Below are positions 1 to 64,000 of a DNA stretch of 64,000 nt, one piece after another (positions within the stretch are counted from its first letter, which is position 1; every line of letters begins with the position of its first letter). Position numbers and translations under genes: made by a program. The notes under the pieces are model-generated. The model did no database searches. It saw only the letters and a list, made by a program, of their open reading frames with translations, and had not been told where the DNA came from. Source of the stretch: Apus apus (Eukaryota; Chordata; Aves; Apodiformes; Apodidae); contig NC_067304.1 in the NCBI RefSeq assembly GCF_020740795.1, forward strand, positions 5,198,056-5,262,055. Reading direction: 5' to 3'.

Positions 1-87
1 ATCCTTGTGCTGGAGAGGCCCCAAGATCCAGAAAACACAAACCCCAAAAGTCCATTCTGCTCTCAGTGAAGATTTCCTTCCCGGTAG

Positions 88-270
88 GGCGGCTGTGTCC
101 CTCCCCGGTGGTGATTGATCGCGGCCAGCACGACGGAGAGGATGTGAAAGTGTTTGCTCCTGGGATGTCTGTAAATTACAGCTGTGATCCTGGCTATTCT
201 CTTACTGGAAAGACAACTCTGTACTGTATGGCAAATGGAACCTGGAGCATCCCTTACCCCCGGTGTGAAG
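88..270 (+). CDS. SCR exon (first in window)
   Basis: One complete 61-codon SCR domain, phase 1 at both ends, between acceptor ...cccggtag and donor gtgagc. The four cysteines sit at C-P-S-P, N-Y-S-C-D-P-G-Y, L-Y-C and P-R-C, with the tryptophan in N-G-T-W-S. It closely resembles the SCR exons at 1027, 4170 and 5031, so it belongs to an internally duplicated set. Two N-glycosylation sequons (NYS, NGT). Confidence 0.9.
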
Positions 271-3200
271 GTGAGCTGTGAATGCAGTATTGCAGAGAAA
301 GGGCAGACCATCCTGGTCATGAAGCTTTCCTGATTTCAACCTCACAAAACCAAAGGGGGAACCTGCAGCTTCCCCAGCCCATGCTCTGCCACTTCTCGCT
401 TCCAGTGATCAACTGCACAAGCCCCAACATCCAGAATGGAGATGTGGCTGAAGGACAGAGTTCTGTGTACCAACCTGGGGACAACGTCACCTTTCATTGT
501 CACCCAGGCTACGTGCTGCAGGGCAGTGGTGAGGCTGAGTGCCAGCCTGATGGCCGCTGGGTCCCCGCTGTCCCCACCTGCAAGCCAGGTGAGCATGGCC
601 ATGGCTTCTCTTGGCACAGCTCTGGCACTGTGCTCCAGGGCCCTGGCAGCCTTTGGGAAGCCAAAGGCTGGACAGCTCATGGCCAGGGACCATCTGCTTT
701 TGAGGGAAGGGTCCCTCTCAGCTTGTTTGATTGCAGAGATTGTTTTGTCTGGGGGGGGAAAAGGGCATCTGGGGATCTGCAGAGAGGAAGTTTAGGGCCA
801 TCTCTGTGCTGGAGAGGCCCTGAGGTCGTGCTCTCTGCCTCACTCATACCACTTTGGGTGCAATAGTGTTTTGTTGTGTTAGGTGTGCTCCTCTGCTGGG
901 CAAAATCACTAACATGCCATTGTCTGCTCCTGCCCTGTCAGTGCTGCCTTGTCCCCATCCCCCGTCGCTGCCCACCCATGTTATTCTGTCCATGCCCTTT
1001 TTAAATTTTGTTTGCTTTCCCTTTAGAGCTGCAATGTCCTTCACCACCAAATATTGACAAAGGAAGTCACAACAGCCAGGACTTGGAAGTTTTTACTACT
1101 GGGATGGTTGTAAATTATAGCTGTGACCCTGGCTACAGCCTCCTGGGAGAGGCATCAATTTACTGCACTGAATCTGGAAACTGGAGCCTCCCTTTTCCTC
1201 AGTGTGCAGGTACACTGTGGAGGTTATGGACAGTCTGGGAATTCCTGCCATCAAAAGCCTGTAGGACATGCCCTTTTCCCCAGTCTTCCCATGATGTTGA
1301 CTCCTTCAGTCCTTCCCTTTTCTTGTTAGTTTTGTTTGTAAGTGTTTATCTGTGCATACCCAATATCCATTTTTAAAACAGCTTTGTGTAGTTGATATCC
1401 CTGTTTCTCCCTGTGTTTTCCTTCCCACTAGGTGGCTGTGGTGCTCCTCCAAACTTAACCTTTGCTGAGCTAGCTGAGGAATACAAAAATCTGACAGAAT
1501 TTCCAGTCGGAAACACCGTGAGATACAGCTGCCAGCCGGGATACATGAGACACCCTGGAGTAGCGTCCACTCTGACATGCCTCAAAAACCACACGTGGTC
1601 TGAAGCGCTAGAGTTCTGTAAAAGTGAATAGCTCCATCTGTTTGGTGTTGGTTGTTGAAAACTGGCTAAGCTACAGCTGTGGGTTTCTTAAAGCAATTTT
1701 TTAAAAGAAAAAAAGATTCGTACATGGCTTCACTAGTCACATAGTTAGGGCAGCTATTGGCCTTTTAAAAATCACATCTTTTTTGGTGACTGATTGTGGA
1801 CAGATCCTTAAGATATTTTCTCATAGTGCATTACAAAACCACAAGAGAGGAGTTTAAATGCAGCCTTGTTCTCTCCCAGGGAAGCAGTGTAAATTCCCAG
1901 AAGCACCAAAGAATGGCAGAGTTTTTGTTCTGACAGATCGTCTTTTCGGGTCAATTGCGAACCACTCGTGTGAAGAAGGGTGAGTCTCCTGCTGCCCCTG
2001 CTGCCCCTGCTGCCCCTGCTTTCTGAGCTCAGTGTTGGGCGAGTCACAGCAAAGGCTCCAAGCCCACTCCCCTGCACTGGCCATGCTCTCACAGCTGGCC
2101 AGGATTTGTGCTTTGGTTCCAGTTGTGCCACACTTGCCTGTGCAGGAAAGGAAAAAGTGTCTCTTATTTTTCACTGCCTGTGCTCAATATCCCACTTTGC
2201 AAACTTCAGTTTCAGCCTGCCTCCTCAGATGGCTACCCAACTGGAGCTAAGAGAGCAAGCAAGCCTGTGCTGTGAGGAGGCTCCAGAGGTTTGAAAGTCA
2301 CTTGGATCTGAATCCCAGTTTAGCACCTGACCCATCCAATCCACAGTAATCTGGGATCATTGCTGTTCCTCTTGGATCTGGAAAGAAGGAGCTTGGTATC
2401 CCTTGTTCCCACGTGTCAAACCAAGACAAACACAGGCAGAATCAGGCTGCAGAAGGAAACCTCTGGGGGTGGTGTCAGAGTGGGAGGTAAAACCCAAACT
2501 GAGTGACTTGGTATCAACTGATATTTCTTTCTGTGTAACTCCAGGCACCGGCTGGTTGGACAGTCGCACAGGCGATGTGAGGTTTTTGGAGCAAATGTTG
2601 CATGGAGTGGTGTTCTTCCCATTTGTCAGAGTAAGTAGGTCACGACTAGATCTGGCCCTGAAATGCCAAATTAAGTCCCTAAAATAAAAAAGTGGCATGT
2701 CCTTAAAATAAACAGAACCTTAAGGAATAAGACTTTTAAAGCATCGTGTTCCTCTAGGATTGTTTTGTTTTGCTTGCTTAGTTCTAGGAATCTCGCAGAT
2801 GCCAGCTTTTGATGTTTCAGAGCTCTGTAGAATGAAGAGTTGTGAGATGCCTGCAGGGATTTGACCCCCATATTTCACAAATATAAACAATAAATGAAGG
2901 AAGAAACGTGTCCTGTAGTGGAAGAGTGGGATATTGAGTAAAACTGAACTGAGATCTTCCAAAGATGGTGCTGTTATCCAAACCACAAGGCTGTTCTGCA
3001 GGAGTTGAGGGTTGCCATTAGTCTTTCCTTCAGATGGAATTGGTTTGGAAGGCACCAGGTTGCTATAATAAAGCAGTCGTGAGAATGGCTAACAGTGCTT
3101 ATGGATTTCTATACCATTTAATATATTTCCTAGAATATATTTGCATTATTCTATTTATAGACACAAAACTATGTTTATACAATAAGGTGGTAACCCTCGG

Positions 3201-6200
3201 TACCTAAAGGAACTAAAATAGGCCTTGATGCTTGAAATTATTCAAGTGCTACCTGTGAAACTCCCCTGAGCAGTGGCAGGTTATGAATGGAATTTATAGA
3301 TGCACAAATTACAGCATAGACATGGCTTACTCTTTGAGACAATGAATTTGTCTTTCAGAGGTGATGTGTCCAGCCCCACAGATCCAGAATGGGAAAGTAT
3401 CTGTTCTCAAGTATCGCTACATGTACAGAGACACTGTTACCTTCAAGTGCCGTGAAGGTTTCACCTTGCGAGGCCACCACACAGCCCAGTGCCAGGCAGA
3501 TAAAACGTGGGACCCCCCCCCTACCAGTCTGTGAGCAGGGTAAGTGTCAGCACACTGACCTGCCAGCAGATTCCTCCTGACTGCTCCTCCACACTCACTG
3601 AAGCCACATTTGGCTTTATCTTTCCTGTTTGCTCCAACTACTTTCAGGAGAAACCAGAAATTAATCCTTTTATTTACACTTCTCTCCTCACACAGATGAG
3701 CCAGGTTTTAGGTAACACTGTAAGTATGAGCATGGTTTGCACTTCTCTCACCCTGCTTGTTGCAAAGCATAATCCACATTCTCTTCATTTCCCCAAAGTG
3801 AGAAATTTGGTAGCTTCATGGCAGGGCACTGACTGTCAGAGAGGAGTGAAATTTTTGCTGGAAATATAAAGGCAGGATGATGGAAAACTAAGATAAATTT
3901 GTGCATTGTGTTTGCTCAACCAAATGTGTATTTTAAACTCTTAATGCTGCATCTAGATGGAGTGGCAGAACACTATCATCATCATCCTGGTACCACAAGG
4001 AAGCCAGGTAGGTCTGTTTTAAGAAGAGGCAAGATTTATTAAATACTACCTTCTCCTCCAAACCAGTCCTGCTTTTTACAGGGAAGAGGGGTAATTGCAC
4101 TTTTTAACGCTCTTGCTATCATGTTTTTTACAATTAACATCACCCTCCCACCCTCTCCTCCTCTTTCAGTGGTGAAGTGTCTGCATCCTCCACGCATTGC
4201 TAATGGGAAACACAGCAGGCACCTGTCAGACACTTTTGGTGTAGGAGCCCTCGTGCACTACCACTGCAAACGGGGCTTCTCCCTAGTTGGGAACAAGTCT
4301 GTTCGTTGTACAGCACCTGGAGTCTGGAGCCGTCCCCTCCCTCGCTGTGAAGGTGTGTTTGGGCTCCTTCCACTGAATCTTCTCAACTTTACACGTGTTA
4401 AACATTAAGTTATATTTGTGAGGGGACTTGGTGAAACCAGCTGTTGCTTCAACAAGCTCCACCACTAAAGAAAGAAAGAGGCCTCTGGCCAAGAAGAAGG
4501 TCTCTGTGGCCTCCGTGGTCTTTGTCTTGCACAAGTTTCACAGTTTAGAGGGTTCTTTATACCCTCCCTGTCGGCAGCTGGGTGTGAGCCCAAGAGTTGG
4601 GAATGGAACAACCATCAGATTGGAGTCCCTCTGTTGGCCTGGAGACATCACTACAACTGAATGTACCACTGATAATGTCCCAGCAAAGACGATGCTGGGC
4701 CATGTTCCTTTGTGTTGGCAGAAACGTGTGTGGTGCCACGTGCTTCACAGATGATCTGGGGTGAAGTGGGTGCAAAGGGTGGGCAGGGCTGGCTCTGCCA
4801 GTGGATCCAGGGCTGTGGGAAGAGAGGGTACAGCCATCCACAAGTCCTTAAAAGTTTCCCCTCCTGCCTGTATGAGCTCTGGTTTGATCTGCACAAAATC
4901 AGTTGTTGAGTCTTGGTGAAGAAATGAAAAATGAACAATCTAAGGGCTGTGAAGCTGTGGTGCCTTAGTGCTCTCTGGCAGCCCATTGGGATCCTCATGT
5001 CAACACTGCTGTTTGTCCCTGACTTTCCAGTTGTGAAGTGTCTCCATCCTCCAAACATCACCAACGGGAAGCTCAAAGGCAACATCTCTGACAGTTTTTC
5101 CTATGGAGAATCTGTATCCTACACCTGCAATCCTGGCTATGCACTGCTTGGGAATGCTTTCATCAACTGCACCGTGTCAGGAACCTGGAGCCAGCCACCT
5201 CCTCAGTGCAAAGGTGTGTGAGTGCTTGGTTTGCTCATATTGTTTGAAGTTTGTGGTGGCAGAGCCATCAATTCTGGCAAGCAATTTTAATCTTTGCATG
5301 TTTTCCATCTCTGCTCTTGTTGCTATGAATGAGCTCATAGTGACTTTCTTCCAGTAAAATCTTTTTATCTTTAGCAGAAGAGTAGAAACTTTTTCCTTCC
5401 CTTTTTGTGTCCCTCACTCCCCAGTTATCACAAACAGGAAGGAAAGGGAAATATTGTATCAGAGAATTTATCTCTGACGAATGGTCTGCTGCTTACACAC
5501 GAGCCTGACTATTCCCTTTCTTGGAAAATGCCTGGATATCTGTAACTTGGCATTTCTGAGTAGCTCTTTGTGAAGGTCAGTCATCGGGCAAAGCAATAAA
5601 GGCAATTTCATGAATGTCACAAGATTCCTAGTATGGGTGTTCCTGCATGGAAAACTGGACATTCACTGGAATAAATGTATCACCCAGTCAAAGTGCTTCC
5701 TTGGTGGAGTTGCAGCCACCTCAGTGACTCAAGGGTTGAAAAGCCTTGGATAACAATGGGAGGAAATAACCTACCAATTGCTTATGTAAATAAGTCAAGA
5801 GGCTCTTTAAAAGAAGCAGTCTCACTGGAAAGTTCACCCTGCAATTCCACATTCTCATGGTTTTGAAGTGTCCTTAGTAACTATTATGTGTGATAGCAAA
5901 AATAAATATTAAAAATAAAGAAGATGTGAAACTAAGGTGAAAAGATAGATGTTGATGTGACCCCTTTGGTCTCCCCTGAGAACAATCTCCTCCAGAATTC
6001 TTGGGCTTGGACTGTGAAAAGTGATTAGACTCTTAAATGGAAGGAACTAACTCATTATATTGAAATAAGTGGTATGAACAGCTTTTTCTGTTACTTCTAA
6101 TTTCAGAGATCAGATGTGTATTCCCAGAAGTTCAAGGTGTTAAGAAAGACATACGAGGAAATACTTACAGCTCGGGGACCAAGCTGACTCTTGAATGTGA

Positions 6201-7589
6201 TGATGGCTACACGCTGGAAGGCGTCAGCCAGATTCGGTGCCAAGAGGACTTCAGCTGGGACTCTCCTCTACCAGCCTGTAAACTGAGTGAGTGAAATGTA
6301 ACTGAAGCCAAGATCAAACCGAAAGGGGCAAACACATTTGAAATATGCAAAAGTCTTTCTGTATTAAAAAAACAAACCCGAAACATATATATTAAAAATG
6401 GTGTGGTTTTTAAGAAATCCTGTCCCGTAGGCCTAAGCAGTAAAAGCTTCATTGATAAAGTGATTAATCACTACAGTTGGGACACATCATATTTTGTTAG
6501 AACAATGTGCTGATTTTTCTTTTTCCTCTTCCCTTCAGCATCACACAAGTCTGGTTCAGTAGGCCTGGGTAAGCAGCTTAGAATTTTTTTTGTTTGTTTT
6601 TTCGGTTTTTTTTTGTGGCCAGATCTTCAGCTTTCTGCAGTGGCCCCAGAAGCACCATTTCCCTCTGCTTGCTGTGAAGACCTGCCTTGTTATGTCCTTT
6701 GTGTTGATTCGTTTTAAAATACACAGTGAGAATAACACATGCTCTTCCCTCTCAGGAGTGGCAGCTGCAGGAGTCCTGCTTCTCCTGGGGGCAGGCATTG
6801 TCTGGATAATTATTTCTAAGCAGAAGGAAGGGTAAGGAGGTCTTCTGGTTCCTTCATGTCCTTTGTTGCCAAGTCCCAAGTTTTATACACTTTACACACT
6901 TCAAATATTTGCTGGCTGTGCCTGGATCTTGTAATTTTCTATCTTCAGCTCATGCTTACAAACTGTACAAGGCACAGCAAACCTGGAATCAATGGTGTGG
7001 TTATGTGGTTTTCTTTCAAGACTCTCTTCCTTAGAGGAAAACCAACCTGAGTGTTCGTTTACAAACCAATACACTTCCTTGTTTTCTTTTTTTTCCTTTC
7101 ACTTAGCTACTATAATACATATGAAAGCTACAGTTACCAAGCCCCTCTCACCCTGAACACGGAACAGAAATATTCATGTCTTCCACAGAAGGTATGGATT
7201 TATATTCCTCAACATAAAATATCAGTTATAACTGCAAACTTGAGTTGTTCCACCATAGTCATTCCAGTAGAAAACGTCCTTCAATCTTCTGTTAAACATT
7301 CTGGGAGGGCCTGTTTCCTTTTCAATACTCTGAAGAGATGACACAGACTTCCAGCCTTGCCTCTGATTGTTTTTGTTTGTAAGGATTACCTGTCATTTTA
7401 GAGAGCTTACTGTCTAAAAACCTCCCTTAGCAGCAGTAGCATAAGAAAAGGTCTCTGAACTGGGCCTTTGGGGTTTTTTGCTTGCTTTCACACCTACTGC
7501 AATGCCATTTTTACTTACAGGTAAATCTATTTTCTATGCTGAATCTGTTAGACACTAACAACGAACTTTCTGTGTTAGCAGCACTCTGA
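88..7589 (+). CDS. RCA-family complement receptor/regulator, CR1/CR2/C4BP-like, 5'-partial
   Basis: This is the 3' part of a multi-SCR membrane protein; its beginning lies before the window. Spliced exons give nine SCR (sushi/CCP) domains, each with four cysteines and a late tryptophan, followed by a 10-residue linker, a transmembrane exon and a cytoplasmic exon. Exons: 88-270, 406-588, 1027-1209, 1432-1623, 1880-1979, 2545-2630, 3359-3539, perhaps 3957-4007, 4170-4352, 5031-5213, 6107-6286, 6539-6568, 6756-6831, 7107-7191, then either read-through to a stop at 7339-7341 or splicing to 7521-7589. SCR exons join in phase 1; one SCR is split by a phase 2 intron, as in CR1, CD46 and C4BPA. Such proteins bind C3b/C4b or their fragments at the cell surface and limit or sense complement. 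Many N-glycosylation sequons are visible. One exon carries a frameshift at a poly-C run. Whether this is the CR1, CR2 or a bird-specific RCA gene cannot be settled here. The family call is firm, the last exon is not. Confidence 0.85.
406..588 (+). CDS. SCR exon
   Basis: A 183-bp phase 1-1 SCR exon. It reads V-I-N-C-T-S-P-N-I-Q-N-G at the start and V-P-A-V-P-T-C-K-P at the end, with the donor gtgagc. It is a different SCR subtype from its neighbours and is closest by eye to the exon at 3359 (both carry C-x-x-P-x-I-Q-N-G). Confidence 0.9.
1027..1209 (+). CDS. SCR exon
   Basis: A 183-bp phase 1-1 SCR exon between ...ccctttag and gtacac. It shares the C-P-P-N-I start, the N-Y-S-C-D-P-G-Y-S-L-L-G core and the W-S-L-P-F-P-Q-C end with the exons at 88, 4170 and 5031, which marks a recent internal duplication. 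Sequons NYS and NWS. Confidence 0.9.
1432..1623 (+). CDS. SCR exon of the 'SCR1' type
   Basis: A 192-bp exon, phase 1-1, starting G-G-C-G-A-P-P-N-L and holding V-R-Y-S-C-Q-P-G-Y-M-R. The ending E-F-C-K is followed by donor gtgaat after TGT AAA A. It matches by eye the first SCR of the CD46-like gene (Y-x-C-R-P-G-Y-M-R ... A-T-L-T-C) and the long SCR1 type of mammalian CR1, which always precedes a split SCR. That is what follows here. Skipping this exon would keep the frame. Confidence 0.9.
1880..1979 (+). CDS. split SCR, first half-exon
   Basis: Starts in phase 1 (K-Q-C-K-F-P-E-A-P-K-N-G) and stops in phase 2 after S-C-E-E-G, at donor gtgagt. This holds the first two cysteines of an SCR. The position of the split, just after the glycine following the second cysteine, is the same as in SCR2 of CR1/CD46/C4BPA and as in the exon at 10122. 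Confidence 0.88.
2545..2630 (+). CDS. split SCR, second half-exon
   Basis: 86 bp, phase 2 to phase 1, between ...aactccag and gtaagt. Reads H-R-L-V-G-Q-S-H-R-R-C, then W-S-G-V-L-P-I-C-Q. It supplies the third and fourth cysteines and the tryptophan of the SCR begun at 1880. It is too short to stand out as an open frame and is recognised by phase and motif. Confidence 0.88.
3359..3539 (+). CDS. SCR exon with a one-base frameshift in a poly-C run
   Basis: A phase 1 SCR exon beginning V-M-C-P-A-P-Q-I-Q-N-G with cysteines at T-F-K-C and A-Q-C and the tryptophan in K-T-W-D. After nine consecutive C (3513-3521) the frame runs into TGA at 3532. The expected ending P-V-C-E-Q and a correct phase 1 donor (g|gtaagt at 3540) are open one frame over. 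Eight C would restore the exon. This is either an assembly or sequencing error, or a real polymorphism or null allele. All other exons of the gene are intact, which favours error. Confidence 0.8.
3957..4007 (+). CDS. possible 17-codon linker exon, His-rich
   Basis: A 51-bp stretch with acceptor ...gcatctag and donor gtaggt, phase 1-1. It would insert D-G-V-A-E-H-Y-H-H-H-P-G-T-T-R-K-P between two SCRs without changing frame. Both splice sites look good and the length is a multiple of three, but nothing else supports it. Transcript data are needed to decide. Confidence 0.4.
4170..4352 (+). CDS. SCR exon
   Basis: A 183-bp phase 1-1 SCR exon between ...ctctttcag and gtgtgt. Begins V-V-K-C-L-H-P-P-R-I-A-N-G-K and ends W-S-R-P-L-P-R-C-E. 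It is nearly a twin of the exon at 5031, which has the same V-V-K-C-L-H-P-P start. Confidence 0.9.
4565..4727 (+). pseudogene. possible degenerate SCR exon inside an intron
   Basis: Within the intron between two intact SCR exons lies one open frame with SCR-like order: C-R-Q-L-G-V-S-P-R-V-G-N-G, then S-L-C-W-P-G, T-E-C and V-P-L-C-W. The four cysteines, the N-G after the first and the W-P-G after the second fit the family, but the domain is short, the late tryptophan is displaced and no good donor follows. I read it as an eroded SCR duplicate. Chance is possible. Confidence 0.3.
5031..5213 (+). CDS. SCR exon
   Basis: A 183-bp phase 1-1 SCR exon between ...gactttccag and gtgtgt. Begins V-V-K-C-L-H-P-P-N-I-T-N-G-K, then Y-T-C-N-P-G-Y-A-L-L-G, and ends W-S-Q-P-P-P-Q-C-K. 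Three sequons (NIT, NIS, NCT). Near-duplicate of 4170-4352. Confidence 0.9.
5214..6106 (+). other. 893-bp intron, nothing recognised
   Basis: An intron between the last two SCR exons. It holds a 63-codon open frame near 5675-5866 without SCR cysteine spacing or splice sites that fit. I see no other gene or repeat in it. Confidence 0.6.
6107..6286 (+). CDS. membrane-proximal SCR exon
   Basis: A 180-bp phase 1-1 exon between ...aatttcag and gtgagt. Begins E-I-R-C-V-F-P-E-V-Q-G-V, continues T-L-E-C-D-D-G-Y-T-L-E-G, and ends W-D-S-P-L-P-A-C-K-L. It is the last SCR before the linker and membrane exons. Confidence 0.9.
6539..6568 (+). CDS. 10-codon linker exon
   Basis: A 30-bp phase 1-1 exon reading T-S-H-K-S-G-S-V-G-L between acceptor ...cccttcag and donor gtaagc. 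Short Ser/Thr linkers at this place are usual in membrane RCA proteins. Supported by perfect phase with both neighbours. Confidence 0.75.
6756..6831 (+). CDS. transmembrane exon
   Basis: Phase 1 to phase 2, between ...tccctctcag and gtaagg. It encodes a hydrophobic run A-A-A-G-V-L-L-L-L-G-A-G-I-V-W-I-I-I followed by S-K-Q-K-E, a stop-transfer signal. This makes the product a type I membrane protein. Confidence 0.88.
7107..7191 (+). CDS. cytoplasmic tail exon, tyrosine-rich
   Basis: Phase 2 start, phase 0 end at donor gtatgg. Reads G-Y-Y-N-T-Y-E-S-Y-S-Y-Q followed by A-P-L-T-L-N-T-E-Q-K. Six tyrosines fall within the first dozen residues. If the donor is not used the frame stays open to TGA at 7339-7341. 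Confidence 0.75.
7521..7589 (+). CDS. possible last coding exon
   Basis: Follows acceptor ...ttacttacag and is open in phase 0, matching the donor at 7191. It would add V-N-L-F-S-M-L-N-L-L-D-T and end at TGA 7587-7589. It competes with read-through at 7192. Confidence 0.35.
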   Translation, partial: VNLFSMLNLLDTNNELSVLAAL

Positions 7590-8212
7590 AAACAAGCAGT
7601 TTTGCCTACAAAATGGCACCTGTAAACTTTACCTTTTTAATTATTTTTTTAAGGCCAGTTTCAGAGAATTCATCCTTCGAAACAATAGATTTCCCAGAAA
7701 TTCGCTCCTCCCTCCCCGAGTTATAATGAAATCTCTAGACATCAGTGTGAAAACAGGAAAAGCCTCATTGTAACCCCAGGACGTCATCTTTTTCCTAGGC
7801 TGGGGACCCGTGCTGCCACTAACCAGGACTCGTTCCCTGCACAAGGGAGCAGCTGCGTGGAAGCATCCCCCCCCACACCGAGACCGAAATTCTGGGGCAG
7901 AAAAAAACCAAACCAGAGGCGCTTCCCTGTAGAAACATTAATTCTGCTTCTGCTCCCAGTAATTACTGAGAGGATGGGACAAGGCTCAAGCTGCACAGCT
8001 GCTGCTTCAGAGGGGTTCCGTGCTCTGCCCCTGCTCAGTGTTTCTGCCCACACACCCCGTGACGAGCCGGACCCACAACCCCATCCCTGCATGTGTGGAA
8101 GCCACAGGTTGTTAAACCAAATTCTGCCTTAAACCAGCAGCTGCGTTAACGTCCGCAGCGTCTTCTCCCAGCAACACTTTATTTGCAGCGTTCCTCTGTG
8201 GACGCTTCACCC

Positions 8213-8218
8213 AATAAA
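8213..8218 (+). terminator. poly(A) signal of the first RCA gene
   Basis: A perfect AATAAA, the first good one after the cytoplasmic exons. It lies about 330 bp before the start codon of the next gene, so the two RCA genes are packed closely head to tail. Confidence 0.55.
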
Positions 8219-8501
8219 GCCTGAACGTGGGACAAGAACCGCTCGGGGTGTCGCGTCTCTTCCAGCGAGCAGAGCGTTAAGCCGCGGTTGTTTCTTACCG
8301 CCGCCGGGCACGGCGCTTTGTCTCCCCGAGGAGCGGGCTGCTCCCCTGGAGCCAAGGACCGCTTGGGGTTGTCAGTCGGCGCTGACAGGGCAGCTCCCCC
8401 CACTCCGAGCCTGCCCCGCGCTGCCCCGCGCTGCCCGGGGCCGCGGCGCGGGAAGGGGCGGGTTCCCCGGGCCCCCCGTGGCGGCGGGGCCGGGCGGGGC
8501 C

Positions 8502-8511
8502 GCGCATGCGC
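8502..8511 (+). promoter_or_regulatory. NRF-1 palindrome
   Basis: GCGCATGCGC is the core NRF-1 consensus, placed 34 bp before the preferred start codon in a CpG island, a typical spot. It contains an in-frame upstream ATG (8506). Confidence 0.6.
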
Positions 8512-8544
8512 CCCAGCCCCGCGCTGCGTCTCGGGGCCGCCGCG

Positions 8545-8632
8545 ATGGGGCCGCTGCTCGCCCGGGGCCCGGGGCTGCGGCTGCTGCGGCTGCTGCCCGC
8601 GCTGCTGTGGCTCGGCGGGACGCGGGCTCAGG
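8545..8632 (+). CDS. CD46: signal-peptide exon
   Basis: Encodes 29 residues: a basic start (L-L-A-R-G-P-G-L-R) and a hydrophobic core ([11 protein letters not shown]), with a likely cut near G-T-R-A-Q. Ends in phase 1 at donor gtgagg, the phase needed for SCR1. Confidence 0.85.
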
Positions 8633-11600
8633 GTGAGGAGAGGGGCCCTGGCTCCCCGCAGCCCAGCGGGGGAGCTGAGGGAGGGAGGAGGGAAGGGGCT
8701 CGTCCTGTCCTCCCGGAGGGGGCTGCGGGAGGAGGGGGGGAAGCTCCCGGGGCCCGGAGCTCCCGGGCCCGAAGCTCCCGAGGCCCGAAGCTCCCGGGCC
8801 CGAAGCTCTCGAGGCCCGAAGCTCCGGGGCCCGAAGCTCCGGGGCCCGACGCTCCCGGGGCCCGACGCTCCCGGGGCCCGAAGCTCTCGAGGCCCGAAGC
8901 TCCGGGGCCCGAAGCTCCCGGGCTCGAAGCTCCCGGGCCCGAAGCTCTCGAGGCCCGAAGCTCCCGGGCCCGCTCGGGGCGGCGCTGGGGAGGGAAGGGT
9001 CTCGGGGCGGCGGGTCCGGTGGGGCCGGGAGGCGGGGGGGGGGCTGGCCCCGAGCCCCGGTTTGGGGGTTACGTTTTCTTTTTTTGTGGCTTGGTGAACC
9101 TCCAAGCGATGAGGCTGTCTCTAACGGGTGTCGTCCGAGAGGGGAAGGCCTCTCGCGTGTAAGTCTTGTGGAAAACTGGGCGGATCTGGCCCTCGTGCCC
9201 GGGTTGCGAGGTCTTGAGCGCGGTCCTGGTGCCCCGGAGGGTTTCACACCTTCAGCGTTAACCGCACCTCGAAATGCCCCAGGGTCTGCGGGTCTCGGGT
9301 GCCTGGGGTAGCTGGTTCCAGGGCCCCCTTCGTGGTCTGCCTGGCTTTTTGCCTCGGGAAAGGAAATTAACCGCGTGGCCGCTGTTTGTTCTCCCTGCCG
9401 CAAGGTAAGGAAGCGCCTCAGCGCGGTGGGTGTGCGGCGCGCTCCGCCCGTGCTCGGCTGCGGGCGGAGAGGGGGACGGTGGAAAGCGCGAGGAAACGTG
9501 TTGTCTGGGTAGAGTGCTGAGGAAGAACTTGAGGAAACAAATAAGCGACCTGCAGTAGCGTAGAGTCGGACAGGGGGTGCGGTTGAAGTGTGAGTTAGCA
9601 AATTGAAAGGTGGTGAAACGCAAAGACGGCTCTGGCTCTTCAGGATGTCAGCGCTTTGATTTACTAAGGAGTTCTTGAAACCTTCTGAATTCGCCTCAGC
9701 GTTGCTTTTGCCTTCCCCTTGCCCCCCAGACGGGTGTCCAGCCCCCGATAGGCTGCAGTACGCGGAGCCCGAGGAGGGGGTGAGCACCGGGCAGAGCTTT
9801 CCCGTCGGAAGCACCGTGTCCTACGTCTGCCGACCAGGCTACATGAGGATCTTCGGGAAATCAGCAACTCTTACATGTGGGGAAGACTTGCAGTGGTCAC
9901 CCATAGAGCAGTTCTGCACGGGTAACGTGTGCCTGAGCTCCTTTGCCTTTGACATTTAACAAGTTAATTGTTTTTCGAGTGGGAATTAGTCTTCTGTAAT
10001 TTTTTTAAGCAAAGCTTGGAAAATGCAAATGACTGTAGGAGCAATATATGCCAAAGACTGAGCCTTTGTGCGTGACTACAAAGATGTTGATTGTTTTTCT
10101 TTTCTTTCCCCTTTTCCCCAGAGAGAAAATGTAATCATCCAGGAGAATTAGAACATGGTTTTATTACTGTAACAGATCTTACATTTGGTTCAAAAGCTAC
10201 TTTTTCTTGTCAAAGAGGGTAAGTATTTTGGTGAAGTGACTGAATCCTTTTTCACTTTCTTCTGAATTAGACCAGATTTGAACCAAACTGAAACTTTCTT
10301 ATGCAGGTTCCATTCAAGTTCTGACTTGAAATGTCTTCTCCTGAATTACACCTGCAGAATTAAAATCACAGCTAATTTTTATTTAATTCCCTGCTTTTAC
10401 TTTCTGTTCACATCAACCAAGGCTTAAGCTTTTTAGTGAGATTCTGCCGAGTGAAAACGAGTGTTACCTTTAATAACTTTTTTTAATGCTTCTCTGTCAG
10501 AGAGAATAAATATATATATGTCACCCTTCATTATTATTTTGAATAATGGCCCACCTGCCTGTATATAGCAAATTAGCTCAAAAGCACTGACCTTCTACAC
10601 AGTTTTTTTCCTCTTTTTGCTTTTAACAACTTATTTTTCAGTGTTAGTAACTTCAGGGCTTTAGTATTAGAGGGAACATGTATTAGAATGGTGAGACTTC
10701 CATCACTTCCTGTAGTGATGTCTCAGTTGCTTCTCTTTTGTTTTCAAAGCTGAGACTGTCAGCATAATAAAAAAAAAATAATTAAAATGCCATTACCATT
10801 AAAACAAAAACTGGGTGTGTCATGTCCTCATATTCACAAAACACAATGATACAAAGTTTCTAGCTGCTTGTTGGAGAAACAAGAAATTTCTCTAAGTTTC
10901 ACCTCTTTAACGGTTCTTTCTTGTCTAGGTTCAGATTAATTGGAACTAGTGAAATTTCCTGTGTAGTTAAGAATAAAGGTGTTGACTGGGATAAAGATCT
11001 TCCTTTCTGTGAAAGTAAGTAAATGACTGTGTTTAAGTTTAGATTGAGATGGTGATAGTTTGTTTACAAAGAGCTGTGCCATGAGCTTTCCAGTTTTGTT
11101 TTGTTTATTTTAAACTAGTGGGGATGTGCCTGAGGAATGAGCACTGAAAAATACCAGTTATTGTGGTAATTGGCTCATATTATTTAAAGTCAGTGTTGTC
11201 TTGGGATTGAGACTCCCTGCAATAAATGGCCTTTGGTAGCTCTGGGGTATAACTGTAGCTTGTCTTAGGAATAACTACATGGCAGATTTTAAATTAAATT
11301 CTTTGAAAATCAAGGCTCGCCATCTCTGAGACAAAAAAGGTAACAGCAAAATCCTGTTGACTAATTGGTGTGGTTTATTTCTAGGAATTCCTTGTGGGCC
11401 ACCTCCAGACATACCCCACGGGCACTACACACCAGCAGCCGACTATGTGTATGAGACAGCAGTGACCTACACCTGTGATCAGGTGCCAAAAGGCTCAGAT
11501 CCCTTCTCCCTGATTGGCTCAGCTACTATTTTCTGCACTTCTGATGAACACTTAAATGGAATTTGGAGTGAACCTCTTCCAGAATGTAAAGGTTGTTGGC

Positions 11601-14600
11601 ATTTTTAATGGACTTCTTTATTATAGCCTCTGTGACTCCAAAACGTCAAGGTCTGTCCCATTTTTTGGAAGGAGACAGGAGGGTTGGGGCTGGGAAAGGA
11701 GCTCCCTCTAGAAAAGAAGAAAAATCCTCTGGTACTAGATTTGGTATAGTTCCAGTGGAGATCAGATCCACTGTGTTATGGATATTGATCAGGACACAGA
11801 ATGTGACTAGCATTTTAAGTTAAAACTTCAAAAATCTGTATGTTGGGAAAAGTGACACAGTGGAGGAACTGAAAGACCATAAAACCTGAGCAGCTGAAGA
11901 AAAATTGTGTGAACTGCAAGAACATGGAAGGTAGATGATAAGTGGTAAGGAGATAATGAAGAACACTTTATCTAAACACTGCTACTATGAAGGGCAGAAA
12001 TAAGTGCAAAGCCCAGCAAGCAGCATGTCTTGCTTTGCAGATGGAGGGAGGGCTACCAGGTGCTTGCATCTTGTTACTTGAGCCCTAAGCAGTGTCACTT
12101 TGTTGTCTGAAATTCTGCCACTGTACAGGAGTATGTCCTTTGGAAGTGGAACATGATTATATCAATTACTACAGTTTCTTATTTATCCATGTACTGATAC
12201 ACCTCAACAGTTCAAGCCCAGGACCTTCTCTTTCAAGAGAAGAACCTGTTCACCAAACCCCTCCAAAACAATTTGAGCAATTAGATAAGGATGCTGTGTC
12301 TGTTGCAAAGAGACTGTTAACAAATGTTTCAGAGCTGTTTTTCTTTTAACTCTTTCAGTGGTCAAATGTGATAACCCAAAAGTTGAAAATGGAAAAAAAG
12401 TGTCTGGTTTTGGACCTTCCTACAGCTACAGGGACTCAGTCAGGTTTGAGTGTGATCCAGGGTTTTTCATGAACGGGTTGAACATCATTACCTGTGGAGA
12501 AGATAACACCTGGTCTCCTGCAAAACCAACTTGTGAGAGAAGTAAGCCTTTAAATAAGAAAATAACTTTCTCTTGTATGTCGAGAATGTTGTAAATCTGT
12601 CTTAGGTAAATTTTTAAATCATAGCACAGTCGTTGGAAATCAGAAGCTAAGGAGTTGATACGGAGCCTCATCAACCATTTCAAGCGTTAGAGTGACTCTC
12701 AACTCCAAAGACTTTTCAGATGGCAGTAGGTTGCCCAGGGAGGTTGTTGATCGCCCCTCCCTGGAGGTGTTCAAGGCCAGGTTGAATGAGGCTTGTGCAG
12801 CCTGGTCTGGTGGGAGGTGTCCCTGCTCGTAGAGGGAGGTTGGAACCTGATGATCTTCAAGGTCCCTTCCAACCTTAACCATTCTGATGGTGTGAGTTGA
12901 GTTACAGATGTGCATGTAGGAGTTGTGTGGATATACTGCACCAGGGTGTTTGTTCTAGTGGTTCTGCATGTAAATAGAGGAGAAAAGATATGCTTCTGAA
13001 TTCTGATAAAAAGAACTAGGAGTGTCCACAATGAGGAAACCGACAGCATCCATCTAGAGGAATCAAAATAATTACAGAGTCTGCTTAAGTGTTCCCTAAT
13101 GAGTGAGCTGGATGGAGCACCTGGAAATTATTCTAGACCTTACAACAATAAATAATTTCTTAGCTGCCACACAGTAAGATCCTATTACCTCAATGCCTGT
13201 AGTGGTATTTCTTTTAAGGCTCATAAAGGAAACGTTTATACTTAAAATTGTGGTAAAGTTAACTGTTCAGATATGCTGATCTCTTTTTCTCATACAAAAG
13301 TAATTATATTTGTGGAGTGAGTTAATGAATTATGAAACATTTAAAGTTTATTATCACTAAACTTACTTTTAAATTAATTGATTAGTTACTGAAGATCGAT
13401 GTGGTGCCCCGAAGATCACAGCTGGGACAGTGATGCCAGCTCAGTCTGTGTATGGAAGAGGAGAATCTGTTCAGGTCAAGTGCATTGCTGGCTGCACTTT
13501 CCCTGATGGCACTGGGGAGATGACAGCAACTTGTCAAGGACAGAATACATGGAGTTATTTAAAAAACTGTACATGTGAGTAAAACTGACAATTGGCAAAA
13601 TCAAGGGCAGAGGGACAGCTCCTTGAGTCTGCTTCATGTGCCACCTCCGTGCTTGGCCTTTATTTCCTTAATTTTTTTCTCCTCTCTTTCCAGGTGGGCC
13701 TGTGAGCTCTGGTTTCACTCCACACATAGATTTTGGTAGAGTAGTTGATGGACAAAAACCTTCATATTCTGTTGGGGATTTTATTAAAATTGAATGTTAT
13801 GCAGGCTACACGTTACATGGTGAAGCTCAAATTCAGTATGTTGGAGAAGACCACTGGGTTCCTGGAGTGCCAACCTGCCATTTAAGTAAGTACCAACTGA
13901 ATGAAAAGACATAGGACCTTCTTTTGTATTCAGGAGAAGTCATTCAATGCAAAGTTCTTTATTTTGATGTAAGAAATACAGGTTTTGGTAACATCAATTT
14001 AAAAATAGGGATATTTAAAGTTAAATAAATGTTAGGATATTAACTGGCCTGTGTTGATAGTACTGCTTGATTAATTTGAAATGACTTTGTGAATATTTTT
14101 TATAATGTTTGTATAGAAAGCATTTATGATCCTCTGGTAATACTGTTTCCCTCTGGTTTTAGGTGCTTATGTTATTGCCATCATCTGTGGTAAGTATCTT
14201 ATCAAACCTGAATGAGACAAGATGTGGATTTCATTTCTTTAATGTAGAATTGATACTCTGGTCATCATGACATAACATGATTTTGGAGTTTTGGTTACTG
14301 TAAAAATGCTTGTCTGCTCCTAAAGCTGCATATTTCAAGAAAAGATTGCTTAGCAATTATAGGTTACATTATTGATAAATATTTACTTTTTCATGTTAAA
14401 TATTTACTTTTTCACTGTATGTGATGCATTAGATTTCAAAGGCAGAATTCCACAATTTGGTCACTTTCAGAAACACTTCAGAGCTTGTTTTTGCTTGAAG
14501 CTTGAATGAATTAACTGTGCCAGTAATCTTACCACTTCCTTATAAACTTGTAAAAAGTCGTATGGGGATGTTGATACACCTCTTTTAATGGTACTTGGGC

Positions 14601-17600
14601 TGGTGGGGTGGTAAAGTCTTGATGGTCACTGTTCTTGAGCTGAACTATCTTTAAAAGTCTTGAGTAAAGCATCAAGTACATATTTATGAAATAAGCCATG
14701 CAAATTTTAAAGGGTTTTTTTGGGGGAGGAAAGGTTGTATGGGACTGTGGATTCAGACTGTGCTATTTCTGCTACAAATTTGAGGCTTTTTTTGTAGAGC
14801 TAGAGGTGGTCTTTATCACTCTAAGGCTTTTTAAAAATTCTTCTTAAAGTGATTGTGGCAGTTGTGGTGTTCCTGGCAGCCTTCTGGGCCTATAAGAAAT
14901 TCTTTTCACAAAATGGGTGAGTAAGCCTACTTTATTATTATTATTATTATTATGACAAAGTTCTACATGACTGAGCAAAAGCAGTGCTAACATGTATGCG
15001 AGTTTCTTGAGCTTTATCTGCCCTTTCTTTTTCAAATGCCTGATGGTTACATGTGAGCTTGTCAGAGCTGAAGTACCTAACAACCTGTTTGACTTCTTGT
15101 GTCTGCTGTTTGGATAAGCTGCTAATTAACTTGCACTCATTTCAAAGAAGGGATAACCCCTGTTTCTAGGCTTCCATTTGGCATAGTTCACTAGCTGAGG
15201 GAAGTGTTGTTTGCATCTGCTCTAAGAACATGCCAGTTTACCTCTTAAAACCAGTGGTGGTGTGAGCTTGTGGTGCTTTGTTGCTTGGATATGCTCTGGC
15301 ATCACTAGATCTCACAGGCTTTAAGATCCAGAGTGGTTTACATGACCTTGGAAGCCTTGGAGGTGACCTAAGGAGCTTCCTCTGCATAAGATGCACCACT
15401 GGCAGTGGGGGTAACTGGACCATCACTTAAGTCTTGTGTTTAGGATGTGCAGCACCTTGGATAAAATAACATGGGCTTAGTTACAAGGAAGATATGAAAA
15501 GATGGATGTCAAGACATGTTCCTCTGCTGCTTGAAAAAGCTGATGGTCAGCTTGGCTGCTGGGATGTTTCATGTGTGGATCTACTGAAGTTTTTTCTCCT
15601 GCAGCAGCAATGATAGGTGTCCCTATGTTAAAGACTTGCAAAATCAACTCTAAAATACTGGATGCATAAGTAGTAGTGGTCTGGTTTTAATAAGATGTGT
15701 AGAGCCTTTTGAACTTGATTTTCTCAACAATTCATTGCTGTGTGTGCTTTCTCATGGATGGGTGGCAGGAGATTTAAATGGCTCTTTGCTCCTTGCTTCT
15801 TGCAATGATGTTGTATTTTGTCTTCTTGATAGAAGCCTATTTTGTTGGAGAAATAGTTTGTAACATAGAAAATACTGGAAATTCAGAGTAAGTCAGGTGG
15901 TACACATAGCATGGTTTGATAAGCAGCTCATCACAACTAAATTACCTTTTCACAAAATCTGTTGGAATTCACCTGGGGTATGTGAAGCAAAGGAAGGGAT
16001 GCTGTAAATAAAGCAAATCAGGGGAAATATTCCTGTGATTCATACTTGTAATGAAGTACACACAGTCCCACTTGGGAAAACCCTGGAGTTAGCTTATACC
16101 CAGGGAGGCTTTAGGCTTAGTATCTTCCATATAGGCAGTAAAGTGTTGTTACAAAGACCTGAGTGGCTCTGTAAGCAGAGTGGCTGTGTACCTGTGTGCT
16201 GCAAAGTAACTCAGTGCTTTGGAGCAATCCCTTTTCATCTGTGACTTGGATAATCTGCAGTCTGGATGGTCCAAGGAGGCGTATGTGGGAGTTAGAAAGT
16301 GCTGTCCTAGTACTTTTGCTTTTGTCTGTGGAGGGTGTAGGAAGGAGGAGGGATCTAAAGCAACATAACTGAAAATTATAGGATGTTGTATTCCTGAGAA
16401 TTTTACAACATGAAAAGTCTTAATGTGCCCAGTGCTTAAGCTTCCTGGCTGTGAACATCTGACTATTAAACCTCTTTCTTGTCTGAGAAACCTCATCTAA
16501 TCTCCTTTTATTAAGGCCTAGATCTCCCTCTTTAGTTTTCTGAGTTTCTGATACAGTTGAACCTCTGTGAACTGTTGTGCTGCCAGTGCCTCATACTTGC
16601 TGGTTTGTAGTCTTCAAATTGCAGCAAAAAATCTGTTCTTGCCCTTTCTTTCTTGTGTGTTTAATCTGCCAGTTTATAGGACATTCAATTAGAACTTTTT
16701 CCCCTTCTGCTGTTCAGCTCATACACAGTTGATGAGAGTTGCAAGGAAACATGTATTTTAAAAACTAATGTACCAGCTGAGATGGAAGAAACTGCACACA
16801 TGAATTAATTGAATCTTAACAAGGTATACAACTTTCCACTTCATTTGGACTTTTGCAACTGAGCTTAAATGTCTTTTTTTTAATTACTATTATGGTTCAC
16901 TTAGAATTTCAGAAGTGTAAAACCTGGCTAACTGAGAATCTCAGTTTCCTGTAGGAGAGACTATTTTGGGATGATAGGACATATTCCATAAAGAATTGTC
17001 AGTCAGTGTCACAAATGATGTCTCCCAGTGGTTGCCCTGTTACATATCTTGGCTTGTTGTTAAAGGATGTGGAATATATTTTTCTCTAAAAATAGAAACT
17101 GTGGATGTTCTCAGTAAAACACTTGCACCTCTTTCAGTCAGGTGAAATGGATTCCAGTGGTGTGTTACTTTTGTTAGGGTCAACATAGGAGTTTGTTTGG
17201 AACTGATTTCCTCTTCTGTGTTTTCACATAGTGCTTAGCCCAGTACTCGGGTGCGTTGATGGCAGCAACAGTTGCTCCTGCACTTCTGTAGGGTCAAATT
17301 AGCTCTTTCAAAAACCTCACTTTTCAAACCTTGTTACAACAGGACAGATTTAAGGCCAGACAGCTTAGTTTACCTGTTCCTTGCCAGCATTTTGTCTTAA
17401 CAATTAAAGTTTGCACTACAAATACTTTTGTAAACTCTTCCTTATCTTCACTTGTGTTGCTCTTCACCATTACACAAACTCTGAAAAGGTAATGGATGAA
17501 ACTTGGTCTCTTATCCTGGCTTAATGCAAAGGTCTTTCCAAATGCATGGTCTTTTTTTAAAGAGCAAGTGAATTGTCAGTCTTTTTTTATAAGTTTGAGA

Positions 17601-18506
17601 TGGCATATAGAAAAACTAAGCTTGGAGTTAGTTCCAGAATAATGTATGGATTAAGGAATATCATCTTTACCTCTGAAGTAAGATGTTTCTGAGTGAAATA
17701 GGATTAGTTTGGCTTATTTCTGGAGAGAGGAAAAAGAAATCAAGAGAGAGACTAGAACAGAGTTCTTATTTCAAATCTTTTGCACAGGACAATGATAAAG
17801 AAATGAATAGCCTGGTATGTGTGCACACTATTAACTGCTGCATTTTTCCTACAGTAGCTGGAATTCCATAGAGACTTAGAGGAATAGTGCAGAGGTTTGA
17901 TGTGGGGTTTCTTCTGTAAAGCAAAACGGGAGTTACTCAGGAACTTGAAAACACACAGATATGGATGTAATAATGAATTTTAATGCTCATCTGTTTAACT
18001 GCTGTAAATCTGCTAATAATGGATTGCAAAGTCATTTCTCACAAATGAATATTCAGCTTCTGCTTATAAAATATGTGCTAAACAACATGCTGTATGTAAA
18101 ATAAATTTATATGGGATGCTTCTGATGTAGTCTCCAAATTAGCTAGGAATCCTGTAACCCTTCTGTCTGATCTCAGTTTCTGATAATGCTTGGGCACGTG
18201 CCATTCATTACTTTAAAAGATCTATTTGGATCAAATGCTTTTCTGCTCTGTGGTCATTCTTAGCAGTTCAATGGATGAAATGAAGGAAAAGTCTCCTTAG
18301 TCTGGGAGTTGCTTAGTAAGAAGAGGACAAATAATGGTTTAGTTTCATGACTTTACCTGTTGATTTAATGATAAAACTAAGGATGTGCTTTCAGTATAAA
18401 TGTAAAAGCCGTTTAAATGTAAAATCTCTGATTTGACTTGTTTTTTTGTTTTAGGAAACATGACAGCACTCCCTGTACTGCCGAATATAAGATCTGTAAA
18501 GCATGA
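8545..18506 (+). CDS. CD46: CD46-like complement regulator, six SCRs, TM, two alternative tails
   Basis: A complete RCA membrane protein. Exons: 8545-8632 (signal peptide), 9730-9921 (SCR1), 10122-10218 plus 10929-11014 (split SCR2), 11385-11591 (SCR3), 12359-12541 (SCR4), 13386-13574 (SCR5), 13694-13885 (SCR6), 14163-14189 and 14850-14916 (transmembrane), then either 16718-16808 (stop; 472 residues) or 18455-18506 (stop; 459 residues). All phases agree. The SCR1 - split SCR2 - long SCR3 order is that of CD46 and CR1. CD46-type proteins bind C3b and C4b and act as cofactors for factor I on the cell's own surface. The pair of alternative tails, one of them with G-S-Y-T-V-D-E-S, argues for CD46 itself, probably the gene called Cremp/CREM in chicken. 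ATG 8545 was chosen for its strong GCCGCG-ATG-G context; ATG 8506 is in frame too. Odd points: SCR6 lacks its third cysteine and SCR5 has one extra. Confidence 0.85.
8633..9729 (+). other. intron 1 of the CD46-like gene
   Basis: Apart from the minisatellite, the first half continues the CpG island, and another CpG-rich patch lies near 9410-9490. No exon is seen. Long open frames here come from base composition. Confidence 0.65.
8740..8972. repeat. GC-rich minisatellite, ~15-bp unit, ~15 copies
   Basis: Tandem variants of a unit like GGGCCCGAAGCTCCC fill about 230 bp of intron 1 of the CD46-like gene. The unit length keeps all frames open, which creates long spurious Pro/Gly/Ser-rich open frames on both strands. 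Copies differ at a few positions (clustered variants CTCTCGAG, CTCCGGGG, CGACGCTC), showing higher-order duplication. Confidence 0.9.
9730..9921 (+). CDS. CD46: SCR1 exon
   Basis: A 192-bp phase 1-1 exon. [11 protein letters not shown] at the start, [17 protein letters not shown] in the middle, ending W-S-P-I-E-Q-F-C-T. Strongly similar by eye to the exon at 1432 of the upstream gene. Confidence 0.9.
10122..10218 (+). CDS. CD46: SCR2 first half-exon
   Basis: 97 bp, phase 1 to phase 2. [13 protein letters not shown] ... [12 protein letters not shown], donor gtaagt. Same split place as in mammalian CR1/CD46 SCR2. Confidence 0.88.
10219..10928 (+). other. 710-bp intron inside SCR2
   Basis: AT-rich intron between the two halves of SCR2. 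I see no repeat family or exon in it. Confidence 0.6.
10929..11014 (+). CDS. CD46: SCR2 second half-exon
   Basis: 86 bp, phase 2 to phase 1, the same length as the half-exon at 2545. [11 protein letters not shown] ... W-D-K-D-L-P-F-C-E, donor gtaagt. Confidence 0.88.
11385..11591 (+). CDS. CD46: SCR3 exon, long type
   Basis: A 207-bp phase 1-1 exon. [38 protein letters not shown], ending [11 protein letters not shown]. The long form with a charged insert after the second cysteine is the CR1/C4BPA/CD46 SCR3 type. Donor gttgtt is weaker than usual. Confidence 0.9.
11592..12358 (+). other. intron between SCR3 and SCR4
   Basis: 767 bp with two short open frames that have no SCR motifs. Nothing else recognised. 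Confidence 0.6.
12359..12541 (+). CDS. CD46: SCR4 exon
   Basis: 183 bp, phase 1-1. [30 protein letters not shown], ending [10 protein letters not shown]. Typical SCR with all four cysteines. Confidence 0.9.
12725..12892 (+). mobile_element. CR1 LINE 3' fragment
   Basis: Reads like the 3' end of the avian CR1 retrotransposon: TTGCCCAGGGAGGTTG..., CCCTGGAGGTGTTCAAGGCC and a terminal GGTCCCTTCCAACC...CATTCTGATGG. It is truncated at its 5' side as most copies are, and lies in the intron between SCR4 and SCR5 in the sense orientation. Confidence 0.85.
13386..13574 (+). CDS. CD46: SCR5 exon with an extra cysteine
   Basis: 189 bp, phase 1-1. [24 protein letters not shown], ending W-S-Y-L-K-N-C-T. 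The four canonical cysteines are present. A fifth (TGC 13493-13495) replaces the aromatic residue that usually follows the glycine after the second cysteine. Found by splice phase and motif. Confidence 0.85.
13694..13885 (+). CDS. CD46: SCR6 exon lacking its third cysteine
   Basis: 192 bp, phase 1-1. Its first cysteine is made at the splice junction (t|gt), followed by G-P-V-S-S-G-F-T-P. The second (I-K-I-E-C) and fourth (V-P-T-C) are present, but the third is tyrosine (TAT 13837-13839 in A-Q-I-Q-Y-V-G-E-D). The late tryptophan is kept. Membrane-proximal SCR. Confidence 0.85.
13886..14849 (+). other. introns flanking the first transmembrane exon
   Basis: AT-rich introns (13886-14162 and 14190-14849) around the 27-bp exon 14163-14189. 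No repeats or genes recognised. Confidence 0.6.
14163..14189 (+). CDS. CD46: first transmembrane exon
   Basis: A 27-bp phase 1-1 exon, S-A-Y-V-I-A-I-I-C, between ...ggttttag and gtaagt. It starts the membrane helix, which the next exon completes. A very short exon of this kind before the TM exon is usual in RCA genes. Confidence 0.75.
14850..14916 (+). CDS. CD46: main transmembrane exon
   Basis: 67 bp, phase 1 to phase 2. [14 protein letters not shown] followed by Y-K-K-F-F-S-Q-N, donor gtgagt. Helix plus cytoplasmic basic anchor. Phase 2 exit fits both tail exons. Confidence 0.88.
14930..14953. repeat. (TTA)n microsatellite
   Basis: About eight TTA units just after the transmembrane exon donor. 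Confidence 0.9.
14954..16717 (+). other. 1.8-kb intron before the first tail exon
   Basis: AT-rich intron sequence with only chance open frames. Confidence 0.55.
16718..16823 (+). CDS. CD46: alternative tail exon, CYT1-like, with in-frame stop
   Basis: Follows acceptor ...gctgttcag in phase 2. Encodes [13 protein letters not shown], then [17 protein letters not shown] and TAA at 16806-16808. A donor aag|gtatac follows 15 bases after the stop, so the exon can be spliced to 18455 or skipped. In human CD46 the optional exon likewise contains the stop, and its tail begins T-Y-L-T-D-E-T, which lines up with S-Y-T-V-D-E-S. Such tails carry sorting and signalling motifs. Confidence 0.8.
16824..18454 (+). 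other. intron between the two tail exons
   Basis: 1.6 kb, AT-rich, no further exon recognised. Confidence 0.55.
18455..18506 (+). CDS. CD46: last exon, CYT2-like alternative tail
   Basis: Acceptor ...ttgttttag; in phase 2 it encodes [17 protein letters not shown] and TGA at 18504-18506. Used as coding only if the exon at 16718 is skipped; otherwise it is 3'UTR. The A-E-Y recalls the A-E-Y of the human CYT2 tail. Confidence 0.78.
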
Positions 18507-18666
18507 ATGACCTTTTTTGGGGGTGGGAGAGAATTTGCAGTTGAATATATCTATCAGAAATGGAATATTATTGTACTTGCCTTGAGTTTCTGTAGATTAA
18601 TTATCTTGTTCTATGTCCTATACTACTGATTAACTGTCATAGGGAGTTTATTGATAGGATAAGAAT

Positions 18667-18685
18667 AATATATATATATATATAT
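18667..18685. repeat. (TA)n microsatellite
   Basis: About nine TA units in the 3'UTR of the CD46-like gene. Confidence 0.9.
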
Positions 18686-20359
18686 CTGCTTTCCTTGTGG
18701 GCCACTCATACTGTCTTTTCTGTGTATGTGGAATGATCTTAAAGACACTTACGTGTAGCCTGCAGGAGTGTCTGTGTCAGCAGAAGTACTGGTCATGTCA
18801 CTGTCACAGCACCTGCTGCTGCTGCCTTCAGTGCTACCTCTTTACCTCCAGAAGACTGTCCAATCAATGTCAGTTGTTCTCACTTAAAACCTGAATGTGC
18901 TTCTTGTTCGTTGTTGCGGTTGAGGCAGTGAACAACATGATGTCTCTTGGATTCTGAAATGTTTTACTGTTCATTTCCTTAAGAGATTGGTGCCATTGGT
19001 GCTGTGTCTTTATAAAACTGTCAGTTTAGATCTTAGGTATACTACCTCTTTGTTTGCCAAAGTTGGTTTCTGTATATCTGATGAATTGTGCCTTTAAATC
19101 AGAGTTTTAGAGCTTTTCCATTGCCTTTAAGAAGGGAAAAAAAGCCATCTATATTTTTGGCTCTTGGATATAGTCCCAGAAAGACTACAGAGGATTTGTT
19201 GGAATGGAGAACTGGAAGTTCCTATAGCAAAGGTATCCCCTGTCTTTAAATTTGTTGGCCTGTCGACAGAAGGTGCCTAATTAAATGAACTGTTGAGGAA
19301 TCAGTGGTACCCATCTCCTGTCAGGAGCAGAGTATAAATACCCTAGGATGCTTGTTTGTTTTGTTGAGCCTTGATGTCAGTTTTAGAGAAAATTTTGTTG
19401 CTCTTCAGGATAGAAAGGATGCTGTATGGGTCTAGATTCCTTGCTTTTTTTACTTGGAAATCATCTCTTCCACATACAGCATTGCAAATCTGTGTACAGA
19501 CACTGATGCTAGGTCTGCCTCTGCAATGCTAGACTGAGCACCTGGTGGGGTTGAGAAACAGTCTTTCCCTGCCTGACTCCCTTCTCTTGCCATGTTAAAG
19601 GAAAACCAGACCAGCTTAGCTGCAGGAATGAAGGAGTGGGTGTGCTGGAAGTGACAGTAGATGTGGTCTCTCTTCAGGTATCTGCTTACTTCATCAAGCA
19701 TTTTAGTCAAGCCTGTGATTCCAGGAGCTCCCATCACAGAATTTGCTGTGAGGTGAGACTCAGATGTGCATTGATAGCTGTTACTTTAAAGGCATATTTT
19801 CTATTTCTAATTCCTTGTTTAAGCTAAAAGCTTAATTAGGAAAGGTTTTGGCTTTGTGAATCTCTGAGTTTGCTGCCAACATGCAGGCAGCCTGTAGGAA
19901 CCAGTTGTCCCAGAAAAACCCACTTGCCTCACTTCAGAAGACTGAGGCAGCTTTTAAGCTCTGGCTTGTCTGTGGTGGATTGGCACTGCTCTCCACTGTC
20001 ATGAGCAGATTGAGTAACAGAACTGTTCAGGGCTTTATAGGGCTTTTTGGGACAGTCCCAGCAGTTGTATTGTCAGTGTTCATAGTAGTATTTGGTTATT
20101 AAAAAGGGGTTTTGGCCACACAGAATGGCTTGCTGTTCATTGCCTGGCTGATATGTGGTTTGATAATTGTTTGTACATACTATGACAATGCACTGGGAAT
20201 TGAGCATGTTGGTCACTAGCTTGATTGTGTGTGGCATCTTCAATGCTCTGAAATACGCTGAAATGCACTTAGTGCTAAAGTGAAATAACTGTAAGAAATG
20301 GCCTTATTTTTATACTTTTTTTCCAGATGTAAAAACTAGTGGTGACTTGTAATGTTACA

Positions 20360-20365
20360 AATAAA
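20360..20365 (+). terminator. CD46: poly(A) signal of the CD46-like gene
   Basis: Perfect AATAAA followed within about 30 bases by a GT/T-rich stretch (AGTGTTTGTCTTTC), the usual cleavage context. Confidence 0.65.
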
Positions 20366-20385
20366 AACCTTAAATTATTTAGCAG

Positions 20386-21852
20386 TAAGTGTTTGTCTTT
20401 CATTCGTCGTGTGGGAAGCAGCTCTTTTTCCTTTATTCTTAGGATGATTTTTGCTGTACCCTACTTGCATTAGGTGGTAACTGTAGGGATGGTACTTTGT
20501 GCATAGAATGACTTCATGGCAGTGTAGAGAATGTGTGTTAATTGCTGAGCAGTCCCATAGCCTTTTGGTTTTCTGTTGGAAGTCCAGAGATCCTGGAACT
20601 TCCAAACCCTTTTGGTGTTCGTTCCTGAAAAACTGGTAAAACTGATAGAGAATAGGCAGACTATTATGTGGCTGTTAGGAGGTAACACCAAGTCAAGAGC
20701 AAAGCCCAGAGACTGTTCTGGCACTTCTGTCCAGTGTGTGACAGATTTACTCCCTAGGGAATAGAGCTTGGGCATTTTTAAGGAAAATGATAAGTAGGAT
20801 GTGATTATTTTTAATTGTGTGAGGTTCACACTCAAAATGTACTTAACTTCCTTTGTGCAGAAATGTGTGGAGTCAGCTGCCTTACAGAATGAAGCCTTTT
20901 AGGGGGTGGAATAGAAAAATAACTAATACACTGTATTTTTTTTTAGTTTGTGCTTGTGATACTGTGGACTAAAAATGATGGCAGCACATAGACTACACAG
21001 CTTGGCAGTCTGAAGTTTTGGGATGGCAATGAGCATTGCTGGGATAGGCAGTTTGACTGAAACACTGCAAATTAATTTGTCCTAATTGTAATGAATTCTG
21101 CACCATTTTTCTAAAACTCAGTCCCACGCGAATGATTTCATGTTAGAATCTGGAGCTGATAATTGAATCATGGACTTTGTGCTAAGCAAAAGGCTGGCTG
21201 CAGTAACACTGTGTTATTGCCATCTACTGGTAAAACAAGTCATGTTCTCACAGTGGGAGCCACAAACTTGGGTCCAGCATTACCTGGTTTAATGTCAAGT
21301 GTGAAAGAGGTATCAGGGGTTGAAAGGCTTCTTGTGTTGCACTTAAAATCCGTCTAAATGGTCACTTTTGAGTGTGGTTCATACAGGGTAGTGAATGTGG
21401 AGCTGAGGCCTGAAATCAAGAGACTTGCAGCAGTTAGGTATTGTCCAGCAGGGACGCCTGTAATCTGTCTACCTGAGACAGAGCCTGGTACCAAGTAGCA
21501 CACAATTTTATTTGAAAGGAAAAAAAGCTGAGTGAATAACAGGTTAAGGCAAACAAACAGCACATGGCACAGAGCTGGTCAGAAGGGTGGGTGGCTGTGC
21601 CCTCACACACGGGCCCTGGCTTGCTTGAGTTGAAGAGTCTTAGTTAGGTGTTTGAGCAGATGCTTTGCTTTCTCTGTCAGCATCCCTCCTAGTTGAACGT
21701 GATGCTGACTGTCCTCCTTGGTGCAGGATGTTCGGCCAGGGGGTGTAACTTCAGGGCAGAGAACAGCGTACATGTTTGTGGAGCTTTTGCTGGTGTTTGT
21801 TTCTAAGGACTTTGGGGGGCAGGGGAATGAAGTTTTCCATTACTGCTGCTTT
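20386..21852. other. spacer between the CD46-like 3' end and mir-29c
   Basis: No gene recognised. This is where the + strand CD46-like transcript and the - strand miR-29 host transcript would meet tail to tail. Confidence 0.55.
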
Positions 21853-21942
21853 TCCCCCTACATCATAACCGATTTCAAATGGTGCTAGACAAAAACTGAG
21901 ACTCTGAACACCAAGAGAAATCGGTCAGCCTGTGTAAGAGAT
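21853..21942 (-). ncRNA. MIR29C: microRNA precursor mir-29c
   Basis: On the - strand this folds into a hairpin. The 3' arm (21866-21887) is an exact copy of mature miR-29c-3p, with seed AGCACCA (UAGCACCAUUUGAAAUCGGU...). The 5' arm (21906-21927) matches miR-29c-5p except one base by recall. The flanks AGGGGGA and CTTACACAGGCT of the human precursor are also there. The loop has two bases more than the human one. miR-29 represses collagen, elastin, DNMT3 and other mRNAs. Its place between CD46 and CD34, on the opposite strand from CD46, is the same as in human. Confidence 0.97.
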
Positions 21943-22753
21943 ACTTTCCTGGCTCAGAGAAGAATCCTCTTGTAGATGACAGCTACACATTCTGTCAAGA
22001 TGACTGTGCAGTGGCCTGATCAAATGCTTCATCCACACAGCGAGCGTCTGTTCTGGATATGATGTTTGACAAGAGTGAGGTTGAGCAAAAAGAGTTTAGC
22101 TTCATTTTAGCAGTTTGGATGCAAGGGTGTAGAAGTCTACTGAAACTGAAACATTACTAGAGATTACCAGCAACAGATTTAAGAAATAATTCCAGGAAAA
22201 GGAGTGGATTCTGTGTGCACCAGTGTGCCATCATCACGGTTGCTGAAGGCACTTCTGTGTTTAACTGCTGAGATCAAGTTGTTGGAGGGAATTTCTGTGT
22301 TTGCAGAGCAAGTCTCTGGGAGCAACAAAATGGTAATTCTGTGGTGATAGAGTCCTTAAGCAAAGAGTGGAAATAAATTTGCTCTAAGTTAGTAAATTAA
22401 ATGTCAGAGTCCTAGTGGTTGTTCAGTAAAGGAGTACTCTTCCTGTCAAGATACGAGAAGTGCTGCACTGGTTTTCATGCAACTTTCGGACCACTTTACT
22501 CTGGACAACTTGAACTCAATATCCATTGTTTATTAAGTAGAAATACAGTGGAAGGAAGCTGTTCTTGTTGTGGCCCTAGCTTCAGAGAGTGTATACAGTG
22601 GTTGTATAGACGTCTAGAAATCAGGTGATGTTACAGAGTGGATGGCTAGCAAAAAAACAAAACAAAAAACATTGGAAAAAGTGCTGTTTTAAGAAGCAGA
22701 GGCCATCAGTGGAGTTAGCAGCTGCTTGGTCCCCTCCCACGCTGTAATTCTTG

Positions 22754-22833
22754 CTCCTAGAACACTGATTTCAAATGGTGCTAGATACAAAGTGGGAAAA
22801 TCTAAGCCACCATGTGAAACCAGCTTCCAGAGG
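22754..22833 (-). ncRNA. MIR29B2: microRNA precursor mir-29b-2
   Basis: On the - strand, the 3' arm (22761-22783) is an exact miR-29b-3p, which differs from 29c by the ending AAAUCAGUGUU. The 5' arm (22802-22823) matches miR-29b-2-5p (CUGGUUUCACAUGG...). The stem flanks CTTCC...GGAAG-like and TAGGAG match the human mir-29b-2 precursor. It lies about 0.8 kb upstream of mir-29c on the same strand, so both come from one primary transcript, 29b-2 first. Confidence 0.97.
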
Positions 22834-25800
22834 AAGACACATCTTGTGCATGGCTGCAGGCTGAGAGAGAAAATCCTTCATCTCCACCGTACCTAGAGAA
22901 AAATTAATTTATTTAATTTCATTAGAAAGTCAGACAGTTAACCTGGGGTTATTTTATTGACGCACTTTTTGGGTGTCTTGCGAATAGTTGAGGCTGATGG
23001 AGAAGAAATGAAACGTGATGAAGAAACCCACCACTCTGTCAATGACTGTCGTTTCCTTTCACAGCCAGGTGGAAAACACTGAAGCTCTTACCAGCAAGTA
23101 GTGACAAAGGTCTGACTTCTTTTAGTGCAGAGTATGATGCTGATGGGGTGGAGGGAGGGAGTTTAGTTTGTGCGCTGCAGTTTTTTCAAGCCTTTGCAGA
23201 TGGAACCAGGCTATAAACCTCATTCTGTCTAAGATAGAAAGTGTTCTGGTTTTCCATCACTTACTGGTCTCAGCATCACCAGAGAGGACAGGACAGGTCG
23301 GGTGTTTTTTGTAACAGGAAAAGGAAGTGTGACAATCATGATGGAACTGCCTTTGTCAGCTGTATCACATGGCCTGTAAGTGCTTTTCATGACCAAGGAG
23401 TTGCAGATTTTTGTGAGGCAAGTTTTTAATTCTGTAGGGACAGTGAAAATAAATTGCATGGAAACTACTCTGAGTGTGGGTCAGAATGAAACCTAAAAAT
23501 GGAGCATTTGCAAATCTAACTGTAAATGGTTCAGGAAGTTGTTAAGGAAGTAGGAGAGTGTGAAAAGGAGTGGCTGGTGGTTATTGGAAATGGAATAGTT
23601 CTGAGCAGTGCTGTAGTACAGCACAGCCATGGTAGTTAACCAGCAGTGTGTGTCTCAGTTCAGTGGGAATAGATGGGGTGGGTGTCTTGAAGCCTGGGAA
23701 TGACTATACATGTGCTTAATTCAGGAACTATCAGAACCTGCCTTGTGTCTAACCTGTGTGGATGCAGAAGTTGATGTAAAATGGAATAGAGTGCCAGAAG
23801 TGGAGCTGAGAGTTTCACTAATGACCTGGGTTTTTGGCAACTCTTTCCATTAGTTTTGTAACCAGATCAATGAACCTGCTTCAGTGCCTACGTCCTAATG
23901 CACACCCCCAAGCAGCAGAGGAATAGCTCAGAGAGAAAGAGCATGTCCTTCCAAGAAATGGGGATGGAGGAAAAGTGAAAGAGCTGCACTAGATTACTGT
24001 GTCTGGGTATTTACTGTAGTTTCTAAATCCATTATCTGGGGCAACAGGGTGAAAGACAAGTGGAAAGCAGGTTCCCTCCCCAGTGTCTGTCTTGCTGGCA
24101 CAGTTATTTATGAGGCACCCTGTTTTATCAGCATGAGGATTTACTTCTGAAAAGCTGGACTGAGAGTTACTGCTCATGGGAGGTCAGTTGCAGCATAGAT
24201 AAAAGTACCAGAGCAGCATCTTTCAGAAACAGGCTCAAAGGGAGGGTTAGTTTGGCTTTTTTCTGGTCTCAGTAGTAAGCATGTGGCTTAACAGTAAAAA
24301 GGAATCCTTATTAGGGTTTTCAAAAACAGTTAATGGAAATGTCCAATGTTTGTACTGCTGAAAAAGAGCTTCACTAGAGGTATGAGACTTGCTGGCTCTG
24401 AACACCTGTGCATCCTTTCCCCTCCCCTCCAATGGAGACTAACCTTTCCAGAAATACTATGCAGCAGTTGAAGACCAATGGCTCATTCAGTATTTATAGT
24501 TTGATAAACCCAGGTTTCACTTCAGCATAATTAAGTTGCTGCTGCCCCTCTTCCAGGCTACCTGAAGATTGTTCTAGGCCCTAACACCTCCCCTTCTCTC
24601 CAAGCAGCCAGAAGGCATCAGTCCTTCCTGTCACACTGCAGGGACACCTTTTACTAAGGGTACATCTCTGACAGTGTCTGTCTTTCCAAACCTAGCAGCA
24701 TGCAGAGGGGAGGAGAAAAAGAGCAGTTCCAGATGCAGTGATACACAGTGATCAGCTATTAACATGCACACATGCAGGAAAACAAACTAGTGCTCGTCTC
24801 AAGCACTTGCTGGCGTCTGTTGAATGTACATATGGACACACAGACCAAGCAAATACTGTCAGCTACAGCTGGGTTTGTCACAGTGTTCTGAACAATCAGG
24901 AAAAGTGCAGTGTTATCAGTCTGTTTTTTTTTCCTCCTTTTTCAGACACATTTTAGTCACAGTACTAAGTCCTGTAGCTTCTTTCAGAGGAACATCTCAA
25001 AGCCTTTCACGGGCTTACTGCCTTCTGCATTCTATATGAGACAAAGGCGTGCCTGCCCCGTGGATGGGAACTTCCCCCCTGACTTAAGACCTGTAATCTA
25101 GTGTGCAGCAGGAACAAGGCAAATCTGGATATCACAGACCTGATTTTTCAGGACCTACAGTTCATACATAAAGGCACTTCTTGGGGCTTCCACAGTAGGC
25201 AAAACTCTGTGGGACCCTGTGTGCATCATAAATTTTTTCCTCTATTTTCAAATCACAGAGTGAAACTCAGGTTTGTCAGACCCTGGACTCCCCTGGAGAA
25301 AATATTCCTGTTTTACATGCAGAAAATCTGAGCTTGATTCATCATCCCCACAGTTTAGGAATGAGTCAGCCCAAGGCCAGGTGCAGGGCAGAGGGGTGTG
25401 ACAGTACAAGTGGTGACCTGTAAGGGGAATTAAAATGAGTGAACTTCTAAGGTTTCAAAAAAGCTTCCTCAGCCCGGGGGAGCGTGTAACTGCATCTGTT
25501 TGTTGTGCAGCTCTGTTACTGTGTGGTGCTGCGTGGGTCAGGTATGGACAATGTGCCCTGACTTGCAGCCCGAGGCCGGCGATGGGGTGTAACGCTTTCT
25601 GTGCCAGCCCTGCTGCTGACCTGGGCTGAGCAAAGGTGGAGGAGATGCAGCACTGCTCTGTGAAGTTAATGCTTGTGACTAGAAGGTGGCTCTAGAGATG
25701 CTACTGCTGTTATAGGCAGCAAAAGCATGTACTTTCCTCATAAGTTTAAAGCATAGTGCAGATTTTTTTTTTCCTTGATTAGGACTAGAATAAAAACTAC

Positions 25801-28800
25801 AGATTGGATTCCTGAGTCAAAACAGTCTTATTCTTCTAGTCCTACTATTGTAGCCTTACAGTTGCTGTATAGTCAAGTTGGAAGCCAGGCATGGGTCTGC
25901 AGCCCCTGTGCTATTTGCCCCCACCCCAAAACCAAAGGCAGGCTGAGCACCAGGCTGGGGTGTGCAGCAGATACAGCCTGTAGAGCCTTTCATCCCACTT
26001 AGCTCTAGCAGAGCAATGGGACAGTCAGGCCTGCTTGACATTTGAGTCACTAATTTAAATTCCTATTAAGGGTAATCTGTCAGAGCACTCACTAACATTT
26101 GTCTAACTGTGCTGAGCTGTCAACAAGCTGCCTATCATTCTAACCCATTTTTTAAAACAGTCCAATTGTTCAAGAGTTTGGGGGTGAGGGGAAGGCCAGA
26201 TTTTTGTTTGCTCATTTATTTAACAGAGGGAGAAACAGCTTTTCCAGATAATTTAGAACAGATCAGGTGATTGGTAATGAGTGTGATGGCTGAAATTTGG
26301 CTTGTGATGAGGTCTGAGAGGTGCGTTTTAGCCTTTTCTCTTTGCATGGTGGCCTCCCTGCAGGCACACTGGTGTGTGGTTAACTCTTGCTGTTTCAGGT
26401 GAGTTTGTGAGACTTCAATCCCATGGGTTTGGTGCCAACCCAGATTCTCCTAAATAGTGCTGAGCCACAGTCTGGCAGTCAGCACTGGGGAACAGGTGGT
26501 GGTGGTTCAGATGCAGTGAACCTAAGAGCTGAGTTTTTTAAATCCTAGGAGTTTGTTTCAGACTGTTAAATAAAATATAAATTTGGTCTTGCTTGCCCCA
26601 GAGCTACTGTGAACTGCAGGGGGCTGTTTTAGCACGGTGACCATTCTAGGAGTGCTAGAGATCAGGGCTACAGTTTCTAATCTTCTTCTTCCTGGTTGCT
26701 TATCTGGAAAGGCTTTGACTTGCCTGTAGTCATACAGTTTTCTTACACCTTTGCATTCATGGGAATTCTGGGGCAAACCCACAGCTTGTCAGGAGGGCAC
26801 AGGAGCTACCGAGCCACTGAATCCTAGTGAGGATTTCAGGTTTCACTGGGAGCCATGTGGTGGAACTGGCCAAACTTACACAGGGGAGGAAAAGCATGGC
26901 ACTTACATGACCCAGGTCATAGAAGCGTAGTAGGTAGTAGGTGCAGCACTGAAAACTCATCAAATTCAGACATCTTGATGGAACAGAGCATTACAAAATT
27001 AACTATGCTAAAAAAAAAATTACCCACCAAAGTAGTTGAAACCAGATAAATAATTTTCTGTTCCTAAGCATCACCTTAGAATATAAAATAGTGATTGCAA
27101 GTCCTGAAGACAGTCACGGGGAGATTATTGTTGTGGTTTGTGGAGTCATTTCAGGGACATGGTGTTCCCCCAACACTACTGTTCCAGCTACTCTAGTAGT
27201 GTCAAGGGAAGTAGTATTTTCCTTTGTGTTGTTCAAGAGATAAAAGAATGTCCTGTGCCAGTGAAGAACATAAGGAAACAAACACTGCCAGATGTTCACT
27301 GAAGTATAACCCATCCTTAAATGGGACGTTAGGAAACATGCCTTCAGTACCTGCCGTATCTTAACACATGCTGCAGTAGAAGGACCTGGCAGAAAAGCTG
27401 GAGAAAAGCACTGACCAAACTCCTGGCTGAGTCCTCTGAGCACGTGAGCTGTTGGGTTTGTACCTGTTCCCAGGATGTCCATCATTCTGTCTGTCACTGG
27501 AACCCCACTGTATGTCTGAGAGCCATCATCAGCCTTGAAGAAGCATTTGAGCTGTATGTCCAAATACAAACGCAGTGGCTGCTGATGGACACCTACTATG
27601 CACCATTTGCACTGGATCAAGAGTGTGTGTGTAGGGAGCTGAAGAGATGTGCTTAACTCAGAAATAGCTCTCTTCCTTGGAAAGCTTCAGGTCTGAATCA
27701 CACTGTGTTGGCTCAGTTTTTAACAGACAAGCTATCACATATGCCTCCCTGTGGGTGAAGAGTTGTCATTGGCATCAGGATTAGCAGTCAGGTTCTTCCC
27801 CTTTGAAAGCTGGAGAATGGAGGTCTGAAGGCTAAGGCTGACTTCAAACATGGAGAGGGCAGGAGGCTGCCCAGGGCTGAAGGCTTGGGGAGGTGGGCTA
27901 GCAAAACAGGTGGTCAGGCTAGCAGAAAGGATCCACTTGTTTCCATGGTTGGCCTGCACTGGCCCCATGTTTCTCTATGTTCAAATGGAGCCAGGCAACA
28001 TACCCCCATATTGAACTTTGCTAATGCAAAGATGAGGACAAAATAGTTACTTTGCTCAAGATCCCTGAGGCATTAACCACTCCACTACTGCCTATGAAGC
28101 TGAGAAGACTAGAGCCAGCCCTAACATATCCATGGAGGATGTTGCCCTGAGTCAGCTAGTGGCATGGACAAATAGGAATGCTGCAGAAAAACAGGGAAAG
28201 CTGGGAGGGGACAAGAACAGCTATTGAGCTGAGGTATCTGAAACTGGAAGCTTGTGAGAGACAATGCTAGTTTCACAGACACTGGTGAACTTAAAGCAAT
28301 CTGGAGTCCACCTGATGATGACTGCAGGAACAGAAATGAAAATATATGCAGCTATTTTTTCCTTTTTATTCTGGAACACAGGATAAGTTGATACCTAGTC
28401 CTGAAATACATGCTACTCCTGACTCGCAGCAGTCCAGAGGAAGTCTTGGGGGGAAAGGGGATGAGGGAACTAGTGCAAAGTTTTTGTAGTTAGCTCAAGA
28501 AACAAATTACAGAGAGGGGATTTTTAAATGCTTTGGAGATGCAGGAATTTTTGGATCTACAGTTCTGGACTTGGTGACCCACTACAGCAGTAGCATGAAT
28601 TTTCAAGCCTCACCTCCAGGTTTAGGACTCAAGCATGGCCACAGTTCAAAGAAATGTGACTTGGGAGTTCCTGAACCAACTGGTCACTGACAGTGAGTCA
28701 GGGGAATGACCTTGCAGCAGGCAGCTCACGGTACCACTCTCGGAGCCGTGCCAGTGCAGGCGGCGCTGCCAGCGCTGCTGAAACCATTTTGTGAGGTTCC

Positions 28801-31800
28801 CATGTTGGCTGCTCCTGCTGCCTTCCTCGCATCAGAACTTTTGGGTGGTTGAGAACAGAAGAGAGTACTCCCTCCATGTTCCATAACAATCTCTCTTTGC
28901 AACCTAGGCAGAGGATATGGGCAACCTGTGTATCTTGCCTACATCTCTGTCTATGAGCATCAGTGATACAGATACTTAACCGATGTAAATCTTCCCCTTC
29001 CTGCGCAGCCACACCCATGTAAAACTGTAAGAAAACACTGTGAACAAGTTTTAGAAAAAATACACGGCAGCAGTTAATTTTCTGGATAGGTCTGGAAGTG
29101 ATTTGTAAAAGGAGCGAGTGTAGAATACTTGGCATTTGGACATTTTAATGAACTTTCCCAAATAAGAAAAACAAAACCATTTGCTTATAGACTTTAAGCT
29201 TCTCACAGCATCGGTAAAGCTCCTGACACAGAGCCCAACGCTGTGTTTGTACGACATGGAAATGAACAGCAGCAGCAGTGCTGCAGGCTGAGAGTCAACC
29301 CTGCGAGCAACAAAATGGCTTGGGGTGCTGTCGTGTGCATTCGAATTTCTGGATGGTGGAATAGGGGGATGCCAATATCCCTGCCACTTCAGGTATGGTT
29401 GCAAACTTTAAGATCAATATTAAATTAATGTTTCTAAACCATATCCAAGCTTGTGCCCTCATCAGCTCAACTCCATAAAGCACAGAGAGGAGCCAACAGC
29501 AAAATCGGGCTGCGTCACAGATGTAATATGACCATCGGCAAAACAAGTGCAGGAGGAGATCATGGCTGTCTCGCCAGTCACGGAGCCTCCCTTCGGTATT
29601 GAGGAAGAATAAGATGGTAATGCTTTTACATTTGTATCCTTTAACTTCCTCTACCAAATTTTGAGGTCCTTGAACAGTCAAAACTCCCAAGAAAATGGCA
29701 TGTATTTTGCCAGCTGCCCCACCGCATGAACCGCCGCTGCGTCATAATGCCGCACCAAGGCTGAGAGGTACAATAAACCCCTCTTTTGAAAGGAGGGACA
29801 CCAAGATACAGAGAAATGAATCAGCTTACACAATGTCACACGCACAAGTGTCAGAGGGAGGAAGAAATCACAGCTTTCCCAAGTCCTGTTGTGGCAATAT
29901 GCAGGAAGCCATTACGGAGCAGTTAGCCACGTAGAGCCACAACGAACGGTAACAATCCCGTCCCTATGCGCAAAACCGCTGCCGTCCTGCACAAACACGC
30001 CCTGTCCCCTTCTTAGCCTTGTTTCTTGCCAGTCACACAGATTTACCTGCTGACTGTAACCTCAATTCCTGAGTAATGAGATTTACAGCTGAAGTTTAAC
30101 ATTGAAATAACTCCTCTTTTATCTCGACTCCTTACCCTCCCTGCGTGCAGCTGCAATTAGGCTGGCACCGTGGCAAAAAGATGGTGGCGACAGAAGTAAA
30201 AACAAATGTATCGCTGTGCTGAGCACATACTCAATTAGAAGGCATATGCCTGAGCAAGTATATCAGCTGCTAGTTGCACCTCCTTCCAAAGGACTAAGAA
30301 GTGCCATTAAGAAGCACCAGCTTTGCAAATTAATGAGGTCCTCCACCCCACAACTGTGATGGGGAAAAATGCAAAGGGTTGCCTGTTCAGACAGTGCTCT
30401 GAAACAAAACAGACTCAACCCACCCATCTTCCATGCAACTGAGCATCATTCCTTAGTCTCCTGCCTGTACAGAATTATCCCTGTGGCTGCCTTATGCTGT
30501 TCCTGTATCTGTGTGTACTTATGCTTGTCTGTCTTGCTGCAGGGACCACTGTTGTTGCTGCTATTCCTGTTGTTCCCCTGCTCTGCGGAACTGGCGCTGC
30601 AGGAGGCAAGGATGCTCCAAGGGAGCCAGCTACAGCCAGCGAAGGCTCAGTGAGTCAGGAGGGCTTGTGACGACTGCGGTAAGAGTCTGAAATTCCCTAT
30701 GGAATCTGGCAGTAAAGGACGGGAGGCAAGAGAGGTGGAAATGGGAAAGAGGAAAAATAGTGGGGAGTGGCACCTACTGCCTCTTTTCCCTCCCTGTTCC
30801 TACCACCGCGCTGCCGTTGGAAGTGGCATCCTCCCTGCCATGGAACTGCGCAAGAGAATGGAGTCGGGGACAAAACCGCAGTGCGGCCTTTGGAACCCAA
30901 CAACCCAAGATTTGGTCGGGGTGGGTGAACGTGTAGAATCACAGCCCTTCTCTCTCCCTCTCTCTCAGGCTGCCATTCAGAGGACAGGCTGGTGCCAAAG
31001 GGATGTTGAGCTGGTTCTGAACCCAGTGGTTGTTGCTAAACAACCGGACCTGGCGCTTGAGATGTCAGCGAGTGAGTAATACAAATTAAATGCTTATGCT
31101 ACCACATCCTTAAACTTGTTTAAACCTTGATATGATGAAAGGCTATGGAATAATGTTCCCTGCCGTATGAGAAAGCAAAGTTACCACTCCACTGCATAAT
31201 CAGGAGACTTCCTCAGCCAGAAGGACCAAGCTCAAAGCTGGTTGTGTCCTCACCACTTCCAGGCAGAGCTGCCATCTTCATTGCTGGTTGCTTTAAGAAG
31301 AGAGGTGAAAAAATTATATAGTAATGGTTAAGAGAGAAAAATGTTCTCCCCTTCGTTTCCTGATCCTCTCTGTGGAGCTGCTCTCTGCCCTCAGTCTCCC
31401 ATTCATCCTTACCCAGTCCTTCCCAATCCTTCAATCCCTGCTTTTCTAACACTGTTATTTCTTTTGCAGACCTTTACAGACCCGTCACTTAGGGTTGTCC
31501 TCAGCTCTCCCTGATGTCACTGAGCCTGTGGCAAACTCACACTTAGGCAAACAAGAGCTTGAGTTTGGCCAAGAGTGTTTTTCACTTCTTCAGTTATTCC
31601 CAGGATGTGATTTCCAGGTGCAGTTGCTGCCCCAAGCAGTTCACAGTCCTGCTAACGCATCACCACCTTGTAAGGGAGAAGAAAGGCCCCAGACCCCAGC
31701 ACTTTCCCTTTCCCCCTGGTTTGCAGCTCGTGACACGTCATCATCGCAACTGCGCACGGCAAAATGAAACCTCTCCGGGCACCCATGGGTGCGGGGTCCA
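22834..31800. other. gene-free region, probably intron of the miR-29 host transcript
   Basis: About 9 kb with no protein-coding exon I can support on either strand. Open frames up to 168 codons (27114-27620, -) look like chance. If the host transcript starts near 44.8 kb, this is its intronic body. No transposon was recognised. Confidence 0.5.
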
Positions 31801-31825
31801 GCGCACCAAGGAGTTAAGTGAGGGG

Positions 31826-31922
31826 CCCCTGGGGGCAGCAGGCCGTCCCTGGGGGCAGCGGGCAGCACCCGGGGCAGCGGGCAGCACCCGGGGGCAGCGG
31901 GCAGCAGCGGGCAGGCAGCTGC
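31826..31922. repeat. GGGGGCAGCGGGCAGCACCC tandem repeat
   Basis: Four to five imperfect copies of a roughly 18-20-bp GC-rich unit next to a putative promoter. Confidence 0.75.
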
Positions 31923-31969
31923 CGGCACTTCGGAGCGAGCGAAACTGACGCTGAGATTTGACACCCAGG

Positions 31970-32162
31970 CCTGGGCCAATCCGGGAGGGCTGTTCACCTG
32001 CCATCCCCTCCTCCACCAATCAGAACACGCCTCCGGGCCCAGAGCCCTCCCCCAGCCAATGGGGAGCCGGCCCCGCCACTCGGTTAATGATGCAGCAGTA
32101 CAGGGAAGACTATCACATGTGAGCTGGAAGGCTGCCAGCATGGAGACACGGAGAGAGCAAGG
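31970..32162 (+). promoter_or_regulatory. CCAAT-box cluster with a possible first exon
   Basis: Three CCAAT motifs in the same orientation (31977, 32016, 32056; the middle one CCAATCAGAA) lie about 40 bp apart in GC-rich DNA. They are followed by ATG at 32140 and a good splice donor CAAG|GTAAAC at about 32161. Spaced CCAAT boxes bind NF-Y in many promoters. The product would be a + strand noncoding or unknown transcript. Purely sequence-based. Confidence 0.4.
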
Positions 32163-33420
32163 TAAACAACTTCCCAACGCCAAAATGATGACATTTAATC
32201 CCTAAATGCTAGCTTTCCCCGGCTCGACTCATCCTTAACCCCTTTCAGCTGGTGTGGAAGCGTCTGGAAGGCACCCATCTACCTGTCCCCAGTGCTTTTA
32301 AAAACTGGCCGACATGCCCTGCAATGATCACTGCGTCACCATTTGCCACTTTCCGAACTACGCAGTGACAAACCTCCCGGCTCTGAAACGCGGAGCGCCT
32401 GTTAACCCCTCCACCAACGCCTCGCCAGCGTGCCAGCCTTCAGAGAGGCGGGGGGGGGGGGAATGCAAAGCCCAAACAAAACACGAAAACAGCAGTCTTT
32501 GCAAAGTTGTCATCTCTCCCCCACGACTACTACCCTCCTCTGCAGCACAGCAATGCCGGCAAGAGTGACATTAGTACAACCTGTGCCATCATTCCATTGA
32601 GAAAACAGCTCTGACGCAGAACAGAGCAACCCTGCCCAGCCAAAATAATAACGCAGGCACTTTGGGAGCCGAACTTAGGGACGCCGGGGGAAAGGGACGC
32701 CCTGCAAACGATTAAAATACGCAGATGCAGCTCGAGCCCCATCCTGATCAAAAGGTACGTACGTGGGAAAGACGAACCGGACCGAAGAGCTCTGCCCAAG
32801 CACCATCTGCGCAGTCCTCAGCCCTCCGCTCGCTCTGGAGCGCCGCAGGAGAGAAGGTTCCAGAAATTTCCTTTCCGTTAACCCTTTCGGTGTCTGCCCA
32901 CTCTCCCTCCCCGCGGGATTAAGCGCGCCGGGTCTCCAACATCGTCAATGGGCGAAACCTCCTACGCCAACCGAGCCCAAATCCGATCTTTAAATGACAC
33001 CGGATGGTGGCAGGAGCCCAGTCCCTGGTGTTGGTGTTACTTCTCTTTCTGGAGCCCTCTCAGCCTCTCTTGCTGCCTCTCTCCCCTCTTGCTGCAGCAG
33101 GGCTGTTGCTGGTAGACCTATCGACGGAGCTTGCTCTCTCCCTCTCTCGCTGAGCTCTGTGACGCAGCTCTAAATTCTCCAGCCTGCTCCCTGTGTTATA
33201 AGAGCGGAACTGCAGCTTTCCAGGGAGCCCGTGCCAGCGGTGCCAGGGCCAGGCAAACCGAGGGGAACGTCGCTTCTGGACTCTGCACCTTTTTTTGGTA
33301 ATTATTATGTTCCTCACCTCTGTTTCTGTGCTTCCTCCGAGGCTCTCAGCCTCGCATCTCCTTCTCTGCTTCTGAGTCATACTCAGTAGGTTAACTCTTT
33401 TAGGATTGGTAGTCAGCAAT
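32163..33420. other. CpG-enriched stretch of unknown role
   Basis: CpG is more frequent here than in the surrounding 10 kb, with few transposon signs. It could be an enhancer or a further part of the promoter next to it. No exon recognised. An AP-1-like TGAGTCA is at about 33374. Confidence 0.35.
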
Positions 33421-33515
33421 ACAAATCTCGAACAAGCGCAGCTGAAACCACAGCTAACTTTGTGGTGGTTTCTGCTTTAAAAAAAACCAAAGCAAATCTT
33501 CTTGGCTCTAAAAAA

Positions 33516-33542
33516 CAAAAACACACGCGCACACACACACAC
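33516..33542. repeat. (AC)n microsatellite
   Basis: ACACACGCGCACACACACAC-type run, about 13 units with one GCGC interruption. Confidence 0.85.
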
Positions 33543-36500
33543 GTTCCCATCGAGAGCTGGTGCTTTTTGATTAACTGTTTTGACGACAGGAACCACTACG
33601 TGAGTTCCCCAAATGAAGTATTTTAGGCCTTCATCTCACAAATACTCGGCAGGCATTTTCCCCGAAGCACAAAGCAACTTGAAAGGAACTGCTCCTGTGA
33701 ACCAGCACAGGTTTTCTGGGCATAAAAGTGTGAGGCTTGTGCTGGACCCACAAGACCCCTCTGTGCTGGCTGCAGGACGTCTGTCTGAATGTGGTGCAGC
33801 CACTGGGCAGGTGCATGGTGTAAGATAAGGTACTGGACGTGCTAGAAAGCTATAGGCTCTTCATAATCTGAACAGTATTAATAAGTGTTGTCACACACAC
33901 ATTCAGAATGCTCAGTGTAGGCAGGGGAACTAATAACTGCGTTCCCAGAGTCGCCAAAATCCAATAATCTCTGTCAGAGCAAGTCCACAAACAGCTATGT
34001 ATTGCAGCAGGGCAGGCGTTGCCAGACAAGCACGGCTTTGCAGAGGGACACTTTCTGTGCCTCTGCCCCCCACCCCCCCCCCCAGCAGCTCTGCTGCCTT
34101 CTGCCAACCTCAGCACCAGGCAGGGGAAGCTCTCCCGGCTTGTAGCCTCGAAACTGGAAAATGTGGAGGAGGATCAGTGGTAGATACAGCATCTGGGAAT
34201 CAAAGAGAAGCTAGTGGCAAGCCAGCGCTGCGTGCAGGATTTCATGTGTCAGGCTACAGATACAAAGGAGCGAGCAAGAGAGCCAGCAGTCCATTTGAAA
34301 AGCACTGAATCAAGAGAGGGATCCCTACTTCACAGCTACATCTGCCATTTTCATTCCGGACTTCAGAGCTGGCTCTGAGCTTTGGGGTTTTTCACTACAA
34401 CCAAAGCTGAAGTAACCATGATTTTTTTCCTCTTCATAGCGTCTGAAGAGCCTGAGCTATTTTGGGGTTTGTACTACGCTGAAAATGACACCTGTTACGC
34501 ACAGACACAAATGAGAAGAATCACAAGCTCCTGGTTTCTCAGTTATGATTCTGCAAAAAAACCAAACCAAAACAACAAACCCTGAAGATCCTATGAGGCA
34601 GGGAGAGCAGGGAAGGCTCCGTGTGGGGTAAAGGGGGTGACCTCTGCAACCTGAACAGCTGTTCACCAGCACAAAAAATGTAAAAGCTCTGTTGTAGCTG
34701 ATGCAAGGGGAAATCAAACCTCCGTGTGACCAAAAAAAGTACTGCTTGATCAACTAAATGCCACAAGACGTGGTTTCTTATGCAATCAAACCCATGGGAC
34801 TCCAAGCCTTGCACACAGTCCGTGGCCAGAGGTGCAGGCATTAACTGCTTCGGTTAACGACGGCAAAATTGTACGAGCACTACGGCTCCTGAAATGAGTC
34901 ACCCCGCAGCGATGCTCGCTGAAGTAGGCCAGTGTTGTGTGTGATGCTGAGCTGCTGGTGCTGGTTTCAGTTACCCCTGAGTTATCTCGGGAGCTCCACC
35001 AACATGCAGGGTCAGAGCAGTTTTTCCATCTTCCCGCTTTGCCTGTCAGCGAGCGGCTGATTTACAGCCCAGCAGTGACGTGGAGGCGAGACAGAGCTCT
35101 GCCTGCAGCAGTGGAGTGAGATGCAGGACCTGGGGGCTCAGAAATGAGGCTGGGGACTGGTGGTTTGAGCTCACAATGATTTTCTCAGTCCTGTGGAATA
35201 TTAAGAAAGTGAGATGGAGCTTTGATTTATTTCAAATTTTATCTTTTTGGTTGCTTTCAGGGGAAAGGCAGCATGGATTTTTTTGGTTTACTCTCATTTG
35301 AAAATTGCCAGCCATGGAACGTTTTCACCTTTGCCTGATGGCAAGAGGTTACTTTATGGTGGCACTCAGGCTCCCAAGAAGACTCACAGCTGCACTGCAC
35401 TGGAAAACACTCAAGTGCATAACCAAGAGAACATGGCACAATGGAAAGCTTCAGGACTAAGAACTCAATAATGAGGCCCCCAAAAATTTATCTTCTTGCA
35501 CAGTTGAGTTAGTAAATGTTGGGCAGGGTTTGGCATTTTCTGTGAGCTGAAGTAAGGAAATGGAGTCTGTGATTCCATGGTAGAAATCTGCTTTTCTGGT
35601 TTAAATGGACATGTACATGTTTTGTTACTGCTGTTTGGGGTTTTTTTTTGTTGTTTTTCTGCAGGAGGAAGAACTTCAGTTTTGTAAAAACTGACTACAA
35701 GGAGGCAAAGTCCTGGGCTAGAAAGCGGGCTTGGTAAATGGAAACAAACCACAGCCATGGTGTGAGGCCGGGGAACTCAGTCTCACTGTGCAAGTATAGT
35801 GTAAGTATCCAGTGCAACACGAGGTGCTACCTGGCTCCAGCTGTGCTCTGGGTGCTTATAGTGCTGATAAAAAAGCAAGGGCATTTCCATAGCTAGACAA
35901 TGTAGTAAGATGTCATGACTTACAGCTTGAATGGGTCGGGCTGGGGTGTTAGGGGAAAAATAAATTTCTCCAGGAGGGTGGGAGGGATTGATCCCCCAGC
36001 TGTCACCACCAAATCTGCCATCAGTGGACAGTTTCCCCTCAGCATCATCAAAGGATCAAGAAACAATTCATCAGGGAGCAGAGGAAGTGTGGGTTTGCTG
36101 CTGCCTCCATGCCAAGCTGTACAGAAAGGTGCATCCTCAGTTCTCTGGCATCTCCTGTGCTATTTTCTGCTGTCGTGCGACAATGTCCTTAATAGCAGTA
36201 ACACATGAAGTCTGATCTTACCAAAATCTAACCCTCATGCACATCGTTATTGGTGTTGTGGGTGATAAAATAACCTCAGCCATTTCTAAGGAAGGTCCTC
36301 GGTCTTTTTAATGATGAACAAAAACCCTGGTGGTACTACCCACACTTTCAGCTTCCTGCTGGTGAAGCCTTGGCTCAGGTTGCAGTTTAAATGCCACGGG
36401 CCACACCTTCCTCTGACTGCAGGAAACAGTGATTGTTAAAATCAGGGCATGTTCCTGTTTAACTAAAAGGCTGAGATCAAATAATCCAAAGGCCTTGACT

Positions 36501-39500
36501 GTGCCAAACAAATTCCTGCCCAAGATGTAGCAAGTCCGTGCAGCTGTAAATCTGTAACCCCTCGACCTCACTCTCCATGTCCATGGGGGCCCAGCACATC
36601 CCTGGGGAGCGGCTGGTAACGGAGGGAGCAAGAGTCGGGCAGAGGTGGGCAGGGGAGTGTGAAAGTTAACGCAGGGTTCTTCAGTTCACCACCCAGGAAG
36701 TCTGGAAGTTGCTTTAAAATGCAAGGCAGTAGGTTTTTCAAAAGTCAACATGGTGTTGCTCCTTTTCAAAACATGAGATTTGTCAGCACTGCCTCTTCCT
36801 CACAAAGTGCTCACAAACCTCAGTGAAATGGTGTTTTCCAACAAAAATTATTTCAGCACAGAATTCCCAGGCAGCTCCATTCCAGGAATACCAGCAGAAA
36901 TAGTAACAGAATAGCCCATCCACCAGGACTGTTTTCCCTAACACCGATCAGAGGGTGATTAATTTCTATATTTTTCATTTAACCTGAATGTTGTAATAGA
37001 GCATTTTCCTTAAAAAAATATACTTTACTTAACTCTTCGCTATAGTAAGACAATTGTGTATGTTGTTTTACATAGCAATAAAGAAGTAATGTTAGTTGTT
37101 ACCTATGGAAACTGGCACATTTTAAATGTTTGCTTATTTCAAATTATATTAATTTTTTGTGTGGGAAGGGAATTAAATACAGGTTAAATAATCTGACCTG
37201 CATTGTATGCAGAATCAGAGTCAAAGCTGATTTGGAAATTTGGGAGTTTCTTGCTCGCAGATTTTACTCAAGTTGTGCCCCTTGCTTGCTTATAGTCCTT
37301 ATTGCAAAGAAGGCCACAGTCAGTTAGTGAGATGTACCTGTCACCTGACACAGGAGCTGCCTGAACAGGGTGGCTTTTGGAGGAGCTTGGTAGGAAGTTA
37401 TTTTGAGGAGGGACAGACTTTCTGTCATGGTTTCAAAGAAAAGGAGAAATAAGACTTTGAAGTCTGGCTTCTATTTTCACATGTATATAGACAACAATTA
37501 ATTCATGGTCTTGCAGTGCTTGTCCCAAGAACATGCAGATTTTCAGGAAACTGGAGACTTGGAACTCCAAAGCAGGAATATTTGTTACCAAAGTCCACGA
37601 AGGGATGGATGGATGTTCTGCACATCAGGTTTTGTTGTGACAATAGGAAAGTTACAGAGTCACAACAAAGCATTTAGGTTTAGAATTTTTCCCTTAAGGT
37701 TTATTGTTTTCCAGACAAGTTTCATTAGGGAATGCCAGAGGAATGGCTTCTGCAGTATTTTCAGCACTGCCTGTTCTTTGCCAGCCCAGTTCGTACACAT
37801 GCTGTTCTCACTGAAGTCCCAACCAGGAGGAGGAGGAGCAGACAGGCCTAGAAATAACAATAAAATCCCTTATGAAACAGTTTTAAAGTTGATTCCGTGT
37901 GCCTGCTTGGGTGTGCACAACATACTGCACAAAGATTGGGGTGGGGTTTTTTTCAAAGCCCATTTTTATGGAATGGTTGAAGGGAACAGGCTGGAATAGC
38001 TGGTGTGGAGATCAAAAGACTGCAAAGCCAGAGGTGAGGGTTCATTCCCAAGAGCTGGTGGGGATGTGTTGGCATTGGGCAATTCCATTTGCACAGAAGG
38101 CTTCCTGCAAACCAAGCCCACGCAATAAAGCAGGCACTGAAATTAAAACCTGCAGGTGAAAACCTGGCCCTTCCTTTGAAAACCTGGAGTCCTGGAGTCT
38201 ATCCTGTGAAGTCTGAAGGAAATCCCAGCTGGAATTGCTGAGAACATTTCCAAAGAGGTGGAACCACATTAACATACAAGCTGCTACAAAGCAGAGCTTT
38301 TGCCCCAGGTTGGAATCAGGTTAAAAATATTTAGCATCCTCAACCAACAGCTCTGCTGGCTCCACTTGCTGTCCTGCAGCATTCCTGCTCAGCACCATGA
38401 CCGAATGCTGCCCGGGGGGTTATGTGGCAGCTCCTTGGATGGTGGCAGAGGCAGGGGGGGCAGCCAGGCTCCCCCAGCTGCAGGTTTTGCTCAGTTTGAA
38501 ATCTAAGGAGCCAGCAGGGCTGAGACAAAAGTAATTATTTCAGCTATTAGCTGCTAAGAATAGAGGCGGCGGGGGTGCTGTGCTGGCTGAGGTGCACTGA
38601 GCGCAGCCGGAGGCAGCAGGGACTGCAGGGAAGCACAGAAATAGCCCTTCGCCAGGCTCAGCACTTTGAAGCTTCATGAGTCACCAAAACACACGGGGAA
38701 TTGGGGGGGGGGCAGGTGGGGGGTAGAGGGAAATACACGCAGCGTGTGAGGCAGAACGTGCTCCTGGGTTGAGGCTGTTTTTTGGGAGAGAAGAGCACGT
38801 TGCTGAGGAGCCTGCTTTTTCCGAAGGAGCCTTCCCCGGCACCGAGCAGGGGATCTCCCTGGTGCTTCCCACCCACCGGAGTGCGTGGCTGCTGCAAGGA
38901 GAGCTTCACCTAGACCTGATGCCCCTGCTCTGCTTCAAGGTACTGTTCCCTGCCTGGGGAGGGACACGGCCCTGGGGAGGCCACCTCCCATGGCGATGAA
39001 TATTTGCAAAAGCTAACCATGCCGGGGAGGAGGGGGCAGCGGGCCGGAGGAATCCACTGATCTCGGTCCAACTGTGTTTCACGATGTTTTCCTAACTGCT
39101 AATCTTACTTAAAGGTCCCTTTGCAAATACATTATAAAAGGTTAAACACATGAACAGCAGATAAATTTAAATAAGGGAGCAGTAAATGACGAGGTGCTGA
39201 GCTGGCTGCTGGTAGCTGCCTTTAACGTCTTGTCCTTAACACAAATTCTGTTGGTACCAGCACGTTTCCCTCAGTGTAGCTCGGAAGAGGTGATTTGCCT
39301 TCCGTGTTGTTTGTGCAGTGCAGGGTGCAACGCATTCCTGATCTATGACTGGGTTTCCAAACAACATAGTAAAACGAATAATAACGGTAGTAAAAGTTGT
39401 ACAACTTTTTTGTTTAAAACCAGTAACCTTTGTATTATTTAAATGCTGGATTTTCCGGCTGTGGTAATTGGGGGGGGGAACAAACACGTGCTTTTTGTAA

Positions 39501-42500
39501 AAACCACCATACCCAACAGAAACAAAACCAACCCCCAACATATTCAAGGCTTAAAAGAAAATGTATCAGTCCTGAGTGCAACTGCAGAAAGAGTCAAGCT
39601 AGACAGAATTAAACATCTCAGCTGGAGCGTGGACAGGGCACCAGGCAGCTGGCTAAAAATAGCTTAATCCTAATTACAGCCACACTTCTGCTTTTCCAAG
39701 GTTTCCCATCTCCCGTGGGGAGGCAGGGGCTGTGAATGGAGCAGGGGAGCGGTGCCCACGGTGGTGGCAGAGGGGCCGGGGGGGCCACACGCCCCCCAGC
39801 ATTGCATAACGCCGGGAACGCGCCGTTCTCCGCCGGGAATGACGGCAGCGCCCGCCTCGCCGGCCTTCGCCTGCCCGGCTGCAGCCACCGGCACCGCCTC
39901 AGCCCAGCGCCCGGCCCTGGAAAGCTGCCCTCCTTGCTTCCAACCAGCGGAAAACTGGGATGCAGGTAACGTGTGTTTTGCTGGTTAAAGGTTTAGACAC
40001 CTCCCCGGTCCCGCAGCGCCCGGGGGCGGTGCTGTCCACCCCTGTGTCCCCCGCCGTAAATTCCTACTGGTTTTATTTCCTCCTGGACAACATTGAGGCT
40101 GAAGAGAGCTGGTTCCTGTTTCATAAGCAGAGTTACCAAATGTTTACTATGAAATAAACAGATTTAAGCCTCTGCTTTCCAAACTGCTGTAGTTTATTTC
40201 TCATGTAAAGCCTGTGAAACTGCAGAAAACAATGATTTTCCCACCCTAAAGGATGTATCTTAATTACCAATGTCAATATTTAGCCGGAAGCTGCACGGCT
40301 TCAGCTCCAACAACGTGGTTTTGTTTTCTCAGAAAGCAGAGGTTAATGTTGAGTGTCACTGTGTGGGGACATGGATTCGGATGTGCTGGGTGGGCTGGTG
40401 CTGGTTGGCTGCAATCCCCTGGGGAGCAGCCCCCCGGGGAACACGGCCACTGACAGCCGGGCTGAGCCGAGGTCAGGAGGGTCAGGAGGGGGGGTCTGGC
40501 TGGAAAACACCTTGTTAGCTGTGAGCAGGGCTGTCGCGTCAGGAAATAGTATTTTTACTTACAGCTCCTCAGAAAATATTTAAGTTTTTTGTGTTCATTT
40601 CCCCTCTGCAGTGAGAGGCAGAGCTGGGACTGGGGGCTTGTTTTTGCATTTTTAATCAAACAAGAGGGGCACAGTGCAGGGAGCTGGTATCTTTGGGCTG
40701 ACAGGCACTCCCCTGGGCTGCCCAAAACCCACCTGCAGATCCCTGCTCTCATCCCCACGGAAGCCAGGCTTGCAGCTCTGCTCTCCCATGTCCCGGCTGA
40801 GTTTGTAGCAGAGCTTTTGGCCGGCAGGGTTATCAGTCCTGCTGTCACCTCCCAACTCCCCAGCATCACACCCCGCAACAAGAACATCTCCCATTAAGTT
40901 CCACCAAACTTAATATGACAAAGCAGCATTTTCCAATTGGGAAATGAATAAACAGGGGAAAATTTGTGTAGACAAAGCAGCTTTTTAGCATCACTGTGCT
41001 ACCAGCAGCCTGTGCCTGAGGAGACCCTGCCTGTGCCCACTGTGTTTTGGGAGGCATCTATGGATGTTGTGTGTGCACAGAGGGGCTTAGCTGTGGGTTA
41101 GGACCCCCGTGGATCTGAGGGCACATCTCACGTGTCCTGCCAGGAGTGTCTGCTTTTATAAGCACAAGGAAAGATGGGGAAATCTGCTGTGATTCATGGA
41201 GATGGCATCAGTCCCCACTCCCACCCCTGCACAGCACCCACGAACACTCAGGAGCTGCCAGACACACTTGGAGCAACTCAGCATCCAGCCTCACCTGCCA
41301 GGATGCTCCCAGAGTATTTAAAACTCTAGGCCACGAATCATTTGCTCTCATCTGAAAAATTCCTTTTTGTTTTTATGGCTGGAAATGAGCTTATTCAGAG
41401 TGGTTTCATAACCTGACACTGTGACATTCTGCTGGGCCTGCTGGGTCTGGTGCTGGCTGAGGTTTATCTCTGCTTCTTGTCTCAGCCTTGAAACTGGGAT
41501 TATAAATTATTTTGGCCAGGGATAAACTGTCTTTGCTTGTACAGCTACACTGGCCTCTGGGTCTTAGCTGAGGCTTCTAGATGGTTCTAAGAATAGTTAA
41601 TGATAAGCTATTATCTATTTAAAATACTCGTAAAAAAAGAGGGAGCAAGAAGAACCTCCTTTCCCAGCTGTTTTCTCCTCAAGCTGCCAAGATTTTTTTA
41701 TTATTTTTTTTTATTAAACTGTGTCTGTTTGATTAGTTCTCCTCTGCAGCCTAAACCAAGGGTGAACAGCAGTTTAGAAGTTAGGACAGGGACTTTGCAC
41801 TTACATAGCAATAATAATTTGCAAAACCACTAAAAAGTTCTAAAATACAATAAATTAACGTCAAAAAACACTTTTATGCATGAGTTGATTACTCTTCCCA
41901 GCATGGAAATATTTGCAAACAAATCTCTATTACAGTCTGAGCTCTTTTTTTTCACCTTAGAAAAAAAAATATAAATATAATTTTTCAAGATATTTTGGGT
42001 TTGTTTCTTATTTGGCCAATTCTGATTAGTCATGTTAGTCTGTAGATTTATTTTTCTCTTTCCAGAATGGGAGAGCTTTGTTTTGAGTGATTCCTTTGTA
42101 TAATTGGTAAAGTAGAAAACAAAACATTAAACATTACAAAACAAAATAGATTAAAATACTTTCAGCTTTGCTCATGTTCCTGCCAACTATTTTCCTTTAA
42201 AAAAAACACAGCAACAACCAACACAGAGAGAACAGCTACTTGGCAGCCCCAACATGACTATGGTTTTACTGCTTCGAGGGGGAGAGCAGAGCCAAGGATC
42301 AGCTCAGCCTGCAGGAAGGGCCAGCACCCAGGAAATGGCAAGGACTGTTTTTAAGCCTCTAAACCTGCTTCTAATGCCATTCCTCCTCTCAAAGAACAAG
42401 GCAGTAAGAATAGATTGTGATGAAGGTGCAAACTTTTAAGACTAATTTGAATGTGCATTTTTGAACAGGACACCAAAGATCGTGTTATTAAGAGATGAAG

Positions 42501-43650
42501 AGTGTGAACACTATTTATTTGCCCATTGATTTTCATTCCAGGCTTCATTGTCCCTTTGCCATTGAGGTTTTTCACCAAGTCCTGAAGATGATCATGTTCT
42601 GGCTGGTCCATCTGAGCCTGAATCAGCCCCAGCTGAAGCTCTCTGCTTTGCCTCCAAGATGCAGCCACAGCCTGGTGATGAGGTATCTGCCTGACTCTGA
42701 GGATTCCTATCCAATATTCAGAGTTTAAAGGCTCTGAAAAATCAGAGCTTATATAAGGCCTTAAAATTTGGGGTGCACCAATAAGTATTAGTTCACAGGC
42801 TGAGCCAGGCTCCTTCTGCCCGAGTCCTGCAGGAAGGCTGATTCACCCCGACCCAAATTCCATCCCTTAGGCTGTTGCACACAAGGAGTTTGTTTCAGGA
42901 AGTTTGGGAAAGTTTAACCTCCAGTCTGGGGACTGGCTGGGGACTTGGGGATTTGTGGTGGCCACCGCTCTGGCCTCCACTGCCTCAGGTGTGCACAAGA
43001 TGACGTGGGATGTTCTGCTTCGTGCGACACTGGCCTGAGTTAACCCGTAGCCCTATTTTCCATCCGTAACCATGGCAACCTGAGTTATCTTGCAGAGGTG
43101 CCTATCACCCTGTGGTAGTAGCACCCTGCCTGGCACAGCTGAACCTACAGTCCCTCCACAGAGCTTATCCATGTGCACAGCCCAGTTGCCTCAAACTGAA
43201 AAAAAAAAACAACCCACCCCAAAAGCAAGTGGGGATTTGCAGGATCAGCCTTTCTAAGGCAATTCTGGTTGAGGCTGAGTGGGAGGTGTGGAGAAGGCAG
43301 AGTGGGAATGCTGGAGCAGTTCAGGCTCTTGGCAGGAGGAGCAGCTCCTTGGCAATGGCAGGAAGGTGGTCGGGATGGATGGGACATGAACCCCAGCCCC
43401 AGGAGAGAGGAGCATCCCCACTAACACAGCTCGGCTTGTTTTGCTGTGGGGCACTTGAAAAGAGAAAGTAACTGCTGGAACCAGCCTCCCAGTGAGAGCA
43501 GCACATGGGGGCTGCCCCTTTTTGTAAAATATTTTTCGTGCAACAGCATTTAGTTTAACTGTGCTCAAGAGACAGAAAGTTGCCTGCACTGACCTTCTGC
43601 CTATGTGGGAATTTTTCCTATGGAAAGGGAAGATGGCTGGTACCATGAAA
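33543..43650. other. gene-free region
   Basis: About 10 kb without a supported exon. Open frames are short and lack family motifs. The CpG-rich patch at 39700-39960 is the only compositional feature seen. Probably intron of the miR-29 host transcript or intergenic. Confidence 0.5.
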
Positions 43651-43659
43651 GGAGAGGAT

Positions 43660-43725
43660 GAATTTGAGGGTTGGACTAGATGATCCTTTAAGATCCCTTC
43701 CAACCCAAACCATGCTGTGGTTCTA
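43660..43725 (+). mobile_element. CR1 LINE 3' tail
   Basis: The diagnostic end of CR1: GGTTGGACTAGATGATCCTT, then GATCCCTTCCAACCCAAACC and a terminal CTGTGGTTCTA. Only the last ~60 bp are clear. Confidence 0.8.
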
Positions 43726-44377
43726 AGTGCCTTGGCTATTCAGACTATCTTGCAGGATTTCATAGTTCCCTCTCTTCAGGAGCCTTCTACCACATTACTA
43801 AACACACCTTTCTTTATTATTTTTTTTAAGAAAAGAGCATAAAAGAACTTAGTCCAAGCTAAATATTTAACCAAATAACAATTAACTAGCAATGATGAAT
43901 GGTAAACAGTCCTAGTCCCACGCTAAACCGGGACTTTAAAGCCTGTTTATCTAAGCTAAATCTGCTCAAGGGGAAAGGCAAGTTTATTGAGTAAACTTTG
44001 TCTCAGCCACCTCGCTATTAAAACAGTCTACAAACAGAAACTGCATCATATATTCTGTGAGAGGAAAATAAAGGAGCAACAACACTAACAATCCATCACA
44101 AGGAAGTTAAAAAGCTGTATGGAGCAATTATCCCTCAGTAGAAAGGCAGAAAATGCTGTAAAACAGTCCCTTTCCACCCCTGTGGCCTTGTGTTACAATG
44201 AATGTAAGTGAGGGAACCCTTAAATTCCACCTGCTGGTCCCACTTGGCCTGAGACAGTCGTTCCCACTTAGCCCATAGGAAGGGACGAGCCTGGGCAAAG
44301 TTACCCAAGATTTTACCAGTGTGCACCCCTTTGGTGAAGGGTAATAGAATTAGCTGCTGCTGCTTCTCATCATCTGC

Positions 44378-44480
44378 ATGATAATTATTATTATTATCGT
44401 TATTGTTATCATAATTATTATAACGATAATATTATTAGAATAATCACACGTCATATTATTAGATTATCTTTGCTATTTAA
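44378..44480. repeat. ATT/AAT-rich simple and inverted repeat
   Basis: Runs such as AATTATTATTATTATCGTTA followed by TAACGATAATATTATTAG; the two parts are partly self-complementary. It borders directly on the GC-rich repeat and CpG island. Confidence 0.75.
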
Positions 44481-44551
44481 TGACTATTAATAACGATATA
44501 AATGTATTCTGCATTGTATTAATTATTATATCATTGTAAGTAATATCTTAA

Positions 44552-44662
44552 TGTGAGGTGTGGGTGGGATGTAGACGGGATGCTCCTGGGCTGTGGGTGG
44601 GATGTGGGTGGGATGTAGGTGGGATGCTCCTGGGCTGTGTGGGTGGGATGTCGGGGGGATGT
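44552..44662. repeat. GTGGGTGGGATGT minisatellite
   Basis: About eight imperfect copies of a 10-13-bp G-rich unit, with a larger duplicated block ending in GCTCCTGGGCTGTG. Confidence 0.85.
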
Positions 44663-45140
44663 GTTGGCCCCGGCCCCGCTGTCGCTGCCCCCGCAGCCCC
44701 GCACGGCCCCGCTCCGCCCCCCCGCATCCCTCCCCGCATCCCCCCCGTTCCCCGCCGCGGTACCTGCCTGGCGCGGAGCATCCCCGCGGCTCCGGTCCCG
44801 GGGGGGCCGCCACGGGCTGGGGAGGAGCTGGAGCTGCAGCGGGCGGGGGAAGCGGCGGGGGAAGCGGCGGGGGAAGCGGCGGGGGAAGCGGCGGGGCCCC
44901 CCGGGATCCCTGCGTCCCCCCCCCCCGCAGCGCCGGGGCCGCCGGCCAAGGTCGCCCCTCGCTGCCTACAACTCCCAGGAGGCCCCGAGGTTGTCCCCGC
45001 GGGGGGGACCGGGAGGGGGTGACCGAGGGGCGAGGGGATCGCCCCGACCCTTCTTCCCTCCCTTGTCGCAGCACATCGCAGCTCCGGGCTCTTCTGTCCC
45101 GTCGGACCCGGCATGTCCCGGCGCAGAGAACGGCAGAGAA
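44640..45140 (-). promoter_or_regulatory. MIR29B2CHG: CpG island; candidate promoter and first exon of the miR-29 host transcript
   Basis: A 500-bp island, the strongest CpG density between the two protein-coding blocks. On the - strand a first-exon-like stretch ends in the donor CAGGCAG|GTACCG (exon end 44764). Transcription from here would run towards mir-29b-2 and mir-29c, 22 kb away. In human the host transcript MIR29B2CHG starts between CD34 and the microRNAs on the same strand. The link is inferred from position and strand. The overlapping Pro/Ala/Gly open frames here are composition artefacts. Confidence 0.5.
44840..44895. repeat. GGGGGAAGCGGC tandem repeat
   Basis: Four to five near-perfect 12-bp units inside the CpG island, with G-runs on the + strand that could form a quadruplex. 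Confidence 0.85.
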
Positions 45141-45199
45141 ATCCTTGACAACGCCGCGCAGCACAGACACATCTGTTCCGGGCTCATCTATAAATTAGT

Positions 45200-48100
45200 G
45201 TCCAGAGGCTGCTGTGAAGATGCTACGTGCTCCTTCCAGGCCTGCAGCCTCCCCGTGTGTCCTGTGCAGCTCCGTGGCCACCTTCCAGCAGCTCCACCAT
45301 CACCAGTGGGTACTACTCTCACTCCCTCTTAGGAAGCAGGGGGATAATCATTCCCCATTTAATGGATGGGAAACTTGGCAGACACAGAGTAAGTGATTTG
45401 CTGACAGGCACACAAGAAAATTGCACTAGTCGAGCATTCTCTCAATTATGCCATCCTTGTAACTGCATAATATCCCTGTGTGATTCCAGACACGGAGCAC
45501 AATCCTTTGACAGGGCTTCGTCTGCAAAGCATCAGCTGGCACCCACGGCAGGATGGGTGACACTGCTCCAAGACCTCATGGAACAGCAGCTCTGGTCCCA
45601 TGGACACCTCTGAGGGTGGCAAAGGATCGTGATGGGCAGGAGTCTGGGATGTGCAGGTATGAGATGAGGGGACATGAGAGGTTTGGGCAGCCTGAGGGAT
45701 GCTCGGCTGGGTAGGGGTGCTGCCCAGACCCAGCATTGCTGCCCAGACCCAACATCCCTTTGCCTTTGCCACCCACGCAGGGGCCAGCAGCTCCTTCCGC
45801 AGCCCAGTGGAAATTCCCCAGCAGTGCCAGCTCTGGGGCCTCCAGAGCCCAGCAAACCTCCCTGGACCCAGCCAGGAGTTGGGGCACTGCCATCTGGGCA
45901 CAGCATTCCCTCTGCAGTGAGCCTCCCGGGGCTCTGGAGCAGGATAATGGGGAGCAGAGAGGCTGGGGCTGCACCTGCCCCCTCGTGCTCCTGCCCTCGC
46001 CCACATCATCCCCTGTGGGATTTTTTCAGGCTCCCCTGCCCTCGTTTGAATGGGCCCTGCCTGCCCAGCCTGGTAATCTGCCACTAAGTGGGACTGCTGA
46101 TGAAGGCTGTGATAAATTTAGAAAGAAATCTTTGTGTGGGTCAGAGGGAAAACACGGCAGCCTGGGGAGGCTGAGCTGCAGCACAGCAGCACAGCTCGGG
46201 CTTGTTTCCCTCTGCTCTCTGCCTGCCCAGCAGGATTTATCACCCAGTTTCTCACTGGTGAAAGCAAGAGAGATTCAGAGGGCTTAGAGCTGGTCCTTCC
46301 TCTGCTGGAGTTTATAAGCCAAGGGTGCCTTCGTATAAAAATAGTCAGTTTTAACAAATATTAGTGGGAAAGGAGCAGGGAGGGTGGCAGCCTGCGAGTG
46401 TTTGAGCTACCCCAGCTCGGAGCATGACCTGACATTTCAGCCAGAGCCTCTTAAAGAGCAAGTTTACCTTCCCCCAGGACTTGTTTATATCCAGAAGTAG
46501 GGAAGGGAGTTTGACTTCACAGCGCTTTCAGGCTCCTGCCTGCCACACCACAGCAACATCGTTCCTTCGCAGTGTTTCCTGTTAATCTGTTACATTGTTT
46601 TTAAACAAAAACAAACAGAAAATAATAGCGTTAGTGGTGCAAAATCCCCCATGAAATCAAGAATGCAGCACCACTTTCCATACTAAAACTCTGAATACTG
46701 TTCAAAACTGGTTTATCATTTGCTGGTAAATTATATTGTGCCAAAGCAAGGAAAGGAAAAGCATTTTCTCAATGTATTTCCTTTAATAAGCTATTAAGAC
46801 CTTGTACTGCTAATTAAACTATTAATTAGACAGCTTATCGTTCCTAAACACGTTAGCATGTTGCCAAAGCAGCAATGAGCCTCTGGGGCAGGCAGGAGAT
46901 AAGAAAAGAAGAAGATGCAAACACAAAGATTAAAAAAAAAGAAGAAAAAAAAGTCACAAGAACCAGAAATAGGAAATAAATAACCAAGGGTTATTTATGT
47001 ATTGTTTAATTGATAAGAATAAAAAATATGTAACTTGAAAATAAATTTTCTAGGTAGAGGCCCCTGGGACATATTCTATGTCTGTGCAAGAAAAGAAGAG
47101 ACATCATAATTTCCAGAGTTTTTTTTCTACAGTTGGGAGTGGGAAGCTGGAACTAGTCTCCTTTCCCTGCAGCAAAGTAACTTTCCATAAGAAAACTGAC
47201 AGAAAAACTGTTCAAAGTTGTGTGGTTTTTTTCTCCAGAAGAAAAAGACGATCCATTTCCAATAGGAAAATCTTAAACCAATGCAATTCCCACATCTGAC
47301 TCCCCAGCCATTCCCCCAGACTAACCCTCTTCCCTACAAACAGCATCCCAGGCTTCCCTCTTCTTGTCTCACCTGGCTTTTTTAAGGTTACAGAAGAGCC
47401 CCGTGCAGCCCCACAGCACTGAGCACACTTTCTTTGCAGGCCATGAAGGTGTTTCCTCCTGCCCTCCTGGACCTTTAAGACATGGAAGGAGGAGCTGAGC
47501 TGTGGACACGGCTCGTGCATCCCCCGAAAGGTCCTTCTCGTGCTGCCTGTTGTGTCTGAGGCCCGAGGCCTGGACACACTCATCTCCAGTCATCTCTGGC
47601 TCCACCCCAGAGTCTGCAACATGAGCATATTAACATGTTTTTAGAGCCCACTCCTTCAGCATTTGCCTTTGACAGTTATCTCAAGGGATAGATAATCTCA
47701 TTTACATCTGTGGCTACAAATCAAAACAACAGCGAATTAAACGGATCTGAAGGCTAAGATTAAAGACTTGGAATTAAACCACCTGTGAAGGGCCTGTAAT
47801 GCAAATAGTTGGAAGTATCACTTTTTTTCTGAGGGATGGAAAAGCCCTGCACAGATGCTGTTCACTTTACCTTGAAAGCAAAGGTGGAACTGTCACATCA
47901 CTGCAATGATTATACCCGCGGGCATTACGTGACACCAGCTTCTTGGCTGTGCTTGGAAAAAGAAAGAGAAGGAAAGGAGCTGGATCGAAGTACTCACTGT
48001 TCTAGCCAAGCACAGCCAGCAGATAGCAGCATTGCAATGTAGAATGTACCCTCGGCTGTTTCTGCTGCTTTCGAAGTCATGGAGAAACCGGGGGGCAGGT

Positions 48101-50283
48101 GAGTCTGAGCTGGGCTGCAGCCTGTGCTGCAGAGGTGGACACACCGCGTGGAAGCAGCAATTCTGTAGACTAAGGGAAATTGCATGGGAAAAAAATTTCA
48201 TAGGGCTGTGAAAATATCACAGTATGATAAGGCACGTGGGCCCTTAAACTGAAATTTTAGCACAATGCTCAAGTGAATCTGTCCCAGCAGATTCGGAGTG
48301 TGGGAGAGCAGCAGGAGAGCTCAGCTCTGCCTGAGACCCTCCAAGGCAAAACATGGATCTTTAAAGGGCCACAAGTGGCAACTGGGCATCCTGTGCAGGG
48401 CTGATCCTGCTGCCTGTGCAGGGCTGATCCTGCTGCTGAGGGGTCTCTGCGTCGGGGCAGCTCTTCCCAGTGCTAAATCAGTTAAAAAGAAATTAACAAC
48501 CAGCAACTGGAGAAAGGGGCTCCTGGGCTCTGACCTGGAATGCTTTGTGTTTCTGTGAAGGGCTGTGATATTGCAGGGCAGGAGCTTTCTCACCTGGGAG
48601 GGTTGTGCTGTTGTTATTATGCAAGACATGGAAGATCCACTGAGGGACATAGTTAATAAGACTTAATTAAAACTTGTTTGCTCAGATAAATTTGATTGGT
48701 TTCAGCCATGCACAGAGCAAACCACCTTCAACTCACAGCAGGGTTTTACAGCAGGTCAGATAGGAAGGTATTGCTTCAGTTCTGAAAAATTATTTGATTT
48801 CAACCTGCAGAAGGCTTGGGGGGGGCTGCCTGGGTGGCTGTCAGAGCTCCTGCTTCTGTTTCAGTCTGGGACAAAGACAAGTCACATAATGGTAGTATAA
48901 TATTTATATATTATATATATGTAATATTTATATCTATTCTACATATTTATATCTATATCTATTTTATTTATATTTATATTCATAATAGTCAATCTAACAC
49001 TTTGTATTTGCTCCTCTCTTCCTCAGAGGATGCTTCCATGCTGATTATTTTAATCAGGGCATTTCATATCGATATAAGGGTCCTCACCAGCTGGACAGAT
49101 TATATCTGCACTGGACATGAGGACACGCTCTTGCATCAACCTTGAACCATGGTTAAGGGAAGCAGGTTGCTGGTGGAAGCTGAGAGGGATTTACCCCCCT
49201 CAAAGCCCCTCAGAGTGGCCCAGAAAGCAGCTCGAGCCCTCGAGCAGAGCAGGATGGTGAGAGGAGGAGGCTGCCTGGCAGGCACTGGGGCCAGCAGGGA
49301 AGGAATGCGAAGGGTTTGATAAGGAAGGAATAGTAATAATAATAATACTAACCTTTTCAGCAGGGCCAGGGCTGAGCCTGCCTGTGTTAACACTCAGGCA
49401 AAAACTTCCTGAGCTGGGAGCGCGGCCTTTTCCGCTGGCCGGCACCGTCCCCTCGGCCAGCGCTCGGCATTTCCCCCGGCCGGGATGGCTTAGAGAAAGC
49501 TTTTGTTTTGCCAAAGCAATTGACTGTACCTTTATTGTCTCTGCTTGGCTGTAGGACATTCTCTGAGCTGTGAAAAATGCACCTGATGGTAGATTAAATC
49601 TACTTTCAATACAGTCGGTAGTGCTGATGAGATAAACGGCGGCCAAAACAGCACCTCAGCCAGCCCCAGCTCCCTCTGCAGCTCCTGCAAACCCAGCCCC
49701 GGGAAAGCTGCTCCTGCCCCTGCCCGGGAAACAAGGACAAGGAAGGGAAGAGAAGGAGCCAGGCCAGGAAAGACACCCAAAACCTGCCCTCGGTGCAGCT
49801 CAAGCATCTGCACAGGAACAGGCACTAAAGGGCATTATCCTGCAAATCCTTTGAGGTAGGAACCATTGCTGGTTATTGCATCGGGCAGAGTGAGGAAACC
49901 TTCATCATCTTCATCTTCATCAACACACCTCCACTCCCCACCCCTGACCCCAGCCCCACAGATCACTCCATGAGATGAGTCTTGCTTGTTTATCCAGGAG
50001 TTAACTGGGCATCTCAAACAGCAGAAAACCAAACAAATGGGGTTTAATGGAGCGGTGTAACGTCACTCTTCCTGCAGGTGTGTGTGTTGAAAGATGGGGA
50101 GAATGTGCTGAGAACAAGCCACAGCCTTTAGTTATCCTATTTCTGCTGGGAATAACCTCTCAGAGAGGTGTTGTCCTCTCTCTGTGCTGGCACAAGGCAC
50201 AGCCAGAGCCACGTGTGCCGGTGGGATAAACACGCTGCTGTTCCAAGGACACAACAGAGGAACTGACTTTTAATAATTATTAT
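45200..50283. other. gene-free region downstream of CD34
   Basis: No exon supported. Contains an AT-rich simple-sequence tract at 48893-48986 and a short (TAA)n at 49327-49350. Sites resembling GATA (AGATAAG at 46898) and RUNX motifs occur near 46.5-46.9 kb. Confidence 0.5.
48893..48986. repeat. TA/TATTTA-rich tract
   Basis: Ninety bases made almost only of A and T (TATATATTATATATATGTAA and variants such as ATATCTATATCTATTTT). Confidence 0.85.
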
Positions 50284-50289
50284 TTTATT
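50284..50289 (-). terminator. CD34: candidate poly(A) signal of CD34
   Basis: AATAAA on the - strand, 1.3 kb after the CD34 stop codon. The long 3'UTR is in line with CD34 in other species. It sits in an AT-rich run, so it could be chance. Confidence 0.45.
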
Positions 50290-51615
50290 TTTTTTTCAAC
50301 TGGGATTATTTACAGTGAGATCTGGGAGAAGCAACTCACACCAAAACAAGCAAAACCTGAAACATTTTAAACTGTGTTTACATGACTCTTCACCCATGGC
50401 AACAGCCCCAGGCAATGATGGCCGTTGCTGTCATTCCTTTAAGCACTGTACCAAAATAAAAAAGAAGTCTTCCCCTCATGATAAATTCACTATTGAGAGG
50501 GAAGATCAGCTCCAAGGGCCGTTTTTGTCCTTATTTCAGATGTGGGAGTTGCTGCTGGTGCCAGCAGAGGTTCTGGTCTGAACTGCAGCCTCTCGTGCTC
50601 TTGCAGCATCAAGGAGGAGCTGCAGGTACTTGGGGCTGAGCTCAGACCCGTCCCTGCTCCCCCAGAGCTGCTTGGAGCTCCTCAGGGATGTGGCTGGTGG
50701 CACAGGAGCCTTGGGAGCAGGACCAGTGCTGAGCGAAGTAGGACCTGCTGCTGTTGTTGGGATTTTGGTGTTGGCCTTCACTAACCAAAGGAAAATTACT
50801 TCTTTTTGTTCCTGTACCCACTGCAGAGGAACCCCTGTCATGGAACCAGGCTCCTGCCCAGCACTCATCCCACTGGCAGCCCTTTGGCATCTTAGTTTCC
50901 TAAAGTCCAACCCTGGGCACAGGCTGGAGAAGATTTTTACTCTAAACCAACTACCTACATACTGGTAGGATTGAAAAAGAATCAAGTTTGAGGTCTATCC
51001 ATGTTTCAACCTTCAATTCCACATGGAAAGTTTTACACAGAGCTTCAGCAAATTCTGCTGGAGTAGGAAATACTAAAGGAGACAAAGCACAAGAAGAAGG
51101 ATTAAATGCCTGATGTTCTTAAAAGAGGAAGAAATCCTGCACTTAAACATAAAGATGAGATAAAACACAACTCTGTTAACCAAAATTATCTGAAACCTGA
51201 GAGGGTTTTGTCACTGAAATCCCAATTTAACTATTTCAATCAGCCTAACGCACAGGCACCAACAGATCAGGCTGTTTGGAGTCTGGCTCGAGGCTTCTGT
51301 AGCTTTGTTCTGCCTCTGCTAAAAAGCTGTTGGGGACTAAGGGCACTTGTGTTTCTCATTATGTTCTTCTAACAACAAAAGCAGAGAACAGCTGTGAAAA
51401 AGTGTCTTGTGTGGTCAGTGGGAGGAGGCAGAAGAGCAGGTCTTCGGCAGCTCTGCCGCTTCATGTGCTTTAGGCTGATTTTTGAAGTTCTTCACAGAAA
51501 TACTGATTCAAAAAAAAATAAAAGGTCTGCAGTTCCCAAACTGTCCACAGAAAACTCCTGACCTCCCTGGTGTCTCTGCTCCTGGCTGGTGCTGGGGACA
51601 CGCTCCTGGCCTGGT

Positions 51616-51807
51616 TCACATCTCGGTGTCAGCAGGGCTGTGCTGCCGGGCTGAGTGGCCGTTCTTGGAGGACGCTTGGCCAGTACCGTTCTCCTGAGTC
51701 CCACCATTGAGGTTTGGCTTCTCCTGCAGCTCGGGTTGCTCCTGGGGGGGCATCATCAACATCGTGTTTCCCTGGCTACCATTTTCCGTGTAATACGGGT
51801 CTTCAGC
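51616..51807 (-). CDS. CD34: CD34 exon 8, cytoplasmic tail
   Basis: Acceptor ...acctgttcag, phase 0. [13 protein letters not shown] at the start, then a diverged middle (M-L-M-M-P-P-Q-E-Q), then near-invariant C-terminal third to D-T-E-M and stop at 51616-51618. Confidence 0.97.
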
Positions 51808-54800
51808 CTGAACAGGTACATAAATAACAAAGGCAGAGTTAGGGAAGGGAAAGGGCTGAGAGCCGCCGGCTCTGCTTGCAGGCAGCAGCTTGGCCAGCTG
51901 CCTGTGCTTCCTGGACAGGAGGGACAAACAACTGCAGGCATGGGAACCTGCTCCCACAGGCAAGAAGGGGAACAGAGGGCCTGAACCAGGCTGTGGCAAG
52001 ACAAAGCAAGAAAACCAGCCAGGAACTGCATTTTTTTTCTTTTTTTTCCCCTCCTGGACCTGAAAGGAGAAGCCTTCAGGTTTTGTTGGTTTTGCATAAC
52101 CAGGTTTTGGAGCTGACCCTGCCTTGGATTTGCAAAGCTAGGCCATGACAGACCACCTCTGCTTTCCACTTTGGCCAAGTAAGAAGCACGACTGAATGCA
52201 AGCTATGGAAATTCTCTCTTTTTCTTTCCCCATCCTTCCTTCTTTCAGCCTGAGCAGCCATGCAGCTCACAGCAGGGTGCTGGCAGAGGTGCAGGGCTGC
52301 AGTCCAGCACCATCAGTCTCGAGAGCTGCGTGGGGCTGTAAATGCAATGATGTGTTGAGGGACTATTGCTGAGGAGCAGATGCCTCTGGAGGACCCAGAG
52401 CAATAGCAGAACTGCCTCCAACCCCACTGCCTCAGACAGGTCTGGCAGCAGTGCAGGGGGTGCTGCAGGGAGCAGATGGTCCCCCTCCATTTCTCAGCAG
52501 CAGCCAGCACTGCAGGCTGCTGAGCATCCCCATCTCTGTTCACTTGGCTCCTTTGCTGACACCCTTTTCCATGGCAGTGGGATGGGTGTGCTGGACACAG
52601 CTCACCCAGGAACAGGATTGATGCTGCCCTCCATGTACCTCGCACTGAAATCACCTCACGGCTTCCCAGGACACACTGTTCATGTTCCCATGAGCAGGGA
52701 TGGGGAAAAACCCAGCCCAGCCTTACTTTACAGAGGGACTGTGTCCCCAAAAGTAACTGGTAGGGAGGAGTCCTCAGTGGTCACCCTGCCTGGAAAGGGG
52801 AAAAGGGAAATAGGAAATTTCTTTTTCTTTCTTTCTTGATGTATTTATTTTATTACCGTCACTTGTTAAGTGAGGGGAGAAAGAGCTTTTATTACAGCAT
52901 CGGTACAAGACAGACATATAATTCAAATGCAGCCAATGGGAAGCTAAAGTGTCACTTTAATGACAAATTCCTAAGGTTTCAGTGTCTCTGGAGGGGTCTT
53001 GCTGGATGAGTTTTTACTGCTGAGCAAGAAGAGTTAGACCTACAAGTATGAGCAAGAAAGGGGCAGTTTTCCCATGGGAGTAACGAGCAAAGTGCTCTCA
53101 TCAGGGGCAAGAGAGGTTTCCCCTCATCCCACTCCTGCCCCTCACGTGTCCAGGCTGAGCCAGCCCTGCTCACAATGTCGCATCGACCTGGGGACACACA
53201 GTCAGGCTGGGGGTGCAGAGCCCCCTCCTCTCCCCCCAGCACTCCCCTACCCGTGGCTCTGCCATCTATAAGCACTGACCAGCCTCTCGCCCGCCGGGCT
53301 CCAGCTCCGCCGCTTCATCAGGAAATATCCAGCCAGGCCCAGGAATGCCAGCAGGAGTCCAGATGTGACCAAGGCAATCAGGGTCTTCTGAGAAAAGTCC
53401 TGGTGGTTCCTCACACTCCCCCGTTTAAGGGCTTTTATTCCAAACTGGGGAAAAATATATATATAAAAAAAGAAAGCTGGGATTTGGACAAACAGGAAAC
53501 GTGTTCATCTGCTGAACAGGCACCAGGCTCCAAACAATGCTGCCCTTCACCTCCCTCAGAAACCTCACGTAAACAAGGCTGGGGGCTCTGCTGCACCAGT
53601 TCCTGAGCTTTGCACTTGCCCCGTGAGCTCCCACATCCTCATGGTCTCATTTCCCATCCAAGTGTCTTCTGTGGCACAGGGAAATGTTCCCCCTTGGATG
53701 CAGAGAAAGCGTCTGCCTGGCTGAAATCCCCCCGTGCTGCTGCAGCTCTGCTGCCACTTCCAGAGGCTCTACAGCCTGATGGCAGCAGCACTGGAGAAGA
53801 GGAATTAATTAAAGTCAGCATGGTACTTTGAAGAAGCAGAGTGCCAATTACATCCTAAGAGTTATTGTTGGCATCTAGTCCTTTTTAAAGAAAATCCTAC
53901 CAAATTTTACAGTAACTGTTTCAAGCATTTCTGCCTTCAGAGGTGGTGTTAGTGCTCTCGGGGTGAGATGGCTCCAACTGTCTCATGTGCCAGTGCTCAA
54001 CAAATGCCCCCAAGACAGAGGCAGGTTCAAGTCTCAGCCATCTGCTCCATCCTCACTTGACCAGCTGAATATCTCCTTTCTCCACCCACTCAGGCCATTA
54101 AATTTTTCCAGCTGAATTTGCTTAAGGAACTTACCTTTTCCCAGTGAGTCTCCTGGAGCATGTCTGTAGCAGGATCTGCAAGGTTTCAAACAGAAGAGGC
54201 AGGTCACGCAGAGGGTCACCCTGCAGCTAATGGTAACACTGGCATGCCAACAACAGCCTGGTCACTGCTGGACAAAGAAGAGCCATGAGGCCCTTCTTGC
54301 TCTGGAGCCACCACCATGGCTCCATGGATCTGGTAAGATCCCAGAAGGCAGAGCAGCAGTTGTGGAGAGAAGTCTCCTCCAGGCTGTAACTAAGGCTTTG
54401 TGTCCCACAGCCTCTCTCCACACCCAGTTCTCCTCTCCCATTGCCCACATCAAAGTCATCAATGATTCCCATGTCAACGACAGCCAAAGGAATTATCTCC
54501 ACTGACCTCTCTCCCCGACGAGGATGAGGAGCATACAGTCACGGTCCACCTCGGATTTGGCCAGCTTGATCTGGCAGGGGGAGGGAACAGGGTGGCTGCT
54601 CCCTTCACATATCACTCTCCACAGTTCCAGTCCCTTCACCTCCAAAAAATCTTTCTGCAGAATTTTCAAACAAAGAGCCATTCAACCAACCAAACCAACT
54701 AATCCTCCATCTCAGCTGTGCTGATGATACTACCAGCAGTGCTGTGCAGACCCCTGTGCTTGGTGCCTTATCTGTGCTGCACAAACCTGAGCAGAAGCAA

Positions 54801-57800
54801 CCACAAGTGACCGAGGTTGCTGGGCTGGGGGGGGGTGGGCCCTTCACCTCCCACTGCTTTGGGCCCCAATACCAACACCTGGCAAATGGAGACGCTTATT
54901 TCTTGTTCCTTAACTTAATGAGACTAAATTAAATGAAGATATCATTAGCAACCCTTGCAAACGGCATTTAAAGAAAGCTAAATTTAGGCTCTGGACTGCA
55001 TGGCAAATCCCTCCAATGCTCAGACTGAAGCAGGCGCCTGAAGAGCCCTATTGTTTCAGAGTCCTGGGCAGGGGCTGGAAAAGGAGGGAAATAACAAAGA
55101 AGCATTGAGCCTTCCTGTTTAGGAAATGTCTTCAATGTTTTTGCTAGGTTGGTGATCAAAGGTTAGGCAAAACCCCACAAATTTCTCACATTTTAGAGCT
55201 GAACTGACTCTTGGGTGGAAGAGGAAGAGGAGCTGCAGCCTTCCCCTTCTGCAGGCCAGTGTTTGTATCAGACAGGATAGGCTTTCTCCTTGGGTCTATT
55301 TTCAGCCACAGTCAGGCTTGGAGACAGAGCACACGGTTGCTAAAAGACCTTATCAGCTTCCCAGACATCCTCCCAGCTGGGGCCATCACCTGAGCTGTGG
55401 CTCAGCCCCCTCCTCGAGGCAGAGACCAGCTCCAGCTGGGTCCTGCCCCTGGCTCCCCAGGAGGTCCCCACCAACCTGGGGCCGTGAGAGGGGAGCAAAC
55501 CCTCTCTCCTGGCAGGGCTGAGCTTGGGGCCTTTCTCTCTTTGCCTCAGAATTACCTCAGCATTGTGCTGGGATTGCCACATCCTCTTAGCATACAAAAA
55601 AGCAGAAACTCATCCATGGGAGAATAACAAACAAATCATTTTCAGCTGTTTCTATAGAGCTTGGCTTGGAGTGAGAAAGGCCAAGATGGAACAAGAGACC
55701 CAAGCGTGCATTTTCCTTTCTCTGCTGTGGAAAGAACTCATCAGAGTGTCAGAATTTCCCCTTGCAATTAGCAGTGCTGGGTGCCAGCTTATTGCTCATT
55801 TGCTTTGGGAAAGGCCAGCAGGAAAGCAGCCCTCACCGTCCCTCCTATCTGCTCCCCTCGCACACTCTTATCTGTTTCCCAGGTCCAGTGGCTGCTGGGC
55901 TGGAGCTGGTTTTTCCCAGTTGGTGATTGTGGAGGTGGAGGCATGGGAGGGGTCTGCTGGAGGCAGGGAAGAGCTCACAGCTGGGAGTGGGGCAGTTTGA
56001 CTCATTTCACGTGGAGGGAGGGTTGAGAGTGCGTGCACTTGGATAGGACTCTATAGGATATTCTGTGTGTTCTCCATGCACCCATGTAGGGATGTGCAGG
56101 TGTGATGCGTGCACCGTGTCCAAGCCCGGTGCCAATGCCCACTAGATGGCACCTGGGATCAGAATCACTGGCTCCCGGAGGAGTTTCCATGAGAATTCTT
56201 GCTGAAGCGCCGTCCCTGTAAACAGGAGATGGTCTAAATGCCATTTAATCGCCAATTTGCAGAGAAAAGCCAAGGAAAAATTAACTCACCCTAGAGGGGC
56301 GGCAGCATCCTGGCCAGCAGAAGTAAAATTAATCATTGTCACTTTATACCCGGGGCATTGTCCATTCCCACAAGGTCCAGCACCATCTGCCCTCTGCTGC
56401 AGGCTGTGCCTCCACGGGGAAAGGTTTCCTGCCTCCCACCCTCTGCAGGGTCTCAGCCCGACCCACTTCTGCTTTTATAAACGCTCCATTTTTGGTGCAC
56501 AAGGCCAAGGGCAGTTCCAGGCACTCCCTTAGGAGCTGGTGCAGATGGGGACACTGCTCAGCCACCCGTGTGCTCCTTCAGACGCCCTGATTTCTTTCCT
56601 AGGGCAGCTGGCAAGACAAGAAAAGCCTCTCACATTCCCAACAGGGAAGCGGAAGAAGAAGAACAAAGGCAATTTCCCGTGAAACGTGGAGGGGGAAACT
56701 TCAGAAGCTAAACTGACCCCAGAGCTTCATCATGAAATAGGAGGTTTTATGCAACCAGGAGGTTTCATTCCCCCTGGGACTGCTGTGAGCGTTCCTTTGG
56801 GATCCTCCTGGGACTGCTGTGATCATCCCCGCCTCCCTCAGCTTGGCACAGCTCAGATGCTCTGCCCCAGGATAAAGGTGTGAGCTCCCCATCCCACACT
56901 GACACCCCTGGAATTGTGGGTGACCCTCTTGCTGCCGGCCTGAGAGCCCTGCTGGGGTCCTGCCCTTATGGATTTCCTTACAGAACCCCCTCCTCCTGCC
57001 TGTCCCCCCATTGCAGACACGTGGCCACCCAGGGGCTACAACTCACGCAAGTGTTGGACTCGTTGAGCTGCAAGCAGATGGCTCCGGTGTCACTCACTTC
57101 TTTGATGTTGTGGCACGTGATGGGCTGGAAGGGAAACAACCCAGCACTGGGATCAGTGGGCAAGTCCAGCCTCCTCACTGTCCCACAGCCCATGGTTCCC
57201 AGCCACAGCCTCACCTTCGGGCTGTCCCTGCCTGGCGACAGTGGCGCGGTGGCAGCGGAGACGGGAGGATGCCCCGAGCTGGCAGGAGAGCTCAGCAGAG
57301 CCAGAGTGGACCTGAGGGTTTCTGCCATCGTGCTGGGCTGTGTCACTGGGCTCTCAGCTGTGGAGACCCCATGGCTGCTGTTGTCTGGCTCCGAGGGGGT
57401 GCCCAGAGGCTGCAGGGGGGCTCGGCTGGGCTGCGGGCTCGTCCTCTCGCTGCTGAGCCCCGGGGAGGTGGGGCTGGATGCCAGGGACCCGGCTGCTGCT
57501 TCTGGAAGAAAAGCAAGGAAAAGGGGACATGAGAGAGCCTGAGTCCTCCAACATCAGTGCGTGGCATTGTGGTGACTGAAGTACAATATTGATTTGTCAT
57601 AGCCAGCGCTACCAGAACGTGTTATTGGCTGTATAAGAAACGCACATTAGACTTGCTTCAGTTCCTTAATTGCTACATGCACTTCATAACCTGATCACAA
57701 TGGGCTCATTTCCTGCGCTGCAGCACGGGTGTCACCCCGACCCCTCGGCCCAGAGCCTGCAGAACCCTGTGCTGAGCTCAGGCAGCACCCGGGAGAGGCA

Positions 57801-60800
57801 CCTGCTGCAAAGTCCCTCAGAGCCCGGGCCTCTTCGCACCTCTCACAGGTGCCATTTGCTGAGCAAAGAATAGGTGTGTGGAGATAAAAGATTAATGAGC
57901 ACTTTGTCCCATCGTCTCTTGGCTGTTTTGGGACAGGTCTAAGCTGCCTGGCCTGACAACAGCAGCGTTAGGTTGCCCCAGGTGGGATTTGTTTGACAGG
58001 AATAAATCTTTTGCCCATACTATCAGGCTCTTTTTTGAGAACACAACCCATGCATTGACTGTGCAGCTTCTTAGGGCTGTGTGATTGATAAATCTGATTA
58101 TTAATGCAAATTGATTACCAGGAGTCCCAGAGGAGTCAGAGGAGTGATTACCAGACACCTCTGGTGTTGGCTGGGCACTGCTGGGGGCTCCAGTGGCTCC
58201 GGTGTCTGTCCTGCTGCTGGTGCCTTCCAGCTCAGTGGTCGTTGGGGTGGGGGTGTCTGTGGAGCTCCCAGAAGAGTTGCCTGTGGGCAGAGAAAGGTGT
58301 TAGAGGATGTTGTCACCCCCACCCAGCCCCAAACCCCTCCCTGTCCTCAAGGGTCACCACAGGCTGGGCAGGCAGGCATGAGATGCTTTCACAAATTCAC
58401 GTTCTTCTTGCCCCAAAAGGACAGGCTGGCTTAGGGCTCATCTGGGAGAAGCTGAAACACCTTGGCTGGGAGAGGACCAAAATTTGGGGCAGCTTTTGGG
58501 GCTTCCTGGGGGTGCTGGAGGAGGGTGGGACCGTTTCTGCCCACCTCCCGCCCGATCCTCAGGCTTACCCAGGGATGCACAAAGCTCTGCACAAAGCTGG
58601 ATTTCATAGTAATTTGAGTTTATAATCCTTGGAGGAAAGACTCAGGCCTTGGAAGAGATCACTTGTGCGCCTCAGGAAAAATAAGCTGGGTTTGCAGTTG
58701 CAGGCACAATCTCAAAGTAAATAGAAACATTCCCATTGGCTTGGGATCAGCTCTGACTCATGAGCAAAAACATCTTTGGAGGTGAAACAGAATGTTTGGA
58801 GGATGGTTTGCTGCTCTAACTTAAAGTTTATATATTGCTTCCTGGTATGTTACAAAGATGATACTTCCAGGTTCTCCTGAAATAAGCCACACATTTCTTC
58901 CCATTTCTTAACCTTTCCTATTCTTAAGCTCTGTTTCCACTTTTAACAAGCAGCTTGACTCTCTACTCCAGGGCTGTTGCTGTTTAAGATTCTTATCCAG
59001 ACACTAAAGAGAAAAATCATACAAAAAATACGTTGCTTCATTTGTATTTCTGCCCAGGGGAACCCGAGCTCCAAGAGGAGTTACTTCATCCTTCCAAGCA
59101 GCCCTTGGAGAGGGAGCAGCACTGACAGGTCCTGAGCAGCCGCCCAGGGCACAGCTCCCCTTCAACAAGCCATTCTGTGTGGGGCAGTGTCGTGCACTCC
59201 AGCAGTGTCCTGGTAGGAACTTTTCTGCTTCAGGTTTGTTCATACTTTGCTGGATCAGGTCCAGGGAACCTGGACGTGGATGAAAAGCAAAGACCGAGAC
59301 CACCCCAGTTCATTTTGGCAGCGGGTGGCAGCAGGAAAAGCTTGTTCTGGAGGGTGCTGGGTGGGGTGCACACCCCATCCCAGCCCCCATCCCATTCCAT
59401 CCCATCCCCACCAGGCTGCAGCTGCTCTGGGGGGAGCTGGGGGCCCTGCTGAGGGCTGGGTGCAGGTGTCTGGAGCTGGGATTTAGGTTCTGGCACTGCT
59501 TTTATTTAAGGGAGAAGTTTCTTCTCTCTCCAAGACAAGTCAGTTCCAACTGGTTAAATCACCAAGTTTTTCTGATAAATTTTAACAAATCAAAAGCAGG
59601 AGGCATGACTGTGTGCCCAGAATAATGAGTAGCACAAAGTTAAATCCACACTTTGCATATAGCTTTGTGTTTGCATGGACTTTAGCAGGAAACTTTACAT
59701 CACCAGAACAATGTAGGGCCTGGGCTTGACCTCCCCAAGTGCCACAGCCACCCAAGCACCTTTGAACTATTCCAGATGTTTGTAAAGCACCAGAGGTATT
59801 TCTAATCAAAGTCTTTTCACCACTGAATGCCATAAATTGAAGCCTGGATTATTGCTTAATGTAATTTGTGAGAAACCCTGTCACATAGTATTTCTTCTCC
59901 CCTTTCTTGTAGCGTTTGCAGACACATTTATAGAAAATATGGCTAAGTTTTCTGAAACCTCAGGACTCGTGAGATAAATAACGATCCAGATGTGAGCTGG
60001 ATAATGCACATAGTGCTCAGCTAAACTGAGTCATTTATTGCACCATACGTTTTTACTAGCTTTGCTAAACCTTGTCAATTTGTTAGTATTAAGGGTCTGA
60101 GAGCTTAAGCCAAGCTATTTATTAACCTCAGAGAAATCTTCACCTGGCAGTGCTGGCACAAGCAGTAGCAAAAAGCACAGATCTGTGAAATAGCACTGGA
60201 TTTCACAGCACCTGTTGTAGTTACCCATCCAGCTTTAAAAAGAAATGCCTCTGATTTTTAAAGATAACTCAATAGCAGAGCTGAGGAAATACCTCAGCTG
60301 ACACCAAATGAAAAAAAAAAAAAAAAGAAGCAACATTATCAAGGTTGAAGGAGTTGACTTGGTCCAACTGGCTAAGCCAGGAACATGGGAGGCAGAACTT
60401 CCACAGTGGCAAAAGACTCACAAAGCAGGAGAAAAGTTTCCATAAGTTGTGCCCTGCTCTGCACCCGCAGCAAATCAAACACAAAGGCTTCTGCCCCTCT
60501 CCTGCATCCCACAGGGAGGAAGGTGCAACACCCCGGGGCTTCCTGGGCAGCAGCTGCACCTCCTGAGCTGACACCCTGTTAATCTCTTGGTGAAACTTTT
60601 GCTCTCTGGGTGCTACTTCAGAGCACTGACCCAGAAACCCTGTGCCAGGAGAGTGTCTTGAGCTCTTCCATGTGCTTAATGAAGGCTTCTCCCAAGCTGA
60701 GCTCCAGGAGCTGCAAGGGATGGGGCTGAGCTCCGGCAGCGTGAGGTGGGGAACGGCACCACCAGCCCCGGTGGCACCACTGGCACCACCAGCTGTGGAA

Positions 60801-63214
60801 GATGGGGATGAGGAACCACAGCCCACGGAGCTCTGAAGCCGCAGCCCAGCCGGGCTCCTCTCAGCAGCTCCTCCGGGGGCTCCCGCCTGCATTACTCACG
60901 CCTTGGAGTTTTACTGTTCTCAGCCATGTGGCAGGAATTCAAGCGGGTGGAGCCCTCTTCCCTCTGGAAATATCTGATAAAACCCCCTTCCCTCCCCCTT
61001 TTCCTTCTCCCAGACAGGATGTGGGTGTGGGGCCACAGTCAGGCAGTGGGCAGGGGGCTGTGGGGATCCCCCGAGCCCCCCACTCCAAACCTCTGCTGCT
61101 GGACCAAGGCTTTCCTTGGGGCTGGGTGCTGCTCCAGAGCCTGGAACCTTCCTGGGGACTGAGGTTGCTCCTGGCTTGAGCAGTTACGATGTGCAGCCCT
61201 CTAAAGGATGCTAAACTCAAGTGGCTGTGAGTTTTAAAGCCCCTTTTGCTTCCCTGCTATTTAGAGCTTTTCTATGTAAAACGAATGAAGGAAAGAAAGG
61301 ATTATTTAAAATAAAATAGATCTTTTTTTTTTTTTTTAAAAAAGAAAATCAAGCTCAGCAGGGAGGAGTAAAAAAAAGATGTAAAACAGAAAGATAAAAA
61401 AATGTTATAAAGAGAAAAAAATGTTTGTATCAGGTATGAGTAGCATATATACTTTCTTTTCCACCTAAGTGCTGGGAGAAGCACGGGAACTTTGCACCTG
61501 GTCCACCCGACGTTGCCACCACGAGCTGCTCACAGCACCACATGGGCAGAGGGCTCTGGAGCAGCCCCGGGGCATCAGCCCTGTCTGTGAACTGGGGCCA
61601 GGCACAAACCTCTGCCACACTCATGGCAACTCAGCAGTTCCCCAAAGGTTCAGGAAAGCCCCAGAAGTGAAAATTTCCTACACAAATTGCTCCCCGTGAC
61701 AAGGCTGCTTCTGGCTCCTGCCTCGGGCTGGTACCAGCCTCCCTCTGCCCGCCCACACGTGGCACTTGTAGAAGTCCTGCCCCTGGCCCAGCCTGGCACA
61801 TTTATCTTTCTTTCACCTTGTAAAACACGTGGGTTTAGCTGAAGCTGTCCTGGGGCAGGTGGAGGATGGTGGTCCCACACTTGGCAGCGCTGCCAGGAAC
61901 CAGCTTGAGCAGAAAACCCCCAGAACTGCAGTTTCCATTGGGAATTGCACAATAGAGACCTTTGCTTGGACTCCCCAAAGAGGTGAAGAGCACGTAGAAC
62001 CCCACGGTGAGCTCCCGGCTTGCACAGCAGCTACATTGAACAGAAATAACCCTCCTCAGCTTTCCAGCAAGTGCTAATAAAGCCCTGTAATACCCTGCAG
62101 GAACGGGCGCATTGGCTGTGCTGGCAGAAGAAATGACATTTTGCAGCATCAAACCCCTGTCACCTGGTACTTTGTCTTTACAAAGCTTTTTATCACTTTT
62201 TATCACTTTTACTTTGTACTACAAGGAACTCAGGTTTCCCATTTCAGGTAAACACTTTTTTCTTACACCCTTGCTGCTCCCTTCAGCCCAACCAGCCAGT
62301 CCTGAATTTTACTTGAGAACCTTTTGTTTTTTTCCTTCCTGTAAGATTAACATAGACTGGAGGGTCGGGCACAATGGTTGGGGTGAGCAATGTACCTCAG
62401 CAGCAACGGGAACGTGAAAGGAACATAGTGAAGCAGCAGAACAAAATACAGCAAATTCTTTCAGTGGATCTAGTCGCTCACATTCATGCGAATAAGGAAA
62501 AATCACATTTGAAGAGACACTCACAGCTCCCTGGCTGCTGTCCCAGCACACTCTGCAGCACACCAAGGGATGCTTCACTTTTTTTTTTTTAGCTCTTTTT
62601 TATTACTTATGGTTGTTTGGTTTGGAACAAAAATTATAATATTTTCTTACAATATATCCCTTAAAAATACTACCTAGAGAAAACCTCTGTATTGTTTATT
62701 CACTTTTTCATATGATGAATATTTGCAGAGCTGGAGTGGGAGGTTTCCATATTTATGGAGATTCATTAGATTTTCAGAAAATGTTTAGTTCCTACCACAA
62801 AACAAAAGTCAGGCTAATTTACACCAGGACAGGCTGAGGAACGGCTGGAACTGTGGCTGCACTGGGCAGCTTTGCAGGCTGCATTTGCATCCCCCTGTGC
62901 TACTGCAATATTGCAGGTCCATCCCCTTGCTCTCCTGTCCAAACCAGCAGTGGTTCTGTCAGCAGCACATGGCTGTGAGGGTGTCGGCTGCTCTGGGAAG
63001 TGTCACTGCTCTCCGGGAAACTGCAGCTCCCACGAAATGCTCATTAAAACACATCCCCCCAAGTTGCTGGTTCAGAAGTTACAAAGAAGTTGCCCCACGC
63101 TGCACCTCTCACACTGCTCAGTGCTGGTAACCCTGGTGTTTGCTGCAGCTGATACTCACCAGACAGCTCCACGACACAGATGGCAATCCAGAAGAGCTGC
63201 CTCCACTTCAGCAT
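51616..63214 (-). CDS. CD34: CD34 sialomucin, eight exons, 375 codons
   Basis: Exons in transcript order: 63214-63160, 58280-58119, 57501-57215, 57124-57047, 54654-54507, 54175-54135, 53444-53280, 51807-51616. All phases agree and the total (1128 bp with stop) is close to human CD34 (385 residues), which also has eight exons. Layout: signal peptide (1-18), Ser/Thr/Pro-rich mucin part (19-168), six-cysteine domain (Cys 172, 185, 194, 210, 221, 234), stalk, transmembrane helix (about 279-300) and cytoplasmic tail (301-375). The tail holds [29 protein letters not shown] and N-G-H-S-A-R-Q-H, almost as in mammals, and ends D-T-E-M. CD34 is a surface mucin of blood progenitors and endothelium, a selectin ligand when suitably glycosylated. 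ATG 63241 is an in-frame alternative start. Only the mucin part has diverged freely. Confidence 0.96.
53280..53444 (-). CDS. CD34: CD34 exon 7, stalk and transmembrane
   Basis: 165 bp, phase 0-0. [14 protein letters not shown] leads into the helix [13 protein letters not shown] and [11 protein letters not shown], donor gtcagt. Close to human CD34 throughout. Confidence 0.96.
54135..54175 (-). CDS. CD34: CD34 exon 6, stalk
   Basis: 41 bp, phase 1 to 0: [14 protein letters not shown], between ...aaccttgcag and gtaagt. Too short to find by open frame; identified by phase with both neighbours. Confidence 0.85.
54507..54654 (-). CDS. CD34: CD34 exon 5, second part of the cysteine-rich domain
   Basis: 148 bp, phase 0 to 1. 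[23 protein letters not shown] and L-L-I-L-V match the human A-R-V-L-C-G-E ... A-Q-S-E-V-R-P-Q-C-L-L-L pattern, keeping three cysteines. Confidence 0.93.
57047..57124 (-). CDS. CD34: CD34 exon 4, first part of the cysteine-rich domain
   Basis: 78 bp, phase 0-0: [23 protein letters not shown], donor gtgagt. Corresponds to human I-R-E-V-K ... G-I-C-L-E-Q-N-K-T-S-S-C. Confidence 0.93.
57215..57501 (-). CDS. CD34: CD34 exon 3, mucin-like
   Basis: 287 bp, phase 1 to 0. Very rich in Ser, Thr and Pro ([16 protein letters not shown]) with a D-N-S-S sequon, for dense O-glycans. Sequence not conserved with mammals, as expected for a mucin part. Confidence 0.88.
58119..58280 (-). CDS. CD34: CD34 exon 2, mucin-like
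   Basis: 162 bp, phase 1-1. [18 protein letters not shown] ... [12 protein letters not shown]. Between ...tgcccacag and gtaatc. Two sequons and many possible O-glycan sites. Confidence 0.88.
58281..63159 (-). other. 4.9-kb first intron of CD34
   Basis: No exon is missing: exon 1 and exon 2 join in phase and the exon count equals the human gene. A poly(A) run at 60310-60326 and poly(T) at 61321-61337 are the only repeats noted. First introns of CD34 often hold control elements; none can be named here. Confidence 0.6.
63160..63214 (-). CDS. CD34: CD34 exon 1, signal peptide
   Basis: [18 protein letters not shown], then donor gtgagt in phase 1. A short signal peptide with basic start and hydrophobic core. 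ATG 63214 has A at -3. An in-frame ATG at 63241 would add M-L-L-L-L-G-S-S-T. Confidence 0.85.
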
Positions 63215-63430
63215 TGTTGAACTTCCCAAGAGCAGCAGCATTCCTGCTGGCAGTTCCCGCTCTGGCCGTGGCAGCTGGGGGGGTTTCAGTCCTGCTGCAG
63301 CTCTGAGCTCATGTGGCTTGGTTTGAGTTCAAGCCTTTGAGATCACTCGCTTGTGGGGTGGGTTTCTCTTCAGGGGTTGTGCTTACGGCTCGAGGCTGCG
63401 AGGTGGAGTTTCTCCGATTTGATTTCACAG

Positions 63431-63440
63431 TTTTATATAG
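63431..63440 (-). promoter_or_regulatory. CD34: TATA box of CD34
   Basis: CTATATAAAA on the - strand, about 220 bp before the start codon, predicts a transcription start near 63405. No CpG island is seen here, in contrast with the CD46-like gene, as fits a tissue-restricted gene. Confidence 0.6.
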
Positions 63441-64000
63441 TTCATGGCAGCCTCACTATCACTTAGGTAATTTTCTCCTCCCCACTTTCCTGCCAGAGCT
63501 TCAAAACAAACAAAAGCACAACCCTCTCCCCAGCAAAGGAGCCCAAAGCCTCGCTGGGCTTAACTCTTTCCTGAGAGCTGCTGGCTTCCCTGTTCGGGTG
63601 GAGGCAGGGATACAACAGGCTCCAGCTGGAAGGAGGGATTGCAGAGGAGCCTCCTGCCAAACTTCCCTCAAAGCAAAGCAAACGAGAGCTGACAAGAGCA
63701 GGGAAGTGCAGAGCCTGGGGTCCCAGGGTTGTGCTGTGGCTGGTGCCCTGGAAAGGGGCAAACTCTGAAAACTGGCTTCAGGATTGGAAGTTTTCTCAGC
63801 AAATTAAGCAAGGAACTCAAGGATGTGAAATCATCACTGACCTGAAGAGAGGTAACTCCATTAGCTCCACTAAATTGACTTTGGTCAAACAGAGAGGACG
63901 AATTAAATGGTTTAGAGAAGGTCTGAGGGAGAGAAAAAACCCACGGGCAAAAACTTCTGCATAAACCTGGAGCAGAAGAGGGACTCGGGACTAATAAATA
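63441..64000. other. region upstream of CD34
   Basis: 560 bp upstream of the CD34 promoter. Open frames on both strands lack motifs. No other gene recognised up to the window's end. Confidence 0.5.

Follow-up and report, generated by a model that had tools for sequence, protein, structure and literature searches.

Two candidate alternative cytoplasmic tails in a CD46-like complement regulator gene of Apus apus and their likeness to the tails of human CD46

The locus analysed here raises the question of whether the choice between two cytoplasmic tails that is known from human CD46 may also be encoded in a bird gene of the RCA family. In human CD46, inclusion of exon 13 yields the CYT-1 tail and its exclusion yields the CYT-2 tail, which bears out the precedent that the original prediction had invoked for this locus; separate primers are used for the 12-13 and 12-14 junctions, and inclusion of exon 13 is repressed by SRSF1 and PTBP1 (PMC5064401, excerpt). 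The exons of human CD46 are arranged in the order SP, CCP1, CCP2a, CCP2b, CCP3, CCP4 and, further downstream, TM-A, TM-B/anchor, CYT-1 and CYT-2/3′UT (PMC12043084, excerpt). The DNA in question (hereafter the window) is a stretch of 64,000 nucleotides of Apus apus, positions 5,198,056 to 5,262,055 of contig NC_067304.1, and all coordinates given below are those of the window.

The RCA gene of interest occupies positions 8545 to about 20365 on the + strand. Ten exons that would be shared by both proteins lie between 8545 and 14916, with AG/GT borders throughout and a single open frame, and they leave in phases 1, 1, 2, 1, 1, 1, 1, 1, 1 and 2. On the + strand, these are a signal-peptide exon (8545-8632) that is open from its ATG and leaves through a GT donor in phase 1, the exons of SCR1 (9730-9921, Pfam Sushi), SCR2a (10122-10218, phase 2 on leaving), SCR2b (10929-11014), SCR3 (11385-11591), SCR4 (12359-12541) and SCR5 (13386-13574), the exon of a sixth, SCR-like domain (13694-13885), a TM-A exon of 27 nt (14163-14189) and a TM-B/anchor exon (14850-14916) that leaves in phase 2. 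Pfam recognised six Sushi stretches over the encoded protein, the sixth domain having three cysteines (Cys 348, 382 and 409) instead of four. In the intron after SCR4, a stretch at 12700-12900 (+) is similar to the 3′ end of a CR1 LINE, which we take to be a piece of the avian type.

Two further exons follow on the + strand. The first tail exon (16718-16823) is open in phase 2 and contains a TAA stop at 16806-16808, with a GT donor at 16824, 15 nt past the stop; the resulting tail 1 has 30 residues after TM-B/anchor and the C-terminal end AHMN. The second tail exon begins at 18455 and is also open in phase 2; its coding part (18455-18506), which is the start of the last exon, encodes a tail 2 of about 16-17 residues after TM-B/anchor, and the TGA at 18504-18506 ends the protein. 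An AATAAA at 20360-20365 (+) probably serves, judged by its motif, as the poly(A) signal of the last exon. Our exon model reproduced, in coordinates and phases, the arrangement that had been predicted, i.e., a TM exon leaving in phase 2 and two later exons both open in that phase, the first with its own stop and a donor 15 nt after it and the second ending the protein.

The SCR domains are misleading as to which RCA gene this is, as had been anticipated. When the ectodomain was searched against the PDB, the strongest among the best 60 of 81 matches were CR1, CR2 and factor H, partly by adding up many domains, and over one stretch Crry (1.7e-62) was ahead of human CD46 (2.4e-51), so that all four stood above human CD46. 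The neighbourhood of the gene was not part of the original argument. Downstream of the gene (+) are two mir-29 genes on the - strand, followed by CD34 on the - strand. The first mir-29 precursor (21863-21930, 65.9 bits, mature core 21871-21887) has a mature end that is presumably of the 29c type and the second (22759-22828, 73.4 bits, mature core 22767-22783) one that is presumably of the 29b type. Pieces of CD34 were read by eye within 51540-63230, and three were scanned: the TM and tail piece matched Pfam CD34_antigen with an E value of 2.8e-48, one piece had an E value of 2e-4, below the curated cut-off, and one had no match. We assume that the human mir-29b2/c host gene is on the strand of CD34, as it is in the bird. 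In human and mouse, the mir-29b2/mir-29c host gene is found between CD46 and CD34, its place and direction being conserved between both species (PMC8268529, excerpt). Because the CD46/mir-29/CD34 neighbourhood is the same as in human and mouse, the identification of this gene as the avian ortholog of CD46 is supported.

Avian CD46 is already known as a gene. According to a 2024 paper, chicken CREM and duck CD46 share the domain plan found here, with five SCRs, an SCR-like domain, a TM and a tail (PMC11481396, excerpt). Like human CD46, the bird gene has an SCR2 that is split across two exons (2a/2b) and a TM that is split across TM-A and TM-B/anchor exons, and its exons, from the signal peptide to the two tails, follow the human order (PMC12043084, excerpt). 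In contrast, human CD46 has four SCRs and the bird gene six SCR-type domains, and an STP exon is missing from the bird exon model, small optional intronic exons being outside the scope of that model. Teleost Tecrem and CsCD46 are also membrane SCR regulators that have been called CD46-like, although CsCD46 has four CCPs (PMC5670209, excerpt).

Upstream of the CD46-like gene, at about 1-7790 (+), is the 3′ part of another RCA gene. In a comparison that used six of its SCR exons, without the one that is out of frame and three further ones downstream, its best matches were CR1 and CR2, followed by factor H and DAF. In the SCR exon at 3359-3540 (+) of this gene, we noticed a run of nine C, and the last residues, as read by eye, are out of frame with a stop, reflecting either an assembly error or a real frameshift.

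The explanation that we favour, and hold to be probable, is that the gene is avian CD46, known as CREM in chicken, and encodes a membrane-bound complement regulator in which five SCRs and an SCR-like domain are followed by a TM spread over two exons and by either of two alternative tails, and that this arrangement was probably inherited from the amniote ancestor. As in human CD46, a stop-bearing exon, predicted to be optional, is placed before the last exon, and both tails are entered from the TM/anchor exon. One pre-mRNA would then give rise to two proteins that are identical outside and different inside. If 16718-16823 is included, translation would stop within the exon to leave a 30-residue CYT-1-like tail; skipping it would join the TM exon to 18455 in the same phase and leave a 17-residue CYT-2-like tail. 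The S/T-x-K/R-E near a tyrosine in the longer tail would thereby give way to the A-E-Y motif of the shorter one. Nonsense-mediated decay spares stops that are close to the last junction, and given that the stop of tail 1 is only 15 nt before that junction, the mRNA that includes the exon should be spared. We infer that both splice forms are made and that the two tails signal differently.

The start of tail 1 had been predicted to resemble that of human CYT-1, and this proved to be so, most clearly when the two were aligned without gaps from the first residue. The letters of human CYT-1 were confirmed by PDB 8qk3_E (numbered V360 to L392), in which CYT-1 position 7 corresponds to T383, and the bird and human tails are alike at Y2, D5, E6, S/T7, K/R9 and E10. 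The comparison set consisted of all phase-2 peptides that follow an AG on either strand and are 10 residues or longer (n = 6,527), shorter peptides being left out. Tail 1 ranked first of these 6,527 in the ungapped comparison with CYT-1 (score 23; runner-up 19) and first of the 230 within 14917-20365, where the second scored 14, and shuffled tail-1 letters reached 23 in 0.1% of cases (p 0.001). By local alignment, 30 of the 6,527 peptides matched CYT-1 as well as tail 1 did (shuffle p 0.04), and when all three phases were allowed, two of 19,509 AG peptides of at least 10 residues were better than tail 1 (scores of 28 and 26). A score of at least 23 was found in 14 of 60 first-order resamples of the 64-kb + strand, and 23 was reached in 19 of 1,000 and 69 of 4,000 resamples of the 5.4-kb region in two runs. 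Human CD46 was not recovered when the bird TM and tail 1 were searched against the PDB, the sole match being 8c3w_A (dnHEM1; E 0.12). The same query against viral contigs gave 37 pattern-matched stretches, none of which was confirmed, and a text search of the open-access literature with the tail peptides found no paper.

Sites that resemble the tail exons in splice anatomy are common. An acceptor as good as that of tail 1 with a phase-2 opening of 8-45 residues occurs at 168 sites in 128 kb (both strands), the real tails among them, and 33 of the 168 also have a donor as good. Splice anatomy alone was rejected as evidence, since these 33 sites, tail 1 included, are equally good. A further phase-2 opening, at 19409 (+) in the presumed 3′ UTR, has an acceptor of 6.2, a stop and a donor of 2.8, and was taken as a decoy. 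Anatomy combined with resemblance to the human tails is, however, beyond chance: when the 5.4-kb region was resampled 4,000 times (first-order), the acceptor, CYT-1 score, stop and donor were jointly found in 2 resamples, a tail-2-like candidate (acceptor and CYT-2 score) was found in 4 of the 4,000, and both tail-like candidates in order were found in none, figures that flatter the finding because the thresholds were the observed values and the question was posed after the tails were seen.

The most serious alternative, which we nevertheless judge unlikely, is that tail 1 of this CD46 gene is real and constitutive, a family-wide RCA tail shared with CR2, and that the exon at 18455 is 3′ UTR spliced from 16823, with a 16-residue phase-2 opening that arose by chance and no switch at all. 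The human CR2 tail, in the letters that we assume for it, scores 22 against tail 1, which ranks second of the 6,527 peptides in that comparison, and 24 against human CYT-1, values that are close to the 23 between CYT-1 and tail 1; the CR1 tail, with letters likewise assumed, scores 1 against tail 1 and 0 against CYT-1. When used as PDB queries, the CR2 tail matched only three dTor repeat proteins and the CR1 tail nothing. Tail 1 as proof of orthology was rejected on the same grounds: the assumed CR2 tail matches it almost equally (22 vs. 23), and the claim of the original prediction that the tail provides strong orthology evidence could not be upheld.

A constitutive tail 1 would also agree with the weak resemblance between tail 2 and CYT-2, for which we used presumed CYT-2 letters, as a PDB query with them matched 8qk3_E only in the anchor part that both tails share. 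The ungapped score of 11 was reached by 102 of 6,527 peptides (shuffle p 0.026), the gapped score by 207 (p 0.078) and the local-alignment score by 1,734 (p 0.34), and tail 1 matched CYT-2 better by local alignment (22) than tail 2 did (16). Taken alone, the likeness of tail 2 to CYT-2 appears weak and does not stand out. Arguing against a constitutive tail 1 are the rarity of tail-2-like candidates with an acceptor as strong in the resampled regions (the 4 of 4,000 given above) and the K-x-D and A-E-Y motifs that tail 2 retains from CYT-2, as we take the latter to read. We know of no CYT-2-like partner tail for CR2. Under the favoured explanation of two alternative tails, tail 2 would be homologous with CYT-2.

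Splice strength, calculated with generic weights and ranked against all AGs and GTs on both strands of the window, bears on how tail 1 might be processed. The acceptor of tail 1 scores 4.07 (3.0% of 9,757 AGs equal or better) and that of tail 2 scores 7.29 (0.4% equal or better), both being inside the range of the nine other acceptors of the gene (-5.94 to 9.46). The donor of tail 1 scores 0.40 (9.7% of 6,594 GTs equal or better) and is the second lowest among the 11 donors of the gene, a weakness that suits an optional exon, yet would also be expected of a chance site. Nine PTB-like motifs are present in the last 150 nt of the intron upstream of tail 1, the most among the 11 introns of the gene (others 0-7), and this excess and the weak donor would together fit an optional exon, which is a hint only.

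The same weak donor, along with an AATAAA at 18100 (+) between the tail exons, at which a tail-1 transcript might end before any splicing to 18455, would fit a tail 1 that serves as an alternative last exon, polyadenylated at its own site, instead of a cassette spliced to 18455; both tails would still be real in that case. We regard this as improbable, given that human exon 13 is a cassette before exon 14 (PMC5064401, excerpt) and that a donor whose score is matched by 9.7% of the GTs in the window is usable.

It is more improbable still that birds and mammals acquired two tails independently of each other, by convergence on short tails. By eye count, tail 1 and CYT-1 share only 4 identities in 16 ungapped positions, and human CYT-1 ends in FTSL, an end that was not found in the bird, where tail 1 ends in AHMN; tail 1 is also longer than CYT-1 and tail 2 shorter than CYT-2. 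The position in the gene, order, phase and stop-in-exon layout are, however, the same, and both tails match in order, which none of the 4,000 resamples did. Finally, it is scarcely credible that both tail exons are fortuitous open stretches of a long 3′ intron and that the true tail is elsewhere, for although 33 sites in 128 kb, tail 1 included, share the anatomy and one of them, at 19409, lies downstream of tail 2, the joint resampling (0 of 4,000) and the first rank of tail 1 for CYT-1 among 6,527 peptides speak against it. Comparison of the bird and human tails suggests instead that a signalling-tail switch may be older than the bird/mammal split.

The comparison with CR2 also bears on the age of the tail exon. 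Although CR2 is another gene, its tail in the letters that we assume has Y2, D5, S7, K9 and E10 in common with bird tail 1. Given that Y2, D5, S/T7, K/R9 and E10 are common to bird tail 1, CYT-1 and this CR2 tail, this type of exon probably predates CD46. We tentatively propose a more specific scenario, which may well prove wrong, in which the CYT-1 exon is an old RCA-family module that predates CD46, with the core Y2-x-x-D5-x-[S/T]7-x-[K/R]9-E10 present in bird CD46, human CD46 and, in the letters assumed, human CR2; CD46 would have made it a switch before the bird/mammal split, and the FTSL PDZ end and the link to GOPC and autophagy would be additions of the mammalian line alone.

The tail exon of the upstream RCA gene is weakly like tail 1 (score 11, shuffle p 0.03), CYT-1 (12, p 0.05) and CR2 (8, p 0.2). 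In this gene (6756-7790, +), the TM exon also leaves in phase 2, an 85-nt tail exon (7107-7191) shifts the phase, and the exon at 7654 has an open frame both with and without the 85-nt exon. A second tail switch in the upstream gene is conceivable.

In the part of the open-access matches that was covered, as titles and the starts of abstracts and with the primary chicken papers outside it, the two tails of avian CD46 were not recognised, and public annotation may list both ends. In T cells of humans, activation is associated with CYT-1 and contraction with CYT-2, and the FTSL end of CYT-1 binds GOPC and thereby links to autophagy (PMC12043084, excerpt). Given that bird tail 1 ends in AHMN, the bird is expected to lack this GOPC/autophagy link or to make it by another path. 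For the human variant T383I, aHUS and miscarriage are listed, along with a possible disruption of a phosphorylation site (PMC4469999, excerpt), and bird tail 1 has S at the equivalent position. If the proposed history is true, the old part of CYT-1, i.e., the core at positions 7-10, would be set apart from a possibly mammalian PDZ end, and the T383I variant would gain a context in the conserved position 7. Birds and mammals split more than 300 million years ago. Should both tails be made from the bird gene, the switch would be older than that, and chickens would be a test animal for it.
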